Part shown: positions 1 to 60,349 of the stretch, piece by piece | Position numbering within the stretch: the first letter of the stretch is position 1 | Layout of the letters: the number at the start of each line of letters is the position of its first letter | Source: an uncultured Clostridia bacterium | GTDB taxonomy: Bacteria; Bacillota; Clostridia; Oscillospirales; Ruminococcaceae | DNA length: 60,349 bases | Direction: 5' to 3' | Assembly (NCBI GenBank): GCA_947627465.1 | Contig: CANQWD010000014.1 | Location: 1 to 60,349 of the forward strand | Position numbers and translations under genes: made by a program | Notes under the pieces: model-generated | Seen by the model: only the letters and a program-made list of their open reading frames with translations | Database searches by the model: none | Told to the model about the DNA's origin: nothing

Positions 1-190
1 TATTTTTCTTTGCCGAAGCGTTCTGCATAAGCCCCGCGATCATAACTCCGAAAAAAGCCACGAAAAAGCCCGCCAACGACACAACGGGGGTCTTGTTGTT
101 TTTGCCCGCGAATAAAATAACGATCCCCGCGATAAAACTAATAATCGCGACTAAACCCGCCGGCTCCGGTTTCTTTTTTTGGTTTCCCAA
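1..190 (-). CDS. small two-helix membrane protein, partial
   Basis: This reading frame runs off the left edge of the window, so only the first 63 codons are visible. I place the start at a TTG (188-190) because an AAGGGGTGG ribosome site lies 7 bases before it. A GTG further upstream that overlaps the comM stop is the alternative. The peptide has a short Lys-rich head followed by two hydrophobic segments, about residues 12-29 and 35-55, joined by a KNNKTP turn, so it is probably a small integral membrane protein. It directly follows comM and is probably co-transcribed with it. No family is recognised. The call rests on the frame, the ribosome site and the regular hydrophobic pattern. Confidence 0.5.
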   Translation of the reverse strand, partial: MGNQKKKPEPAGLVAIISFIAGIVILFAGKNNKTPVVSLAGFFVAFFGVMIAGLMQNASAKKN

Positions 191-206
191 AGCATTCCAC
201 CCCTTA

Positions 207-1742
207 TCACGCACTCCAATATTTTCTGTCCAGACTTCTGAAGCCGATAGCCTGCGAAATATGTGATTTTTCTATATCCGCCGAGCCGTCGAGATCGGCG
301 CACGTTCTTGCTACTTTAAGTATTCTGTCGTAAGCTCTCGCGGAAAGCCCCAGCTTGTCGAACGCGCGTTTGAGCATATCTTCGGCGGGCGCGGAAAGAC
401 GGCAGACCTCCGAAATTATATCGCTTGTAATGCGGCTGTTTGACTTTATGCCAGTGCCCTTAAAGCGTTCCGCTTGAATATCGCGCGCTTTCTGAACGCG
501 CTCCGCTATGGCGGAGGATGGCTCCTGCGGCTTTCGCGCGGACAAGTCCTCGTATTCCACAGGGCTTACCTCTATTTGAATGTCTATTCTGTCCAAAACG
601 GGCTGTGATATCTTGTGAAGATACGCGTTTACTTGGGCGGGTGAACAGGTGCATTTCTTTTTCGGATTTCCGAAATTTCCGCATGGACACGGGTTCATAG
701 CCGCAACGAGCATAACGTCGCACGGGTAGTTCACCGAACCGCTCGCTCTGGAGATCGTGATGTCGCCGTTTTCGAGCGGCTGTCTTAGCGTCTCGAGAAC
801 TTTCCTGTCGAATTCGGGCAGTTCGTCGAGAAAGAGCACACCGTTATGCGCCAACGAAATCTCGCCGGGGCGCGGAACGCTCCCGCCGCCGACCAGTCCC
901 ACGCTGCTTGCGGTGTGGCTCACCGCGCGGAACGGGCGGCGCGTGACAAGCGGTTCTTTCGGGTCGATAATTCCCGCTATCGAGTGTATCTGCGTGGTCT
1001 CGATGCTCTCCTCGAACGTTATCTTCGGGAGTATCGACGGTATGCGCTTAGCAAGCATTGATTTTCCCGAACCGGGAGGACCGAGCATTAAAATGTTGTG
1101 CGACCCCGCCGCCGCGACTTCGATAGCCTTTTTCGCGGCGAATTGCCCCATAACGTGCGCGAAGTCCTCCGAGCATACAAAGGTGTCTTCGCCGGGTATG
1201 TAGCGAGGTTCGGGAGAAAGCCCCTCGCCCGTTCGTAAAAAGTCGATTATCTGTTTTATGTGCTCCGCGCCGTATATAGTTATATTGTCCGCGACAGACG
1301 CTTCTTTGGCGTTCGCTTTCGGCAAAAACACGCGCTTTATGCCGTTTTTTTCGGCTTCCAAAACCATACTCAGCACACCGTTCACGGGAGCCAGAGCGCC
1401 GTCCAGCGACAGCTCGCCGATGAACGCCGCGTCGTCTGCGTCGGCGGTTATCACGTTGTTAAGCTTTAAAAGCGCCGCCGTTATCGGCAGATCGAACATC
1501 GCCCCTGTTTTTCGGACGCTTGCGGGCGCAAGATTTACCGTAAATTTTCCGCTTGGCAAAGCGCAGCCTATTTGTCCGAGCACCGAGCGTATCCGCGCTT
1601 TGCTTTCCTGAACCGCCACGTCGGGCATTCCCACTATGTCAAAACTCGGCTGACCGCCCGAAACGCTTGCCTCCACAGTCACCAAAAACGCGTTTAAGCC
1701 GAAAAGACCCGCGCTGTTTATTTTGCTGAATATAAAAACCAC
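207..1742 (-). CDS. comM: YifB/ComM family Mg-chelatase-like AAA ATPase
   Basis: The 511-residue protein has the full ComM/YifB layout. The N-terminal ChlI-like fold (about residues 1-165, with a VSGGQPSFDIVGMPD motif) is related to Lon-type S5 folds. The central AAA+ Mg-chelatase module has Walker A GPPGSGKS and a Walker B LFLDELPEF, and the C-terminal helical domain ends in FRSLDRKYW. A cysteine cluster (NPCPCGNFGNPKKKCTC) is typical of the family. In naturally transformable bacteria ComM is a hexameric helicase that promotes branch migration during integration of incoming DNA; in clostridia the role is presumed similar. The start is a GTG with a weak ribosome site, so the first few residues are uncertain. 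Confidence 0.93.
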   Translation of the reverse strand: MVFIFSKINSAGLFGLNAFLVTVEASVSGGQPSFDIVGMPDVAVQESKARIRSVLGQIGCALPSGKFTVNLAPASVRKTGAMFDLPITAALLKLNNVITADADDAAFIGELSLDGALAPVNGVLSMVLEAEKNGIKRVFLPKANAKEASVADNITIYGAEHIKQIIDFLRTGEGLSPEPRYIPGEDTFVCSEDFAHVMGQFAAKKAIEVAAAGSHNILMLGPPGSGKSMLAKRIPSILPKITFEESIETTQIHSIAGIIDPKEPLVTRRPFRAVSHTASSVGLVGGGSVPRPGEISLAHNGVLFLDELPEFDRKVLETLRQPLENGDITISRASGSVNYPCDVMLVAAMNPCPCGNFGNPKKKCTCSPAQVNAYLHKISQPVLDRIDIQIEVSPVEYEDLSARKPQEPSSAIAERVQKARDIQAERFKGTGIKSNSRITSDIISEVCRLSAPAEDMLKRAFDKLGLSARAYDRILKVARTCADLDGSADIEKSHISQAIGFRSLDRKYWSA

Positions 1743-1815
1743 CCCGCTGTTCGGTCAAAACCCCGCTTTTCCGCCACAGGGGAACGCAAGGTTTTTGAAA
1801 AATCATATATTATAT

Positions 1816-1844
1816 ATTGTATCACATATTTGTGAAAATTGCAA
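1816..1844 (-). promoter_or_regulatory. sigma-A promoter of comM
   Basis: On the minus strand there is a -35 TTGCAA (1839-1844), a 17-bp spacer and a -10 TACAAT (1816-1821), upstream of the comM start. The spacing is ideal and the flanks are A/T-rich. Confidence 0.6.
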
Positions 1845-1898
1845 TGCTAAACATCAATAATTTTTCCTAAATTTTCACTTTTCAACAAACAATATGTG

Positions 1899-1927
1899 TT
1901 GCAATAATCCGTATTATATGGTATAAT
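1899..1927 (+). promoter_or_regulatory. sigma-A promoter of rlmB
   Basis: TTGCAA (1899-1904), a 17-bp spacer and TATAAT (1922-1927) point rightwards. Transcription would start near 1935, just before the inverted-repeat element at 1946-2173, so that element would form most of the rlmB 5' leader. Confidence 0.6.
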
Positions 1928-1945
1928 AAATAATGTATGAGTATA

Positions 1946-2173
1946 GGCAGCACCGCACAAAGATTGTGCGGCAGATACGCCGGCAAATTTTGTCTATCGG
2001 TCAGCCCCTCTGTCGCTACGCGACACCTCCCCCCACCGGGGGAGATCACGTCAGATTGCAAAAAACGACGAAGCAATACTGGCGTATTTCGAGGAGTTTT
2101 TGGCAAAAATGACGTAAAATTTGCAAGTAGATGCCGTACAAAGCACAAAGTGCGGTCTTTGTGCGGCGTTGCC
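1946..2173 (+). repeat. MITE-like element, family 1 copy A
   Basis: A 228-bp segment has 17-bp imperfect terminal inverted repeats (1946-1962 and 2157-2173; GGCAGCACCGCACAAAG against GGCAACGCCGCACAAAG). It is flanked on both sides by TATA, consistent with a TA-type target duplication. A second copy in the opposite orientation lies at 48297-48467, and the two share a core containing CGTCAGATTGCA and a GACGNAAAATTTGCAAG stretch. Copy A carries about 65 extra bases that include a Cn-Gn hairpin near 2024-2044. It encodes no credible protein. It lies between the rlmB promoter and start codon. This is otherwise the only content of the 1743-2196 gap. Confidence 0.7.
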
Positions 2174-2196
2174 TATAATGTAATGAGGAACATAAT

Positions 2197-2937
2197 ATGG
2201 AAAACAACACGGAACGGCAGATAATTTACGGCAGAAACGCCGTTTTTGAAGCGTTAGGCTCCGATAAGGAGATAGATACGCTGTTTATTCAGAAAGGCGC
2301 GTCGCTCGGAAAAATCGTTGCTGAAGCGAAAAAGCGCGGCATTGTCGTTAAAGACGCAAGCGGCGAAAAGTTGGCGGCGATGTGCGGCACGGAAAAGCAC
2401 GGCGGCGTTGCGGCGGAGCTATGCGCGGCGGAATACGCCGATTTGGACGAAATTCTGGAGGTTTCCGAGCGAAAGGGGACCGCGCCGTTTATAATAATAG
2501 CCGACGAGATAGCCGACCCGCACAATCTCGGCGCGATAATCAGAAGCGCGGAGGCGGCGGGCGCGGACGGCGTTATCATTCCGAAACGGCGTTCCGCTTC
2601 GCTTAATTCCACCGTATTCAAGACAAGCGCGGGCGCGGCGGCATGGATAAAGGTCGCGCGCGTTTCAAACCTCGTTGATACGATAAAAACGCTGAAAAAG
2701 CATAATATTTGGGTCTACGGAATGGAAGCGGACGGGCAGCCCTACGACAAAACGGACTTTTCGGGCGGCGCGGCTATCGTGGTAGGCTCTGAGGGTTTTG
2801 GGCTTGGGCGCTTGGTAAGAGATAACTGCGACGCGGTCTTAAGTTTGCCGATGAACGGTAAGGTAAATTCGCTGAACGCGTCCGTTTCGGCGGGAATTTT
2901 GATGTATGAAGTTGTAAGACAGCGAAACAATAAGTGA
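2197..2937 (+). CDS. rlmB: 23S rRNA 2'-O-methyltransferase, TrmH/SpoU family
   Basis: This SPOUT-class SAM-dependent RNA ribose methyltransferase has 246 residues, the usual size for RlmB, which methylates G2251 of 23S rRNA. It has the N-terminal substrate-binding domain (IYGRNAVFEAL, residues about 5-75) and the three SpoU motifs: NLGAIIRSAEAAGADGVI (motif 1), VVGSEGFGLGRLV (motif 2) and LPMNGKVNSLNASVSAGI (motif 3). The knot-forming C-terminal half is intact. The exact target nucleotide is inferred from family resemblance. The gene is followed 51 bp later by the P-type-ATPase-like gene in the same direction. Confidence 0.92.
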   Translation: MENNTERQIIYGRNAVFEALGSDKEIDTLFIQKGASLGKIVAEAKKRGIVVKDASGEKLAAMCGTEKHGGVAAELCAAEYADLDEILEVSERKGTAPFIIIADEIADPHNLGAIIRSAEAAGADGVIIPKRRSASLNSTVFKTSAGAAAWIKVARVSNLVDTIKTLKKHNIWVYGMEADGQPYDKTDFSGGAAIVVGSEGFGLGRLVRDNCDAVLSLPMNGKVNSLNASVSAGILMYEVVRQRNNK

Positions 2938-2988
2938 CGAAACAACTAAGTGATAAGAGCCTTTGTATAATTTGAAGGAGAGTAAATA

Positions 2989-5940
2989 ATGGCAGAAGAA
3001 AAATACAGCATAGACGATATCCTTAAAGAGATCGACAGTTCGCGCACCGAGGAGAGAACTAAGAAAAAGAAAAACCCGCATTCCGAGAGCATAACGGAAA
3101 TTCTGGGCGAAAGCGATGAAATAGACAGACTTATAAAATCGGGAAAGCAGAAAAGACCCGATGAAAAAACGGATATCAGCGTTACCGAAGTGATAAATTC
3201 CATTGGCGCGGGAAAGCAGCGCGAACAGCGCAAGCCTATCGGAAGCGCGAAACAGCGCACCGAAAGCGAATTTGAATCACGTTTGGCGGCGGATATCTCC
3301 AAAGCCGCGGATCGAAAAAAGCCCGTTGACTTTGAAGACGACGACAGCGTTCTCGACCGCGCGGCAAGACAGCGCACCGACGACGAGGTAAACGCGCGGA
3401 TTGCCAAAGACGTCGCGAACGCCGCGGATATGAAAAGGTGGAGAGATCTGCAAAGCGCCAATGAGCTTGAAAGCGACGACGACGTTAAAACTTATTCGGA
3501 CGATGACAGTATAGAGCTTCACGACGCGGCTTCATTTGTTCCGAGCGAAACTATGCAAATGCGCAAAATGAAAAAGATAGACGACATTCAAAGCGCAATG
3601 CTTAGATTGGACAGCGAAGCAGAATCTCCTGACGATATGCTGGATTCTCTAAACCCGATGGAATCGCGCGAAAAGGCGGCGGAGCAGCTTAAAGCAGAGG
3701 ACACCGACACCTTGGCGGTAAGCGGCAACGACCTAAAAAGTCTCGGGCGCGGCGGGGAATATATCAAGGAATACACGCCCTCCGCGTCGCGCCGCCGCGG
3801 ACCCGAGGAGAACGAGGAAATTGATACGGCGCGGCAGCAGGCTCCGTTTACCGGTGAACTGCACGTTGGCGAGAGCATTATCGACGCGCTCAACAAGAAG
3901 ATAAGCGAACAAGAAGCGCAGCCTGAGGAACCGCAGGAACCCGAAGCGCCCACAGAGTCGTCGGAAGACGCTGCCGAAGAAGACGGCGAGCTTGACAAGA
4001 TAAGACAGGCAAACGAGCTTGCTCAAAAGAAAAAGCGCAAGCTTTCAGAATTTATCCTTGATAACCGCGACGACACGGAGGAAACGGATGTCGTTGAAGA
4101 AGCGGCGCCTTTAAACGCCGAACCGCTTGAAGAGGAAGAGGACGAAAAGCCCATTGACATCAACGATGAGAACGTTATCCGCGACAGACTTTCGCGCGCT
4201 ATGAAAGGACTTCGCGGTCGTCTGATAATATTGGCGGTATTGTTTGCCGCGGCGGTTTTCTTGGGGCTGATAAGCAGCGTGTTCAAGGAAAAAATCGGGC
4301 GGATAGGAGTTATTTTCGGTTCTGTTTCCAACCCCGAAAATTACCTCTACGCTCATCTGGGAATAGGCATACTTTCGTTCGCCGCTTGTTCTTCGGTAGT
4401 CTCAAACGGCTTTGTAAGGTTGTTCAAGCTTCGCCCCGACGGTGACACTTTGTGCGCGCTGGCGCACATGGGCGCGCTTGCGGCGACAATACCCTATCTT
4501 GCTTCAACGCCGTATATCCAGCTCGGATATTCGCAGGTTTATCTCGCGGTATCGCTTGCCGCGCTGATCTTCAATACGATATCCAAAATGCTGACGGTAA
4601 AGACCGCGCAAAACAACTTCGATTTTGTTTTCGGAAATAACGCCAAGCACTTTATAGAACACTGCGAGGGCAGCGGCGCGGAGCAGCTTGCCAAAGGCGC
4701 CGTGTCGGGGATGCCCGCTGTGGCTTCCATTCGCAAGACCGAAATGCTGTGCGATTTTATAGTTTCGACATACAGCGAGGATTCCTCCGACAGAACTTCG
4801 CGAAAGATAGCTCCGATAGCAATTATAGCCGCTATAATCGGAGGCGTTATCGCGTTTTTCACGTGCAAGGCGACCATTCCCAAAAACCGCGCGTCTTGGA
4901 CGGCGACGGTAAGTTCCGCGATTTTGGCGGTGTCCGCGCCGTTTTCAAGCTCAATGACCGTAACGCTGCCGCTGTATCTCGCTTCGCGCAAATCCAAGGA
5001 ACGCGGCTCGGCGATACTCGGTTACGCCGCCGCCGAAGAAATGAACGAAACGAACGCCGTTTTGGTTGACGCCGGCACGCTGTTTCCCGCGAATACCGTA
5101 AAGGTGGTAAACATCTGCGGATACGATACTCCCAAAACGCGCGGCGAGGGCAAGATAAACATTGATGAAGCGATAATATACGCGGCGAGTCTCGCGGTGG
5201 CTTCTAACAGCGTTTTGTCCGAATCGCTGTTCCATATACTGAACTACAAGAAAGAGCTGCTAAAGACCGTTTCGGGCTGCGTTTACGAGAACAACCTCGG
5301 AGTTATGGGCTGGATAGACCGCCGCAGAGTGCTTCTCGGAACTCGCGCTCACATGAAAGCGCACGAGATAACCGTGCCGAACACCAAAAAAGAGATCGCG
5401 GCAAATAAAAACAACGACGAGGTCATCTATCTTGCTGTTGGCGGCGAGGTCTGCCTGTTGTTCTTCGTGAGACCCACCGCTGACCCCGACGTCAGACGTT
5501 CCGTAAGAGAATTGGCGTTCCGCGATATCAAGCTTGTTGTCAAAACAGTTGACGGAATGATCACCGCGCCTGTGCTCGCAAAGGTTTTCGGCATTGACGA
5601 GGAGGACGTGAAGATCATTCCTTATGAACTGCACGAGACGTTCGATGAAAACACGAAATTCGTTTCAAGCGGCAGCGCCGCCGTATCGAGCGACGGCACG
5701 TTCGCTTCGGTATCGAACGCCGTTGTTACTGCGAGAGCGGTGCGCGACAGAGCAACGCTTGGAAATATCATGCAGACGGTAGGCATAGTGATCGGGTATG
5801 TTCTTGCGATAATCTTTACGCTTATCGCAACGGAAGCGGGACTTCGGCAATTCAACGCGTTTAACGTCTTTTACGTTATGCTTTACAATGCGTTGTGGGG
5901 CGCACTGACGCTCGGACTGCAATTCTTAAGGAAAACGTAA
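2989..5940 (+). CDS. degenerate P-type-ATPase-like membrane protein with long acidic head
   Basis: This 983-residue protein has two parts. Residues 1 to about 405 are hydrophilic, very acidic and apparently disordered, with an internal duplication (R-T-E-x-E-R-A-D-AAD-K pattern near residues 85-150). From about residue 410 it resembles P1B-type metal ATPases: paired membrane helices, a segment like the helix preceding the phosphorylation site (AILAVSAPFSSS where CPC is usual), the phosphorylation-site region as VLVDAGTLF (Asp694), a region like the P-domain ending AKVFGIDEE, and two C-terminal helices. The canonical DKTGTLT, TGES and GDGxND motifs are altered or absent, so transport activity is unlikely; a sensing or scaffolding role is a guess. 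The start has a clear GAAGGAGAG site. tadA starts with no gap after its stop. Confidence 0.7.
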   Translation: MAEEKYSIDDILKEIDSSRTEERTKKKKNPHSESITEILGESDEIDRLIKSGKQKRPDEKTDISVTEVINSIGAGKQREQRKPIGSAKQRTESEFESRLAADISKAADRKKPVDFEDDDSVLDRAARQRTDDEVNARIAKDVANAADMKRWRDLQSANELESDDDVKTYSDDDSIELHDAASFVPSETMQMRKMKKIDDIQSAMLRLDSEAESPDDMLDSLNPMESREKAAEQLKAEDTDTLAVSGNDLKSLGRGGEYIKEYTPSASRRRGPEENEEIDTARQQAPFTGELHVGESIIDALNKKISEQEAQPEEPQEPEAPTESSEDAAEEDGELDKIRQANELAQKKKRKLSEFILDNRDDTEETDVVEEAAPLNAEPLEEEEDEKPIDINDENVIRDRLSRAMKGLRGRLIILAVLFAAAVFLGLISSVFKEKIGRIGVIFGSVSNPENYLYAHLGIGILSFAACSSVVSNGFVRLFKLRPDGDTLCALAHMGALAATIPYLASTPYIQLGYSQVYLAVSLAALIFNTISKMLTVKTAQNNFDFVFGNNAKHFIEHCEGSGAEQLAKGAVSGMPAVASIRKTEMLCDFIVSTYSEDSSDRTSRKIAPIAIIAAIIGGVIAFFTCKATIPKNRASWTATVSSAILAVSAPFSSSMTVTLPLYLASRKSKERGSAILGYAAAEEMNETNAVLVDAGTLFPANTVKVVNICGYDTPKTRGEGKINIDEAIIYAASLAVASNSVLSESLFHILNYKKELLKTVSGCVYENNLGVMGWIDRRRVLLGTRAHMKAHEITVPNTKKEIAANKNNDEVIYLAVGGEVCLLFFVRPTADPDVRRSVRELAFRDIKLVVKTVDGMITAPVLAKVFGIDEEDVKIIPYELHETFDENTKFVSSGSAAVSSDGTFASVSNAVVTARAVRDRATLGNIMQTVGIVIGYVLAIIFTLIATEAGLRQFNAFNVFYVMLYNALWGALTLGLQFLRKT

Positions 5941-6390
5941 ATGACGGTCGACGAGGAATATATGGAAAAGGCTCTCGCGCTTGCGAAAACAGCCGCCGAG
6001 CGCGGCGAGGTGCCCGTAGGGGCGGTCGTCGTCGATGAAAACGGCGAGATCGTCGGCGAAGGCTTCAACCGCCGCGAGGAGCTTCAGTCTCCGACCGCGC
6101 ACGCGGAGCTGCTGGCTATCGAGCAGGCGGCGAAACGGCTCGGAAAAAGACGGCTTACGGGCTGCACGATTTACGTCACCTTGGAGCCGTGCCCGATGTG
6201 CGCGGGGGCTGTTATGAACGCGCAGCTAAAACGCGTGGTTTACGGGGCGTTCGATGAGAAAAACGGGGCGTGCGCTTCCGTTGTTACGCTGTTTGACGAA
6301 AAGTTCACTCATATTCCGCGCGTTCGCTCAAGAGTGCTCGAACGGCGATGCGGCGAAATATTGACAGAGTTTTTTAAAGACAAGAGATAA
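5941..6390 (+). CDS. tadA: tRNA-specific adenosine deaminase
   Basis: TadA converts A34 to inosine in the anticodon of tRNA-Arg(ACG). At 149 residues it is the normal length. It carries the zinc-binding and catalytic deaminase signatures: HAE in SPTAHAELLAIEQA and PCxxC in LEPCPMCAGAVMNAQ, plus the N-terminal YMEKALALAKTAAERGEVPVGAV motif split over its first 35 residues. Its ATG follows directly on the stop codon of the preceding gene, so translation is probably coupled. Confidence 0.96.
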   Translation: MTVDEEYMEKALALAKTAAERGEVPVGAVVVDENGEIVGEGFNRREELQSPTAHAELLAIEQAAKRLGKRRLTGCTIYVTLEPCPMCAGAVMNAQLKRVVYGAFDEKNGACASVVTLFDEKFTHIPRVRSRVLERRCGEILTEFFKDKR

Positions 6391-6408
6391 ATTCTCTAAA
6401 GGTATCGA

Positions 6409-7833
6409 ATGGGAAAAAACAAATATCGCGCCCTTGCGGGCAATATGCTGGTATTGACTATCGGTCAGTTCAGCTCAAAGCTGCTTGTGTATGTAATGCT
6501 GAATTTCTACACAAGTATGTTGGGCAAGGCGGGTTTTGGCACCATGAGCATCGTGGTGTCCACGGGCGGTCTGCTTATTTCAATAGTATCGCTGTCGATT
6601 GCCGACGGCGTGCTTCGTTTTGCTCTTGAAAAGAACAACAACGGTCGAATGGTTTATTCGATCGGTATAAACGTCTGTCTTATCGGGTGTGCGGTGTTTG
6701 CGTTTTTCGTGCCGTTGGTGGGACTTATACCGATGCTTAGGGGCTACGAATGGCTGATGTACATATACGTTGTGGCGGGTTCGGTTAAAGAGGTCAGCGG
6801 CATTTACGTGCGCTGCCGCTACGAGCCGAACGGCGTGAGGCTGTTCGCGGTGGACGGCATTATAACGACCATTTCGTCCATTCTGTTCAACCTGCTGTTT
6901 TTGGGTGTGTTCAAATGGGGCGTTGAGGGATATATCTGGGCGGTCATTTTGGGCGACGTGACTTCTATGGTGTTTTTGAACCTCACGGCGCGGCTGTATA
7001 CGCAGTACCGACCGCTTCACAACGACAAAACGCTGCGCGACGCGATGCTTCGTTACAGCGTGCCGCTCATGCCCGCAATGATAATGTGGGCGATCATCAA
7101 TAATTCGGATATGTATATGGTGGAGGGCTTTATCAGCACGGAAGCGAACGGAATTTACTCGTTCGCGTACAAGTTCCCGAATCTCGTGACTATTGTGGTA
7201 GGAATTTTCGCGCAGGCTTGGAGAATGACTGCCATAACCGAACGCAACTCCCGAGCAACGTCGATATTCTATTCAAACACATTCAGTATGCAGCAAACCG
7301 TAATGTTTCTCGCGTGCGGCGGCATTATGCTGATCTTAAGACCGATAATCATTCCGTTTCTGGGACATGAGGAGTTTTCGGAGGCGTTCTTTTATGTGCC
7401 GACTTTGCTTTTCGCGACAATCTTTCAGGCTATGAATAATTTTCTGTCGAGCATCTACGAGGCAGCGCAGAAAACTTCTCATTCGCTCATTTCGTCCTGT
7501 ATAGGCGCGGGTGCCAATGTCGTTCTGAACCTTATTCTGATACCGACTGTCGGCATTGAAGGCGCGGCGATCGCCACGCTTGCGAGTTACGTGATAGTTT
7601 TCATCTACCGCATAATCGACACGAAAAAATATCTTTACATGACGGTATATTGGTCGAAAATCATCGTGAATTTGCTGCTGCTTCTTTCAATGGCGTTTTC
7701 GGTTATGTTCTTGGAATATGGCGTTTTGCAAAACGTTTTGAACGCGGTATTCTTTATAATGATAGCCGCGCTGAATTTCAAATGCTGCGTCCAATCCGTT
7801 GAGCAGGTGCTTAACAAAAAGCTCGGCAAGTAA
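6409..7833 (+). CDS. polysaccharide flippase (Wzx/MviN-MATE superfamily)
   Basis: This 474-residue polytopic protein has about 12-14 hydrophobic helices and the MATE-like/polysaccharide-transport fold. An N-terminal VLTIGQFSSKLLVYVMLNFY helix and a YSVPLMPAMIMWAIINNSDM segment near the centre are typical of Wzx-type lipid-linked oligosaccharide flippases in Firmicutes. It would move a cell-envelope glycan precursor across the membrane. The ATG is 18 bp after the tadA stop with an AAAGG site, so it probably belongs to the rlmB-to-tadA transcription unit. There are no glycosyltransferase neighbours here, so the substrate cannot be named. Confidence 0.85.
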   Translation: MGKNKYRALAGNMLVLTIGQFSSKLLVYVMLNFYTSMLGKAGFGTMSIVVSTGGLLISIVSLSIADGVLRFALEKNNNGRMVYSIGINVCLIGCAVFAFFVPLVGLIPMLRGYEWLMYIYVVAGSVKEVSGIYVRCRYEPNGVRLFAVDGIITTISSILFNLLFLGVFKWGVEGYIWAVILGDVTSMVFLNLTARLYTQYRPLHNDKTLRDAMLRYSVPLMPAMIMWAIINNSDMYMVEGFISTEANGIYSFAYKFPNLVTIVVGIFAQAWRMTAITERNSRATSIFYSNTFSMQQTVMFLACGGIMLILRPIIIPFLGHEEFSEAFFYVPTLLFATIFQAMNNFLSSIYEAAQKTSHSLISSCIGAGANVVLNLILIPTVGIEGAAIATLASYVIVFIYRIIDTKKYLYMTVYWSKIIVNLLLLLSMAFSVMFLEYGVLQNVLNAVFFIMIAALNFKCCVQSVEQVLNKKLGK

Positions 7834-7865
7834 TACTGATTTTTCAATAAAAATAAGATAAAAAA

Positions 7866-7892
7866 TTCTCTCCCCGAGAAGCGGGGAGAGAA
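7866..7892. repeat. dispersed GC hairpin, copy 1
   Basis: The palindrome TTCTCTCCCC-gagaagc-GGGGAGAGAA lies 33 bp after the flippase stop. Near-identical hairpins lie at 10529-10559 and 54754-54776, all immediately after genes. It may act as a transcript 3' end or stabiliser, although no strong T-run follows. Confidence 0.6.
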
Positions 7893-7926
7893 GAAACAAA
7901 ATAATTTGTCCGGTTTTGGCGCAAAA

Positions 7927-8095
7927 TTAGAGCTTGTTCACATTACCCGAAATGCTCGGATGGCGAAGCGAATTTTTCGCAGAACGAGGAAAAAATCCGC
8001 TGACGTACTTTATGTACGTCAAGAATTTTTGACGAAGTAATGCAAAAAAATTCGCCGCCAGACGAGCGTTGAGCGGTAATGTGAACACGCTCTAG
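7927..8095. repeat. MITE-like inverted-repeat element, family 2
   Basis: A 169-bp element is bounded by 21-bp inverted repeats (7927-7947 and 8075-8095, two mismatches; core GAGCNTGTTCACATTACC). Its interior is also largely self-complementary, with GACGTAC/GTACGTC near the centre and GCGAATTTTTCGCA against TGCAAAAAAATTCGC further out, so the whole element can fold into one long hairpin. It encodes no protein. With copy 1 of the GC hairpin it fills the gap between the flippase and rimM. Confidence 0.65.
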
Positions 8096-8134
8096 TATAA
8101 GTCAATGATTGAACGATAAGGAAACGGTGAGATT

Positions 8135-8644
8135 ATGAAACGATATCTTGAGATTGCAAAAATAGTCGCAGCTCACGGGGTGCGCGGCGAGGTCCGCTGT
8201 CAATATTATTGCGACGCGCCCGAGGTGCTGTGCGAATTTGACGTGCTTTATCTTGATAAAGTCAAAACGGAAATTCACATCGAGCGCGCCTACCCTCACA
8301 AAAATCTTGTTATTTTGAAGATCGAGGGCGTGAATTCGATAGAGGACGCGCAGAAATATATCGGCAAAATACTCTATCTTGACCGAGAGGACGCGGAACT
8401 TCCCGAGGAAACGTACTTTATTCAAGATATTATCGGGCTTACCGTTAAAGACGCGGAAACCGGCGAGGTTTACGGAAAGGTTGCGGAGATCTATCAAAAC
8501 GGAGCGGCGGACGTTTATTCAATAAAAGCCGAGGACGGTCGGGAACTGATGTTCCCGTGCATTGACGAGGTAGTAAAGAAAATCGACGTCGAGGGCGGTG
8601 AGATCTTGATAACTCCGCTTGACGGGCTGTTTGAGGTGGAGTGA
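8135..8644 (+). CDS. rimM: 16S rRNA-processing protein RimM
   Basis: RimM assists 30S subunit maturation by binding ribosomal protein S19 near the 16S 3' head domain. The 169-residue protein has the N-terminal beta-barrel (IAKIVAAHGVRGEVRCQYY, residues about 6-24) and the C-terminal PRC-barrel (DIIGLTVKDAETGEVYGKV, then ADVYSIKAEDGRELMFPCID, and a final ITPLDGLFEVE). The ATG at 8135 starts the conserved IAKIV motif at the right distance. trmD begins directly after its stop codon, the conserved rimM-trmD pairing. Confidence 0.95.
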   Translation: MKRYLEIAKIVAAHGVRGEVRCQYYCDAPEVLCEFDVLYLDKVKTEIHIERAYPHKNLVILKIEGVNSIEDAQKYIGKILYLDREDAELPEETYFIQDIIGLTVKDAETGEVYGKVAEIYQNGAADVYSIKAEDGRELMFPCIDEVVKKIDVEGGEILITPLDGLFEVE

Positions 8645-9436
8645 GTGAGAATTGACATAGCCACGCTGTTTCCCGAAATGTGCGACGGCGTTCTGCGAAC
8701 AAGCATTCTGGGGCGCGGGATAAAGAACGGCTTTATCGAGATCTATACGCACGATATTCGGCTTTACACGGAGGACAAGCACCGCAACGTCGACGACAAG
8801 CCTTATGGCGGCGGCACGGGACTTGTAATGCAGGCGCAGCCTATCTATGATTGTATAGAAGCGATAAAGGCGCATCACAAAACGCCGCCGCGCGTTATTT
8901 ATATGTCGCCGCAGGGCGAAACGCTCACACAAGCCAAGATTTGCGAACTCGCTGCCGAGGACGGTCTTATCTTGCTTTGCGGGCATTACGAGGGCGTGGA
9001 TAACCGCGTTTTGGAGGAGCTTCAAGTTGAGGAGCTGTCGGTAGGGGATTATGTTTTAACGGGCGGAGAGCTTCCCGCTCTGATAGTCTGCGACGCGGTT
9101 GCGAGACTGCAAGAGGGCGTTTTGCCCAACGAGGACGCGTATTCTATTGAAAGTCACTACAACGGGCTGTTGGAGTTTCCGCAATATTCAAGACCCGAGG
9201 TTTGGCGCGGACGAGCCGTACCTGAGGTGCTGCTGTGCGGAGACCATAAAAAGGTCGCGGAGTGGCAGGAGAAGGCGGCTCTGGAAGTGACAAAGAGAAA
9301 GCGCCCCGATATGTACGAAAAATATCTTCAAGACCACGCCGCCGAATTCGCGGAAAAGGCGGCACGGGAAGCCAAACGCGCCGAACGAAAGCGCCGAAAA
9401 GAAGAACGCCGCAATTCTCAAAACGGCGGCGAATGA
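8645..9436 (+). CDS. trmD: tRNA (guanine-N1-)-methyltransferase
   Basis: TrmD methylates G37 of tRNAs with a G36G37 sequence, using SAM, and so prevents +1 frameshifting. The 263-residue product has the SPOUT trefoil-knot N-terminal domain: DIATLFPEM at the start, DDKPYGGGTGLVMQAQP, LLCGHYEGVDNRV, and SVGDYVLTGGELPAL around the SAM pocket. The C-terminal helical domain follows with FPQYSRPEVWRG. It ends in a Lys/Arg/Glu-rich tail (about residues 235-263) longer than usual. The start is a GTG immediately after the rimM stop; era follows 10 bp later. Confidence 0.96.
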   Translation: MRIDIATLFPEMCDGVLRTSILGRGIKNGFIEIYTHDIRLYTEDKHRNVDDKPYGGGTGLVMQAQPIYDCIEAIKAHHKTPPRVIYMSPQGETLTQAKICELAAEDGLILLCGHYEGVDNRVLEELQVEELSVGDYVLTGGELPALIVCDAVARLQEGVLPNEDAYSIESHYNGLLEFPQYSRPEVWRGRAVPEVLLCGDHKKVAEWQEKAALEVTKRKRPDMYEKYLQDHAAEFAEKAAREAKRAERKRRKEERRNSQNGGE

Positions 9437-9446
9437 AAGGAACAAT

Positions 9447-10349
9447 ATGACAAAGAATTTATTTGTTGCAATAACCGGCAGACCGAACGCGGGAAAATCC
9501 TCGCTCACAAATTTGTTGGTGGGCGAAAAGGTATCGATAGTCTCGGCGAAGCCGCAGACCACGAGAAACCGAATAAACGGCGTGCTCACACAAGGCGAAA
9601 CGCAGTATGTTTTTATTGACACGCCGGGAATGTTGAAGGCGCGGACTAAGCTGGGCGAACACATGGTGAAATCTATCCGAGCTTCCGTAGACGACGTTGA
9701 CTGCGCTATTTTAATGGCTGACGTCACCAAGAAAATGTCCGCCGTCGAACAGCAATTGATAAAGTCGTTCGCGAAAAACGGCACCGAAGTGATACTGCTG
9801 CTGAATAAAGTGGATCTGCTGAAAAACAAGGAGGATCTTCTGCCGATAATCGCGGAATACAGCGGGCTTTACGATTTCGCCGAGATAATCCCGATAAGCG
9901 TGAAAAAGAAAATAAACACCGAGCAGATACTACCCGCGCTGGAGAAATTCGCGGTCGAGGGCGAACACTTTTTCCCCGACGATATATCGACGGACAGAAC
10001 CGAGCGTTTCCTTTGCGGAGAGATCGTTCGCGAGAAGATCTTGTGGACAATGAACGAAGAGATCCCGCACGGCACGGCTGTGGATATCGAAAGCTTCAAG
10101 AGCCGCGAGAACTCAAAGGGCGAGGAAATAATAGATATCGGCGCGGTAATAATCTGCGAGAAAAATTCCCATAAAGGAATGATAATAGGCAAGGGCGGCG
10201 AACGTTTAAAGCAAATCGGCTCGATGGCGAGAAAGGATATCGAGGAACTGCTGGACTGTAAAGTAAATCTTCAGATTTTCGTAAAAGTCAAAGAGGATTG
10301 GCGCAACCGCGAGAACGTCATCAACGAGTACAAAGCCGCGGACGAATAA
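9447..10349 (+). CDS. era: GTPase Era
   Basis: Era is an essential GTPase that binds the 3' end of 16S rRNA during 30S assembly. The 300-residue protein has G1 GRPNAGKSS, the switch region VSAKPQTTRNRI, G3 DTPGM, G4 NKVD and G5-like PISVKKK, followed by the KH RNA-binding domain with GAVIICEKNSHKGMIIGKGG (about residues 225-300). Length and domain order match the family. It is the last gene of rimM-trmD-era, and an inverted-repeat element abuts its stop codon. Confidence 0.96.
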   Translation: MTKNLFVAITGRPNAGKSSLTNLLVGEKVSIVSAKPQTTRNRINGVLTQGETQYVFIDTPGMLKARTKLGEHMVKSIRASVDDVDCAILMADVTKKMSAVEQQLIKSFAKNGTEVILLLNKVDLLKNKEDLLPIIAEYSGLYDFAEIIPISVKKKINTEQILPALEKFAVEGEHFFPDDISTDRTERFLCGEIVREKILWTMNEEIPHGTAVDIESFKSRENSKGEEIIDIGAVIICEKNSHKGMIIGKGGERLKQIGSMARKDIEELLDCKVNLQIFVKVKEDWRNRENVINEYKAADE

Positions 10350-10510
10350 TATACTCCCCACTACAGCAAAATGCACAAATCCTGTCGGCATAAATTTCGT
10401 GTGTTTTCGTTGTCGTCCTTGCCTTGCGACAGCAAGGCTGCGTCCTCCGCCTCAACACACAAAATTTCTGTCTGACATTCTTTGCACATTTTGCTGTAGC
10501 GGCGAGTATA
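10350..10510. repeat. MITE-like inverted-repeat element, family 3
   Basis: A 161-bp segment begins right at the era stop codon. It has roughly 30-bp imperfect inverted ends (10350-10379 and 10481-10510; core CTACAGCAAAATG, with TATACTC at the outermost edge). Inner arms also pair (AAATTTCGTGTGTT with AACACACAAAATTT, and CCTTGC with GCAAGG), so it forms an extended hairpin. It encodes no protein and may double as the 3' end of the era transcript. Confidence 0.65.
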
Positions 10511-10528
10511 AAAAAGCTTTATAATAGC

Positions 10529-10559
10529 GTTCTCTCCCCGCGAAGCGGGGGAGAGAACG
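10529..10559. repeat. dispersed GC hairpin, copy 2
   Basis: CGTTCTCTCCCC-gcgaagc-GGGG(G)AGAGAACG is followed by AAAAAA and lies between era and the convergent XRE gene. It is the same family as 7866-7892 and 54754-54776. The preceding TTTATAATA and following A-run would allow termination in the minus direction. Confidence 0.6.
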
Positions 10560-10572
10560 AAAAAACATTTTA

Positions 10573-11238
10573 TCAATTAAATTGTTGCAAGTCTTTTTCC
10601 ACATTGGTGACTACGGAGAAGATCGCGGCGCTTTGGCGCGGATATTGCTGTTCGATTCGCAGATTGGTGATCTTTTCGTCGGCGGAGCCTTCCTTTGCGG
10701 CGGCGCGGGCTTTCACGTCGTCCAACGCCATTTTAGCGGAGCAAATATCGGCGGCTTCGTCGGCGGGAATGGCGAAACAGTTTTCGTCGTTCTCCGCGCC
10801 CGCGCTGAACACCATTCTGTAAGCGCGGTAAACGGCGGTCATCAGATAGCTTGAAACGAACTTGGCGAGTTTTGTGTTTTTCGCCTTGATAAGCAGCGAG
10901 AAAATTATTTCAAGCGAGTTTGTGATGAGCTTTTTTCGCAAAAGCGTTCCCGCGCCCGCGGGGTCGCCCGAATATCCCTCGGAGACCGCGCTTTCGGGCA
11001 GCGTTTCCGAAGACACCACAGTGCCGTTGCGGGAGCTTGTCCGCCCCAGAATAAAATCGACGGAAACCCCGTAAAAGTTCGCCGCGGACACCAAAAAATC
11101 CAAACCGCATTCGCGCTTGCCGTTTTCGTAATGCGACAGCAGCGCCTGCGCCACGCCAAGCTGCTCGGCAGCCTCTTTTTGACGCAAGCCGCGCTCCTTA
11201 CGCAGCATTTTCATAACTCTCGGGAAATCCTTATTCAT
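10573..11238 (-). CDS. XRE-family transcriptional regulator
   Basis: This 221-residue protein has an N-terminal Cro/CI-type helix-turn-helix (about residues 8-63: LRKERGLRQKEAAEQLGVAQ, LLSHYENGKRECGLDFLV, and FYGVSVDFILGR, which closes the domain). The remaining 155 residues form a mainly helical C-terminal region of unknown function that may bind a signal or dimerise. It has its own promoter at 11288-11316 and reads towards era. Its target genes cannot be told from the context. Confidence 0.85.
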   Translation of the reverse strand: MNKDFPRVMKMLRKERGLRQKEAAEQLGVAQALLSHYENGKRECGLDFLVSAANFYGVSVDFILGRTSSRNGTVVSSETLPESAVSEGYSGDPAGAGTLLRKKLITNSLEIIFSLLIKAKNTKLAKFVSSYLMTAVYRAYRMVFSAGAENDENCFAIPADEAADICSAKMALDDVKARAAAKEGSADEKITNLRIEQQYPRQSAAIFSVVTNVEKDLQQFN

Positions 11239-11287
11239 AAATACCTACACTCCAGACTGAACCTACGGTTAAATTTTCATATAGTAT

Positions 11288-11316
11288 ATTATACATTAAA
11301 TTAGCCGATTTGTAAA
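11288..11316 (-). promoter_or_regulatory. promoter of the XRE regulator
   Basis: On the minus strand, TTTACA (11311-11316), a 17-bp spacer and TATAAT (11288-11293) lie about 50 bp upstream of the regulator's start. Confidence 0.55.
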
Positions 11317-11390
11317 GCGGCAGAATAACCAAATTTTCGACGGCGTTATAGGATATAATTCATAACGCAACTAAATATTGGAGGGAAATG

Positions 11391-11999
11391 ATGAAGAACT
11401 ACTACCTGTACCTCATACGGCATGGAATAACGCAGGGAAATTTAGACGGAAAATATATCGGTCAGACCGATCTGTCGCTGTGTCCAGAGGGTAAAAAGCA
11501 AATTGAGGAGCTTGCCGCCATGGATATTTACCCGGAGGTCGGCAAGGTTTATTCCTCGCCGTTGGCTCGGTGTCTGGAGACAGCCGAGATAATTTATCCC
11601 GAACAGAAGCTGATGATCATTGACGAGATCTGCGAAATGAACTTCGGCGAGTTCGAGAACAAGTCGCAAAAGCAGCTTCAAGACCTCCGCGAATACACCG
11701 AGTGGCTTAAGGGGGGCGCGGAAGCCGCTCCGCCGAACGGAGAAAAGTACGGCGACTTTATGCTGCGCTGTATCGAGGGATTGGATTCGATTTTCTCGGA
11801 TATGATGAGGCGCGACATAACAAGAGCCGCGTGCGTTACCCACGCGGGAGTGATAACAAATCTCCTGTGCGGCTGCGGACTTCCCAAGGGCAGACCCGCG
11901 GATTTTCTCTGCGAACCCGGCAACGGTTACGAAATAATTCTCACGCCGTTTTTGTGGCAAAAGGGTCCGACCTTTGAAATTTCGGGAAAGCTTTGCTGA
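11391..11999 (+). CDS. histidine phosphatase (phosphoglycerate mutase-like)
   Basis: The protein (202 residues) belongs to the histidine phosphatase superfamily. The N-terminal RHG motif is in LYLIRHGITQGN, the YSSPLARCLETAEI motif follows, EMNFGEFENK carries the usual acidic residue, and the second catalytic histidine is in CVTHAGVITNLL. Members include CobC, phosphoglycerate mutase-like enzymes and broad phosphatases; the substrate cannot be assigned. I prefer the second of two adjacent ATGs because it sits 5 bases after GGAGGG, whereas the first (11388) is only 2 bases away. A TraB-family lipoprotein gene follows 20 bp later and is probably co-transcribed. Confidence 0.88.
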   Translation: MKNYYLYLIRHGITQGNLDGKYIGQTDLSLCPEGKKQIEELAAMDIYPEVGKVYSSPLARCLETAEIIYPEQKLMIIDEICEMNFGEFENKSQKQLQDLREYTEWLKGGAEAAPPNGEKYGDFMLRCIEGLDSIFSDMMRRDITRAACVTHAGVITNLLCGCGLPKGRPADFLCEPGNGYEIILTPFLWQKGPTFEISGKLC

Positions 12000-12019
12000 T
12001 TTGACGCGGGGTGATAATT

Positions 12020-12976
12020 ATGAAGAAAATTACAAAAAGTATACTTTCGCTTTGTACGATCATAGCGCTGATCTTGTTTTCGGGGTGCGGTGAAACGAGC
12101 AACTCCTCGGTTACGGTAAGTTCCGCCGAATTTACGGTAACGCCGCCGTTTTTTAAAGTTGAAAATAAAGCAAACGGCGCGGTAGTCTATATGCTCGGTT
12201 CAATGCACGTCGGCAAGAAAGGCGCGGGATATCCCGAGAAAATTTACAATGCTCTCGATGAAAGCGATACTCTCGCCGTGGAGGTTGACACTCAGGCTCT
12301 TGAAAACAACGATTCCGAAATGCGCGAGGCTCTGCAAATTCTGATGTGCCAAAACGGAACCTCTTTCAAGGATTACGCAGGCGGCGATTATGACGGCATT
12401 GTCGCGAAATTCCGCGAAAAAGGGCTTTACAACGCCGCTTATGAAGCGTATATTCCTGCGCTGTGGACTTCGCTCTGGTCAACTCAAACTGCCGCGGAAT
12501 GCGGTTACAGCGCCGATTTCGGCACAGACGTGCTGTTGATGACATACGCTAAGGCGCACGGAAAAAAGATCGACGAGATAGAATCTGCAAAGGAGCAATA
12601 TCAAGTCGAAGCGGACAGCTCGGCGGCTTTGCAGATCTATATTTTGAATGGAACCATTACCTCAAGCGCAGATGAAAATCAAGAAGCTTTCGACGAATTG
12701 TATAACGCGTGGAAGTCCGCCGATATGGACAAGCTAAAGGCGCTCGCCGAGGAGGAAGACGAGGACGTCACGGGCGATCTAAAAGCCGATTACGACAGTT
12801 ATTATGACAAGATGTATACTCTCCGTCAGAAGAAAATGGCGGAGTATGTGATGAGCAAGCTGAAAAGCGGCGGCACAACGTTTATGGTGGTGGGGGCTAT
12901 GCACTACGCCGCGCCGCCGAGTATCCTTGACGTTTTAAAGGAAAACGGGTACGAATACGAGAATTTGAACGCATAA
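12020..12976 (+). CDS. TraB/GumN-family lipoprotein
   Basis: The 318-residue protein begins with a lipoprotein signal peptide (MKKITKSILSLCTI, lipobox FSGC, Cys23). The body is a TraB/GumN (Tiki-like) domain with two GxxH motifs, GSMHVG near residue 65 and GAMHYA near residue 295, and the conserved Glu in LAVEVD. Family members are proposed metal-dependent proteases or hydrolases, so the expected site is the outer face of the membrane; the substrate is unknown. An upstream in-frame GTG (12011) is less likely because the ribosome site GCGGGGTG fits the ATG at 12020. Confidence 0.87.
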   Translation: MKKITKSILSLCTIIALILFSGCGETSNSSVTVSSAEFTVTPPFFKVENKANGAVVYMLGSMHVGKKGAGYPEKIYNALDESDTLAVEVDTQALENNDSEMREALQILMCQNGTSFKDYAGGDYDGIVAKFREKGLYNAAYEAYIPALWTSLWSTQTAAECGYSADFGTDVLLMTYAKAHGKKIDEIESAKEQYQVEADSSAALQIYILNGTITSSADENQEAFDELYNAWKSADMDKLKALAEEEDEDVTGDLKADYDSYYDKMYTLRQKKMAEYVMSKLKSGGTTFMVVGAMHYAAPPSILDVLKENGYEYENLNA

Positions 12977-12977
12977 A

Positions 12978-13007
12978 AAAATCGGGAGCGAAAGCCCCCG
13001 TTTTTTT
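12978..13007. terminator. bidirectional terminator between TraB-like gene and fabV
   Basis: A CGGGAGC-GAAA-GCCCCCG hairpin has seven T's on its right and seven A's on its left, so it can end both convergent transcripts. Confidence 0.8.
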
Positions 13008-14154
13008 ATACGTTCACATCAACGTCTGCGTCGTAGTCCACGCCGTCGATACCGAAACCGAACAGCGCGTAAAAATCTTTCCAATACCCGTCAAGGTCGA
13101 TAAGCTGCTTGAAGTTGTCCTGATTTAACTCGTCCCAAGCCTTTTGCACTTCCGATTGAATTTCGGGCTGCATTTCCCAATCGTCCATACGAATTCTGCC
13201 CTCGTCGTCAAGGTTGATTTCGCCGCCGTACAGTTTCCCGAAAAGACGGCGCATCTGCTCAATACAGCCCTCGTGATTGCCTTTAGCTTTCATTACTTTA
13301 TAAAGAATGGAAATATACAGCGGAACTATCGGGATAGCCGCGCTGGACTGCGTAACGAGCGCTTTGTTTACGGAAATGTACGCCTTAACGCCTTTTTCGG
13401 TAATTTTTCTTGAAGAAGCGAGCAAGTCCTTTTTCGCCTCGCCGATAGAACCCTCAAAATACATCGGGTGAGTGATCTTCGGACCGATATAGGAATACGC
13501 GACGGTCATCGCGTTGTCCTCGAGAGCGTCAGCAGATTTAAGAGCTTCTATCCACGCTTCCCAGTCCTCGCCGCCCATTACCTTAACGGTGGCTTCTATC
13601 TCCTCGGCGGTCGCCGGCTCGATAGTTACCTCGGAAATGGCGTTGTTCCGCAAATCTATGGTCTTGTTCGTGTAAGCCGCGCCAGTGGTTTTCAGAACGC
13701 TTTTGTAAACAACATCGCCGACCGTTCTCCGCGGAGCCGCCAACGAATACACTACCATATCAACCTTTCCCAAATGGCTTTTGATAATGTCTATGACTTC
13801 TTTTTTGATTTCGTCGGAATAAGCGTCACCGTTGACGGTTTTGGCGTAAAGACCCTCCGCCGCCGCAAATTTCTCGAAAGCCTTGGTGTTATACCAACCC
13901 GAGGTTGCCGTTTTATTGCCGGAAGCGGGCTTGTCGAAGATCACGCCAAGCGTTGCCGCGCCGCACCCGAACGCCGCCGAAATGCGCGAGGCCAAGCCGT
14001 AGCCCATTGAAGCGCCGATGACGAGCACCTTTTTCGCGCCCTCAAGCTTTCCTTGATTTTTCACATAGTCTATTTGTTGTTTTACCGCCGCCTCACAGCC
14101 CACAGGGTGAGCGGTTGTGCAGATAAAGCCTCTTACCTTAGGTTGAACTACCAT
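13006..14154 (-). CDS. fabV: enoyl-ACP/trans-2-enoyl-CoA reductase FabV
   Basis: FabV/TER is an NADH-dependent single-chain reductase of the SDR superfamily. It reduces trans-2-enoyl-ACP (fatty acid synthesis) or enoyl-CoA (butyrate formation in clostridia). The 382-residue product has the family start VRGFICTTAHPVGCEAAV, the nucleotide-binding VLVIGASMGYGLASR (about residues 45-60), VVYSLAAPRRT, and the active-site segment AYSYIGPKITHPMYFEGSIG with the catalytic Tyr-x8-Lys spacing (the Lys lies in EAKKDL). It ends with the usual FYALFGFGIDGVDYDAD tail. It lies downstream of and in the same direction as the tRNA-Thr/Tyr unit, separated by that unit's terminator. Confidence 0.96.
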   Translation of the reverse strand: MVVQPKVRGFICTTAHPVGCEAAVKQQIDYVKNQGKLEGAKKVLVIGASMGYGLASRISAAFGCGAATLGVIFDKPASGNKTATSGWYNTKAFEKFAAAEGLYAKTVNGDAYSDEIKKEVIDIIKSHLGKVDMVVYSLAAPRRTVGDVVYKSVLKTTGAAYTNKTIDLRNNAISEVTIEPATAEEIEATVKVMGGEDWEAWIEALKSADALEDNAMTVAYSYIGPKITHPMYFEGSIGEAKKDLLASSRKITEKGVKAYISVNKALVTQSSAAIPIVPLYISILYKVMKAKGNHEGCIEQMRRLFGKLYGGEINLDDEGRIRMDDWEMQPEIQSEVQKAWDELNQDNFKQLIDLDGYWKDFYALFGFGIDGVDYDADVDVNV

Positions 14155-14180
14155 TTTTTTACCTCCAGATCGTTATACGG

Positions 14181-14204
14181 AAAAACCCTCGATCATATCG
14201 AGGG
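14181..14204 (-). terminator. terminator of the tRNA-Thr/Tyr operon
   Basis: On the minus strand CCCTCGATATGATCGAGGG is followed by TTTTT, 12 bp after the tRNA-Tyr CCA end. Confidence 0.85.
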
Positions 14205-14215
14205 CTTTCAAAGAA

Positions 14216-14301
14216 TGGTGGATGCGGGTGGATTCGGACCACCGAAGCGAAAACGCAACAGATTTACAGTCTGTCCCCTTTGGCCACTCGGGAACGCATC
14301 C
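14216..14301 (-). tRNA. tRNA-Tyr (GTA)
   Basis: An 86-nt class II tRNA has a long variable arm, acceptor stem GGATGCG/CGCATCC, anticodon GTA within GACTGTAAATC, and an encoded CCA. It lies just after tRNA-Thr in the same short operon. Confidence 0.95.
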
Positions 14302-14307
14302 AAATAA

Positions 14308-14383
14308 TGGAGCTGGTGAACGGACTTGAACCCCTGACCTGCTGATTACAAATCAGCTGCTCTACCAACTGAGCTACACCAGC
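14308..14383 (-). tRNA. tRNA-Thr (TGT), 5' half supplied by integrated element
   Basis: A 76-nt tRNA has acceptor GCTGGTG/CACCAGC, anticodon TGT in the loop TTTGTAA, a T-arm with GGTTCAAGTCC, and an encoded CCA. Its first 43 bases (14341-14383), down through the anticodon loop and its 3' stem strand, lie within the perfect 51-bp direct repeat found again at 27583-27633. The functional gene is therefore a hybrid: the original 3' part joined to a 5' part that arrived with the element. Its promoter (14418-14446) also lies on the element side. Confidence 0.95.
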
Positions 14384-14391
14384 ATTTGCTC
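14341..14391. repeat. attL: 51-bp direct repeat, 5' half of tRNA-Thr
   Basis: This is identical over 51 bp to 27583-27633. The left 17 bp (GCTGATTACAAATCAGC) is the anticodon stem-loop, a perfect dyad around ACA. That is the kind of core site tyrosine recombinases use. Confidence 0.85.
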
Positions 14392-14417
14392 CGTATCGCC
14401 CTGTTGGCGACTAATAT

Positions 14418-14446
14418 ATTATAGCACGTTCATTCGCGTTTGTCAA
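14418..14446 (-). promoter_or_regulatory. active promoter of tRNA-Thr/Tyr (element copy)
   Basis: On the minus strand TTGACA (14441-14446), a 17-bp spacer and TATAAT (14418-14423) lie 35 bp upstream of the tRNA-Thr 5' end. Because this is inside the repeat-bounded element, the promoter now driving the tRNAs is one the element carried in. Confidence 0.75.
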
Positions 14447-14649
14447 GCGGTTTTTTTGAAAAAATTTTCGTCAAGACCGCGATCCGAGAAGCCGATGTGT
14501 TGTAGATCGGCTTGTACAGCCGTTTTACGTAATTTGTCGAGATCAAAATTTTTTTGAGATTTTTTGGATTTTCGGCACAAGAGAGCCGCAAAACGCTTGA
14601 GCGGGTATTATTTCCAAGCGGTTAGCCTTGGCTATCTCAGGCGGTGATT

Positions 14650-14678
14650 TGGCAACCAAGTAGCAACCACAGCAACCG
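14650..14678. repeat. candidate left arm sites of the integrase
   Basis: Three direct repeats of the type (T)GGCAACCA / TAGCAACCA / CAGCAACCG are spaced 10-11 bp apart. The same motif occurs three times near the other end (27391-27440). Such clustered short repeats near both att sites fit arm-type integrase binding sites. The rest of 14392-14816 holds the tRNA promoter and A/T-rich sequence without a gene. Confidence 0.55.
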
Positions 14679-14816
14679 CAAGATAGAGTATGCCAAGGAT
14701 ACATAACCACCAGGATATTGAGATAAAGATTGTACAGCTTAGACCTTGTAAACCCGCTCCATAAGAGTTATCATAGCATCACCAAAGGAAAAGAAAGACA
14801 GTTGGAGGCTATGAAA

Positions 14817-15695
14817 ATGAGGACACAGACATTTGGGGTTGAGCTTGAGATGACGGGTATTACACGGAAATGTGCTGCGGAGGTCGCGGCGGCGTACTTC
14901 GGAACAACGAGCGAGTACATAAGCAGCGGTTACGATAAATACGCTGCAAAGGACAGCACGGGGCGGTTGTGGAGCTTCGTATCGGATTCGTCCATTCGTG
15001 TGGAGCAGGGCAGAAACGGCGAGGGGCAGCAGGTCGAGATGGTCACTACCACTCTCCGATATGAAAATATCGAATTGCTTCAAGAGCTTATCCGCAGGCT
15101 TCGCAAGGCGGGAGCGAAAACAAATTCAAGCTGCGGTATTCACATTCATATCGGTGCTGATCAGCACACGCCGAGGTCGCTCCGCAATTTGGTGAACATC
15201 TTCACAAGCAAGCAGGATATTATCTTCAAGGCTTTGGCAGTAGACTCCAACAGGCAGGGTTATTGCAAGAAGCTTGAAAACAGGCTCTCCGAGAGCTTGA
15301 ACAAGAGCCGCCCAAACAGCATGAATAAGGTCGCGGATATCTGGTATGCTGGGTACTCGGACAGCAGGAGCGCACACTACAACCCAAGCCGCTATCACGC
15401 AGTCAACCTGCACTCGGTATTCACTAAGGGAACAGTTGAGTTTCGATGCTTCAATTCAACGCTTCATGCGGGAAAGGTCAAGGCATACATTCAGTTCTGC
15501 TTAGCGGTTTCTCACCAAGCGATAACACAGAAATGCGCGAGCGCAAAGCCAACCGTCAGCGATAACGAGAAGTACACATTCCGCTGCTGGCTTCTCCGAA
15601 TGGGGATGATAGGCGATGAGTTCGCCACCTGTCGGAAGTTTATGCTTGAAAACCTTGGTGGAGATATTGCTTGGAGATACGGTCAAAGTGCCTAA
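14817..15695 (+). CDS. amidoligase-family enzyme (COOH-NH2 ligase)
   Basis: The 292-residue protein matches the Amidoligase_2 family, glutamine-synthetase-like ATP-dependent ligases that join carboxyl and amino groups. It has the N-terminal FGVELEMTG motif with metal-binding Glu, the GIHIHIGADQHT His motif near residue 110, and VEFRCFNSTLHAGKVKAYI near residue 210. The start is the ATG at 14817, 8 bases after GGAGG; an ATG 6 bases earlier is too close. The next gene encodes a gamma-glutamylcyclotransferase-like enzyme. This pairing is known from predicted amidoligase operons (work of Iyer, Aravind and colleagues), which suggests a gamma-glutamyl or peptide tag is added and removed. The substrate is unknown. 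Confidence 0.85.
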   Translation: MRTQTFGVELEMTGITRKCAAEVAAAYFGTTSEYISSGYDKYAAKDSTGRLWSFVSDSSIRVEQGRNGEGQQVEMVTTTLRYENIELLQELIRRLRKAGAKTNSSCGIHIHIGADQHTPRSLRNLVNIFTSKQDIIFKALAVDSNRQGYCKKLENRLSESLNKSRPNSMNKVADIWYAGYSDSRSAHYNPSRYHAVNLHSVFTKGTVEFRCFNSTLHAGKVKAYIQFCLAVSHQAITQKCASAKPTVSDNEKYTFRCWLLRMGMIGDEFATCRKFMLENLGGDIAWRYGQSA

Positions 15696-15777
15696 GAGGT
15701 GAAAATTTTCGGGAGGGAGTTCCTCTCTCCCAAACACCTACTCAAATATTGATTTTAAAAATGAAAGGAATTTGATT

Positions 15778-16272
15778 ATGAAACGGATTTACATTGCGTA
15801 TGGATCTAATATGAACATCGATTTGATGGTAACAAACAGATGTCCCGATTCCAAGCTGTTGGGTACTTCGCAGATCGATGGCTACGCCCTTGAATTTCAC
15901 GGCGGGAACGGCGGAGCGGTTGCGACTATCGTGCCGCGAGAGGACAGCAGAGTTCCCGTTGTGCTGTGGGAGATTTCCGAGCGTGACGAGCGGAATTTAG
16001 ATCGTTATGAAGGATTTCCAAAATTGTACATTAAAAGACCTTTTAAGGTGTATTTAGGTAAGCGCAAGGTAAACGCTTTTGCGTATGTTATGAGTGAGGG
16101 GTATCAGGTGGGTATTCCGAGCGAGTACTATTACAATGTGATCTTAGAGGGGTACACAGATAACGGAATAGACACCAAGCCGTTTTTTGCTGCGTTATTT
16201 TCGGCAAGGGAGCATTGCTCCGTCCGATACTTCCTTGAAGATATTTTCTCCTTGTTGAGCCTTACGGTGTGA
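15778..16272 (+). CDS. gamma-glutamylcyclotransferase-like protein (AIG2/GGCT fold)
   Basis: The 164-residue protein starts with the GGCT signature YIAYGSNMNIDLM, whose YGSN loop binds the gamma-glutamyl group. It continues with LLGTSQIDGYALEFHG, a catalytic-type Glu in VVLWEISERDERNLDRYEGF and the FAYVMSEGYQ strand. These enzymes release 5-oxoproline from gamma-glutamyl amines. I use the ATG at 15778, preceded by AAAGGAA; an in-frame TTG six bases upstream is possible. It follows the amidoligase by 82 bp in the same direction and probably works with it, reversing or trimming the ligase's product. A terminator overlaps its stop codon. Confidence 0.85.
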   Translation: MKRIYIAYGSNMNIDLMVTNRCPDSKLLGTSQIDGYALEFHGGNGGAVATIVPREDSRVPVVLWEISERDERNLDRYEGFPKLYIKRPFKVYLGKRKVNAFAYVMSEGYQVGIPSEYYYNVILEGYTDNGIDTKPFFAALFSAREHCSVRYFLEDIFSLLSLTV

Positions 16273-16295
16273 CTGTAAGGCTCTTTTACTCTCTT
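16257..16295 (+). terminator. terminator overlapping the GGCT-like stop codon
   Basis: GAGCCTTAC and GTAAGGCTC pair across a short loop that contains the TGA stop, followed by TTTTACTCTCTTTT. This ends the amidoligase-GGCT unit. Confidence 0.75.
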
Positions 16296-16299
16296 TTAC

Positions 16300-16440
16300 A
16301 GACAGAGGATAGCGTTCGGAAAAGTGCCGCCGATTTCAGTCTGTCCGAAAAACTTTAAACGGGTATTTTCAGACAGCGTTTCGGACGGCTCGGCGGCGTT
16401 ATATCAGAGTTTGAAATTGTATACTTTTTCGGTCTGTAGA
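16300..16440. promoter_or_regulatory. repeat-containing control region (possible res site) of the serine recombinase
   Basis: CAGAC/GTCTG and TTCGGA/TCCGAA motifs recur in both orientations: CAGACAGAGGATAGCGTTCGG, TCTGTCCGAAAAAC, and CAGACAGCGTTTCGGACGG. This arrangement resembles a recombination or operator site for the small serine recombinase that begins at 16455. The assignment is by position and symmetry only. Confidence 0.35.
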
Positions 16441-16454
16441 AAGAGGGTGATTTT

Positions 16455-17072
16455 ATGAAAGGTTCGGTTAATTGGGGTTATGCCCGTGTGAGCAGCACTT
16501 CTCAGAACTTAGATAGACAGCTTGAACAGCTTAGAGCCTACGGTATTGACGATAGGCACATCAAGACCGAGAAGCAGTCGGGCAAGGACTTCGAGCGGTC
16601 TGTATTTCTGTCACTTGTCGGCACAGACGAGGTTGCTCCCTCAATGAGAGCGGGCGATTGCTTGGTGGTCTGCTCCCTCGACCGTCTGGGGCGCAATTAT
16701 GCCGAGATACAGCGGTGGTGGAAGTACATCACGCAGGATTTGAAGTGCAGCATTGTCGTGCTTGACATGCCCATTCTGAACACACAGGGAGAGGGTAACT
16801 TGGACAAGAATTTCGTTGCCGATCTGGTGCTGCAAATTCTATCCTATGTAGCCGAGAAGGAGCGTCTGGCTATCCGAGAAAGACAGCGACAGGGTATTGA
16901 GGCGGCACAGGCTAAGGGCGTAAAATTCGGCAGACCGTCAATTCAAAAGCCAGACGGCTTTGACGAGGTAACGGCAAAATGGCGCAACGGTGACCTTACC
17001 GCCACAGCCGCTATGAGCCAGTTAGGGCTGTCTAAATACGCCTTTTATAAACTGATCAAGGAGGAAAATTAG
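16455..17072 (+). CDS. small serine recombinase (resolvase/invertase family)
   Basis: The 205-residue protein has the N-terminal catalytic domain of Tn3-type resolvases: YARVSSTSQNLDRQLEQL with the nucleophilic Ser in RVSS, then DCLVVCSLDRLGRNYAEI with the conserved Arg residues, and the long E helix (KERLAIRERQRQGIEAAQAKG). It finishes with GVKFGRPSI and a C-terminal helix-turn-helix (TATAAMSQLGLSKYAFYKLI). It would cut and rejoin DNA for resolution or inversion within the element. The start has an AGAGGGTGA ribosome site, and a symmetrical repeat region lies just upstream. The next gene starts one base after its stop. Confidence 0.92.
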   Translation: MKGSVNWGYARVSSTSQNLDRQLEQLRAYGIDDRHIKTEKQSGKDFERSVFLSLVGTDEVAPSMRAGDCLVVCSLDRLGRNYAEIQRWWKYITQDLKCSIVVLDMPILNTQGEGNLDKNFVADLVLQILSYVAEKERLAIRERQRQGIEAAQAKGVKFGRPSIQKPDGFDEVTAKWRNGDLTATAAMSQLGLSKYAFYKLIKEEN

Positions 17073-17073
17073 T

Positions 17074-17367
17074 ATGTTTCACTTTATGGGTATTCAATTC
17101 GGGAATTGCGATTATAGGCTGCAGCAAATAATTCCCGATACGGACGGCAAGCCTGTTCAGAAAACAAGCGATATTCTGTTCTGGGTGGTAGCGGACGTTG
17201 GGAACGGCACGCTTTATATCCCCGTTTCCAAGCTTGATATGGAAATGAACAAGACCGTTGTTCCCTCGCAGATTATCGCTTGCTATTCCGACCGCACTCG
17301 TACCTTGCTTAGAAAGACACCTCACGGTACAGAGACTCTTCCTTTCGGGGGTATCCTGCTGCGTTGA
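17074..17367 (+). CDS. unknown 97-residue protein
   Basis: No family is recognised. The ATG sits one base after the recombinase stop, with AAGGAGG inside the end of the recombinase gene, so the two are translationally coupled. The protein is compact and soluble-looking with no signal peptide or membrane helix: MFHFMGIQFGN at the start, a central FWVVADVGNGTLYIPVSKL, and FGGILLR at the end. A strong terminator follows at 17403-17436. Coupling to the recombinase suggests a role in the element's own biology, such as accessory control of recombination, but that is inference. Confidence 0.7.
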   Translation: MFHFMGIQFGNCDYRLQQIIPDTDGKPVQKTSDILFWVVADVGNGTLYIPVSKLDMEMNKTVVPSQIIACYSDRTRTLLRKTPHGTETLPFGGILLR

Positions 17368-17402
17368 TTTTGGAGAAATTCACCGTACATTTATATTTTG
17401 AG

Positions 17403-17436
17403 CCGCCTGTCGTGATTGACAGGCGGTAATTTTTTG
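17403..17436 (+). terminator. terminator of the recombinase unit
   Basis: CCGCCTGTC-gtgatt-GACAGGCGG forms a perfect 9-bp stem followed by TAATTTTTTG. Confidence 0.9.
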
Positions 17437-17455
17437 TGCTTAAGATACCTTGATA

Positions 17456-17560
17456 AGCGGTTTTTCGGCTTTGGCAAGTCGTTTTTTGTGCTTAGTCAGC
17501 GATTTTTCAAGTTAAGGGAGCGATTTCTCAAACTTAGTCACCGATTTTCTTGCAAGGCTG
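17456..17560 (+). repeat. five 21-bp imperfect tandem repeats
   Basis: Five contiguous 21-bp units share the pattern AGcGATTTtTcaagcTTAGtc. Two of the central units (17498-17518 and 17519-17539) are closest to each other. Read as codons they would give heptads of the type RFFKLxE. They lie in the 437-bp gap after the terminator at 17403-17436. They could be iterons for DNA-binding proteins or a scrap of coding sequence; no ribosome site supports a gene. Confidence 0.65.
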
Positions 17561-17805
17561 ACCTGTTTTTCTTTATTGCAGAGCCGTTTGTGCGGTCGTG
17601 TTGAGAGAAAACTTTCAAGACGCTTCAATTGGTATCCGAATAGGACTTCTGCGCCTTAACAGTCCGACTTAACAATAACATTTCGGAATTTGTTTTGTTA
17701 AGAGTTTTGGGGCAGATTTCCCGCATAACCGCCGCCCTGCTCCCGAAAAATTGAAGCGTTCCGTACTTTTTATTAACAAATTGGCTTTATGAAAGGGGTT
17801 TTATT

Positions 17806-18441
17806 ATGATTATCAAAGACTTGAAGGATTGCGGCAATAAAACACAGCACAGGCTCAGAGAGCTTGAAGCGGCAGGCGTTTCCGACACAGCGGAGATAGA
17901 TTTTTTGCGGCGAAAGGCGGCAGCTCTGCGTGAGCTTCAGCGTTATGTTCAATTCGGCGATTGGACACGCAAGGCTTCTCGTGAGAAATATCTCGCTCTT
18001 TTTAGCAGCAAATTCGACTATGAGCTGACAGCGAAACGCTTTAATACCGAACGGGAGTGCCTTCATGTATTCGCCACACGACAGAACAAGCGGCTTGAGC
18101 GCACTATCGGCGGAGCTTTGCTGCTGATTGAGCAGGGTAGAATTGAAGAGGGGCTTGACTGCTTCTATGCCGCAACAGGCGAATTTTCAGAGGGAGAGTT
18201 CGATTACAGAGTATCCGAGCTGCTGCCCAAGACCTCACAGAAAGACAGCTTTTTGGTGTCGGACTGCGGCGAGGAGGTCAATATTCTGCGTTCATTGATG
18301 AAGTCTAACGTCCAGAAGTGGCTTAACGGTGCGGATTTGGACAAGCTGTCCTATCTTGTGTTCCTGCTTAACACCAAAGAAGAAGCATTTCGGCAGCAGA
18401 GGACGGAGTTGATAGGCGAGCTGCGGAAGAAAGACAGTTAA
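17806..18441 (+). CDS. unknown 211-residue helical protein
   Basis: I do not recognise the family. The product is predicted to be almost entirely helical and soluble, with a Leu/Arg/Glu-rich N-terminal half (residues 1-60) and a segment at about 70-110 that could hold a helix-turn-helix-like hairpin (FDYELTAKRFNTERECLHVF). It ends Lys/Arg-rich (RQQRTELIGELRKKDS). The start ATG has GAAAGGGG upstream at good spacing. It stands alone between the 21-bp repeats and the structured leader of the LRR lipoprotein. Confidence 0.7.
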   Translation: MIIKDLKDCGNKTQHRLRELEAAGVSDTAEIDFLRRKAAALRELQRYVQFGDWTRKASREKYLALFSSKFDYELTAKRFNTERECLHVFATRQNKRLERTIGGALLLIEQGRIEEGLDCFYAATGEFSEGEFDYRVSELLPKTSQKDSFLVSDCGEEVNILRSLMKSNVQKWLNGADLDKLSYLVFLLNTKEEAFRQQRTELIGELRKKDS

Positions 18442-18485
18442 AGTCGCTGAACCCTTTGCCCATAAGGATTTTTTGGAAAAACATC

Positions 18486-18515
18486 TTGACAAATTGAGGA
18501 GTATTGTGTTATAAT
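18486..18515 (+). promoter_or_regulatory. strong promoter of the structured leader
   Basis: TTGACA (18486-18491), an 18-bp spacer and TATAAT (18510-18515). Transcription is expected to start near 18521, exactly where the folded RNA begins. Confidence 0.75.
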
Positions 18516-18520
18516 ATGGG

Positions 18521-18675
18521 TGCGACACAATTTAATATACTTCACGGTGCGTACACTTTGCCATATGGTAAAAGTGCATGCTCTTTTCGTGTACGCTTAG
18601 TGAAGTAGCGGAATTGTGTCGCAGCAATCGGAGCTTTGCATTTTTCGGTGCGTAGCTTCGGCTGCGCACTTTTTG
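18521..18675 (+). ncRNA. structured RNA or leader with intrinsic terminator
   Basis: The outer stem is a perfect 12-bp pairing, 18521-18532 with 18612-18623. Inside it, ACTTCAC (18539-18545) pairs with GTGAAGT (18600-18606), and GCGTACAC (18549-18556) pairs with GTGTACGC (18589-18596). A small TTTgCCATATGGtAAA hairpin sits near 18557-18573. A terminator follows at 18648-18675, and the LRR lipoprotein gene starts 45 bp after it. This is either a stand-alone small RNA of about 155 nt or a cis-acting attenuation leader (riboswitch-like) for the lipoprotein. It matches no RNA class I can recognise. Confidence 0.7.
18648..18675 (+). terminator. terminator between structured leader and LRR gene
   Basis: GTGCGTAGC-TTCG-GCTGCGCAC is a 9-bp stem with a stable UUCG tetraloop, followed by TTTTTG. 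Confidence 0.9.
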
Positions 18676-18720
18676 ATTTACGGGGGGAAGTTTCCCGATA
18701 TACGAAAGGCAGAGTAAAAT

Positions 18721-20370
18721 ATGGGTATTAGAAAAACGATTGCTACTGTTATAGCGGCAGCTATGGTGCTGTCGATGACGGCTTGTGCCAATAATGAAAA
18801 ACCAAATAACGAAGGAGTGATGACAAATTCAAACAACAGCTCTACTAATAGGATTTATGGGATTGAGGATGATGTTCCCGTACCGCCGAAACAGACTTCC
18901 ATGTGGGACGTTATTCCCGAAATACCCGTGACGGATGCGAGTGCGTTTACATACAAGTATGACAGCGAGCTTGGCGGTATGGTCGTTACCGACTATTTGA
19001 GGGAGTCGCCGAAGGTGAGGATTCCCGATATGATTGAGGGTGAGCCTGTTGTAAAAGTTGATTTTAGTGAAGTGTATAAAGAGCTAACACAACTTGTTAT
19101 GCCTGACAGCGTTAAGGAATTTGAATTATCATATACGGCAAAAGACTATTTGCAATATGTAAATATTCCAAATAGTGTAACTGAGATTGACGCAGAGATT
19201 TTCCGTAACAGATCAAACCTTATAAGCGTGTATATTACAAATGGTACGACTGCTATTAACAAGGAGGCTTTCAGCGGCTGCAAAGAAATTAAAGTCACCT
19301 ATAAAGGTGAAACCTATGTTTACGAGTACATCCAAGATTTGTATGATGCCATTAATTGCGGAGAGGATGGTATGCTTATTGAAGATGGGACGCTGAAAGA
19401 TGTATCGCAGAAGTTTACAGAGATTACTATTCCAGACAGCGTGACCAATGTTAACTGGGGTGTTTTGAATTCTCGCACAAACCTTACAAGCATAAATGTT
19501 GTCGAAGGAAATACGGTTTTTTCTTCTGCAGATGGGCTGCTATATATGAAAAAAGAAGATGGGTCATCTCTTGAGCTTTGTCCTAAAGGAAGAGGAGGTG
19601 ACATTACGCTGCCCGATGGCGTGACCGAAATCTCAACGTATGCTTTCAGCGACTGCACAGATATCACAAGTGTGACTATCCCGGATAGTGTAAACAAAAT
19701 AGGCAATTTCAGCGGATGTACAAGCCTTACAAGTATAAATGTAGCAAACGGAAACGCAAAATACTGTTCCGTTGACGGAATGTTATGCGAAAAACACGAC
19801 GATGGGAAAGTATCTCTTGAGAAATGTCCTAATGTCAAGGCTGTAAGTATAACTATCCCTAATAGTGTAACCGAAATTTATAACTCTGCTTTCAGCGACT
19901 GCACAAGTCTTACAAGTGTAATTATCCCCAACAGCGTTATCGAAATTGACTGGGATGCTTTCATAAACTGCAAAAATATTCAAGCCGCCTATAAAGGAAC
20001 AACCTACGATTACGACTGCTTAGATGAATTGTATGATACTATAAAATATGGGGAAAGCTTAATAGTCGGAAAGACTTTTAGGATTGACAGGGCTGAAGTA
20101 ATTGGTGTGAATAGTGAAATCGAATTTGATCCTAATAAATTCAATATGTCCCTGTTCTTTAAGAAAGGTGGTAGATGCGAAATGTCTGCTATTTCCGAGG
20201 ACGGTAACCAGCAGTCTGTTGAAGGCAAATATAAAAGGGGAGAATATTATATTGAGCTTATAGACGATGATAGCGACAACACAATGAAGATGAAAATTAT
20301 AGACGGCGAACTACGCATGGAAGTTAGAGAGTCAGGGCAAACTGTTTGGATATATTTCGTTGCTAAATAA
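18721..20370 (+). CDS. BspA-type leucine-rich-repeat lipoprotein
   Basis: The 549-residue protein starts with a lipoprotein signal (lipobox MTAC, Cys22), then a short Asn/Ser-rich linker. From about residue 100 to 440 come BspA/LRR_5-type repeats (units such as IPNSVTEIDAEIFRN, LPDGVTEISTYAFSDC and IPNSVTEIYNSAFSDC), interrupted by beta-rich inserts. About 110 residues of a separate C-terminal domain follow (KTFRIDRAEVIGVNSEIEFD onward) that looks lipocalin-like. It would sit on the outer membrane face and bind host or microbial ligands. Among the element's genes this is the main secreted product. Its mRNA begins with the structured leader and terminator just upstream, so its expression is probably conditional. 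Confidence 0.85.
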   Translation: MGIRKTIATVIAAAMVLSMTACANNEKPNNEGVMTNSNNSSTNRIYGIEDDVPVPPKQTSMWDVIPEIPVTDASAFTYKYDSELGGMVVTDYLRESPKVRIPDMIEGEPVVKVDFSEVYKELTQLVMPDSVKEFELSYTAKDYLQYVNIPNSVTEIDAEIFRNRSNLISVYITNGTTAINKEAFSGCKEIKVTYKGETYVYEYIQDLYDAINCGEDGMLIEDGTLKDVSQKFTEITIPDSVTNVNWGVLNSRTNLTSINVVEGNTVFSSADGLLYMKKEDGSSLELCPKGRGGDITLPDGVTEISTYAFSDCTDITSVTIPDSVNKIGNFSGCTSLTSINVANGNAKYCSVDGMLCEKHDDGKVSLEKCPNVKAVSITIPNSVTEIYNSAFSDCTSLTSVIIPNSVIEIDWDAFINCKNIQAAYKGTTYDYDCLDELYDTIKYGESLIVGKTFRIDRAEVIGVNSEIEFDPNKFNMSLFFKKGGRCEMSAISEDGNQQSVEGKYKRGEYYIELIDDDSDNTMKMKIIDGELRMEVRESGQTVWIYFVAK

Positions 20371-20426
20371 CTAAAAACGTGATACCTGATAACGGGTGTG
20401 ATTTTGCAAATGTGTTTTACAAGTTC

Positions 20427-20567
20427 GACAAAACTTTCTCCAATAACCGCATAATTGCCAAACAGCACTAAAAATGTAAAAGTCAAGACCGCTTTCGCGT
20501 TCATTTTAGTCTTGACTTTTACATTTTTAGTGCTATAATGACAATGCGGTTATTGGAGAAATTTGTC
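20427..20567. repeat. large palindrome containing a promoter
   Basis: Two perfect stems are nested: 26 bp (20464-20489 with 20509-20534, loop 19 nt) and 18 bp (20435-20452 with 20544-20561). A further GACAAA/TTTGTC pair lies at the edges. The right arm carries a promoter, TTGACT (20512-20517) - 16 bp - TATAAT (20534-20539), whose -10 lies just outside the inner perfect arm. Confidence 0.85.
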
Positions 20568-20655
20568 ATTCTATGGTATTTACACAGTTCAAAATTAAGA
20601 CTCCTGATAACTACTAAATAAGAAAACCGCTCCTCTCGGGGCGGTTTTCATTTTG
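20543..20655 (+). ncRNA. possible ~110-nt small RNA
   Basis: The promoter in the palindrome points right and the next recognisable signal is the terminator at 20622-20655. No open frame with a ribosome site lies between, so a short untranslated transcript is expected. This is inference from signals only. Confidence 0.4.
20622..20655 (+). terminator. terminator after the palindrome
   Basis: GAAAACCGCTCC-TCTC-GGGGCGGTTTTC followed by ATTTTG. Confidence 0.8.
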
Positions 20656-20659
20656 CCCT

Positions 20660-23147
20660 TAAATTCGCCCGTTCTTGCGGCTTTTGGCTCTCTGTCGTGT
20701 TGTTACTCTACCTCTTGCTGCAGGGCGCGACACGGGCGATTTTTGGGGCGTTCTGATGGCTCTCTGTTTTCTTTGGCGGCAGTCCTTTCACGGACTACTG
20801 CTTTTTTATTTGTACGTGCTGTAATTTGTGCATAATTGCAGAATTTTTCGTGTGCTATTGTCTACTTTTAGTGCAAAATCCATAAATTTCAACTAAAAAG
20901 CGTATTAAGGCGGCTTGGCAGTATTGTCAATACCGCTTCTCCCGTGAGCCGCTTTCCGACTATGGCTCAGTCCAAGCATTAGGGTATGGCGGATAGTCAA
21001 AAGAATTGTAAGGTGTGAAATTGTAATTGTTGAAGAAGGAAACACGCAGATAATGGAAGTCGATTATGAAATGGTATCTTGAGAGTAAATCGGAATTTCA
21101 AGATCGGTCATTTCGTATAGGATAGGAAAATGAAAAATTCTCCAACTCACCGAAGATGAACTCGTTGAGATCGGTACGAAATTCAATACCGCTCATTATA
21201 AATCATAGGGTGGGCAGAGGAAAATCGGATACTTGAGGTTTCGTATAGGATAGGTGAACCGATAATTCTCCAACTCGCGGATAGGGTTACTCGTTCATTC
21301 CGCTATCTCGGAGAGTATTCCTTTAGGGGAGGCGGGCGGGTTCAGCCCAATGGAGCGATTAAGCTATGCAACAGGTGAGCAATTCGCCTGTTCGCCGATT
21401 GATTTTTTCTTAGGGGTGGTGGGCGGGTGAAGTCAAATGGGGCTATTCGCCAATTGGCGGATTTGGATATTCGGAGCGGAAGCTCCAAAGGGCGGGCGGC
21501 GGGATTTAATATATAACAGGCGGTAGGCGCAGAACTTGCTGCCTGTTTTTTTATGCCGTGAGTGGTGCAGTGAGAGTTCGCCATTCGGCGAGTCAACGTT
21601 TTGCGGAGTAGCATGAGAATTAGATTTGCAGGGCGGATTTCCACAGAAAGACAGTCGATATTTTGAAATTGATCGGGGAGTGATCGCCGTTGGCGGACGA
21701 TCTCCTTGCAGGGTATTTTGAGTGCTTCGGCACTTCCATTGAGCGGCAGAGAAGAACACGGAATATTAACTCGTTCCGAGTGGAGTGTCTGAACAGATTG
21801 CGGGATTGCCCTCTGCTTTGTGGTGAGTTGCGCCGCAGGGCGAGTAATTCTTTTATACGGTATTCCGATAATTCAATCCGTAGAGCAGATACTCACAGAA
21901 AGACAGTTGATATTTTGAAAAAGAGCGGGGAGTGTTCGCTGTTGGCGTGTCATTCCCCTATGCGGTATTACGATAAATCGCCTTGCAGAGCGGATTTGTA
22001 TAACAGGCGGCAGGATATATTCTCGTTTTGGATTGAGTTTCGCCGTTTGGCGGTTGATTGCGGTACTCCATATTTTTCAGACCGCTGTTTCCCTTGTCAG
22101 AAATTATGCAGGGCGATTGATATTTCGGAGCGGTGCAGTGAGGTTTGCAGTTATTCAACACTATCTCTGCGGTATTTCGGGAGAGCTGTCTTTCTCCGAT
22201 ATTTCGCGGTTCAGCTCTCAAGACTCCCGAAAAGCGGTACTGATAGCCTGCTCATTTCGTGCCGTCATAATTTTTTACGGTTTCGGGAGCGCAAATTCTC
22301 TTGTCGAGCGGGTATTCATTTTTGCCGTAAGGGATGCCCAAATCGGGTCGAGCCAAGGGGTGATTTCAAGGATAGCTTGGGCTTGTGATTGTTTACTCGA
22401 AAGGGCGATTTAAAATCGCAATTTTTTATTTTTTCTTTGTTTGGGGTATTGAGCGGGGCGGGGACTCTCTCAAGTGGCGGTATTCCTGCAGGCTTCAGCC
22501 CTACCGAGATTTGGAGAACAGTGGCTTAAGTGTATGCACTAAGGCGGCGCAGCATCTCGGTTTTGAATTCCGTCAGCGTGTTTTATCTTGTGCTGATAGC
22601 TAAAAAAACGGAAAGATATACTGAGAAAATTATATCAGTTTTTGGAAAAAAACACTGAGATTTACTTTAGCGCGATAAACTGAACCTTCAATAAAATTTT
22701 TCTTTTTTGTATGATGCGCAGTGTTGGGATTCGCTTATCAACAGTGGGCAATAGTTACTCATCAGTGAGGTTGTTATACCCCTTATCGCAGCCCTTTTAT
22801 CGCTCAGTGGTGAATGGGTATTGATAATATGGCATACACTGCCTGCTCATGGCGGGATTTCAAGCATGATATCGGCACAAATTGAACGGAAACTTGCTTA
22901 AATACACCGATTCTGCACAAAGTGTCGTCAATAACAGTGATCTGTCGCGGAGATCGGTTTTGTGGTCTGGACTCAGCATACCGCGCGAAGCACAATTCAT
23001 TTAAGTAGTATAGTTGTAAAACGGAGGGCTGAAAGAGCAGTACCTCTCGATGTGTAAGAAGTTTTTTGATGTGTGGAGATTAAACACGCTTAAAGGTAAG
23101 ATCTTTTTTATGATCCACGATATTACCTCAAACTCACACGAGCGCGT
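20660..23147. repeat. 2.5-kb non-coding block with diverged direct repeats
   Basis: No frame here has a credible ribosome site or protein-like composition. Three pairs of diverged direct repeats are visible: about 40 bp at 21111 and 21239 (TTTCGTATAGGATAGG...TCTCCAACTC), 38 bp at 21323 and 21410 (TTAGGGG.GG.GGGCGGGT), and about 54 bp at 21642 and 21894 (CACAGAAAGACAGT then GATATTTTGAAA). The motif GCGGTATTNCGG also recurs between 21850 and 22200. The block may be decayed genes, a transfer or replication region, or binding-site arrays. Beyond 22620 it is A/T-rich with no features seen. Confidence 0.5.
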
Positions 23148-23174
23148 GTGGGAAATTTTAAGGAGGTCAATATC

Positions 23175-24797
23175 ATGACTAATGAAAAGAACTTTAACCT
23201 TGAGCAGGCTGCTGCTCCCGCTATCGGTACTGTGAACGCACAGGATACAATGGAGGACACGCCCGCTTGCAGTGAGCGCGCTTCAAAGACCAAACTTTTT
23301 ACTTCTTTCAAGCTCAGTCGGGAACTGCGTATTATGATTATTGAAGCTGTGCTGCTAATTATGGAGAGGTATAACGCTTACAGCAAGGGAATGAACCGTC
23401 AGTTGACACAACAGGATTTAGCATGGTATGTCGACAAAACAATGTACAAAAAGCTTATGACGGAGAACGGCAAGACAAATGCCGATGCTCCCGATCCGTT
23501 GATTTTAAGGGTGGCGGTTGTCTGTATGCATACTTGTGTTCAAGTTAAGTGTGATGAGATGCTTAAATTTTTGGGACACAGAAATTTACTCGCTCATGAA
23601 CACACTTTCGAGAAAGAGGCGGAGGTAGATGATTTCCGTGTGGAGTTCAGTGAGTCGCCTAGTGGCTTCACTCAAACACATTATGAGTACCTCAAGGAAG
23701 TGTATCCCGATGCAAAGGATAATGCGGAGTTAGTGAAGCTGGCGTTTTCCGATGCACTTATGTTTGCCGCAAGATTTACGGGGAAGTTTGATACGCATCT
23801 GTCCTCGGCAGGCTCTAAAAAGTGGGCGATGAAGTTGTTCCATTTGGATATGATAAACTTTATCGAAGAGCAGAAGAAAGTGCTTGTTGATGTGTTCTCT
23901 CGGACAGCGAGTGTTGCTCTTGCAAGCATGGGTATTTTTGATGAGATTTACTGCGGGGACAAGGATAAGCAGTTTGTGAATTTCTTTGAAGTGCTGCGTG
24001 ATTATCCCGTCGCTTTAGTTCTCAGACTTAGGTCGATATGTATGAGTTATCATAACGAGTTACTGAAGGTGTGGTATTACGAAGGTGAACTGCGTAATTT
24101 CTGTAATGATTTCTATGCGGAGATAACTAAGAGAATGGACAAGAATTTGCACAAGGCGAGCCTTACTGTAAAAATAGATGCTGCTGTTTGCCTGTTACTT
24201 AGGTTTAGGTTTTCTTTCAGCGGCTACGGTAAGGATTTCAATCTTGAACAAGCAAGCAAGTTTATTGACCGCCTTGATAGTGTATGCAACGATTTGTTAT
24301 ACACTTCGATGATTCTGACCGATAGGGAGAATTCCCGCAATATTCAAAAGGGTATTTACAAAAAAACAGCAGGCGGCTTAGCGTATCAATCTGTTAGCGT
24401 ATCCGATAAAAAGACCGTTTCTATCTGTCCTATCAGCTATGAACATTGGGATTTCAAGAAACCTATTATCGCACATAGAGATAATCCGAACGCCGTTTTT
24501 GCCCTCGACATGCCCTATCCCAGAGCTTTCTTTTTACCATGCGATGATTACAAACATGAGTTCAAGGGCAAGTATTTTGAAGATATGCTTAAACTGTTTA
24601 AGGGGGCAAAGTGCAAGGCTATCCTGTTTTGCTCGGAGAACCTTGACGTTGAAGCAATAGCGGCTAAGTATGGTTTCAGACTTGTAGGTACATATCGTAA
24701 GAGTAAGGACTCCACGGAAGTAACAAATGTTTTCGCTTTTAACATTAGCTCTGAAGAGGAGTTCTTCGACCCGAAGAACAACGGCGAGTTAGATTGA
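23175..24797 (+). CDS. unknown 540-residue protein of the integrative element
   Basis: I do not recognise a family. The start ATG (23175) has an excellent AAGGAGGTCAATATC site; an upstream in-frame start is unlikely. The product is soluble, with a disordered head of about 45 residues and then a long helical region (about 45-400, for example IMIIEAVLLIMERYNAYSKG and LLRFRFSFSGYGKDF). A more compact C-terminal domain of about 130 residues follows (HWDFKKPIIAHRDNPNAVFA ... AIAAKYGFRLVGTYRKSKD). That domain looks like an alpha/beta fold, perhaps nucleotide- or ligand-binding. It ends 13 bp before the integrase start, so it is probably co-expressed with it and may act in excision, maintenance or defence. 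Confidence 0.75.
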   Translation: MTNEKNFNLEQAAAPAIGTVNAQDTMEDTPACSERASKTKLFTSFKLSRELRIMIIEAVLLIMERYNAYSKGMNRQLTQQDLAWYVDKTMYKKLMTENGKTNADAPDPLILRVAVVCMHTCVQVKCDEMLKFLGHRNLLAHEHTFEKEAEVDDFRVEFSESPSGFTQTHYEYLKEVYPDAKDNAELVKLAFSDALMFAARFTGKFDTHLSSAGSKKWAMKLFHLDMINFIEEQKKVLVDVFSRTASVALASMGIFDEIYCGDKDKQFVNFFEVLRDYPVALVLRLRSICMSYHNELLKVWYYEGELRNFCNDFYAEITKRMDKNLHKASLTVKIDAAVCLLLRFRFSFSGYGKDFNLEQASKFIDRLDSVCNDLLYTSMILTDRENSRNIQKGIYKKTAGGLAYQSVSVSDKKTVSICPISYEHWDFKKPIIAHRDNPNAVFALDMPYPRAFFLPCDDYKHEFKGKYFEDMLKLFKGAKCKAILFCSENLDVEAIAAKYGFRLVGTYRKSKDSTEVTNVFAFNISSEEEFFDPKNNGELD

Positions 24798-24810
24798 GGG
24801 GGTGGGGATA

Positions 24811-26313
24811 ATGTTGAACATTTTGAATAACAAGGTTATCTCCGTTTCCGAGATTTCCGAACGGATAGGCTTTGCGCCCGATGACATTATTATTGAGCTT
24901 CAGCGCAGGGGTATTGCTCCCATTCGTATGGGAAACAATTTCTATCTCACGGCGGATATGCTGTCGGTGCTTTTTAGCCAGGATAATACAGATATTTTTG
25001 TGACTAATCAACCAATTTGTGCGACTGATATTGACAACCGCCCCTCGGCAGAGTTATCATTACCTCAGCTTAAAGGACGGGAGGTTTTGAGAGTGGCAAA
25101 CGCAACTATTTCATTTGTAAGCAAAGAGGGCAGGAAAAAACCTTATATGGTTCAGCGGCGGGTGTACTTTGAGGACGGCGGTTTTAAGCGCGTTTCAAAA
25201 TGTTTCGCTACCCGTGAGGAGGCTGAGGCTTATGCGGCAAAGGTTGACGGGGAGCGTGAACGGATTGTTCCCTGCCCCGAAAGCGTACATATTGTAGCTA
25301 CTGTAAACAGCAGACAGGCTGTCTGCAGCAATATGTCATTCTATGACTTTATGCGGTATTTCATTAAAGACAGTGGTCAATGCACCTGCGGCGATAGAAC
25401 AAAGAAGTGCTACATGGACACCACTAACCGCATTCACAAAGAGCTTGATAAGATTGGGATGGGTTCGATTACTCTCGGTGAATTGGACGACACGGTATTG
25501 AATAAGGTTATTAAGAACATCGCAGATTGTGGTGACGGTGATTCTCTGCTCGACAAGGTGTATAATTTTACAAAGCGTGTATTGAGATATGCCTTTGCAA
25601 AGGAGTATATCGGCAGGGATATTTCCTTACTTATCCGCAAAGCGAAGAGCCGCAAACAGGAAGGTGACGAGACTGACGCGCAGAACCGCAATCCGTATTC
25701 GGATGAAGAAATCAAGATGCTGCTCGATGCCGCTAAGCCGAATATCCGCCTTTATGCGATAATCATTCTGGCTCTCTATTCGGGTATGCGCCCTGCTGAG
25801 ATACGGGCATTACGATGGAAGGATATTGATTGGAGCAATGGCGTAATTCGTATTAACGGTGCGGTCAAAAGAAAGTATGGTGATGTTGAGACTTCGTCAT
25901 ATAGCGAGTTCGTTGGTTCAACCAAAAGCAGCAGCGGTATACGAGTTATTCCTCTTGCCGACAGAACAGCAGCGGCATTGAAGGACTGGAGAGCCGAGTC
26001 GGAGAAAACCACCGTTGGCAGGGATTCGGAGTTTATCTTCTTCAGCAAGAATGGCGGAGCTATGAACGAAAGCCAATACAGCAGTATGTGGCGCAGATTT
26101 ATCAATAGCCACAGTTGGAAAGGCAGAGGGTACTTTCTGTATCGCTTCAGACACACATTCTGCACTCGTTTGCTGCTTAATGACAGCACACATCAGGAGG
26201 TCAAGGCATTGATGGGCGATAGTTCATTAAAGGTTATCGAGCAAAACTATAACGGTATCAGAAGTCAAGATGTTCTTGAGCGTTCGCGTGAAACAGTCAA
26301 CGGTATTTTTTGA
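24811..26313 (+). CDS. int: tyrosine recombinase (integrase) of the element
   Basis: The 500-residue integrase has an N-terminal helix-turn-helix-like segment (ISVSEISERIGFAPDDIIIE), an AP2-like arm-binding region (YMVQRRVYFEDGGFKRVSK), a core-binding SAM-like domain (about 165-270), and a catalytic domain (about 290-500). Visible active-site positions are Arg327 (YSGMRPAEIRALRW), Lys372 (STKSSSGIRVIPL), Arg447 in YRFRHTF, and the nucleophile Tyr480 (IEQNYNG). Two usual His positions differ: the first of box II is Tyr444, and the GH of box III is Gly-Asp470. The start ATG has GAGGGGGTGG upstream. It lies 1.3 kb from the right att site and presumably catalyses the tRNA-Thr insertion. Confidence 0.9.
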   Translation: MLNILNNKVISVSEISERIGFAPDDIIIELQRRGIAPIRMGNNFYLTADMLSVLFSQDNTDIFVTNQPICATDIDNRPSAELSLPQLKGREVLRVANATISFVSKEGRKKPYMVQRRVYFEDGGFKRVSKCFATREEAEAYAAKVDGERERIVPCPESVHIVATVNSRQAVCSNMSFYDFMRYFIKDSGQCTCGDRTKKCYMDTTNRIHKELDKIGMGSITLGELDDTVLNKVIKNIADCGDGDSLLDKVYNFTKRVLRYAFAKEYIGRDISLLIRKAKSRKQEGDETDAQNRNPYSDEEIKMLLDAAKPNIRLYAIIILALYSGMRPAEIRALRWKDIDWSNGVIRINGAVKRKYGDVETSSYSEFVGSTKSSSGIRVIPLADRTAAALKDWRAESEKTTVGRDSEFIFFSKNGGAMNESQYSSMWRRFINSHSWKGRGYFLYRFRHTFCTRLLLNDSTHQEVKALMGDSSLKVIEQNYNGIRSQDVLERSRETVNGIF

Positions 26314-26326
26314 GATTTGATTTTAT

Positions 26327-26358
26327 GGCTGCGGAGAGATTTCCGCAGCCGTTTTTTT
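26327..26358 (+). terminator. integrase terminator
   Basis: GGCTGCGGA-gagat-TTCCGCAGCC followed by GTTTTTTT. Confidence 0.9.
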
Positions 26359-26431
26359 GATATCAAGTGTATTCTTCTCTTGACAAAACTGCCGTGAGAT
26401 GCTATAATAAAGGTATAAAGGGGGATTGCCG

Positions 26432-27223
26432 ATGGATATTATTAAAGCAAAGCTTGATGTCGTTTTTAAGAAGCTCTTTACAAGTGACGATGAGGTTTTG
26501 AAAGGATTTATAAGCGATATGCTTGATATTCCCAAAGCCGATATCGGGCAGATTACGGTCAATAACCCCAATATTCTACCATCCGTGCTGTTCGTTCAAG
26601 ACGGAAAGCAAGCGCAGCTCGATTTGAAATTGAGTGTTGATGATAAAATCGTGAATGTTGAAATACAGCTCTGCAATAAGGGAAACTTCCCCGACCGCTC
26701 GGTGTACTATTGGTCGAAGATGTTCTCTGATGAACTGAAGAAGAGCGAGGATTATGCTGATCTTAAGAGAACAATTTGCATAAACATCTTGGATTTCAAG
26801 CTGTTTGACTGCGATAGTGCATATTCAAAGTTTTTATTGCTTGAGGAAACAAGGCACGAGTTGCTGACGGATAAGTGTGCTATTATGTTCCTTGAACTTG
26901 TTAAAGTGGACGAGGAGATAGATAAGAATGACCGCAGAAAGCTGTGGCTGCAGCTTATTAACGCCGAAACGGAGGAGGAATTGGATATGCTGGAAAAGAC
27001 AGGTGTTCCCGAAATACAGAAGGCGGTAGTGATACTACATGAAATGAGTGCCGATGAAGAGATGCGCGAGATGGCTCGGCTCAGAGAAAAGGCTATCCTC
27101 GATGAGAAGTCGGCTGTGAATTTTGCGAGGAGAGAGGGCGCGGAGGAAAGAGAGTCGGAAATTATTGCCCGAATGAGGGCTGACGGTTTAACGGAAGAAC
27201 AAATACGAAAGTATATTGAGTAG
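26432..27223 (+). CDS. Rpn/PDDEXK_2-family putative nuclease
   Basis: This 263-residue protein of the Rpn (recombination-promoting nuclease, formerly 'transposase PDDEXK_2') family begins with KLDVVFKKLFTSDDEVLKGF, the family hallmark. The PD-(D/E)xK core follows as QLDLKLSVDDKIVNVEIQL, then RSVYYWSKMFSDELKKSEDY and INILDFKLF. Rpn proteins are small Mg-dependent endonucleases, often numerous per genome and linked to mobile DNA or defence. The C-terminus ends in a charged helix and a GLTEEQIRKYIE motif typical of the family. I start at ATG 26432 after AAAGGGGGATT; an upstream TTG (26426) is possible. It has its own promoter-like A/T-rich leader. Confidence 0.87.
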   Translation: MDIIKAKLDVVFKKLFTSDDEVLKGFISDMLDIPKADIGQITVNNPNILPSVLFVQDGKQAQLDLKLSVDDKIVNVEIQLCNKGNFPDRSVYYWSKMFSDELKKSEDYADLKRTICINILDFKLFDCDSAYSKFLLLEETRHELLTDKCAIMFLELVKVDEEIDKNDRRKLWLQLINAETEEELDMLEKTGVPEIQKAVVILHEMSADEEMREMARLREKAILDEKSAVNFARREGAEERESEIIARMRADGLTEEQIRKYIE

Positions 27224-27259
27224 CTGCTTGTATGCTGGAGGCTAACTATATCCGATAAA

Positions 27260-27321
27260 AAATCGGTAGTGATACTGCACGAGATGAGTGTCGATGAGCA
27301 AATGTGCGATATGCTTAAATG
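27260..27321 (+). pseudogene. fragment duplicated from the Rpn gene
   Basis: The stretch reads VVILHEMSVDEQMCDMLK then stops, closely matching VVILHEMSADEEMREMARL of the neighbouring Rpn protein (bases near 27021-27075). It is a short 3' scrap of an old tandem copy with no start of its own. Confidence 0.6.
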
Positions 27322-27390
27322 AGAATTTCAAGCTGTCCGAGCAATCGGGCGGCTTTTTCTATGTCAATATTTGTGTTAGGTCTTGTCTAT

Positions 27391-27440
27391 TGGCAACCAA
27401 CTGGCAACCGCTTTTCTTACATTTTCCAGGTGTAGCAACC
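27391..27440. repeat. candidate right arm sites of the integrase
   Basis: TGGCAACCA (27391), TGGCAACCG (27402) and TAGCAACCG (27433) repeat the motif seen three times near the left end (14650-14678). The position 150-190 bp inside the right att repeat fits arm-type sites. Confidence 0.55.
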
Positions 27441-27524
27441 GTTTTATCAGATATGTGCACATCTCGGCGAATACCAATGAAACGCGGTTGCAGCGTGATT
27501 TGTTGACTTCTCAAGTAAACCAAA

Positions 27525-27562
27525 AAGTGCTCAACCTTATCGGTCAAGCACTTGATTTTTTA
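27525..27562 (+). terminator. terminator near the element's right end
   Basis: AAGTGCT...AGCACTT with an inner ACC/GGT pairing, followed by GATTTTTTATT. It would stop element transcription before the att site. Confidence 0.65.
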
Positions 27563-27582
27563 TTAAGAAAGAGCATTATCTG

Positions 27583-27633
27583 GCTGATTACAAATCAGCT
27601 GCTCTACCAACTGAGCTACACCAGCATTTGCTC
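27583..27633 (-). pseudogene. attR: stranded 5' half of tRNA-Thr
   Basis: This is a perfect 51-bp copy of 14341-14391: bases 1-43 of tRNA-Thr plus 8 bp of leader. It has no 3' half, so no tRNA can form. The original promoter survives upstream at 27697-27725, so a truncated tRNA-like transcript reading into the element is possible. Confidence 0.85.
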
Positions 27634-27696
27634 ACGCAACCGCTTAGCTGCGCTGCATCACAATATTATGTTGCGCCGTTTATCAGCGACTAATAT

Positions 27697-27725
27697 ATTA
27701 TACCACGTTAGTTTTGATTTGTCAA
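27697..27725 (-). promoter_or_regulatory. original tRNA-Thr promoter, now separated from the tRNA
   Basis: On the minus strand TTGACA (27720-27725), a 17-bp spacer and TATAAT (27697-27702). The block from about 27690 to 27845 is a diverged match of 14411-14575. The remaining bases to 28089 show no gene. Confidence 0.65.
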
Positions 27726-28089
27726 GGGGTTTTTTCAAAAATATTTTGCCGTCGTGTGGGTCTAAAGGCGCTTAATGCCAGCGAAACGGCTTATACAGCC
27801 GATTTGCGGAAATTTGTATAACAGAAATTTTTTTTGAAATTTTAAGGCAACATATAGCCGCTCCCCAGAGTCCCTCCACGGACTTTTTCGAGCTGCCTTA
27901 GTTTTTTGCCTGCGCTTTGGTGGCAGTATCGGACGTGCACCTTTTATCGCCCGAATCGCGCGTTTCGCGGCACGAGGATCGGAATGACGAGGAGTTTCAA
28001 AAGGGGATAAAATGGGAGAAAACTTGTTGTTGCGCGTTTTTAGTGTGAATTGCACAAACGCGCCGCCGAGAATTTGAGCATAAAAACGC

Positions 28090-28118
28090 TTGATTTTGGA
28101 TAATTATTGTGATATAAT
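28090..28118 (+). promoter_or_regulatory. promoter of the zinc-ribbon protein
   Basis: TTGATT (28090-28095), a 17-bp spacer and TATAAT (28113-28118), about 105 bp upstream of the start codon. Confidence 0.6.
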
Positions 28119-28223
28119 AAAGATAGCGCAACAAATTTACAGTAAAACCCTCTTTTTTCTCGGTTGTCTGCCCGTGCAGCGGAACGGATAGTCAAGAAAA
28201 AATGTTTACATAAGGAGTACACT

Positions 28224-28748
28224 ATGATTTGCAGAAATTGTAACACGCAGCTCCCCGAAAATTCGAGATTTTGCCCGAAATGCGGGGCGGCAGTCAATGA
28301 CCCGAGCCGCGCGGAGCCGCAGACGTTTTTCTCAAAGCGCAATGTAGTTATACTTGCCGTCTCCGCTGTGCTGCTTGTTGTGGGAATTGTGGTTTCCTCT
28401 GCAATCACCGCTTCTCGTAAAGCTCCTGTGGAAGAACCGCCCGCGGAGATCCCCGCAGTCGTCGAGAGCAGCCAACCCGAGGAGAGCGTTCCCGCCGAAA
28501 GCCAACTAGAATCAAGCAGTCAAATCGAAAGCCGCCCCCCAAATTCTTCGGCGAAATCCGCTGTTGCTTCAAGTTCCTCAAGCAAATCGGGAGCCGCTGC
28601 TTCAAAATCATCCGGCTCCTCAAGTATTTCAAGTTCCTCAAGCGCGGCTAAATCCACGAGATCTTCAAAGAAATCAAGCGCGAGCACCGCAAGATCTTCA
28701 ACCACCGCAAAATCTGCCGTTTCAAAATCGAACACTTCAAAAAATTGA
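28224..28748 (+). CDS. zinc-ribbon membrane protein with Ser/Ala-rich tail
   Basis: The 174-residue protein starts with a double-CxxC zinc ribbon (MICRNCNTQLPENSRFCPKC, residues 1-20). A single membrane helix follows (VVILAVSAVLLVVGIVVSSA, about residues 37-56). The rest is a low-complexity tail of Glu/Pro and then almost only Ser, Ala and Lys (about 65-174). The topology is probably zinc ribbon inside, tail outside, spanning the wall. The ATG at 28224 has TAAGGAG upstream, so the longer frame from 28164 is not used. The function is unknown; proteins of this layout are common in clostridia and may be envelope sensors. Confidence 0.78.
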   Translation: MICRNCNTQLPENSRFCPKCGAAVNDPSRAEPQTFFSKRNVVILAVSAVLLVVGIVVSSAITASRKAPVEEPPAEIPAVVESSQPEESVPAESQLESSSQIESRPPNSSAKSAVASSSSSKSGAAASKSSGSSSISSSSSAAKSTRSSKKSSASTARSSTTAKSAVSKSNTSKN

Positions 28749-28758
28749 CAGACACAAT

Positions 28759-28800
28759 AAAAGCCCCGAAAACATTGAAGCTTTCGGGGCTTTGGTTTTT
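28759..28800. terminator. bidirectional terminator between convergent genes
   Basis: AAAGCCCCGAAA and TTTCGGGGCTTT pair with a short loop. T-runs follow on both strands, so it serves the zinc-ribbon gene and the repeat lipoprotein. Confidence 0.85.
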
Positions 28801-28816
28801 GTAGATCAAATTTAAA

Positions 28817-29140
28817 TTACTGAGCGGAAGCAGCCTCGGAAGTTGCCTCGGAAGTTGCCTCGGAAGCAGCCTCGGAAGTAGCCTCGGAAGTTGCGTTGGA
28901 AGCAGCCTCGGAAGTTGCGTTGGAAGCAGCCTCGGAAGTTGCGTTGGAAGCAGCCTCGGAAGTTGCGTTGGAAGCAGCCTCGGAAGTAGCATTAGAAGTT
29001 GCATTAGAAGTAGCATTAGAAGTTGCATTAGAAGTTGCATTAGAAGTTGCGGGCGAGCTAGTGTTGTCACCGCAGCCTGCAAGTGTCATAGCGGAAGCAG
29101 CTACAATAGCTGCAAGAATGATCTTAGTTGTCTTTTTCAT
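28817..29140 (-). CDS. lipoprotein with Ser-Asn/Glu-Ala-Thr/Ala tetrapeptide repeats
   Basis: The 107-residue product has a lipoprotein signal peptide ([20 protein letters not shown], lipobox LAGC, Cys23). It then consists almost wholly of tetrapeptides SNAT, SEAA and SEAT, with a higher-order eight-residue unit SEAASNAT. At DNA level this is a 12-bp tandem repeat with a 24-bp super-period from 28820 to about 29050, likely to vary in copy number. There is no folded domain, so the anchored mature protein would be an extended, possibly glycosylated Ser/Thr stalk. It has its own strong promoter at 29196-29224. The homology of the repeat with other proteins is not informative. Confidence 0.75.
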
Positions 29141-29195
29141 TTTGTTTGTCTCCTTTTTTGGTTGAATTATTGAGTTGTTTTTCTCGAACATTTTA

Positions 29196-29224
29196 ATTAT
29201 AGCATAATCATGCTGTGTTGTCAA
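29196..29224 (-). promoter_or_regulatory. promoter of the repeat lipoprotein
   Basis: On the minus strand TTGACA (29219-29224), an exact 17-bp spacer and TATAAT (29196-29201), a near-consensus strong promoter about 55 bp before the start codon. Confidence 0.8.
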
Positions 29225-29366
29225 TCGTCGTTTTGCACAAAAAACACTCACACGTAAACGATTTAATTTACGCCGGGTTTGTGAAATTTGCACAAATTAC
29301 AAAAAATTCCAAATGCGTAATATGGCATTGTAAAGCCATTTTTCCGTTTTGGGTTTTTTGGCGTTT

Positions 29367-30146
29367 TCAGTCCTTTGCACTGCTAAGGAAAGCTTTGGTT
29401 TTATCGCTTTTCGGTTTGCCGAAAACCTCGTCGGGCGTGCCGAATTCTTCTATAACCCCGTCCGCCATATAGATCACCTTGTCCGCGACTCCACGCGCAA
29501 AGTTCATCTCATGCGTTACGACTATCATAGTGCGGTCGGAGCTTTTAAGACCGCGGATAACGCGCAAAACCTCTCCGGTAAGTTCAGGGTCGAGCGCGGA
29601 GGTAGGCTCGTCAAAGCATAGGATATCGGGTCTTAAAGCCAAAGCTCTGGCGATAGCCACGCGCTGCTGCTGTCCGCCCGAAAGCTCGCACGGATAGCTT
29701 GCCGCTTTTTCCGATAAGCCCACCGTTTCAAGAAGCAGCCGCGCGTTTTTCTCGATTTGTAAAGACAGCGCTTTCTTTTCGGCGCGTGAAAGCTTTTTGT
29801 CCTTAAATTCGCGAAGCTCGGGCGCAAGCGTAATGTTCTTGAGCACCGTATATTGCGGAAACAGGTTAAACTGTTGAAACACCATTCCGAAATGCAGGCG
29901 CTTTTCTCGTTTTTCGCGGTCGGAGTAGGGTTCGCCCGCCTTGAAAAGGTTCTCGCCGTTCACCGTAATGCTGCCGCTGTCGGGCGTTTCGAGAAAGTTT
30001 ATGCAGCGCAGAAGCGTTGTTTTGCCGCTGCCCGAGGAGCCGATGATGACCAGTACTTCACCCTTTTCCATCGTGAAGTCAATGCCCTTGAGGACTTCCG
30101 TTTTTCCAAAGGATTTTTTAATGTTAGAAATTTCCAAAAAAGCCAT
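29367..30146 (-). CDS. polar amino-acid ABC transporter ATPase (GlnQ-like)
   Basis: This 259-residue ATP-binding subunit energises uptake of polar amino acids. It has Walker [11 protein letters not shown]-loop [15 protein letters not shown], signature [15 protein letters not shown], Walker [16 protein letters not shown] and the switch His in [10 protein letters not shown]. The line [11 protein letters not shown] near the end is typical of GlnQ/HisP members. It lies 13 bp after the permease gene and is the third gene of the transporter operon. The particular amino acid cannot be deduced. Confidence 0.94.
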
Positions 30147-30159
30147 AATACTCTCCCGT

Positions 30160-30807
30160 TTACACGCTGTAATAGCTCAACTTTTTCTCGGCTAAATGCA
30201 GAAGCCAAGTCACAAGGGCGGTGAACGCCAGATAGAACACCGCGATATAGATATACACCTTGATGTTCGCGTAGTGACTGATGATGTCCTCGGCGGCTTT
30301 TACAAGCTCCGTTACGGCGATAACGCGTGCCAAGGACGTGTCCTTTACAAGCGTGATGATCTCGTTGCCCATCGGCGGCACAATGCGCTTGACGACCTGC
30401 ATAAGCACCACCCTGAAGAATATCTGCGGCTTTGTCATTCCGAGAACCTGCCCCGCTTCGTATTGTCCTTTGGGAATGCTTTCCAGTCCCGCGCGGTAAA
30501 TTTCGGAGAAGTAGCAGGAGTAGTTGATTATGAACGCGATCAAAACGGCGTTCAGTCTGCTGAATTTCAGATCCCAATTCAGAAGCCCCGGACCGTAGAA
30601 TATCAAAATGATCTGAAGCATAAGCGGAGTACCTCTCACCACCCACACCACAAATTTTGTAAGCCACCTCAGCGGCAGTATCTTCGACATAGAGCCGAAC
30701 GTAAAAACAAGTCCCAGCGGCAGCGACGCGGCAAGCGTGATCCCGAATATCATCAGCGTCACCGAAAATCCGTCGGACAGCGATTTCATAATGTCAGTAA
30801 AGCTCAT
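30160..30807 (-). CDS. polar amino-acid ABC transporter permease
   Basis: The 215-residue membrane subunit has about five helices of the HisM/GlnP family. The EAA-loop signature reads GQYEAGQVLGMTKPQIFFRV (about residues 120-140), and the RGTPLMLQIILIFYG motif lies before it. It forms the membrane channel with the GlnQ-like ATPase. I use the second of two close ATGs because it sits 8 bases after GGAAGG; the first (30811-30813) is too near. A stem-loop terminator upstream (30845-30875) separates it from the binding-protein gene. Confidence 0.93.
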   Translation of the reverse strand: MSFTDIMKSLSDGFSVTLMIFGITLAASLPLGLVFTFGSMSKILPLRWLTKFVVWVVRGTPLMLQIILIFYGPGLLNWDLKFSRLNAVLIAFIINYSCYFSEIYRAGLESIPKGQYEAGQVLGMTKPQIFFRVVLMQVVKRIVPPMGNEIITLVKDTSLARVIAVTELVKAAEDIISHYANIKVYIYIAVFYLAFTALVTWLLHLAEKKLSYYSV

Positions 30808-30844
30808 AGACATTTCCTTCCCGTTTTACAGGTGATAAATATTT

Positions 30845-30875
30845 CATCAAAAACGGCGCGGAAAATTCGCGCCGT
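30845..30875 (-). terminator. intra-operon attenuating terminator
   Basis: On the minus strand ACGGCGCG-aattttc-CGCGCCGT is followed by TTTTGATG. It lies between the binding-protein gene and the permease gene, a common way to make more binding protein than permease. Confidence 0.75.
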
Positions 30876-30887
30876 GTGTTTTATCTT

Positions 30888-31865
30888 TTAAGCCGCGCTT
30901 GAAACAGCCTCGGAAGCGACGCTTGAAACAGGCTCGGAAGCCGTCCCCGAAGTGTTCTCGGAACTGCCGCCCACAAGAAGTGCGTCGGCAAGGTCGTACT
31001 TTTTCGCTATTTCGGCGAGTTTGCCCTCGTTTGCCAGCTCGTCCATTGCCGCGTTGATCTTCGCTATGACGGTTGTGTCTTCAAGTCTCGCGCCTATCGC
31101 GTATTCCTCGTCGGAGTTCGTGATATTTTCCAGAACGGCGAGATCCGCGTAATCGGAACCTTCTTTCGTAAACGCCTTAGCGAGAGTGTAGTCCACGATG
31201 CAAGCGTCGGCAGTGCCGCTCTTGACCTCGAGAAGCGCGTCTTTTTGAGCTTCGCTCTTGACTTGCTTGCAGTTTGCCAGAGCAGTGTCTCCGGTTACGA
31301 TATCCTCGCCCGCGGAACCCGCCTCAAAAGCTATGGTAAGCGCGCCCATAGAAGCGGTGTCGGGGTATTGGTCTTTGTTTTCCGCTTTAACGACGGTCAC
31401 CTGCTTGTTTTTCATATAAGAGGTGGAGAACAGCATTTCCTTTTTTCTGTCCTCGTTTACGGTAAGACCGTTCCAGATAACGTCGATGTTTTTGGACTTA
31501 AGCTCTATCTCTTTCTTGTTCCATTCGATAACCTGAAATTTCGCCTTAACTCCGAGCTTTTCGCATACCGCGTTGGTGAATTCCGTCTCAAAACCCGTAA
31601 GTTCGCCTTGCTCGTCCTTGTAGTTCATAGGCATATTGTATGTAATTCCCACGACAAGTTCGCCCTTGTCCTTGATGTAATCCCAGTCCGCGCCGCTTGC
31701 GTCTCCGCTCGTTGAGCCTGAGGTGCCCGCCGCGTCGGCTGTGCTGCTCGTATTGTTTGAAGCGTCGGCGGGCGTGTTTTCGGAGCTTGTCGATGTTTCA
31801 CCGCATCCGCAAAGTCCGAGACACATTGCCGCGCTTGCCAGAATTGCCGCTATTTTCTTTTTCAT
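30888..31865 (-). CDS. polar amino-acid ABC transporter substrate-binding lipoprotein
   Basis: The 325-residue family 3 solute-binding protein has a lipoprotein signal (lipobox LCGC, Cys21). A Ser/Thr/Ala linker comes next, then the two-lobed SBP_bac_3 domain (KGELVVGITYNMPMNYKDEQ, GFETEFTNAVCEKLGVKAKF, VIWNGLTVNEDRKKEMLFS, and a YAIGARLEDTTV hinge region). It ends in an unusual 25-residue Ser/Ala/Glu-rich tail (SENTSGTASEPVSSVASEAV). It captures an amino acid outside the cell for the permease and ATPase encoded downstream. Its promoter lies at 31961-31989. Confidence 0.94.
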   Translation of the reverse strand: MKKKIAAILASAAMCLGLCGCGETSTSSENTPADASNNTSSTADAAGTSGSTSGDASGADWDYIKDKGELVVGITYNMPMNYKDEQGELTGFETEFTNAVCEKLGVKAKFQVIEWNKKEIELKSKNIDVIWNGLTVNEDRKKEMLFSTSYMKNKQVTVVKAENKDQYPDTASMGALTIAFEAGSAGEDIVTGDTALANCKQVKSEAQKDALLEVKSGTADACIVDYTLAKAFTKEGSDYADLAVLENITNSDEEYAIGARLEDTTVIAKINAAMDELANEGKLAEIAKKYDLADALLVGGSSENTSGTASEPVSSVASEAVSSAA

Positions 31866-31960
31866 TTTGATTTTCCTTTCTTTTTTCCTCTAATAGTGCA
31901 GTATCTGTTTTGTTTGCGGTTTTTCCGTCTCATGCGGAAAACCGCGTTTATTACTTTATC

Positions 31961-31989
31961 ATTTTAGCATAACCAAGCGATTTTGTCAA
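31961..31989 (-). promoter_or_regulatory. promoter of the amino-acid transporter operon
   Basis: On the minus strand TTGACA (31984-31989), a 17-bp spacer and TAAAAT (31961-31966). The rest of 31866-32207 shows only the hairpin at 32173-32200. Confidence 0.7.
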
Positions 31990-32172
31990 CCGTTTCGCGC
32001 TTAATCTCGGTTTTTTTTGATATTTGCCCAAAATACTCTAACGAACGGCGGGATTTTTTGCGATAATTACAACAAAAGGCGTGACGCCTTTTCCGTTTTC
32101 GGGGAAAGGCAGTTTTTCACAAAATGTCTTACACGCGATGAGGAAAACATCTTTAAAGCCAACGCACTAAAT

Positions 32173-32200
32173 GCGGCGGCTGATTTTTTTCAGCCGCCGC
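32173..32200 (-). terminator. hairpin after the giant surface-protein gene
   Basis: GCGGCGGCTGA and TCAGCCGCCGC form an 11-bp stem with an A-rich (minus strand) loop just after the stop codon. It is a probable transcript end, although the following sequence is not a clean T-run. Confidence 0.6.
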
Positions 32201-32207
32201 AGTAGTA

Positions 32208-35200
32208 TTATTTTGTTTTAACGCTGATGTTCTTGTAAGCGCCTTTGACTTTGCCTTTCAGCGCGCATACTCTGAACTTGTAATTGGTCTTGGTTTTCAG
32301 TTTCTTTACCGTGCAGGACGTGCCCTTTACGGTCGAGACTTTCACCCACTTTTTGCCGTTGAACCGCTCGATCTGATAGCCGTTCGCGCCCGCGCTCTTT
32401 TTCCACGAGAGCTTTACGGAGGTTTTCGAGGAAGAAGCTTTCAGGTTCGAGATATTTGCCGGTTTAACGGTCACTGAGATATTTGTGTACGCGCCCTTGA
32501 TCTTGCCTTTGACCGCGCATACTCTGAACTTATAAGCAGTACCCGCCTTGAGCTTCTTTATCGTGTAAGATGTTCCCTTAACGGTTGCTACCTTTACCCA
32601 CTTTTTGCCGTTAAGCCGCTCAATCTGATAACCGCTTGCGCCCGCGCTCTTTTTCCAAGTGAGTTTTATCGTGCTTGCGCTTGCCGTGTACTTAAGGCTT
32701 GTAACGTTTGCGGGCTTTGTAGTTGCGGTAATGTTTGTGTACGCGCCCTTGACTTTGCCCTTGACCGCGCAAACTCTGAACTTATAAGAGGTGCTTGCTT
32801 TGAGTTTCTTTGCCGTGTAAGAAGTTCCCTTAACGGTTGCCGCTTTGACCCACTTTTTGCCGTTAAGCCGCTCAATCTGATAACCGCTTGCGCCCGCGCT
32901 CTTTTTCCAAGTGAGTTTTATCGCGCTTGCGCTTGCCGTGTACTTAAGGCTTGTAACGTTCGCGGGTTTTGTAGTTGCGGTAATGTTTGTGTACGCGCCC
33001 TTGACTTTGCCCTTGACCGCGCAAACTCTGAACTTATAAGCGGTGCTTGCTTTGAGTTTCTTTGCCGTGTAAGAAGTTCCCTTAACGGTTGCCGCTTTGA
33101 CCCACTTTTTGCCGTTAAGCCGTTCGATCTGATAGCTGTCCGCGCCCGCGCTCTTCTTCCAAGTGAGCTTTATCGCGCTTGCGCTTGCCGTGTACTTAAG
33201 GCTTGTAACGTTCGCGGGCTTTGTAGTTACGGTAATGTTTGAGTACGCGCCCTTGACTTTGCTCTTGACCGCGCAAACTCTGAACTTATAAGCGGTGCTT
33301 GCTTTGAGTTTCTTTGCTGTGTAAGAAGTTCCCTTAACGGTTGCCGCTTTGACCCACTTTTTGCCGTTAAGACGTTCGATCTGATAGCTGTCTGCGCCCG
33401 CGCTCTTTTTCCAAGTGAGCTTTATCGCGCTTGCGCTTGCCGTGTACTTAAGGCTCGTAACGTTTGCGGGCTTTGTGACAGCCGAAACGTTTGCGTAAGC
33501 GCCCTTGTAAACGTCCGCCATAGCGCACACTCTGAATTTGTAAGCAGTGCCCGAGTTAAGGTTTTTAACTGTGCAGTAGGTGTTTTTGCCCTCGGCATAT
33601 TTCACCCATTTGCCGTTTTTGTAGACCTCGACGCGGTATTTTTCCGCAGTGGAGTTCTTTGTCCATGTAAGTTTTACCGTGTTTGCCGTAGGAGAAGCTT
33701 TAAGTCCCGTTATCGCGGTAAGTTTCGGAGCCGCCTTTGTGGTGAGCGTAAATTCCGCGTATTCGCCCAAAGTCTTGCCAGACATACGGTAAAGTCGGAA
33801 CGTATATTTAGTGCTCGGCTTAAGATTTGCTGCCGTGTAAGAGGTGTTTGTCGTTTGAGCGGCAATGTGCCAGAATCCGTTTTCGCAGACGGTCAGACGA
33901 TATGCCGACGCGTCCGCTGCCTTTGCCCAGGATATCGCGATGCTTGTGGCTTTAACGGAGGTTTTAACTCCGAAAGCCGTAACGCCGCCATCGTCGTTGG
34001 TGACGACGGTTATCTTTTCGGGGAACGATAACGAGCTGTTTTTCATCGCATATATCTTAAACATGTATGCGGTGTTCGGGGTAAGTTCCTTTTTGAGGAA
34101 AGAATTTGTCGAAACGCTTCCGAGATCGGACCACTTGTCGTTTTGACACATCTCGATCTTGTAGCCCGTAGCTCCCGAAACCGTATTCCACGCGAGTTTT
34201 ATCTGCGTTGTGGTGCATTTTGCGGAAAGTCCTCTAACGCCGTCGATATCTTCAAAGTCGGTTACCGCCGTTATATTGGCAGGCTCCGAAGTCGAGCCGC
34301 CCTTGACTGTGTAAACTCTGAAATCGTAAGAAGTCGCCGCCGCGAGAGAGCCTATCTTGTAAGTGGTCTTTTCGGCGTCGTTCAGTCTTATCCACTCGCC
34401 GTTTTTCAGCATATAAACTCTGTATCCCGAAGCGCCCTCAACGGCGTTCCAAGAGAGCGTTACGCTGTTCACGTCAGCCACAGCCTTAAGTCCTGTTACC
34501 TTGTTTATGATCTCGGCGTTCGTTATCGCGGTGATGTTCGCGTAATCGGATACGGCGGTGTTCTTGAACGCGCATACCCTAAATTCATAAGAAGCCGCGG
34601 GTTCAAGCGATGTTACGGTGCAGGCGGTGTCTTGACCCTCGTAGACCTTGACCCACTCGCCGTTTTTGAGCATTTCCGCTCTGTATCCCTCTGCGTCCTT
34701 AACGGCGTTCCAAGAAAGCGTCACGCTGTTTTCGTCAGCCGTGGAGGTAAGCCCGCTTATCTCGCCGACAGTTTCTTTGTTTGTCGCCGCGGTGATGTTT
34801 GCGTATTCGGACGAAGCGTTGTTTTTAAGCGCGCAAACTCTGAATTCATAAGAGCTTTCGGGTTTCAGATCATTCTTTGTAAAGCTGCATGCCGTGCCCT
34901 CGTAAACCTCGGTCCATTCGCCGTTCGAGAGCATTTCAGCCTTATATCCGGTCGCGCCCTCGACCGCGTTCCATGTGAGCTTGATCTGATTAACGCCCGA
35001 TTGCGCGTTAAGCCCGCTTACCGCGTCAACGGTTTCTTTGGTCGTAACCGCCGCTATCTTTGTATAGTCGGATCTCACGCCGTTCTTTGCCGCATAAACG
35101 CGGAACTCATAAGAGGTATCGGGTTTCAGACCATTTTGTGTGAAGCTCGGGTAAGTGTCGCTGTAAACCTGCTTCCACTCGCCGTTCACGAGCATTTCGA

Positions 35201-38200
35201 CTATGTAGCCGTCAGCGCCCGAAACCGTGTTCCAAGAGAGCTTTATGCTGTTCGTGCCGACGAACGTGGTAAGTCCCGTTACGGCGTTCACGGTTTCTTT
35301 ATTAGTTACGGCGGTGATGTTTGCGTAGTCGGATACCGCGTTGTTCTTGACCGCGCAAACGCGGAATTCATAAGAGGTATCCGCGAGAAGTCCGCTCTTT
35401 GTGCATTCGGTTGCCGTGCCCGCGTAGATTTGCTTCCAAACGCCGTTCACAAGCATTTCGGCTTTATATCCCGTCGCGCCCTCGACCGCGTTCCAAGTAA
35501 GTTTTACGGAATTTACGCCGGCTTGCGTGTTAAGTCCGCTCACCGCGTTTACGGTCTCTTTGTCGGTAGCGGCGGTGATCTTCGCCGCTTCGGATACGGC
35601 CTTGTTCTTCACCGCGTAAACGCGGAATTCATAAGACGTTTCGGCGGACAGTCCGTCTTTGGTGAACGTTGTTGCCGTGCCGCTGTAAACCTGCGTCCAT
35701 TGTCCGTTTACGAGCATTTCCGCCTTGTAGCCCGTAGCGCCGGTAACTTTGTTCCAGCTGAGAGTAACGCTGTTTACCGTCGCGGAGGAGGCAAGACCGC
35801 TTACCGCGTTTACGGTGTCTTTGTCGGTTACCGCGGTTATCTTTGCGTAGTCGGAGACCGCGCTGTTCTTCACCGCGCAAACTCTGAACTCATAAGACGT
35901 GTCAGCTTCCAGACCGTTCTTGGTGAACGTTGTATTAGTGCCGTTGTAGATCTCTGTCCAATTGCCGTTTTGGAGCATTTCGAGCTTGTAGCCCGTTGCG
36001 CCGTCTACCTTGTTCCACAAAACGGTTATGCTGTTTACTGTTGCGGAGGAATTAAGTCCGGTTACCGCGCCGACCGTTTCCGCTTTGGTTGTCGTGGAAA
36101 TAACGGCGGGATCCGAGTCTGTATTGTTCTTAACGGCGTAAACTCGGAATTCATAGCTTGTTCCGGGTTTCAGACCGCTCTTTGTGAACGAAGCAGCGGT
36201 AACGTTACCCGCCGCCGACCACACGCCGTTCTGCTTCATTTCGATTTTGTAGCTTTCCGCGCCGCTCACCGCATTCCAAGTGAGCGTAATGGAAGTCTCG
36301 TCCGAGGAAGCGGTAAGTCCGGTTACCGCGTTGACGCTTTCCGCGTTGGTCGCGGCGCTTATCTCGGCGGGTTCGGAGACAACGCTGTTCTTCACCGCGT
36401 AAACTCTGAAATTGTAGGTTGTGCCAGCCGCAAGTCCGCTCTCGGTGTGTTTCGCCGCCGTGCCCGCGTAGATCTGCTTCCAAGCGCCGTTTACGAGCAT
36501 TTCGACCTTGTAGCTCGCAGCGCCCGTAACCTTGTTCCAGCTAAGCGTTATGCTGTTGACGTCGGGCGTTGCCTTAAGTCCGCCGACCTTTGCTATGGTT
36601 TCTTTTTCGGTAGTCGACGAAGCCTCGACGTATCCGCTTTCAATATCGCCTTTTACGGCAAATACTCTGAATTTGTAGGTCGTGCCGTAATTAAGACCGC
36701 TCTTTGTAAAGCTTGTCGCTGTCGGTGAGCCGATGTCTTTCCATGTGCTGCCGTCAAGCATTTGCACTTTATAGCCCGTTGCGTTGGAAACCGCGTTCCA
36801 GGTAAGTTTTATGCTGTTGCCCGAAACGGACGCGTTCAGTCCCGATACCGAAGCCACGGGTTCAACGGCCGTTTTCGCCGTGATCTCCGCGGGAGCGCTC
36901 ACCGCGTTGGCTTTTATCGCCGTCACGCGGAATTTATAGCTTGTGTTTTCGGAAAGTCCTGTCTTTGTGTAAGAAGTTGCCGTTACAGTATCCAACAATT
37001 TCCAAGCGTTGTTTGCATACCACTCCACCTTGTAGCCCGTGGCGTTGGATACCGCGTTCCACTTAAGAGTTGCGCTTGAAGTCGTGGTCTGCGCTGTAAG
37101 CCCCGTCACTGCGTTTATCGGTTCGATCGAGGTAGTGGCGGTCGCCGCTGCCGCGCTGCTTTCCGCGTTAGCTTTAACGGCAATTACTCTGAATTGATAA
37201 GTCGTGTTTTCGGAAAGTCCGTTTTTGGTGTAGGAAGTCGCCGTTACGGTGTCGAGCGTAGTCCACTTGTTGTTCGCAAGCCACTCGACCCTGTAACCCG
37301 TCGCGTTATTCACCTTGTTCCAATTGAGCGTCACGCTGTTGGTGGTCGCGGAAGCCGAAAGTCCCGACACCGCGTTTATAGGCTTGACCCCCGTTTTTGC
37401 CGTAACCTCAGCCCATTCGCTCTGGGAGTTGGATTTCTTCGCCGAAACACGGAACGTGTATTCGGTGTTTTCGAGAAGACCGTCTTTGGTGAACGTGTTG
37501 TTCAAGACCGCGCCAAGCTGCGTCCAAGAGCTGCCGTTCTTCATCTCAACGATATATTGCGCAGCGTTTGAGACCATCTTCCAACTAAGTTTAACGCTGT
37601 TATAGGTCGCCGTCGCGGAAAGTCCCGATATCTCGCCCACAGCGTCTATCTGCGTTTTCGCGGAAATCTCGGAGGGAGCGCTTTCGGCGTTCGCTTTAAC
37701 GGCGATAACTCTGAACTTGTAAGACTTGTCTTCGGAAAGCCCCGTTTTCGTGTAAGATACCGCAGTCACGGTATCGAGCGCCGTCCACGTATTGTTTACA
37801 AGCCACTCTACCCGATAACCCGTCGCGCTGCTTACCTTGTTCCACTTAAGCGAAACACTGTTGGAGGTAGTCGTGGCGGAAAGCCCGCTTACGGCGTTTA
37901 TTTGCTCTATACTCGTTTTCGCCGATACATCTGCGGGTTCGCTTTGCGTGTTTCCTTTAACCGCCGTAACTCTGAACGTATAGCTTGTGTTTTCGGAAAG
38001 TCCTGTTTTGGTGTAAGAAGTCGACGTAACCGTTTCAAGCTCTTTCCAGCTGTTGTTTACCAGCCACTCGATCTTGTAGCCCGTCGCGTTGGAGACCGCG
38101 TTCCAGGTAAGCGTTACGCTGTTGTACGTAGGCACCGCGGTAAGACCGCCCACCGCGTTTACGGGTTCTGTCGTCGTGGCTGCCGTTACCTCGGAGGGTG

Positions 38201-41200
38201 CGCTTTCGGTGTTGTTGCTTTTAACGGCGAACACTCTGAACCTGTAACCGGTGTTTTCCGAAAGGTTCGATTTGGTGTAGGTCGTGTCCTTTATGGTAGC
38301 GAGCGACGCCCAGCCGCTGCTCGTATACCACTCGATTCTGTATTTCGCCGCGTTTTCGACCGCGTTCCATGAGAGCGTCACGCTGTTCGAGGTAGCGGTC
38401 GCCGAAAGTCCCGTCACCGAATCTATCGGCACTGTGCTTGTTTTTACGGTGACCGTCTCTGCGGAACTTGTTATCGTGCCTTTCTGCGCGGTTACTTTAA
38501 ACGCGTAAGAGGTGTTTTCTTTAAGCCCCGTCGCCTCGTAAGATGTTGTCGTAACGGTGCTGCTCAAAACGTTCCAGTCTCCGTCGCCCTCTTTCATTTC
38601 GACCTTGTAGCTCGTCGCGTTTGAGGAGGCTGTCCACGAAAGCGAAACGCTGTTTTCCGAAGCGGCGGCGTTAAGGTTTGTAGCGGGATTTACCGCCTCT
38701 GCAAGAGTTGTTGTGCTGACAGTCGCCGGGGTGCTCGAAACGGAGCCGTTCTGCGCGGTAACTCTGAACGTATAAGCGGTGTTTTCTTTAAGCCCCGTTT
38801 TATTGTAAGCATTCGAAGCGACTGCTTCGTTTAAAGTTGTCCAAGAGCCGCCGTCCTCTTTCATTTCCACCTTATAGCTTTCCGCGTTGGAGGATTTGGT
38901 CCACGAAAGCGCAACGCTGTTGACGGTGGGAACGGCTTTAAGATTTGTCACGGGATCGACCTTGCTGACAAGGGTCTTTGTCGTAACGGTTAGCGCGGAG
39001 CTTGATACCGAGCCTTTCTGCGCGGTAACTCTGAACGAATAAGAGGTGTTTTCTTTAAGCCCCGTTTTGTTGTAAGAATTCGATGTAACGCTGCTGTTTA
39101 AAGTAGTCCAAGAGCCGCTGCCCTCTCTCATTTCCACCTTATAGCTTGTTGCGTTTGCGGATTTTGTCCACGAAACCGTAACGCTGTTGGCGGTGGGGAC
39201 TGCTTTAAGATTAGTCACGGGATCGACCGTGACGCTGATAGTGGTCGCGCTGATGTTCTCCGCCGAGCTGTACAGCGTGCCGTTCTGCGCGGTAACTCTG
39301 AAATCATACGTCGTGTTGGCGGTGAGCTTATACACGGTATAAGACGTTTCGGTCGTGCAACTTGAAAGAACGCTCCAACTGCCGTTCTTTTTCATCTCGA
39401 CCTTGTAGCTCTCTGCGTTTGAAGAAGCTTTCCAAGAAAGCGTTATGCTGTTTTCGCCCGCAACAGCTTTAAGACCGGTCACGGGGTTCACCTTGCTGAT
39501 AAGCGTTTTTGTGGTAACGGAAACCGTTGTGCTGTACTTCGTGCCGTTTTGCGCTGTAACTCTGAACGAATAAGAGGTGTTTTCCTTAAGTCCCGTTTTG
39601 TTGTAGGAGTTCGATGTGACGGTGCTGCTTAAAGTAGTCCAAGAGCCGCCCGCTTCTTTCATCTCTACCTTGTAGTTCTTCGCGTTGGAGGATTTTGTCC
39701 ACGAAAGCGAAACGGAGGTCGCGGAGGGCGACACCGTGAGGTTAGTCACGGGATTTACCGATGCGTCGCTCGTTTTCGTCGTAAGCTTTTTTTCCGGACT
39801 TACAGCGGTGCCGTTGTAAGCGTAAATGCAGAACGTATATGATGTGCCTGAGTCAAGCCCCGTGACGGTGCAGGTAGTGACCGCCCCTACCTCAACGCTC
39901 TTGTCGGGATCGTCGGAGTTCTTGCCGTAATAGATCACATATTTGGTCGCGTTTTCAGCAGCGTCCCATGTAAGTACGACGGAATTTGTTGAGGGCTTTG
40001 CGGAAAAGTTCTCGACGCTGCCCACCGTTTGTACGGGTTCGCTTGAAAGGGTGGATTTGATAATGCTTGCGGGAGAACTTTTCGCGGTTTTCTTCAGCGC
40101 ATAAACTCTGAATTGATAATTCGTTTTCGCCTTAAGCCCCGTCACCGTAAAGCTTGTTGATTTTGTCTCGCCCGCTTGAGTGTAGACCGTGCCCGAGGAC
40201 GAGAGCTTATATTCAATGGAATAGCTGTCCGCTTCCGGCGACGCAGTCCATTTAAGACTGACGCTGTTTGCCGTAACGGTCGTTACGGTAAGATCGGAAG
40301 GCATGGACGGCGGGTCGGGCAGCGTGGTGAAAGTTTTCTCAACAGGTTCGCTTTCCTTTTGCCCTCTTACCGCTTTCACGCGGATCTTGTATGTGGTGTC
40401 TTTTGAAAGCCCAGTTAATTGATACTGCGTATACAGGGACGAAAGTTCCGTGATTTTTTCCCACGAGCCGTTCGTGTATTTTTCTATGATGTGGCTGTCC
40501 GCGGCGTCTGCGTCCCATGATACTACGGCGGAGTTCGCCGTTATTTTTGAGATCGTAAGATTTTTGACGGGGTCGACCGTTGCTTCGGAATTCGCGAGCG
40601 TTTTCGCGTTCACTATTTTCAAATTTCCCGATTTATATGTACCGTCCGATTTCTTTCGAGCAGCGGACATGTAAATAATGTAATCGGTGTTTTCGGTAAG
40701 TCCGGTTATGGTGTAGGAAGTGCCGGTAACATATTTATCGAGAACGGAAATTCCCGTTTTTGTGATCACGGTGATATGGTACGAGTCTGCGCCGACGACC
40801 TCGTCCCATGCGAGGGAAATGCTTGACGAAGTCGTTCCGGTGACCGTCACATCGCCCATATCGCCTATCTTGTCGTCGTCGGAGTTGAGGTTGAAGATGT
40901 TTACCTCATATTTTACGGGAACGCTCAGTCCGTCGATAACAACTTCATAGCTGTCGTTGCTGTCATAAGTAAGTCCGTTCGGCAAAAAGAGAATGCTGCC
41001 GTAAACTCCCACGTTCGTGTTTGAAACGCTGAACTTGCCGTCCGCGGAGGATTTTGAGAAATTCCATACATGACCGTCGGATTTTCTTGTAAGCGTAACT
41101 TTTACTTTGTCCTGATCGATGGTATGACCATAGGAATAGCTCCACGGCGTGTTCGGGTAGATCATAGTCCGCGGAGTATTCTGCGCAGGCCAGCAAACGC

Positions 41201-41936
41201 CCGTAACGCCCGAGGTTACGGATTTGTCGTCCGCGTACATGGAATAAAATCTGTGGTCGCCTTGAGAAACCTGACCGAAAGCGACTTTTCCGAGAGACGG
41301 GTTCAAGCATTTGCGTCTGTAATTAAGATAAGGATCGCCGTTTAAATAGCTCGATTCGTTGATGTAGCCCGTTGTCGACGCAACGGTGCTGGCAAGATTT
41401 TGATAGCTGAAGCCCGCCGCTGCGAGAAAGCCGTTGCTTTTAGCGGTTTCAGCTGCGTTGTAAACGCTGCTTGACATATTGCTCGGTTTTGTTTCCGGAT
41501 CCAACTCCGAGCCGTTCTTAAAGTTGTTGTTGGCAGCGTTTGCATACAGCAAATACGCCAAGCTTTGATAATTATTGGCGTTGGACGTGTCGAGAGTTAC
41601 CTCTCCCAATCCCGCTATGTAGCGGTATGTGTTCAGCGCGTTCAAAGCGTTGTTGAGCGTATTGTCGTTCAGCACGCCCGCGGTGTCAAACGGCGCGCTG
41701 AACGAGGGGGACGATGAATACACGTTGTCAGTGGTATCGGCTGCGTCAAACGGGTGGCTGTTGACATAAGCGCGAATTTCGTCCTGTGTGCGGCTTGCGA
41801 CATACACGCCTTGTGCCGCCGCCGTTTTCACATAGACTTCCTCGGTAATAAGCTCGCTCCAATCGACCGAGCTTGTCGTGAGGGCTGCTGTCAGGACAAG
41901 CGCCAATCCCGACAGTAAAAAGCGTTTTAGTTTCAT
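32208..41936 (-). CDS. giant secreted CAP-domain protein with 33 fibronectin-III repeats
   Basis: The 3242-residue protein starts with a signal peptide (KLKRFLLSGLALVLTAALT). A CAP/SCP-like domain comes next (about residues 75-260: NTYRYIAGLGEVTLDT, a LNPSLGKVAFGQ strand and a CWPAQNTP motif), then a beta-rich linker domain (about 265-360). From about residue 365 to the end I count 33 fibronectin type III domains (each about 84-90 residues, with Trp in SLSWxK/SLTWNAV and the YxFRVxA strand). The last repeats (29-32) are nearly identical 84-residue units. There is no sortase motif or membrane anchor at the C-terminus. It is probably wall-associated or secreted, a long ruler that presents the CAP domain. 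It has its own promoter. Confidence 0.92.
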   Translation of the reverse strand: MKLKRFLLSGLALVLTAALTTSSVDWSELITEEVYVKTAAAQGVYVASRTQDEIRAYVNSHPFDAADTTDNVYSSSPSFSAPFDTAGVLNDNTLNNALNALNTYRYIAGLGEVTLDTSNANNYQSLAYLLYANAANNNFKNGSELDPETKPSNMSSSVYNAAETAKSNGFLAAAGFSYQNLASTVASTTGYINESSYLNGDPYLNYRRKCLNPSLGKVAFGQVSQGDHRFYSMYADDKSVTSGVTGVCWPAQNTPRTMIYPNTPWSYSYGHTIDQDKVKVTLTRKSDGHVWNFSKSSADGKFSVSNTNVGVYGSILFLPNGLTYDSNDSYEVVIDGLSVPVKYEVNIFNLNSDDDKIGDMGDVTVTGTTSSSISLAWDEVVGADSYHITVITKTGISVLDKYVTGTSYTITGLTENTDYIIYMSAARKKSDGTYKSGNLKIVNAKTLANSEATVDPVKNLTISKITANSAVVSWDADAADSHIIEKYTNGSWEKITELSSLYTQYQLTGLSKDTTYKIRVKAVRGQKESEPVEKTFTTLPDPPSMPSDLTVTTVTANSVSLKWTASPEADSYSIEYKLSSSGTVYTQAGETKSTSFTVTGLKAKTNYQFRVYALKKTAKSSPASIIKSTLSSEPVQTVGSVENFSAKPSTNSVVLTWDAAENATKYVIYYGKNSDDPDKSVEVGAVTTCTVTGLDSGTSYTFCIYAYNGTAVSPEKKLTTKTSDASVNPVTNLTVSPSATSVSLSWTKSSNAKNYKVEMKEAGGSWTTLSSTVTSNSYNKTGLKENTSYSFRVTAQNGTKYSTTVSVTTKTLISKVNPVTGLKAVAGENSITLSWKASSNAESYKVEMKKNGSWSVLSSCTTETSYTVYKLTANTTYDFRVTAQNGTLYSSAENISATTISVTVDPVTNLKAVPTANSVTVSWTKSANATSYKVEMREGSGSWTTLNSSVTSNSYNKTGLKENTSYSFRVTAQKGSVSSSALTVTTKTLVSKVDPVTNLKAVPTVNSVALSWTKSSNAESYKVEMKEDGGSWTTLNEAVASNAYNKTGLKENTAYTFRVTAQNGSVSSTPATVSTTTLAEAVNPATNLNAAASENSVSLSWTASSNATSYKVEMKEGDGDWNVLSSTVTTTSYEATGLKENTSYAFKVTAQKGTITSSAETVTVKTSTVPIDSVTGLSATATSNSVTLSWNAVENAAKYRIEWYTSSGWASLATIKDTTYTKSNLSENTGYRFRVFAVKSNNTESAPSEVTAATTTEPVNAVGGLTAVPTYNSVTLTWNAVSNATGYKIEWLVNNSWKELETVTSTSYTKTGLSENTSYTFRVTAVKGNTQSEPADVSAKTSIEQINAVSGLSATTTSNSVSLKWNKVSSATGYRVEWLVNNTWTALDTVTAVSYTKTGLSEDKSYKFRVIAVKANAESAPSEISAKTQIDAVGEISGLSATATYNSVKLSWKMVSNAAQYIVEMKNGSSWTQLGAVLNNTFTKDGLLENTEYTFRVSAKKSNSQSEWAEVTAKTGVKPINAVSGLSASATTNSVTLNWNKVNNATGYRVEWLANNKWTTLDTVTATSYTKNGLSENTTYQFRVIAVKANAESSAAAATATTSIEPINAVTGLTAQTTTSSATLKWNAVSNATGYKVEWYANNAWKLLDTVTATSYTKTGLSENTSYKFRVTAIKANAVSAPAEITAKTAVEPVASVSGLNASVSGNSIKLTWNAVSNATGYKVQMLDGSTWKDIGSPTATSFTKSGLNYGTTYKFRVFAVKGDIESGYVEASSTTEKETIAKVGGLKATPDVNSITLSWNKVTGAASYKVEMLVNGAWKQIYAGTAAKHTESGLAAGTTYNFRVYAVKNSVVSEPAEISAATNAESVNAVTGLTASSDETSITLTWNAVSGAESYKIEMKQNGVWSAAGNVTAASFTKSGLKPGTSYEFRVYAVKNNTDSDPAVISTTTKAETVGAVTGLNSSATVNSITVLWNKVDGATGYKLEMLQNGNWTEIYNGTNTTFTKNGLEADTSYEFRVCAVKNSAVSDYAKITAVTDKDTVNAVSGLASSATVNSVTLSWNKVTGATGYKAEMLVNGQWTQVYSGTATTFTKDGLSAETSYEFRVYAVKNKAVSEAAKITAATDKETVNAVSGLNTQAGVNSVKLTWNAVEGATGYKAEMLVNGVWKQIYAGTATECTKSGLLADTSYEFRVCAVKNNAVSDYANITAVTNKETVNAVTGLTTFVGTNSIKLSWNTVSGADGYIVEMLVNGEWKQVYSDTYPSFTQNGLKPDTSYEFRVYAAKNGVRSDYTKIAAVTTKETVDAVSGLNAQSGVNQIKLTWNAVEGATGYKAEMLSNGEWTEVYEGTACSFTKNDLKPESSYEFRVCALKNNASSEYANITAATNKETVGEISGLTSTADENSVTLSWNAVKDAEGYRAEMLKNGEWVKVYEGQDTACTVTSLEPAASYEFRVCAFKNTAVSDYANITAITNAEIINKVTGLKAVADVNSVTLSWNAVEGASGYRVYMLKNGEWIRLNDAEKTTYKIGSLAAATSYDFRVYTVKGGSTSEPANITAVTDFEDIDGVRGLSAKCTTTQIKLAWNTVSGATGYKIEMCQNDKWSDLGSVSTNSFLKKELTPNTAYMFKIYAMKNSSLSFPEKITVVTNDDGGVTAFGVKTSVKATSIAISWAKAADASAYRLTVCENGFWHIAAQTTNTSYTAANLKPSTKYTFRLYRMSGKTLGEYAEFTLTTKAAPKLTAITGLKASPTANTVKLTWTKNSTAEKYRVEVYKNGKWVKYAEGKNTYCTVKNLNSGTAYKFRVCAMADVYKGAYANVSAVTKPANVTSLKYTASASAIKLTWKKSAGADSYQIERLNGKKWVKAATVKGTSYTAKKLKASTAYKFRVCAVKSKVKGAYSNITVTTKPANVTSLKYTASASAIKLTWKKSAGADSYQIERLNGKKWVKAATVKGTSYTAKKLKASTAYKFRVCAVKGKVKGAYTNITATTKPANVTSLKYTASASAIKLTWKKSAGASGYQIERLNGKKWVKAATVKGTSYTAKKLKASTSYKFRVCAVKGKVKGAYTNITATTKPANVTSLKYTASASTIKLTWKKSAGASGYQIERLNGKKWVKVATVKGTSYTIKKLKAGTAYKFRVCAVKGKIKGAYTNISVTVKPANISNLKASSSKTSVKLSWKKSAGANGYQIERFNGKKWVKVSTVKGTSCTVKKLKTKTNYKFRVCALKGKVKGAYKNISVKTK

Positions 41937-42082
41937 TGAGTTCCTCCTACAAATGTTTCCGAGCCTCTATAACGATCCGCGAAAATAACGCAGCATTTCA
42001 AATTAACTTTTAAATGCCGTTAAAAATTTTAATGTTGCCTTAATTGTATAGATCGCTATAATTACAAATATCTGCTAATTTT

Positions 42083-42111
42083 ATTATATCACAAACCATT
42101 CCGAATGTCAA
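42083..42111 (-). promoter_or_regulatory. promoter of the giant surface-protein gene
   Basis: On the minus strand TTGACA (42106-42111), a 17-bp spacer and TATAAT (42083-42088), leaving a leader of about 140 bp. Nothing else is seen in 41937-42230 apart from a TTACCTAAAAA direct repeat near 42184-42215. Confidence 0.75.
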
Positions 42112-42230
42112 TAGAAAAGCGGCTGTTTGCGGCATTTTAATAAGATTTTTGGCGGTTTTTATAAGTAAGCCGAGCACTTAAATTTACCTAAAAACACCCC
42201 CAATTTTACCTAAAAAATATGTATTTCCCA

Positions 42231-42261
42231 AAAACGGCGGCTCAAAATTGAGCCGCCGTCA
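42231..42261 (-). terminator. terminator of the CAP-FnIII gene
   Basis: On the minus strand ACGGCGGCTCAATTTTGAGC closes with CGCCGT and is followed by TTTTTGG, directly after the stop codon. Confidence 0.85.
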
Positions 42262-42270
42262 AACTTTAGA

Positions 42271-44580
42271 TTATTTGGTTTTTGCCGTAACGATCGACGC
42301 ATTGCTGTAAATGCCGCCTTTTACGGAGTAAACGGCGAGTTTGTAGGACGTTTTTGCTTTCAGCTTCTTGACTGTGTAAGATGTGCCTTTAATATCCGCA
42401 AGCGTCACCCACTTGCCGCCCTTGTAAATTCTTACGCGGTAGCCGTCCGCGTTGGCGTTTTTGCTCCATGTGAGTTTAACGGCACTGGCGGAAGTAACAG
42501 CCTTGAGGTTCTTTACAGCGGCGGGACGGGTCTTTGTTTTCGCGGTAATGTTAGCCGCTTTGCTATAAATGCCGCCCTTTAAGGAGTATACCGCGAACTT
42601 GTAGGACGTTCCCTCTTTCAGGTTCTTGACGGTGTAAGACGTGCCTTTGGGATTTGCAAGCGTCACCCACTTGCCGCCCTTGTAAATTCTTACGCGGTAG
42701 CCGTCCGCGTTGGCGTTCTTGCTCCACGTGAGTTTAACGGTATTCAAAGCGGTTTGAGCTTTGAGGTTCTTTACGGCGGCGGGGCGCGTCTTTGTTTTCG
42801 CGGTAATGTTAGCCGCCTTGCTGTAAATGCCGCCCTTTAAGGAGTATACCGCGAGCTTGTAGGACGTTCCCTCTTTCAGGTTCTTGACGGTGTAAGACGT
42901 GCCTTTTGGATTTGCAAGCGTCACCCACTTGCTGCCCTTGTAAATTCTTACGCGGTAGCCGTCCGCGTTGGCGTTCTTGCTCCACGTGAGTTTAACGGTA
43001 TTCAAAGCGGTTTGAGCTTTGAGGTTCTTTACAGCGGCGGGTCGGGTCTTTGTTTTCGCGGTAACGATCGCCGCCTTGCTGTATGCGCCGCCCTTTAAGG
43101 AGTAGACCGCGAGCTTGTAGGACGTTCCCTCTTTTAAACCGGTGACGGTGTAAGATGTGCCTTTTGGATTTGCAAGCGTCACCCACTTGCCGCCCTTGTA
43201 AATTCTTACGCGGTAGCCGTCTGCATTGGCGTTTTTGCTCCACGTAAGTTTAATGGAATTCAAGGTGGTCGCTGCCTTTAGGTTCTTGACGGCGGCGGGT
43301 TTGGGTGCGGCTTCCGCTTCCTTGGTCGTGCATTGAACGTTTTGGTACGTGTACTTTGTCCCTTTATACGCATAGACCATGAACATATATTTTGTGTTCG
43401 GAGTGAGTTTTTCGACTGTATAGGAAGTCTTGGTGGTGCTTGCGACGGTCTCGGTGACGCCGGATGTCATATTCGCTTTGTAAACGGTATACTTTTCCGC
43501 GCCCTTTGCGCTGTTCCAGGTAAGCTTTACGCTTGTCGAGGAGGGAGTTGCTTTAAGTCCGGTAACGCTGCCGAGTTCATCGTCCGTCGAATCGATGTGG
43601 AAGAAGTTCACGTTGTAGCTCACCGCAGCGCCAAGTCCGGTTATACTTACGCTGAAAACGTCGCCCGCCTCGTATTCAACGTTGTCGGGGCGAAAGACGA
43701 TACAGCCCTGCGTGCCGAAGTTCGAGTTGTCAACGCTGAAGAAACCGTCTGAAGAAGCGCTTGAGAAATTCCATGTTTTGCCGTCGGACTTTCTTTTGAG
43801 AGTTACCTTAACTCCCGTCGGGTTCGAGACCGCGCTTCCGGGGGAGTAGCTCCATGCGTAGCTGTCGTAGAAGTATTCTATCGGCATATTCTGCGCGGGC
43901 CAGCAAACGCTTGTCGAGGAGGACGGAATTTCGTTGTCGCGCGAATACATCAGCGCGTAGGTTTCAACCGCGCCGAAGCCCGTCTGCGACATAGCGGGGT
44001 TAAGGCAGCGCCGTCTGTGAAGCATCGACGAGATAACGCCGTCGTCGCTCGACGGCACAAAGGCTCTCGCGACGGCGTTTGCCGTGCTGAAATACCCCTT
44101 GCTGTAGCTTGATTTGACGCAGCCCTCCGAGCCGTTCTTGTAAATGCTGTCGGACACGCCCGAGGGCTTTTCGGGATATCCCGAGATCAATTTGTTGAGA
44201 TAGCTTATGTACGCTCCGTCCTGACATTTTTGGTTGTAGTCTGAGTTTAGCGTGACCTCGGACAGCCCCGCGATGTATCTCATGCAGTTGAGCGCGTTTA
44301 GCGCGTTAGTGCGCGAAGCGGCGCTCATCTGTCCGGAGCTTGTATACGGCGAGGATAAGTCGGGAGACTTTGAGTAGGTGTCCTCCGTTGTCAAGTCAAA
44401 CGGGTGCTCGCTTAGGTATGTGCGTATCTGCTGCTGCGTGCGGCTTGCGGCGTTCACTCCCGCGAGCCGCGGCGCGGCGCTTTCGCTTGAGGAAAACGCT
44501 TCGGCAAAAACGCCCGTAGTCGCCGAAGCTGCCGCTGTTAAAGCCGCCAGTCCCGACAACAGTAATTTTTTCAGCTTCAT
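42271..44580 (-). CDS. secreted CAP-domain protein with 5 fibronectin-III repeats
   Basis: This 769-residue paralogue of the giant protein next door shares the signal peptide (KLKKLLLSGLAALTAA), the RTQQQIRTYLSEHPFDL segment, the CAP-like domain (about residues 85-225: NCMRYIAGLSEVTLN, RRRCLNPAMSQTGFG, CWPAQNMP) and the following beta-rich domain. It has only five FnIII domains. The last four are nearly identical 86-residue units (258 bp), starting PAAVKNLKA. The start has GGAGGCACC upstream and lies 25 bp after the lysozyme gene, so both are probably on one mRNA. It likely acts on the cell surface; the CAP active residues were not checked. Confidence 0.92.
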   Translation of the reverse strand: MKLKKLLLSGLAALTAAASATTGVFAEAFSSSESAAPRLAGVNAASRTQQQIRTYLSEHPFDLTTEDTYSKSPDLSSPYTSSGQMSAASRTNALNALNCMRYIAGLSEVTLNSDYNQKCQDGAYISYLNKLISGYPEKPSGVSDSIYKNGSEGCVKSSYSKGYFSTANAVARAFVPSSDDGVISSMLHRRRCLNPAMSQTGFGAVETYALMYSRDNEIPSSSTSVCWPAQNMPIEYFYDSYAWSYSPGSAVSNPTGVKVTLKRKSDGKTWNFSSASSDGFFSVDNSNFGTQGCIVFRPDNVEYEAGDVFSVSITGLGAAVSYNVNFFHIDSTDDELGSVTGLKATPSSTSVKLTWNSAKGAEKYTVYKANMTSGVTETVASTTKTSYTVEKLTPNTKYMFMVYAYKGTKYTYQNVQCTTKEAEAAPKPAAVKNLKAATTLNSIKLTWSKNANADGYRVRIYKGGKWVTLANPKGTSYTVTGLKEGTSYKLAVYSLKGGAYSKAAIVTAKTKTRPAAVKNLKAQTALNTVKLTWSKNANADGYRVRIYKGSKWVTLANPKGTSYTVKNLKEGTSYKLAVYSLKGGIYSKAANITAKTKTRPAAVKNLKAQTALNTVKLTWSKNANADGYRVRIYKGGKWVTLANPKGTSYTVKNLKEGTSYKFAVYSLKGGIYSKAANITAKTKTRPAAVKNLKAVTSASAVKLTWSKNANADGYRVRIYKGGKWVTLADIKGTSYTVKKLKAKTSYKLAVYSVKGGIYSNASIVTAKTK

Positions 44581-44605
44581 TATGGTGCCTCCTAGTCTGT
44601 CAAAG

Positions 44606-47600
44606 TCAGAATCCGTTTAAATGATGAGCTTTTATGTATATGGAATAATCCACATATCCGAAATCGAGATCGCAGTCATATTGCACGCCGTCGACATTTC
44701 CTATGTCGTATTGCCACATTCCGCAGCTTTCGTTGTAGTAGCAGCGGTTTCGATAGTCGGCTATCCATACCGGACGCTTCAGCCGAACGTTTTCGTCAAC
44801 GTAGTTCGTGAACCAGTAGGTGGAGCAGTAAACGCCCGCGCAGTAACCCGCTTTTTCAAGCGTGCCGCAGAAAGCCTCCACAAGGTCTGTGCAGAACGCC
44901 TTTCCTTGGTTGAATTGATCAAGCTCCTCCATGTCGAAGTAAACGGGGAATTCAAACTTTTTGCCTTTCATGGCTTTCAGGAAAGCCGCCGCCTCCGCTT
45001 TACCCTGTTCAACGGTAGTGGCGATGCTGTACCAATATGCGCCGACCATAAGTCCCGCTTTTTTAGCGTTGGCATAGTTCTTTTCCCACGTATCGACCGT
45101 GGAGGTGGAGTAGCCCGCCTTTATGATAACATAATCCACGCCCGCAGCTTTTACCTTGTTAAAGTCTATTTCGCCCTGATATCCGGAGACGTCAATGCCT
45201 TTCAAAAAGACGTTCACGCTTGAAAGCCCCGCCGGTTCGGGCTTTTCCGCTGTCGCAGCGGCGGCTTGCGCCGGGAGAGCGTTTGCGGCAGCAGCGGCTT
45301 TTTTGGTTTTCGCGCTAATGTTCGCGGCCGCGCTGCTGTATGTTCCTTTTACCGAGTACACTCTGAATTTGTAAGAGCTGCCGGCCGAGAGGTTCTTGAC
45401 CGTGTAACTTGTATTGGAAGTCTTGCCGAGCGTCACCCACTTGCCGTCGGACAGATAGGTTATCCGGTAGCTGTCCGCTGAGGAATTCTTTTTCCAAGAG
45501 AGCTTTACGCTGGTTTCGCCCGCCGATGCTGCCAACCCCGATACGGCGCTCGGCTTTGTCGTAGCGCCGACTTGAGTATATTTCCCGAGCTTTCCTTTCA
45601 CGACCGCGTAAATTCTGAATTTATACGAAGCCGAGGCTTTCAGTCCGCTTACGGTGTAGCTTGTATTTGAGGTCGTGCCGAGCTTTTTCCATTGTCCGCT
45701 TATATATCTGCTTATCTGATAGCTGTCCGCGCCGTTTCCCGTCCATGAGAGGGTCGCCGTGTCGGAATTTGTCGAAGCGGCGGCGGATTTGACAGCGGCG
45801 GGAGTTCCTGCGGCGCTTGTCGTGCTTGCGCTTATCCTCGCCGAGCTGCTGTAATTGCTGCCCTTAAAAGTATACACCTTAAATTCGTGCGTCGTGTTCG
45901 CCGCAAGTCCCGACACCGTAAAGGAAGTTTTTGAAGTCCTGCCCACGTAGACCCAAACGCCGTTTTTGTACGTGTCGATTTGGTAGAGGGTCGCGCGGGG
46001 GCTTTTTTTCCACGACAGCTTTATGCTGTTTGACGATACCGAAGCCTTGAGGTTTGTAACGGCGGCGGGTCTGGTCTCCGCGGTAATGCCCGTATATTTG
46101 CTGAAGCCCGCGTCGTTTTTCGCGTAAACGCGCAGACGGTATTCCATCGCCGCGGAAAGCCCGGTCACGTTATAAGATGTTCCGTTGACGTCCGCCAGCT
46201 TTTCCCACTTGTCGTTTTTGTAAATGTATACGCGGTAAGATTTCGCGGATGTATTTTTGCTCCATGACAGAGAAAGGCTGTTTGCGGCTGCTGTTGCTTT
46301 AAGGTTCTTTACCGCGGCGGGCACTGCTGCGGCTTTGGCTGTTTTTACGCTTACCTTTGCCGCCGATCCGCGCTCTTTGTTTATGTACGCCGCTATCCTG
46401 AACGCATAGGATGTATTGGGCGTGAGGTTCTTTATCGTGTAGGAAGTTCTGCTGCCCGAAAGTGTTGTGACGGTCGTCCACGTGTTGTTTTTCAGAGTTT
46501 CTATTCGATAGGAGTCCGCGGACTTTACCGTCTGCCAGCTGAGCGCCGCGCTTGTGGATTTTGCCGAGGCTTTAAAGCTTTTCGGCGCGGCTATCTTTGT
46601 TTTGGCGGTGATCTTAGCCGAAGCGCCGAAAATATTTTTTGCGAACGCGAACACTCTGAATTGATACGAGCGGTTAGAGCTTAAGCCGCTTACCGTGCAG
46701 CTTGTCGTATCGGCTTTTGGGGTTGAAACAGCCGTCCACTCGCCGTTTTTCAGCATATCCACCTGATAGCTTGTCGCGATGTCGACTTTGTCCCATGAAA
46801 TCGTAACGGCGCTCGTTGTTGTCGTCGCCTTAAGTTTTGTGGGAGCGGCGGGCTTTTTCGGAGACAGCGCCGCAGTCGGCGTGACTTTAAGCAGCGGGGT
46901 GTTTTCGCCCTTTACGGAAACCTTTGCCCAGTTTGCCGCAGAGCCGTTAAAATTCACGGCTTTTATCTTGGAACAGCCGTAGAACGTGCCGAGATTTATG
47001 ATTTTAAGGCTTTTCGGAAGCGTCACCGTATTAAGCTTCACGCACAGCCTGAACGCGTCCTCGCCTATGCTTGTTACGCCCTCGGGTATGTTTACGGAAG
47101 TAAGCGCGCCGCATGCAAAGAACGCGTCCGCGCCTATGGTTTTAATACCGGCGGGCAGGGTCACGCTTTTAAGCGAAGCGCAGTTGGCAAACGCCATGTC
47201 GGCGATTGCGGTCGTGCCTTTCTTGACCGAAACGCTCGTAATTGTCGGACTGCATTCCGCCAGAACGCTCCCGACATATTTCAAATTGCCTTTTTCCGCC
47301 ATATAAACGGTATCTGCAAACGCGCGTCCGCCCATATCTATGTACTGATTTCCTATGGTTACGCCGTTGGTTTTGAGCTTTGTGCTTTCAAACGCGGATT
47401 TTCCTATTTTTACGACGCTGCTCGGTATTTTGACGGTCGTCAGCGCGGTTTTATAGAACGCGTAAGAGCCGATGTTTTTTATTCCCGCGGGGAGCGTTAT
47501 CGAGCCGAGCGACGTGCATTCCGCGAAAACGCCGCTGCCTATCGTTGTAAGTCCGCTCGGGATATTGACGCTTTTCAGCTTACTGCAATTCTGGAACGTC

Positions 47601-48172
47601 ATCGAGCCTATATTCAGCAGTCCCTTTGGCAGAACCGCCTTTTCAAGGCTTTCGGCTCTGTAAAACAGCTTATCCGCAAGCCCGAGCGTTCCCGCCTTTA
47701 CCGAAACGTTTACCGCGTTGTCATCGCAGTAAACGGCAATTTTGCCCGCGTATTTTATCGGTCCGCTTTGGCGGTCCAGCAGAGCCGTTCCGCGAAACGC
47801 GTTCGCGCCCGCGCCGATAACGCTGTCGGGCAGACTTATGCTCGTAAGCTCCTCGCAGTTCGCAAATCCCGCCTCGGCTATTCTCGTTACCTTTTTTCCG
47901 CTAAATATTTCCGGAATCGTGACCTTTCCAACGGGCTTGCTGCCCTTATAATTGTACCCGACTTCGTAGGTGCCGTCGTCGAGCAGCGTAAACAGCAATC
48001 CGTTTTTGGTTTTCGTATCGCCCGCGGCAAGACACGTTCTTGTTACATCTTCTTCCGCTGTAATTACAGCGGCGGTTTGGCTTTCCCCGAGCCGTACTGC
48101 CGCCGTTTCGGGCTGCGCCGCGCTTATTCCTATCGCGGCGGCCAGCAGCAGCGAGACCAATTTCTTCCCCAT
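44606..48172 (-). CDS. secreted LRR-FnIII-GH25 lysozyme
   Basis: The 1188-residue protein has a signal peptide (LVSLLLAAAIGISAAQPETA), a block of BspA-type LRR_5 repeats (about residues 70-430; units such as IPSGLTTIGSGVFAECTSLG), and six fibronectin-III domains (about 440-970). The C-terminal glycoside hydrolase family 25 lysozyme domain covers about 985-1188. GH25 signatures are GIDVSGYQGEIDF with Asp994, AAGVDYVIIKAGYS, VYFDMEELD with the catalytic-type Asp1080 and Glu1082, and MWQYD near the end. It should cleave the beta-1,4 muramic acid-GlcNAc bond of peptidoglycan. The combination of LRR and FnIII binding regions suggests anchoring or prey recognition, but the target is unknown. Confidence 0.93.
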   Translation of the reverse strand: MGKKLVSLLLAAAIGISAAQPETAAVRLGESQTAAVITAEEDVTRTCLAAGDTKTKNGLLFTLLDDGTYEVGYNYKGSKPVGKVTIPEIFSGKKVTRIAEAGFANCEELTSISLPDSVIGAGANAFRGTALLDRQSGPIKYAGKIAVYCDDNAVNVSVKAGTLGLADKLFYRAESLEKAVLPKGLLNIGSMTFQNCSKLKSVNIPSGLTTIGSGVFAECTSLGSITLPAGIKNIGSYAFYKTALTTVKIPSSVVKIGKSAFESTKLKTNGVTIGNQYIDMGGRAFADTVYMAEKGNLKYVGSVLAECSPTITSVSVKKGTTAIADMAFANCASLKSVTLPAGIKTIGADAFFACGALTSVNIPEGVTSIGEDAFRLCVKLNTVTLPKSLKIINLGTFYGCSKIKAVNFNGSAANWAKVSVKGENTPLLKVTPTAALSPKKPAAPTKLKATTTTSAVTISWDKVDIATSYQVDMLKNGEWTAVSTPKADTTSCTVSGLSSNRSYQFRVFAFAKNIFGASAKITAKTKIAAPKSFKASAKSTSAALSWQTVKSADSYRIETLKNNTWTTVTTLSGSRTSYTIKNLTPNTSYAFRIAAYINKERGSAAKVSVKTAKAAAVPAAVKNLKATAAANSLSLSWSKNTSAKSYRVYIYKNDKWEKLADVNGTSYNVTGLSAAMEYRLRVYAKNDAGFSKYTGITAETRPAAVTNLKASVSSNSIKLSWKKSPRATLYQIDTYKNGVWVYVGRTSKTSFTVSGLAANTTHEFKVYTFKGSNYSSSARISASTTSAAGTPAAVKSAAASTNSDTATLSWTGNGADSYQISRYISGQWKKLGTTSNTSYTVSGLKASASYKFRIYAVVKGKLGKYTQVGATTKPSAVSGLAASAGETSVKLSWKKNSSADSYRITYLSDGKWVTLGKTSNTSYTVKNLSAGSSYKFRVYSVKGTYSSAAANISAKTKKAAAAANALPAQAAAATAEKPEPAGLSSVNVFLKGIDVSGYQGEIDFNKVKAAGVDYVIIKAGYSTSTVDTWEKNYANAKKAGLMVGAYWYSIATTVEQGKAEAAAFLKAMKGKKFEFPVYFDMEELDQFNQGKAFCTDLVEAFCGTLEKAGYCAGVYCSTYWFTNYVDENVRLKRPVWIADYRNRCYYNESCGMWQYDIGNVDGVQYDCDLDFGYVDYSIYIKAHHLNGF

Positions 48173-48296
48173 TTTTATCCCCCTTTTTGCTATTTCATCT
48201 TTTGTTTGTTTTTACTAATATGTATCATATTAAGCGCAAAGCCGGTGCCCGCATTTTCCGCGTTCATTTAGAGAAAGCGACCGAGCGCCGAATTAA

Positions 48297-48467
48297 GGCA
48301 ACACCGCACAAAGACCGCCCTACGGGCTTTGCCGCCCGCTTGCTTGCAAATTTTCCGTCATTTTGTCCAAAATCTCCTCATAGGCGCCAGCCTTATTCGT
48401 CGATTTTGTGCAATCTGACGAAAAATTAGGCGACGCAATCGGACGACAATCTCTGTGCGGTGTTGCC
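48297..48467 (-). repeat. MITE-like element, family 1 copy B
   Basis: A 171-bp element in the orientation opposite to copy A (1946-2173). It has 17-bp terminal inverted repeats (48297-48313 and 48451-48467, one mismatch) and TTAA on both sides. Its core aligns with copy A (CGTCAGATTGCA and the GACGNAAAATTTGCAAG region). It lies in the 328-bp gap between the histidine kinase gene and the lysozyme gene and may serve as a boundary for either. Confidence 0.7.
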
Positions 48468-48501
48468 TTAACGCTTTTTTATCCGAATTATGACGTAAAC
48501 G

Positions 48502-51282
48502 CTATTGTGAACGTTCGTTCGCGGCGAAAATTCTGTCCAAAGTGTCGAGAAGTTTTTCGGTGTCGATCGGCTTGGAAATATGAGCGTTCATACCCGCCGC
48601 AATGGCTTCTCGCTTATCCTCGTCAAACGCGTTGGCTGTCATTGCAATGATAGGGATGGTGCTTCGCAAAGGATCGTCCAAAGCGCGGATAAGCTTTGTT
48701 GCCTCGTAGCCGTTAAGCACGGGCATCTGAATATCCATAAGAACGACTTGATATAAGCCGGGCGCGGAGTCTTTCACTTTGTCCGCGGCGATCTGTCCGT
48801 TTTGAGCAACGTCAACATCAAACCCCGCTTGGGTGAGAAGCTCGATCGCGATCTCGCGGTTCAGCTCGTTGTCCTCGGCGAGAAGAATATGTCCTTTTCG
48901 GCGTGGCTGAGTGTCCGAGAGCGGCTCGGATTTTCGGTTCGCAGTTTTTTCAAGCGTTCTTTTAAGCTCGGCGGGATTATCGGACTTGTGTTCGTCCTCC
49001 ACCATTTTAAGCTCCAAAGAAGCAATGATAGTCGTCCCCTTGCCTTGAACGCTATGAATGTCGATCGAGCCGTTCATCATATCCACAATGCTTTTTGTGA
49101 TCGCCATTCCCAGTCCCGTGCCTTGAATACCGCTCGCGGTGGTGTTGCGTTCGCGTTCAAAAGGTTCGAAAATGTGTTGGATAAAATCCTCGTTCATGCC
49201 GATGCCGTTGTCGCTCACTGTGAAAATGTAAACCGCGTGCCCGTCCTTTTGTGATAGAGTTTGCGACGCGCTCAGCGATACGCAGCCGCCCTCGGGCGTG
49301 TACTTCACGGCATTGGACAGCAAATTCAGCAGCGCCTGATTTAGGTGGAGACTGTCGCAGATGACCTCGTTGTGGCAAATGCCGTCGAAGTCCGTCTTGA
49401 ATTTCAGGTGCTTAGCTTCGGCTTCGGGTCTTATCATATCGCACAGTTCATACAGAATTTCGGAGATTGAGCAAGGCTTTTCTTCAAGCTGCATCTTGCC
49501 GCTTTCAATGCGGCTCATATCCAGAACGTCGTTTATCAGGTTGAGCAAATGATTGCTTGACACGGCTATCTTGTTAAGATAATCCTCTACCTTGTCTATA
49601 TTGTCAAGGTGCGATTGCGCCAGCGATGTAAAGCCCACGATAGCGTTCATCGGCGTGCGGATGTCGTGCGACATGTTCGACAGAAACGCGCTTTTCGCCA
49701 TACTTGCGCGATTGGCTTGTTCAAGTGCGTTTTCAAGAAGGACTTTGGTTTCCATTTCGCTCCGTATTTCCTCGTCCACATTGCGAATACCGAAAACCAC
49801 GCCCGAATGATCGATCTCGTAGCCGCTTTTCACGGCTTTTATTTGGTAATATTCGACGTCGTTTCCGCCGGGTACGCGGTAATTCAACACGAATACCCCT
49901 TTTTCTGCGATCTCGTTTTTAAGAGCTTTGCAGGTGCAGCTGCTTAAAACAAGCTCGCGGTCGGCGGGGGCGATATTTTTTTCGACGTAGCTTTTCATCA
50001 TGTTTTTAAACGAAAACTTTCCCTTTAACGACTCGCCGAAGTTTTTTTCAGCGTCCTCCGTTATATAAAGCGCGTTCCCCAGTCCCGTGTCCAGATTGAA
50101 ATAGAACACCGCGTCGTAATGCGCCGCAAGCGCTTTCACAAGCTCGGCTTGACGGTGTTCTTTTTTGGAGCTTTCTTTTTTTTGTTCTGTAACGTCCAAA
50201 AGATACCGCTGATAAAACAGCTTTCCGTTTTCGCTTACAAGCTTTACATTTCCGATTATATTGAGCGTTTCACCGTTATCATGGTGCACGGTGTATTCAA
50301 TGTTCGCGATGTCGCCCGGCTCTTTAAGCTTCGCCATTTGCTCTGCCATTTTCTTCCTGTCCGCTTCGTCGACGGATTTGGCTGTATAGTAAAATCCCCG
50401 CTGTGTCATATCGTCAACGGAGCTGTAACCCAAAATCTTCAGCGCGGTCTTGTTAGCGTAGTAAACCACCTTGCCGTCCATGGAATGCCGCAGCATTCCG
50501 CAGTCTATGGAAGCGAACATATTTTCAAACATTTTGTTTTTATCCAAGATGTCGCGTTCAAACTCACGTTCTTTCGTAACGTCTATGGCGCAGCCCACCG
50601 TGCCCATTACGGAGCCGTCCATGTCGTAAAGCGCGGTTTTGTACGACACAAGATTGCGGCTGCCGTTTTGCGACGCAATAAGCTCGTCCGAAACTACCGT
50701 CTCTCCCGTTTCCATAGCTTTGTTATCCGAGGCTATGCAGCTTTCGTCGTCTTCTTCCACGCCCCAAATATACGCGTGGCGTTTGCCCAGAATATCATCG
50801 CGTGATTTTCCGACGGTTCTGCAGAATTCGGCGTTTACCTTTTCGTGCGCCCCGTCTTTTGTTTTAAACCACACAAGGCTGGGTATGTTGTCTATCAGCG
50901 TGTTCAGGTACTGTTCCGTCTGCCAATTGTCCTTTGCTTTTTTCAGACGCGTTTGCAGCGCCCGAAACCGAAACTCCGCTTCCGTATCGCTCATTGGCGT
51001 TTTCCATACGTCCGCGGTTTTCGGAAGATACTCCGATAATTTTTCCAAATCGTTTTCGCCGCACACCGCGATTACCTCTGCGCCGTCTTTTTTTATTCTG
51101 AAAAGCTCTTCCGGCGCGATGCCCGAAGTGTTTTTTTCGCCCCAATCGGCGATAATCACGTCCGCTTTTTCGATATTGTCCGTAAATTCATATTCAAAAC
51201 CGTCAATCGACGGCAGAAGCTTTATTTTCTCAAAAAACGGAGCGTTTCCCGACATGCAAATTTTTGTTTTGCAGCGATACAT
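48502..51282 (-). CDS. hybrid sensor histidine kinase/response regulator with PAS domains
   Basis: The 926-residue protein starts with a receiver-like domain (about residues 1-110; the phosphorylatable Asp position is not obvious). It is followed by PAS-type sensor modules (DNIPSLVWFKTKDGA near 145, MLRHSMDGKVVYYANKTALK near 270, and a third region near 390-490). A HisKA domain (SNMSHDIRTPMN, His539), an HATPase_c domain (NLLSNAVKYTPEGG, then DNGIGM, and GTGLGMAI) and a C-terminal receiver (ILLAEDNELNREI, VVLMDIQMP with Asp850, and Lys in SKPID) follow. No membrane helix is seen, so it likely senses an internal signal. I start at the second ATG (51282), after GAGGGGGTGGG. No output partner gene lies nearby. 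Confidence 0.92.
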   Translation of the reverse strand: MYRCKTKICMSGNAPFFEKIKLLPSIDGFEYEFTDNIEKADVIIADWGEKNTSGIAPEELFRIKKDGAEVIAVCGENDLEKLSEYLPKTADVWKTPMSDTEAEFRFRALQTRLKKAKDNWQTEQYLNTLIDNIPSLVWFKTKDGAHEKVNAEFCRTVGKSRDDILGKRHAYIWGVEEDDESCIASDNKAMETGETVVSDELIASQNGSRNLVSYKTALYDMDGSVMGTVGCAIDVTKEREFERDILDKNKMFENMFASIDCGMLRHSMDGKVVYYANKTALKILGYSSVDDMTQRGFYYTAKSVDEADRKKMAEQMAKLKEPGDIANIEYTVHHDNGETLNIIGNVKLVSENGKLFYQRYLLDVTEQKKESSKKEHRQAELVKALAAHYDAVFYFNLDTGLGNALYITEDAEKNFGESLKGKFSFKNMMKSYVEKNIAPADRELVLSSCTCKALKNEIAEKGVFVLNYRVPGGNDVEYYQIKAVKSGYEIDHSGVVFGIRNVDEEIRSEMETKVLLENALEQANRASMAKSAFLSNMSHDIRTPMNAIVGFTSLAQSHLDNIDKVEDYLNKIAVSSNHLLNLINDVLDMSRIESGKMQLEEKPCSISEILYELCDMIRPEAEAKHLKFKTDFDGICHNEVICDSLHLNQALLNLLSNAVKYTPEGGCVSLSASQTLSQKDGHAVYIFTVSDNGIGMNEDFIQHIFEPFERERNTTASGIQGTGLGMAITKSIVDMMNGSIDIHSVQGKGTTIIASLELKMVEDEHKSDNPAELKRTLEKTANRKSEPLSDTQPRRKGHILLAEDNELNREIAIELLTQAGFDVDVAQNGQIAADKVKDSAPGLYQVVLMDIQMPVLNGYEATKLIRALDDPLRSTIPIIAMTANAFDEDKREAIAAGMNAHISKPIDTEKLLDTLDRIFAANERSQ

Positions 51283-51642
51283 ACGCCCACCCCCTCGCAT
51301 TTTGTCGATTTGCGCCTATACTACTTTTCCGCCAAAGTGCAGACAAAAACAAAACCTCAATGTTTTGCAATAATAAATGCGTTAGTCCGTACGCTGACAA
51401 AAAAATAGTATAATATGCTTACAACAGCCTCAAAAAACCTGCTTTTTCTTTTCGCTCTGCCCCGCGAAGAGCAAAATAAAAAACCGCAGTTTTCAGAAAC
51501 ACCCTTATATATTATCTTATATTATAACATATTTTGCATTTTTTTGTCAATAGTTTTTGACTTGCACGTCCTGTTTTCGACAAAATTTTTTGACAATTTT
51601 CATTTTTGGATGCGTTTTCCAAACAAACGGAGAAAACAAACA

Positions 51643-51662
51643 CGGACCGTAAAAACGGTCCG
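51643..51662 (-). terminator. possible terminator of the padR operon
   Basis: CGGACCGT-aaaa-ACGGTCCG lies 65 bp after the DUF4097 stop, with a T-rich run (TGTTTGTTTTC) on the minus strand. The rest of 51283-51727 is A/T-rich, without a gene. Confidence 0.65.
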
Positions 51663-51727
51663 CGCCTGTCTATTCAATTTTCACCGACAATTGTGACTTG
51701 ATTTACAGCGTCTGCTTACTCGTTTGC

Positions 51728-52981
51728 TTATTCGTCTGCTTGCTTGATTGCCTGATCGTTTGTTTGGGCGTTAGCTTGATTGTTTGTTTGAGCGTTAGCT
51801 TGGTCGTTTGTTTGAGCGTCTGCTTCAGTGACTTGCGCAGTGTTTGCCGAAGCGTTATCGCCGGTGTTGACCGAATTGCTTGAATCGGTATCGTCCTCGG
51901 GCTTCTCGGGGAAGTCTTTGAACATTTGCGGCGGCTTGTATTCGGAGGTATCGTAAAACGTGACCTTTCCCGAACCCAAGTCCACATATATCTCATCGAG
52001 ACCGTCTCGATAAGCGTCATAATCAATATCCTCGTCGTCCTCGTCGTCATCGTTGTATTGAGAATATTGCTGCATATCATGACCGCCGTTAAACGCGGCG
52101 TGTCCGTCGTTTTTCAGGCTTTGAGAAACGCCGCAGCACTCAACTTTGACTTTTCCCGAGCCGATTTCCGTGTAAAGATCCGCTTTCGTATCTTTGGGAA
52201 CGTAAACGGAAAGCGAACCGCTGCCGAGCGTAATATTGTTTGTCGTAGGGCCCAATTTCGCAAATTCGACAGCGCCCTTGCCGCTGCCCATATCTATATC
52301 GCCGCTGCCCGTCATACCGCTTACATTGAAGCTGCCCGAGCCCATATCGATATTATAGGATTCGCAATCGGCGCCTGCGATCTTCACAGAGCCGGAACCG
52401 ATATCCAAATGCATAAGTTCCGCGGAGAAGTTTTCTTTTTGCGAAAGCTCGAATATCCCGGAGCCTATGTCAAACTCGTTCTCCCGCGCCCTGATGTCCT
52501 TTACCATAAGCGTGCCGCTGCCCAAAGTAAGGTTCAGATTATCGTAAATCGTATCGGGAAGCGAGAGCGTAACCGTTGAATCTCCTGTATCTATTCCCAA
52601 AAACAGATCCTTATTGATGGTTATGTCAAAGCTGCTTTCAAACGGATCCATTTCCGCTTCGACATTTATTCCGCTGCCGCTTTTGCCGCTGTCGACCGAA
52701 ACGGTCACATTGTTGTCGTCTGAAAGCGCGATATACGTTTTAACGTCCGATGTGTCTACGGAAAGACCGGTTATATACTGCACTTCGGTCAGCCTGAATT
52801 CCTTGCTGCCCAAGATTTTTTCATCTATCAAAGTTTCGACCGAATTACCGTCAAACTGAACGTTCACAGTTTCGGAATTGACATACCCGCTGTTATTGCC
52901 TCTGAATATCAAAACGGTGATACCGCCCAGCGTGAAAAATACCGCCGCCGTGATTATTGAAGCGATAAGCCCTTTTACCAT
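51728..52981 (-). CDS. DUF4097-type beta-helical membrane protein with repeat tail
   Basis: The 417-residue protein has one N-terminal membrane helix (LIASIITAAVFFTLGGITVL), then a DUF4097/toast-rack-like beta domain. That domain has repeated short strands with glycine-serine turns (LGSGTLMV, IGSGIFEL, IGSGSVKI, MGSGSFNV, MGSGKGAV, LGSGSLSV, IGSGKVKV, LGSGKVTF), which is the hallmark of this family. The tail (residues 320-417) is acidic and then has a repeated octapeptide of the type AQTNDQAN. It is the last gene of the padR operon and would sit outside the cell with its partner DUF1700 protein, in envelope sensing. Confidence 0.85.
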   Translation of the reverse strand: MVKGLIASIITAAVFFTLGGITVLIFRGNNSGYVNSETVNVQFDGNSVETLIDEKILGSKEFRLTEVQYITGLSVDTSDVKTYIALSDDNNVTVSVDSGKSGSGINVEAEMDPFESSFDITINKDLFLGIDTGDSTVTLSLPDTIYDNLNLTLGSGTLMVKDIRARENEFDIGSGIFELSQKENFSAELMHLDIGSGSVKIAGADCESYNIDMGSGSFNVSGMTGSGDIDMGSGKGAVEFAKLGPTTNNITLGSGSLSVYVPKDTKADLYTEIGSGKVKVECCGVSQSLKNDGHAAFNGGHDMQQYSQYNDDDEDDEDIDYDAYRDGLDEIYVDLGSGKVTFYDTSEYKPPQMFKDFPEKPEDDTDSSNSVNTGDNASANTAQVTEADAQTNDQANAQTNNQANAQTNDQAIKQADE

Positions 52982-52996
52982 AAATTCTCCCTCCTT

Positions 52997-54163
52997 TTAT
53001 ATATCGTAGATCGCCTTAACGTGGCGCGTTATAATATACCTTACAAGAGACATGGCGGCTTTGAAAAGCAGCAAACCAATGTTGAACACCGCCGTTGCGA
53101 GGGCGAAAAATCCCACCGTGAAAAATATTCGCGTAATGAATACGAACTCATAAAAAGCGCCGTTTCCGACCGCGCAATATACGCCCTGCACCGCGAGAGC
53201 GCCCGCGCCCGCGAAAACCGCCAGCACTGCCGCGCAAACTGCCGGCAATACCCACAGCCACAAGAGAACGTCCAGCACCACCTCAAAAGTAAGTTTTCCT
53301 TTGTTCACGTTTGGTTTCATTCCCGAAACGTCGACGAACTTATAACCGCCGTTCGTTTTCGCTTTCGTGAATTGCGGAGGAATGTCTCCGCCGCGCCGGT
53401 CTTTGCTTGTGTGCTTCCGATAGCTGTCGCTCGGTCGGAATTGCCGCGCCGCGTCGCCCACGGCTTTTCCCGCCTTGTTCATTGCGTCGCCGACGGCGTC
53501 GCCCGCTTTTCCCATAGCGCCTCCGACGGTCTTGCCCGCTTTGTTCATTGCGTCCTCCGCCTTGCCGAACGCGTTGTTGAGGGCTTTTCCCGCCTTATCG
53601 CAAACCTCGTCCACGGTTTTGCCTATCTTTTCAAAAGTTCCGCCTTTTGTGTTGGAAGCATTGCCGCCCGCGTTTGCGCCCGTTCCCGTTGAAGCGCCCG
53701 AGCCGCCGGAATTGGCAGCGCCGTTCGCGTTTGCGTTCTCGGAGGTTCCCGCGTCGGAATTATCGTTCGGGTGCGCGTTTGGAAATATCTCCGCGGAGGA
53801 GTGCTCGGGGGTGTACGAGCGAACGCAGTCCTCGTCCTGTTTAGAAACGCTGTCGCTTGAAGCGGCGAGCGACGGGTCTGCGGGAACGCTTCTTCCGGGC
53901 TTCGTAAGGCTCACCTTTTTGCGCTGAACATCCCGCGCCACCATGCTGTTTATCATAGAGCTTTTTATATCGAGACAGCTCCGCGCTATCTCGCGGATAT
54001 TGCCCAGTTCGCGGCAGACCTCCTCCTCGGAAAGCCCGCGGCGCGTGCCTTCGGAGAAATGCTCCTCAAAATCCGACATAAGCTCCGTTGTTTCCTCAAC
54101 GCCGAGCCTTTTCAGTTCCACGCCGAGCTGTTCAAAAAACTCCGCTTTATTTTCCGCTATCAT
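52997..54163 (-). CDS. DUF1700-type membrane protein with amphipathic repeat linker
   Basis: The 388-residue protein begins with the DUF1700/HAAS domain (FFEQLGVELKRLGVEETTEL, then LSEEEVCRELGNIREIA). Next comes a Ser/Asn/Gly-rich region (about 100-170) and then eleven-residue-type amphipathic repeats (KAGKALNNAFGKAEDAMNKA, KTVGGAMGKAGDAVGDAMNK). Two to three membrane helices follow (LWVLPAVCAAVLAVFAGAGA, then the FFTVGFFALATAVFNIGLLLF region). Its start overlaps the padR stop by 17 bp. DUF1700 proteins commonly pair with PadR regulators and DUF4097 proteins in an envelope-stress module. The amphipathic repeat could lie on the membrane surface. Confidence 0.85.
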   Translation of the reverse strand: MIAENKAEFFEQLGVELKRLGVEETTELMSDFEEHFSEGTRRGLSEEEVCRELGNIREIARSCLDIKSSMINSMVARDVQRKKVSLTKPGRSVPADPSLAASSDSVSKQDEDCVRSYTPEHSSAEIFPNAHPNDNSDAGTSENANANGAANSGGSGASTGTGANAGGNASNTKGGTFEKIGKTVDEVCDKAGKALNNAFGKAEDAMNKAGKTVGGAMGKAGDAVGDAMNKAGKAVGDAARQFRPSDSYRKHTSKDRRGGDIPPQFTKAKTNGGYKFVDVSGMKPNVNKGKLTFEVVLDVLLWLWVLPAVCAAVLAVFAGAGALAVQGVYCAVGNGAFYEFVFITRIFFTVGFFALATAVFNIGLLLFKAAMSLVRYIITRHVKAIYDI

Positions 54164-54479
54164 CTTCGTATTCCCCTTTCAGAAGCTCGCTTACGCTTGC
54201 CGTAAATTCAAACCATTCCTCCGAGAGCCTTTGAAGCTCTTCTTTTCCCGACTGCGTTATTTTATAATATTTTCGCGGCGGTCCCTCGGGCGATTCCACA
54301 ATATAGCTTTCGATCAGACCACTCTCTTTAAGCCGCTTCATCAGCGGATATATTGTTCCCTCGGTTATTTCCATACACTTGGAAATGCGGTTCACAAGCT
54401 CATAGCCGTAGCAGTCCGCGCGGCTTACCGCCGACAGCGCGCAAAGTTCCAGCGTACCTCTTTTAAGTTGTGAATTCAT
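54147..54479 (-). CDS. PadR-family transcriptional regulator
   Basis: The 110-residue winged-helix protein matches PadR: MNSQLKRGTLELCALSAV, GYELVNRISKCMEITEGTIY, PLMKRLKESGLIES, and the PPRKYYKITQSGKEEL wing. PadR members repress their own operon and respond to membrane or small-molecule signals. It is the first gene of padR-DUF1700-DUF4097; the promoter lies at 54560-54588. The next gene overlaps its end by 17 bp. Confidence 0.93.
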   Translation of the reverse strand: MNSQLKRGTLELCALSAVSRADCYGYELVNRISKCMEITEGTIYPLMKRLKESGLIESYIVESPEGPPRKYYKITQSGKEELQRLSEEWFEFTASVSELLKGEYEDDSGK

Positions 54480-54559
54480 TGTCCCACCGCCCTTTGTTCG
54501 CAGAATGATACCACTGTTGAGTGAAGCGTTTTTTGAAACGCCTAATTCGTGTTGTCTTT

Positions 54560-54588
54560 ATTATACCACACGGTACTGTGCATTGCAA
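54560..54588 (-). promoter_or_regulatory. promoter of the padR operon
   Basis: On the minus strand TTGCAA (54583-54588), a 17-bp spacer and TATAAT (54560-54565), about 80 bp before padR. It is likely autorepressed by PadR. The remaining 54589-54694 is A/T-rich with no gene seen. Confidence 0.65.
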
Positions 54589-54694
54589 TATACATATTTG
54601 CCAAATAATTCGAGATATTTCGCTGCAAATTTGTTAAGACTTACAATGCTGTTTAAAATTCTCGTATTTTATGCCGCTCAAACCCGATAAAATA

Positions 54695-54722
54695 CAAAAA
54701 CCGCGCGGGAAAACCCGAGCGG
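54695..54722 (-). terminator. terminator of the GGDEF gene
   Basis: On the minus strand CCGCTCGGG-TTTT-CCCGCGCGG is followed by TTTTTG, 90 bp after the GGDEF stop. Confidence 0.75.
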
Positions 54723-54753
54723 CTGTAAACTGTATAAATAGTAATTTTTGAAT

Positions 54754-54776
54754 TTCTACCCGCGAAGCGGGGGAGA
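54754..54776. repeat. dispersed GC hairpin, copy 3
   Basis: TTCTACCCGCGAAGCGGGGG continues with AGAA. It is the same family as 7866-7892 and 10529-10559 and again lies between a gene end and its terminator. Confidence 0.55.
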
Positions 54777-54811
54777 ACACGTTATTTTAAAACGATTTTT
54801 TTTGATAACGT

Positions 54812-56791
54812 TTAAATACGTTGGGTGGGGTCTATGCCGAGAGCGGATTTTATGCGGAGCTTTTCGCTGTACATAAGCTTGTCTGCTTCGGAAAGGATAG
54901 AGTCGGGGTTGCGCGGCTCTCCGGCGCGGCAAAGCTTCGCGCCGATAGGCACGTAAACCTTGTAGGGCTTGTGAGCGCTGCTGTTGTAGTTGCTGAGATA
55001 TTGTTCCATGCTTTTTTCAAAATCCGCGATGCCCTTCTCGGTGATATGCCCGTATGCTACTTTGACGAATTCGTCGCCGCCGATGCGGAAGTTGTTTTCG
55101 CAGACCGCGCCGGGCATAGTGCATTCGTCAATGGCTCTGGCGGCGGTCTTGATGATCTCGTCGCCCTCAATGTGCCCAAACGTGTCGTTGACATATTTAA
55201 GCCCGTTCAGATCTCCGAGGATAACGGCGGTGTCCGAACCCGATTTAGCCGCCTGGTCGAGCATTCTCGAAAACATTGCGTTGAAGCCGTTGCGGTTGTA
55301 AAGCCCCGTCATGCCGTCGGTCACGGCGTCGATCTGCACCTTGCTGTAAAGATACCTCGCGTTGTTCAAACGCCTTACGGATTCTATAGAGGTTGAGATG
55401 TCGTTTATCCAGTAGTCAAAATCTTCTTCGGGAGTTTTCAGTTTGTCACCGAAAGTTATCGCAGCGTAGCCGAACACTCTGTCCTGAAAATGCAGCGAGC
55501 GCAGAATATAAGCCGCGGGACGGTCGCCGAAAAATGCGCTTGACGGGAACATATCCTTTATCGAAAACCGCTCTTGATTTCCTATCTTGCGAAAGACAGT
55601 GCCCTGAGAGTTGGAGTAGTGTTTGTAGTACACCACCATTTCGGACGTAAAATCCGTGTTTTTCCGGCTTTCGTCCAGCGAACGCATGGGGTCGTTCCAG
55701 CCGTCGCACATGCAAAAATACAAACCCTTGTAGTTTTTAAGATAGAAGCTGTATTCGTCAATGCATCTCATCATATCGTCAGCGTCGATCTTTGAGGTAA
55801 GCGTCTCTTTCATGGTGTTGTATTCCGAAAAGTATGAATCGCCATTGTCCATATCATCGCCGCACAAAGCAAGGACGTTATAGTCGTCTGCCTCAACGCA
55901 GCCGCAGGTGAGCTGGTAGTTTCTGATTACCTCGCAGGGCACCATTGTGACCTCGGGAACGGAGCCGCCGTTCATAAGTTCGATCAATCCCTCGCACGCC
56001 GCCTTGCCGACGGGTATTGTGCGGCGGTTTGTTGAGGAAATAAACGGCGCTCTCGAAACGTATTCCTCAAAGCTTGCCAGCTTTACGTCGCGCGGCACGC
56101 ATATTCCGCGCTTCATTAAGCCTTTGTAAACGCCCTCACCCATAGGACCGCAGGCGCACACAATGGCGTCAGGCAAGCCGTTTGGCGCGTTTGTGATGAA
56201 GTTGCAGAACGGTTCTCCCGATGTATACCAGAAATCTCCCCAAAATATTCGGTTAGGCTGTATTTCCAAGCCGTGCTCGCTCATTGCCTCGCGAAAACCG
56301 TTAAGGCGGGCTATGGAGTGAGGGTGTCTTTCTTTTCCCGTCATATAAGCGATATCTTTGCAGCCGTGTACCTCGATCATGTGCGTTACCATTTCCTTTA
56401 CAACGGCGGTGTCGTCGCAGTTGAAGCAAGGAATGCCGTCGTATTTCAGGTCGATCGTAACGGCGGGGATATGCTTTTCCCGCACGGCTTTCAGAAAATC
56501 GGCGGTCACGGTAGCGTCGCGGTCGTTGTACAGAATGGTATCCGGGACAAAGATCACTCCGTCAAGCTTATCGTAGTTTATCATTCTGAATATGCTGAGT
56601 TCGCCCTCGCGGTAGAGGTGATCGCTGCGCGGGTGAGTCGTTCCGAACACAAGAACGTTGCAGTCGTTCTCAAACGCAACTTTATATATGCCCTGAAGCA
56701 GACCGGCTTGATATTGCTTTGCGGGCTTGGACATTATCACAGCGATTAGTTTGCGCCGTTTTGCGGCTTCCGTTTCTGACAATTTGATCAC
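54812..56791 (-). CDS. diguanylate cyclase with LacI-type periplasmic-binding-like sensor
   Basis: The 659-residue protein combines a LacI/GalR-type sugar-binding fold (about residues 15-290: AVIMSKPAKQYQAGLLQGIY, DKLDGVIFVPDT, NCDDTAVVKEMVTHMIEV, YMTGKERHPHSIARLNGF, DAIVCACGPMGEGVYKGLMK) with a middle GAF-like region (about 330-480). A C-terminal GGDEF domain follows (DGMTGLYNRNGFNAMFSRML, FRIGGDEFVKV at 571-575). The GGDEF motif is intact, so c-di-GMP synthesis is likely. No DNA-binding helix-turn-helix precedes the sensor and no membrane helix is seen, so it is probably a cytoplasmic metabolite-controlled cyclase. It has its own promoter. Confidence 0.9.
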   Translation of the reverse strand: MIKLSETEAAKRRKLIAVIMSKPAKQYQAGLLQGIYKVAFENDCNVLVFGTTHPRSDHLYREGELSIFRMINYDKLDGVIFVPDTILYNDRDATVTADFLKAVREKHIPAVTIDLKYDGIPCFNCDDTAVVKEMVTHMIEVHGCKDIAYMTGKERHPHSIARLNGFREAMSEHGLEIQPNRIFWGDFWYTSGEPFCNFITNAPNGLPDAIVCACGPMGEGVYKGLMKRGICVPRDVKLASFEEYVSRAPFISSTNRRTIPVGKAACEGLIELMNGGSVPEVTMVPCEVIRNYQLTCGCVEADDYNVLALCGDDMDNGDSYFSEYNTMKETLTSKIDADDMMRCIDEYSFYLKNYKGLYFCMCDGWNDPMRSLDESRKNTDFTSEMVVYYKHYSNSQGTVFRKIGNQERFSIKDMFPSSAFFGDRPAAYILRSLHFQDRVFGYAAITFGDKLKTPEEDFDYWINDISTSIESVRRLNNARYLYSKVQIDAVTDGMTGLYNRNGFNAMFSRMLDQAAKSGSDTAVILGDLNGLKYVNDTFGHIEGDEIIKTAARAIDECTMPGAVCENNFRIGGDEFVKVAYGHITEKGIADFEKSMEQYLSNYNSSAHKPYKVYVPIGAKLCRAGEPRNPDSILSEADKLMYSEKLRIKSALGIDPTQRI

Positions 56792-56819
56792 CGTTTTCCT
56801 ATAAAAAATCCTTTTTATT

Positions 56820-56849
56820 ATTTTACCATAAAATATATACGTCTGTCAA
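56820..56849 (-). promoter_or_regulatory. promoter of the GGDEF gene
   Basis: On the minus strand TTGACA (56844-56849), an 18-bp spacer and TAAAAT (56820-56825), about 25-30 bp before the start codon. Confidence 0.6.
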
Positions 56850-56915
56850 GAGTTTTTGTGAAAAAATTATTCACGGCGTTTATGTGCCGATTTTGGTAAA
56901 GCCAAATATCCTTTC

Positions 56916-56944
56916 TTGCACAAATGTGTGAAAAGTGTTAAAAT
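56916..56944 (+). promoter_or_regulatory. promoter of the 66-residue gene
   Basis: TTGCAC (56916-56921), a 17-bp spacer and TAAAAT (56939-56944), about 45 bp before the GTG start at 56990. Confidence 0.5.
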
Positions 56945-56989
56945 ACATATTGAACAGTTATGTTCAAATATCTCCGGGAGGATACGAGC

Positions 56990-57190
56990 GTGTGGAAAAT
57001 CACTAAAACCCGCACGACCGCCGAAAACGGCGAGGAAGTCGAAACATACGGGATCCAAATCGGAAACACCGTTATCAACGACGTCTCACCCTGCAAACAT
57101 GAAATACAAGACTTTGTGCGGCGGCTGAATCGTCTTGGGGCTTCGGAAATTCACGCTTTCGAGCTGGTTGAGGATTTTTTGGGAAGATAA
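56990..57190 (+). CDS. unknown small acidic protein
   Basis: The 66-residue product starts at a GTG, preceded by GGGAGG at 8 bases; an in-frame ATG at 56960 lacks a ribosome site. It begins with a beta-hairpin-like stretch (KITKTRTTAENGEEVETYGI), then IGNTVINDVSPCKHEIQDF, and ends with a helix (RRLNRLGASEIHAFELVEDF). Similar small proteins of about 65-85 residues are common in clostridia as conserved hypotheticals. No function is known to me. It has its own promoter and terminator, so it is a monocistronic unit. Confidence 0.75.
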   Translation: MWKITKTRTTAENGEEVETYGIQIGNTVINDVSPCKHEIQDFVRRLNRLGASEIHAFELVEDFLGR

Positions 57191-57208
57191 CATTATAGGG
57201 GAGGTGAT

Positions 57209-57246
57209 CGCCGCGCCGCGTTTTGCGGGGCGGTCGTTTTTTTTGA
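57209..57246 (+). terminator. terminator of the small acidic protein gene
   Basis: CCGCGCCGC-gtttt-GCGGGGCGG followed by TCGTTTTTTTT. Confidence 0.85.
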
Positions 57247-57283
57247 AGAAGTTCCGAGGCTCGTGAAATTTTCCGCAAACCCC

Positions 57284-57312
57284 TTGACTTATCTGCTTTA
57301 TTATGCTAAAAT
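57284..57312 (+). promoter_or_regulatory. promoter of the yerC-like/methyltransferase unit
   Basis: TTGACT (57284-57289), a 17-bp spacer and TAAAAT (57307-57312). Confidence 0.65.
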
Positions 57313-57378
57313 AAATATAGCGTTAAAAAGCGGTTGAAAGCAAGCCGTAAAAAAGACGGGAAAACGGAGGAACGAAAT

Positions 57379-57669
57379 ATGAAAAACACCGAAAGCAATC
57401 TTAAACTGCTGTATAAAGCCATATTGTCGCTTAAGGACGAAGACGAGTGCAAGGCTTTTTTTGAGGATCTGTGCACGCCGCAGGAGCTGAACGCCATTTC
57501 GCAGAGATTGAGCGTGGCGAGCATGCTCACGGACGGCGCCGTTTATAATACGATAGTCGATGAAACGGGAGCTTCCACCGCGACGATCTCGCGCGTTAAC
57601 AAAACGCTGAACTATCAGGCGGCGGGCGGCTATAAGATAGTATTCGACCGTATCAAGGAAAAGAAATAA
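57379..57669 (+). CDS. YerC/YecD family TrpR-related regulator
   Basis: The 96-residue protein matches the YerC family of TrpR-like helix-turn-helix proteins: LKLLYKAILSLKDEDECKAF, FEDLCTPQELNAISQRLSVA, and the recognition helix region ETGASTATISRVNKTLNY. The ATG at 57379 follows GGAGGAACGAA; the frame extends upstream, but without a ribosome site. The target is unknown; TrpR itself senses tryptophan, but YerC proteins have no established ligand. The methyltransferase start codon overlaps its stop (TAATG), so they are coupled. Confidence 0.92.
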   Translation: MKNTESNLKLLYKAILSLKDEDECKAFFEDLCTPQELNAISQRLSVASMLTDGAVYNTIVDETGASTATISRVNKTLNYQAAGGYKIVFDRIKEKK

Positions 57670-58400
57670 TGGCGGGCTATTCCGACTTTTCCGAGGCTTA
57701 CGACGCTCTTACATTCAACGTGCCGTATGACGAGATAGCCGATTATTACGCGAAAATCCTGCGTTCGATAACGGGCGGCGCGCGGCTGCTGGATATGGGC
57801 TGCGGCACGGGCAGCCTTACGGTAAGGATGAAAAGCCGCGGCTTTGACGTGATCGGTCAGGACGCGTCGTCCGATATGCTTATGTTCGCCGCGGAAAAAT
57901 CTTCCGAGATTTTATGGATATGCCAAAATATGGAAGAAACGGAACTTGCCGAGCCGGTCGACGCGATAATTTCAACGCTTGACAGCGTAAATCATCTGCC
58001 CGACAGATCGGCTTGGGAACAGTGTTTTCGCAAAGCCGCCGAGAATTTAAAGGGCGGCGGCGCTTTCGTGTTCGACGTGAATACGATCTATAAGCACAGA
58101 GAAATACTCGGCGAAAACACGTTTGTTTACGATGTGGACGGCGTATATTGCGTGTGGCAGAACACGTTTGACGAGAAAGACAACGGAGCGGATATCGAGC
58201 TTGACCTGTTTTTCGAGGAAGAGGACGGCACGTATTCGCGCACGGACGAGACGTTTCGCGAGACGGCGTTTTCCGAGCGGGAGATACGCGAAATGCTGAG
58301 CGCGGCGGGCTTTGAGACGCTGAACGTTTATGAATACTTAACGTTTAACGAGCCGACCGAGCAAAGCGAAAAATTGCTGTTTGCCGCGCGTAAGCTGTGA
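57669..58400 (+). CDS. SAM-dependent class I methyltransferase
   Basis: The 243-residue enzyme has a Rossmann-type methyltransferase fold. Motif I reads LLDMGCGTGSLTVRM (about residues 39-53). VIGQDASSDMLMFAAEKSSE follows as motif II, and DAIISTLDSVNHLPD supplies the acidic motif IV region. The start DFSEAYDALTFNVPYDEIAD is characteristic of a clostridial class of small-molecule or tRNA-linked methyltransferases. The substrate is not known. Translation is coupled to the YerC-like regulator by a TAATG overlap. Confidence 0.88.
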   Translation: MAGYSDFSEAYDALTFNVPYDEIADYYAKILRSITGGARLLDMGCGTGSLTVRMKSRGFDVIGQDASSDMLMFAAEKSSEILWICQNMEETELAEPVDAIISTLDSVNHLPDRSAWEQCFRKAAENLKGGGAFVFDVNTIYKHREILGENTFVYDVDGVYCVWQNTFDEKDNGADIELDLFFEEEDGTYSRTDETFRETAFSEREIREMLSAAGFETLNVYEYLTFNEPTEQSEKLLFAARKL

Positions 58401-58482
58401 TAATGTGATAATATATATTTATAATGTATATAGCAAGTGAGATCAAGGCGTAAATCTATTATATTTGAAATAAGGAGCTAAA

Positions 58483-59355
58483 ATGGGGAAGATCGTAAGA
58501 GCATTGTCGGAGGACGGCGGGGTGCTTTGCTCCGCGATAAATTCAACGGATATAGTAAGAGAGGCGGCGCGGGTGCACGGGGCGTCTCCCGTGGCGGCTG
58601 CGGCGCTTGGAAGAATGACGACAGCCGCGTCGATAATGGGCGGAATGCTGAAATATGAGGGCGATACACTGACGCTCAGAATAAACGGCGGCGGTCCGTG
58701 CGGAACGCTGACAGCCGTCGCGGATTACCGCGGAAACGTGAAGTGCTGCGTGGGAAACGCCGCCGCAAGCGTACCGCAGAAAGCGGACGGCTCGCTTGAC
58801 GTGGCTGGAGTTATCGGAAACGACGGAACGCTCACCGTTGTAAAGGACATGGGTTTGAAAGAGCCGTATTGCGGACAGATCCCGCTTCAGTCGGGCAACA
58901 TCGCCGACGATATCACGGCATATTACACGATAAGCGAACAGCTGCCGACGGTCGTGTCGCTCGGCACGGTTTTCGGAGAGGGCGCGAAAATAGAAGCCGC
59001 AGGCGGATTTATGGTGCAGATAGTTCCGCCGATATCGGACAAGGCGGTCAAAGTTCTCGAAGAAAATATGCAAAATATGGAGTCTGTTAATAAAATGCTT
59101 GAAAACGGACTTGACCCTGAGGAAATCGCGCTGAAAGCTCTCGCGGGGCTTGGCGGCGATATTCTCGACAGTTGGGAAGCGCAGTATTATTGCGATTGTT
59201 CGAGAGAACGAACCAAAGGCATATTGATGTCGCTGGGTAAAGCCGAGATAGAAAGACTGGCGAAAGAACAGGAAAAAACCGAAGTTTGTTGTCACTTTTG
59301 CAATAAAAAGTATGTATTTTCCGCTGACGAATTGTTGAAAATGCTGAAAGAGTAA
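58483..59355 (+). CDS. hslO: Hsp33 redox chaperone
   Basis: Hsp33 is a cytoplasmic holdase activated by oxidative unfolding. The 290-residue product has the N-terminal fold (AINSTDIVREAARVHGASPV, LRINGGGPCGTLTAVADYRG, GQIPLQSGNIADDITAYYTI) and the C-terminal redox switch with four zinc-binding cysteines in YYCDCSRER and CCHFCNKKY (an extra Cys lies next to the third). The ATG has AAGGAGC upstream. It is transcribed alone in the direction of the tRNA cluster, 98 bp before the first tRNA. Confidence 0.96.
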   Translation: MGKIVRALSEDGGVLCSAINSTDIVREAARVHGASPVAAAALGRMTTAASIMGGMLKYEGDTLTLRINGGGPCGTLTAVADYRGNVKCCVGNAAASVPQKADGSLDVAGVIGNDGTLTVVKDMGLKEPYCGQIPLQSGNIADDITAYYTISEQLPTVVSLGTVFGEGAKIEAAGGFMVQIVPPISDKAVKVLEENMQNMESVNKMLENGLDPEEIALKALAGLGGDILDSWEAQYYCDCSRERTKGILMSLGKAEIERLAKEQEKTEVCCHFCNKKYVFSADELLKMLKE

Positions 59356-59372
59356 AAAATTCAAAAAAACCC

Positions 59373-59401
59373 TTGACATTTCGGGAAGAAATGTGTATAA
59401 T
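59373..59401 (+). promoter_or_regulatory. promoter of the five-tRNA operon
   Basis: TTGACA (59373-59378), an exact 17-bp spacer and TATAAT (59396-59401), a consensus promoter typical of stable RNA genes. Confidence 0.85.
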
Positions 59402-59452
59402 ATAATAGTCGCTTGAAAAAAAGCGGGAGTTGCTCCGAAAGGAGCGGTTTGC

Positions 59453-59528
59453 GGAAGTTTAGCTCAGCTGGGAGAGCATCTGCCCTACAAGCAGAGGGTC
59501 ACAGGTTCGAGCCCTGTAACTTCCACCA
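59453..59528 (+). tRNA. tRNA-Val (TAC)
   Basis: 76 nt with acceptor GGAAGTT/AACTTCC, anticodon TAC in the loop CCTACAA, and CCA encoded. First tRNA of the cluster. Confidence 0.96.
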
Positions 59529-59557
59529 AAATCGAGGCGCGTTTCGGCGCGCTTTTC

Positions 59558-59634
59558 GGTCCGGTAGTTCAGTTGGTTAGAACGCCGCCCTGTCACGGCG
59601 GAGGTCACGAGTTCGAGTCTCGTTCGGATCGCCA
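59558..59634 (+). tRNA. tRNA-Asp (GTC)
   Basis: 77 nt, anticodon GTC in the loop CTGTCAC, T-arm GAGTTCGAGTC, CCA encoded. The acceptor stem GGTCCGG/TCGGATC has G-U pairs. Confidence 0.95.
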
Positions 59635-59671
59635 GTTGCGTTTAGATGATAGCGGTTGATTGCTGGGATTT

Positions 59672-59747
59672 GCCTCTGTAGCTCAGTCGGTAGAGCAAGG
59701 GACTGAAAATCCCTGTGTCGTTGGTTCGATTCCGACCGGAGGCACCA
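59672..59747 (+). tRNA. tRNA-Phe (GAA)
   Basis: 76 nt with acceptor GCCTCTG and its match CGGAGGC, anticodon GAA in CTGAAAA, T-arm GGTTCGATTCC, CCA encoded. Confidence 0.96.
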
Positions 59748-59784
59748 ATAACCAACAATTGATCGCTGTTAGCTAACAACTAAT

Positions 59785-59860
59785 GCGGATTTAGCTCATC
59801 CGGTAGAGCGCCACCTTGCCAAGGTGGAGGTAGCGAGTTCGAGCCTCGTAATCCGCTCCA
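59785..59860 (+). tRNA. tRNA-Gly (GCC)
   Basis: 76 nt, acceptor GCGGATT/AATCCGC, anticodon GCC in TTGCCAA, CCA encoded. Confidence 0.96.
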
Positions 59861-59886
59861 GCGCAATATAATTGCGCGTCGTTTTC

Positions 59887-59960
59887 GGCGCTGTAGCCAA
59901 GAGGTAAGGCATGGGTCTGCAACACCCTGACCCCCGGTTCAAATCCGGGCGGCGCCTCCA
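59887..59960 (+). tRNA. tRNA-Cys (GCA)
   Basis: 74 nt, acceptor GGCGCTG/CGGCGCC region, anticodon GCA in CTGCAAC, CCA encoded. Last tRNA before the rRNA promoter. Confidence 0.96.
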
Positions 59961-60000
59961 CCCGAAAGGGAAGTCCTTTTGGACGGGAAGTTAAAATTTT
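59961..60000 (+). terminator. possible terminator after the tRNA cluster
   Basis: CCC...GGG encloses GTCC-TTTT-GGAC, followed by AAGTTAAAATTTTTT. The stem is short, so this is uncertain. Confidence 0.4.
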
Positions 60001-60023
60001 TTAAAAATTTTTTTAAAAACCCC

Positions 60024-60052
60024 TTGACAAGATCGTCCGAATGTGATATAAT
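60024..60052 (+). promoter_or_regulatory. rRNA operon promoter
   Basis: TTGACA (60024-60029), a 17-bp spacer and TATAAT (60047-60052), a consensus stable-RNA promoter immediately before a typical clostridial rRNA leader. Confidence 0.8.
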
Positions 60053-60059
60053 ATTACTT

Positions 60060-60349
60060 GCGCTGAAAAGCGCAAAGCAAAAACAGCCAACCAATTAGTC
60101 GGAAGTCAGACTTGCGAGCGAGGCGAGACAAACGGAAGGTTGCGGAACCGTCACGGGATATCGGAGCGTGCGGAAAGTGGAAGATAGCGTGCGCGTGAAA
60201 AGAAGCGGGAAGCGAAACGCGAAGAAGTGAACGTGAGAGGTTCAAACGCAAAACGACGAGGGCAAAAGCCCAAATCGGCTCCTTGAAAATTGAACAACAG
60301 ACGAACGAATTAACGAACCTTGTCGATTTCTTGTCGAAAGACGGAAAGA
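60060..60349 (+). other. rRNA operon leader (16S gene lies beyond the window)
   Basis: About 290 bases without a credible open frame follow the promoter. They include the signature CTCCTTGAAAATTGAACAAC (60280-60299), found in clostridial rRNA leaders and spacers near the box A region. The 16S mature 5' end is not reached. The leader is rich in GGAAG/GCGAAG stretches. Confidence 0.75.

Follow-up and report, generated by a model that had tools for sequence, protein, structure and literature searches.

The window, as we call the whole 60,349-nt stretch analysed here, comes from an uncultured Clostridia bacterium (Ruminococcaceae; contig CANQWD010000014.1) and contains an exact 51-bp direct repeat, positions 14341-14391 being identical to 27583-27633 in a repeat comparison of the window; a search of both strands finds the 51-mer at these two places only. 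The repeat comprises bases 1-43 of tRNA-Thr(TGT) and 8 leader bases, and the perfect end repeat described in an earlier sequence-only reading is thus confirmed to the base. ARAGORN calls a complete tRNA-Thr(TGT) gene on the minus strand at 14308-14383; at the right repeat copy it calls no tRNA. A second pair of similar stretches (14407-14468 and 27686-27747, 82% identity) has a -35/-10 pair in each member, although this likeness does not establish a shared origin, since matches to it, most of them weak, turn up many times in these genomes. The element so delimited is about 13.2 kb long, and its features and those of its borders are as follows.

14216..14301, minus strand: tRNA-Tyr(GTA), 6 bp downstream of tRNA-Thr and on the same strand
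14308..14340, minus strand: bases 44-76 of tRNA-Thr(TGT), its 3' part, probably from the host
14341..14391, minus strand: attL copy of the 51-bp repeat, probably brought by the element as far as the anticodon loop or further; its anticodon stem-loop (14341-14357) reads as a perfect 17-bp dyad around ACA
14418..14446, minus strand: putative element-borne tRNA-Thr promoter (-35 TTGACA 14441-14446, 17-bp spacer, -10 TATAAT 14418-14423)
14650..14677, plus strand: left putative arm repeats (TGGCAACC, TAGCAACC, AGCAACC)
14730..15695, plus strand: Amidoligase_2 protein, by family match
15772..16272, plus strand: gamma-glutamyl cyclotransferase (GGACT/AIG2; GGCT), by family match
16455..17072, plus strand: serine resolvase/invertase, by family match
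17806..18441, plus strand: island protein with no function predicted, shared at 83-94% identity with two islands at other sites
18721..20370, plus strand: BspA-type LRR protein, its lipoprotein-like start judged by eye
23148..24797, plus strand: 549-aa protein directly before the integrase, with faint similarity to D12 DNA methyltransferases
24802..26313, plus strand: tyrosine integrase (YxFRHTxC / MGD clade), near the right repeat
26426..27223, plus strand: Rpn/PDDEXK_2 nuclease-family protein, by family match
27391..27440, plus strand: right putative arm repeats (TGGCAACC twice, TAGCAACC once)
27583..27633, minus strand: attR copy of the 51-bp repeat, probably the stranded host tRNA-Thr 5' half and 8 leader bases
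27697..27725, minus strand: putative stranded host promoter (-35 TTGACA 27720-27725, 17-bp spacer, -10 TATAAT 27697-27702)

The view of the earlier reading that this is a compact cargo element is upheld; its gene list, on the other hand, left out the element's own tyrosine integrase (24802-26313). It also passed over the serine resolvase (16455-17072), the GCAACC clusters at both ends and the replacement of the promoter ahead of the tRNA-Thr/tRNA-Tyr pair. The integrase frame is intact, encodes 503 aa and ends before the right repeat. Among 297 genomes of the family its best non-self match is 27% identical over 201 residues; against phage records there are 165 matching records, all below 60% identity, the 8 listed lying at 22-27%, and viral contigs give no match. 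The 549-aa protein matches no Pfam family and nothing in viral contigs, and its similarity to D12 DNA methyltransferases has an E value of 0.0079 and, in a second comparison, a probability of 75% over 57 columns. No relaxase or type IV secretion family occurs among the 8 larger ORFs scanned, which argues against an integrative and conjugative element, and no packaging or helper-hijacking genes, as in a phage satellite or PICI, are named among the same ORFs, some of whose proteins have no prediction. ARAGORN finds no complete tRNA encoded within the element itself.

Each element end has three GCAACC arm-like repeats, which may function as integrase arm sites. On the plus strand of the window all six [GA]GCAACC sites fall within the two end clusters, and the other strand has seven more, one of them (16637) within the element. 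In the 30 tRNA-Thr loci fetched out of 100 genomes, four (G000, G039, G040, G021) have at least two such sites within 400 nt upstream of tRNA-Thr; 25 of the remaining 26 have none and one has a single site. A search with a degenerate arm pattern gave no matches.

A perfect 51-bp repeat that starts within a tRNA gene, with an integrase in the interval, is not a product of chance, and the combined anatomy of repeat, integrase and arm-like sites thus argues that the 5' half and the consensus promoter (TTGACA-17-TATAAT) come from the element, with the host's own stranded on the right. As judged from the sequences, the tyrosine integrase of the 13.2-kb element very probably carried it into tRNA-Thr(TGT), with exchange in the anticodon loop, and the element brought a 5' half and promoter along. 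The integrase would thereby insert the element through strand exchange inside the 7-bp anticodon loop (bases 32-38), with the anticodon-stem dyad flanking the point of exchange. The attP site would carry, on that side of the core which faces away from the integrase, the tRNA from base 1 to the loop and a sigma70-type promoter. After integration, attL would consist of the element promoter and 5' half joined to the host 3' half, and attR of the stranded host promoter and 5' half; the element promoter would now lie ahead of tRNA-Thr and then tRNA-Tyr, and transcription of the pair would presumably start there. The reversed orientation proposed in the earlier reading, in which the element supplies the 5' half and the host 5' half is stranded on the right, is thus supported, and sister elements of the same anatomy exist.

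Three relatives have left ends of such sister elements at the same tRNA-Thr gene. G040 has an integrase of 60-62% identity; arm-like repeats and an orphan half follow it, the latter spanning bases 1-38 and having a host-type promoter, and a separate contig holds an intact tRNA with arm-like repeats, amidoligase and GGCT; the G040 element is thus split over two contigs. No right end is seen for G039 among the matches listed (40 of 42 first-look places scored). In G021, 3 of the 38 bases of the stranded half are mismatched and its promoter reads TGGACA/TATAAC, and the intact copy has no mismatches and reads TTGACA/TATAAT: the stranded half and its promoter have decayed and the element-side ones are intact. 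The two G021 ends are alike through the leader and promoter as well. The amidoligase genes of G021 and G039 contain one in-frame stop each.

A second family of related integrases does the same at tRNA-Thr(CGT), with orphan 5' halves lying 3' of the integrase in four genomes. G094, which has no match to the second-family integrase, has an intact tRNA at the position that in the others is occupied by the orphan half alone, and by this comparison the related (g31) elements do have an empty site, at the rpsF side. Homologous integrases also bound the probable position of the crossover. One of them, in G847, has an 8-bp core (TTCGTAAT) made up of the anticodon loop and one base, and its element carries a whole replacement tRNA; the anticodon loop, part of the stem-loop that the earlier reading named as a natural crossover core, thus remains the likely place of exchange. 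Others, in G452 and G609, leave 3' orphans starting at base 32. The two 5' halves of G465 belong to a single type, although G525, with a nearly identical integrase, has halves of another type. Loop crossover alone explains neither the G465 halves nor the likeness of the G021 ends through leader and promoter.

From the window by itself the crossover cannot be located, because the identity block spans the whole 5' half. Exchange could instead have taken place near the tRNA 5' end, in which case the intact tRNA would be wholly the host's, the promoter alone would have been replaced and the orphan 5' half would have been brought by the element. The G465 halves, both of one type despite the near-identity of the integrase to that of G525, speak for such an arrangement. 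However, the block extends to base 38 in G040 and to base 43 in the window, the 3' orphans of G452 and G609 begin at base 32, the G847 core is the loop plus 1 bp, and the decayed copy in G021 is the orphan, as expected of a stranded host copy; we thus regard exchange near the 5' end as improbable. Less probable still is an origin of the repeat by duplication or homologous recombination between tRNA copies, with no integrase-driven element at all. The repeat is indeed tRNA sequence, and matches to the promoter stretch, most of them weak, are numerous in the genome. Against it stand the integrase near the repeat, the paired arm-like repeats, the sister elements in this same gene and, for the related family, the rpsF-side empty site, and duplication without an element is rejected on the first three of these grounds.

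Entry by anticodon-loop exchange is also compatible with a proposal that concerns only the present state, namely that the island is fixed, no longer mobile, and kept for carrying the promoter of tRNA-Thr(TGT) and tRNA-Tyr. No evidence of excision was found in the searches made, the G021 and G039 amidoligase genes contain stops and the G021 stranded half is mutated; the window, on the other hand, retains an intact integrase frame, intact arm clusters and repeats at both ends and an intact stranded host promoter. Fixation is thus conceivable but rather doubtful, and the element may still be mobile. The empty site that the earlier reading had proposed as a test, joining 14340 to 27634 with one repeat copy, did not turn up among the relatives searched: in 20 fetched relative regions the flanks of tRNA-Thr differ from those of the window, with only weak, about 30% identical ABC-protein matches, and the fabV or right-flank gene regions of relatives (L126, L127, L129-L132) contain no tRNA-Thr. 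The junction of the excised circle (attP) likewise had no exact match in the viral contigs searched, and three plasmid records matched over the tRNA stretch only. As far as sequence comparison goes, the anatomy, the integrase, the paired end repeats, the sister elements and the rpsF-side empty site of related elements are directly legible.

Recombination with the 5' part of a target gene was reportedly described by Zhao & Williams in 2002. Table 1 of Islander (PMC4383910) gives a 5' fragment in 159 of 3919 islands. The window element resembles these in having a tyrosine integrase, an intact tRNA at one end and a 5' fragment upstream on the same strand; it differs in island family, integrase clade, cargo and host. 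By the Islander definition, its boundaries are an intact tDNA and an end fragment, here starting at base 1, the 5' fragment lies upstream in the same orientation, and a tyrosine integrase lies within an interval of about 13.2 kb, inside the range of 2-200 kb. According to PMC8371274 and PMC5495485, pTN3/TKV4-type archaeal integrases use a tRNA gene 5' half as attB (tRNA-Leu for pTN3), and the restored tRNA is cut off from its original promoter, with a 41-bp shared block. The 5'-half target, the separation from the promoter and the shared block are common to both systems; the pTN3/TKV4 type, however, is archaeal, its integrase gene is split on integration and the promoter of that gene then drives the tRNA, whereas the window element keeps its integrase frame whole and has the promoter at its opposite end. 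A pTN3-like suicidal integrase element is accordingly rejected, the 503-aa frame ending before the right repeat. The tRNA-dependent lysogeny presented in PMC10865867 faces the same problem of a split tRNA, and G847 resembles it with its short core and own tRNA; the window element differs, with a 51-bp block, a restored host tRNA and no other tRNA in the element, and is not assigned to it. The 5'-fragment configuration is thus rare but already described (Islander, Zhao & Williams 2002, pTN3).

We know of no earlier description of one integrase clade with a seemingly fixed cut but varying rescue mode. It is somewhat more probable than otherwise that a single tyrosine integrase clade has kept its cut in the anticodon loop and switched its rescue mode, with 5' half and promoter (possibly evolved twice), at least one whole tRNA, and in others 3' orphans or the usual 3' side, and that decay of the host half left stranded follows, after which a precise excision would harm the tRNA, locking the element in. 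A single origin of the 5' type is weakly rejected (p-AU 0.04, for a group named after the tree was viewed). The clade may offer natural replicates of rescue by a 5' half, by a whole tRNA and probably by a 3' half for the study of switching between rescue modes, and lets one ask whether decay of the stranded copy locks elements in. According to PMC8371274, there are very few bacterial elements in tRNA genes that do not leave the gene under the host promoter. With the element's own promoter ahead of tRNA-Thr(TGT) and tRNA-Tyr, the supply of both tRNAs may depend on the element, and if both are single-copy, the host would depend on it. Of 31 loci in viral contigs retrieved with the clade alignment, 12 have a tRNA fragment, in every case a 3' part and never a 5' one; these loci are a control of the fragment search and say little on the clade, because only one of the 31 (L242) has the clade motif. 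Amidoligase and GGCT are also found together in viral contigs.

The element in the window is real, well supported and of a known kind, and the comparison across its integrase clade is its most interesting part. It is bounded by an identical direct repeat of 51 bp (14341-14391 and 27583-27633), which occurs at no third place within the window. As the sequence-only reading had claimed, the repeat starts inside tRNA-Thr(TGT) and consists of tRNA bases 1-43 plus 8 leader bases, and the dyad around ACA that it had reported is also present, since 14341-14357 reads as a perfect 17-bp anticodon stem-loop. No 3' half adjoins the right copy, where ARAGORN finds no tRNA.

Features of the element and its surroundings
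14308-14383, minus strand: tRNA-Thr(TGT), called by ARAGORN
14418-14446: promoter TTGACA-17-TATAAT upstream of the intact tRNA 5' end, from sequence
14650-14677, plus strand: left arm-like sites, three copies of [GA]GCAACC
24802-26313: tyrosine integrase, near the right end of the element
27391-27440, plus strand: right arm-like sites, three copies of [GA]GCAACC
27697-27725: second promoter of the same type, beyond the right repeat copy and followed by other genes, from sequence

At the left end, the 3' half of the intact tRNA adjoins tRNA-Tyr, and upstream of its 5' end come the promoter, the left arms and the cargo, in that order. Because the element lies between the two copies, the intact tRNA is best read as a host 3' half joined to a 5' half and promoter from the element, with the right copy and its promoter as the stranded part of the host, as the earlier proposal had it. 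Among the matches listed (to about E 1e-17, 7 of 16 first-look places scored), the window's own genome has, besides the two repeat places, one more match, tRNA-Thr(CGT) on contig C21, and no second tRNA-Tyr in an assembly that is 97% complete. Given that scoring and completeness, we can only guess that tRNA-Thr(TGT) and tRNA-Tyr are single-copy in the host.

Between the repeats are genes for an amidoligase, a gamma-glutamyl cyclotransferase (GGCT), a serine resolvase, an LRR protein, the tyrosine integrase, an Rpn-family protein, and proteins of 211 and 549 aa without a Pfam family, the longer of which has a faint likeness to DNA methyltransferases (E 0.0079; in a second comparison, probability 75% over 57 columns). 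All six plus-strand [GA]GCAACC sites of the window fall within the two end clusters, and the other strand has seven, one within the element (16637) and six outside; the clusters look like putative arm-type integrase sites. A 2.8-kb stretch of the window (20371-23147) has no convincing gene and contains diverged repeats at spacings of 128 and 252 bp; at 20432-20564 lie nested inverted repeats, 26-bp perfect arms within 21-bp arms (95%), flanked on one side by what, by eye, resembles a promoter. Tandem repeats of 12-48 bp lie within a small lipoprotein-like ORF (28826-29050), and a very long ORF of 3242 aa runs from about 32208 on the minus strand, both to the right of the element.

Among 43 genomes of the genus, only one other (G040) reaches E 1e-20 in a match to the integrase. 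A genome-contig scan gave one close relative of the window integrase (61%; locus L067, from an uncultured Clostridia MAG, isolate Lapin-016) and a distant match (24%; L068); contig numbers and coordinates agree, and L067 and G040 appear to be the same genome. At the right end in G040, GCAACC arms come after the integrase, as do tRNA-Thr bases 1-38 with a promoter of the host type; the intact tRNA lies on another contig with arms, amidoligase (84%) and GGCT (77%). Left ends like those of G040 and the window occur in two further relatives, G039 and G021. No right end was seen in G039. The right end of G021 lies on another contig; its orphan half carries three mismatches and its promoter is weakened (TGGACA, TATAAC), unlike the perfect intact copy. 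The two G021 ends also resemble each other through leader and promoter, which a crossover in the anticodon loop alone does not explain. At least two arm sites upstream of tRNA-Thr occur at 4 of 30 tRNA-Thr loci fetched from 100 genomes, exactly those of the window's genome, G040, G039 and G021, and a lone site occurs at another locus, L014. The amidoligase genes of G039 (L163) and G021 (L166) each contain one in-frame stop, a sign of decay.

Related integrases were found at E 1e-25 or better in 7 of 394 genomes of the order, the window's own counted, and at 1e-40 in 6 of 87 and 9 of 391 genomes, sets that partly overlap with genomes already found. In four genomes of genus g31 (G072, G465, G525, G535), an orphan 5' half of tRNA-Thr(CGT) comes after the integrase and aligns from base 1 or 6 to base 43. 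The G465 element is complete, with an intact tRNA, repeats 94% identical over 50 nt and 10,522 bp apart, and the integrase near the right repeat; about 12.7 kb separate tRNA and orphan in G525, and in G072 and G535 the intact tRNA sits on another contig. The same homologous region, which from its translation we take to be rpsF-ssb, follows the orphan in all four. In G094, which is without such an integrase match, an intact tRNA-Thr(CGT) precedes the start of that region by 93 nt; G718 gave no match to the probe and G719 a partial one. Because the left flanks are not conserved, the empty site in G094 is one-sided. Both tRNA 5' halves of G465 (L218 1659-1734 and 12214-12256) are of one type; the G525 halves are of another type, although the two integrases are nearly identical, and crossover in the loop alone does not explain why the half borne by the G465 element matches.

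Eleven integrases form one clade (support 98/98), nine sharing the motif YxFRHTxC...MGD by motif listing and two (G040, G609) by alignment. The member from G847 belongs to a 19-kb element with primase- and DnaB-like genes, amidoligase and GGCT. Here tRNA-Thr(CGT) is split into a 3' half at about 22418-22463 and a 5' half at 41759-41800 (joined stretches L219+L220+L221), both stranded, and the common core is just 8 bp, TTCGTAAT, the anticodon loop plus one base. The element has its own complete tRNA-Thr(CGT); the arrangement looks like tRNA-dependent integration. G452 and G609 have 3' orphans starting at base 32, and G930 and G1069 have an intact tRNA-Trp beside the integrase; since the left ends of all four are unseen or past the contig edge, we infer 3'-half restoration from one end. 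Two rescue modes, 5' half and whole tRNA, are thus seen at both ends within the clade, and the third, 3' half, at one. The 5'-type integrases of g31 branch outside all other members, and those of the window and G040 group with the 3'-side types and G847 (99/97). Monophyly of the 5'-types is weakly rejected (p-AU 0.04, with long branches and a group picked after seeing the tree), and repeated switching of rescue mode is only suggested. The anticodon stem-loop had also been proposed as the crossover core. With 5' orphans stopping at base 38 (G040) or 43 and 3' orphans starting at base 32, a cut common to all would lie within bases 32-38, the anticodon loop, and the G847 core fits; the proposal is supported, provided that the cut is shared.

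In the excerpts of the literature used here, Islander has 3' fragments in 3760 islands vs 5' fragments in 159 (PMC4383910), in line with the earlier claim that most tRNA-targeting elements restore the 3' half, and 5' recombination is termed "considerably less frequent", citing Zhao and Williams 2002 among others (PMC6563490). The same excerpts describe pTN3-like archaeal integrases that act on 5' halves, with transcription of the tRNA starting from the integrase promoter, a situation whose bacterial counterpart is seldom met (PMC8371274); a common block of 41 bp, with a tRNA separated from its promoter (PMC5495485); and tRNA-dependent lysogeny, in which related integrases either restore the tRNA or do not, with an earlier Lactobacillus prophage case (PMC10865867). 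In such excerpts of the open-licence literature we found no report of 5'-half restoration inside a clade that also has other rescue modes.

The block of amidoligase, GGCT, resolvase and the protein at 17806 recurs, 82-94% identical, next to the tmRNA gene of the window's own genome (L174 16703-20000 / L175) and next to tRNA-Gln in G024 (L173 9485-14875), with a more distant version in G038 (L176). Where an integrase was seen, it differs from the window's; the cargo thus appears to be modular, with integration modules swapped. Amidoligase and GGCT occur together in 19 of 22 viral-contig loci. At two other loci (L047 813-1231 and L196 3031-3202), intact tRNA-Thr(GGT) and tRNA-Ile genes next to other integrases have 5' tRNA fragments immediately upstream, perhaps scars of past events.
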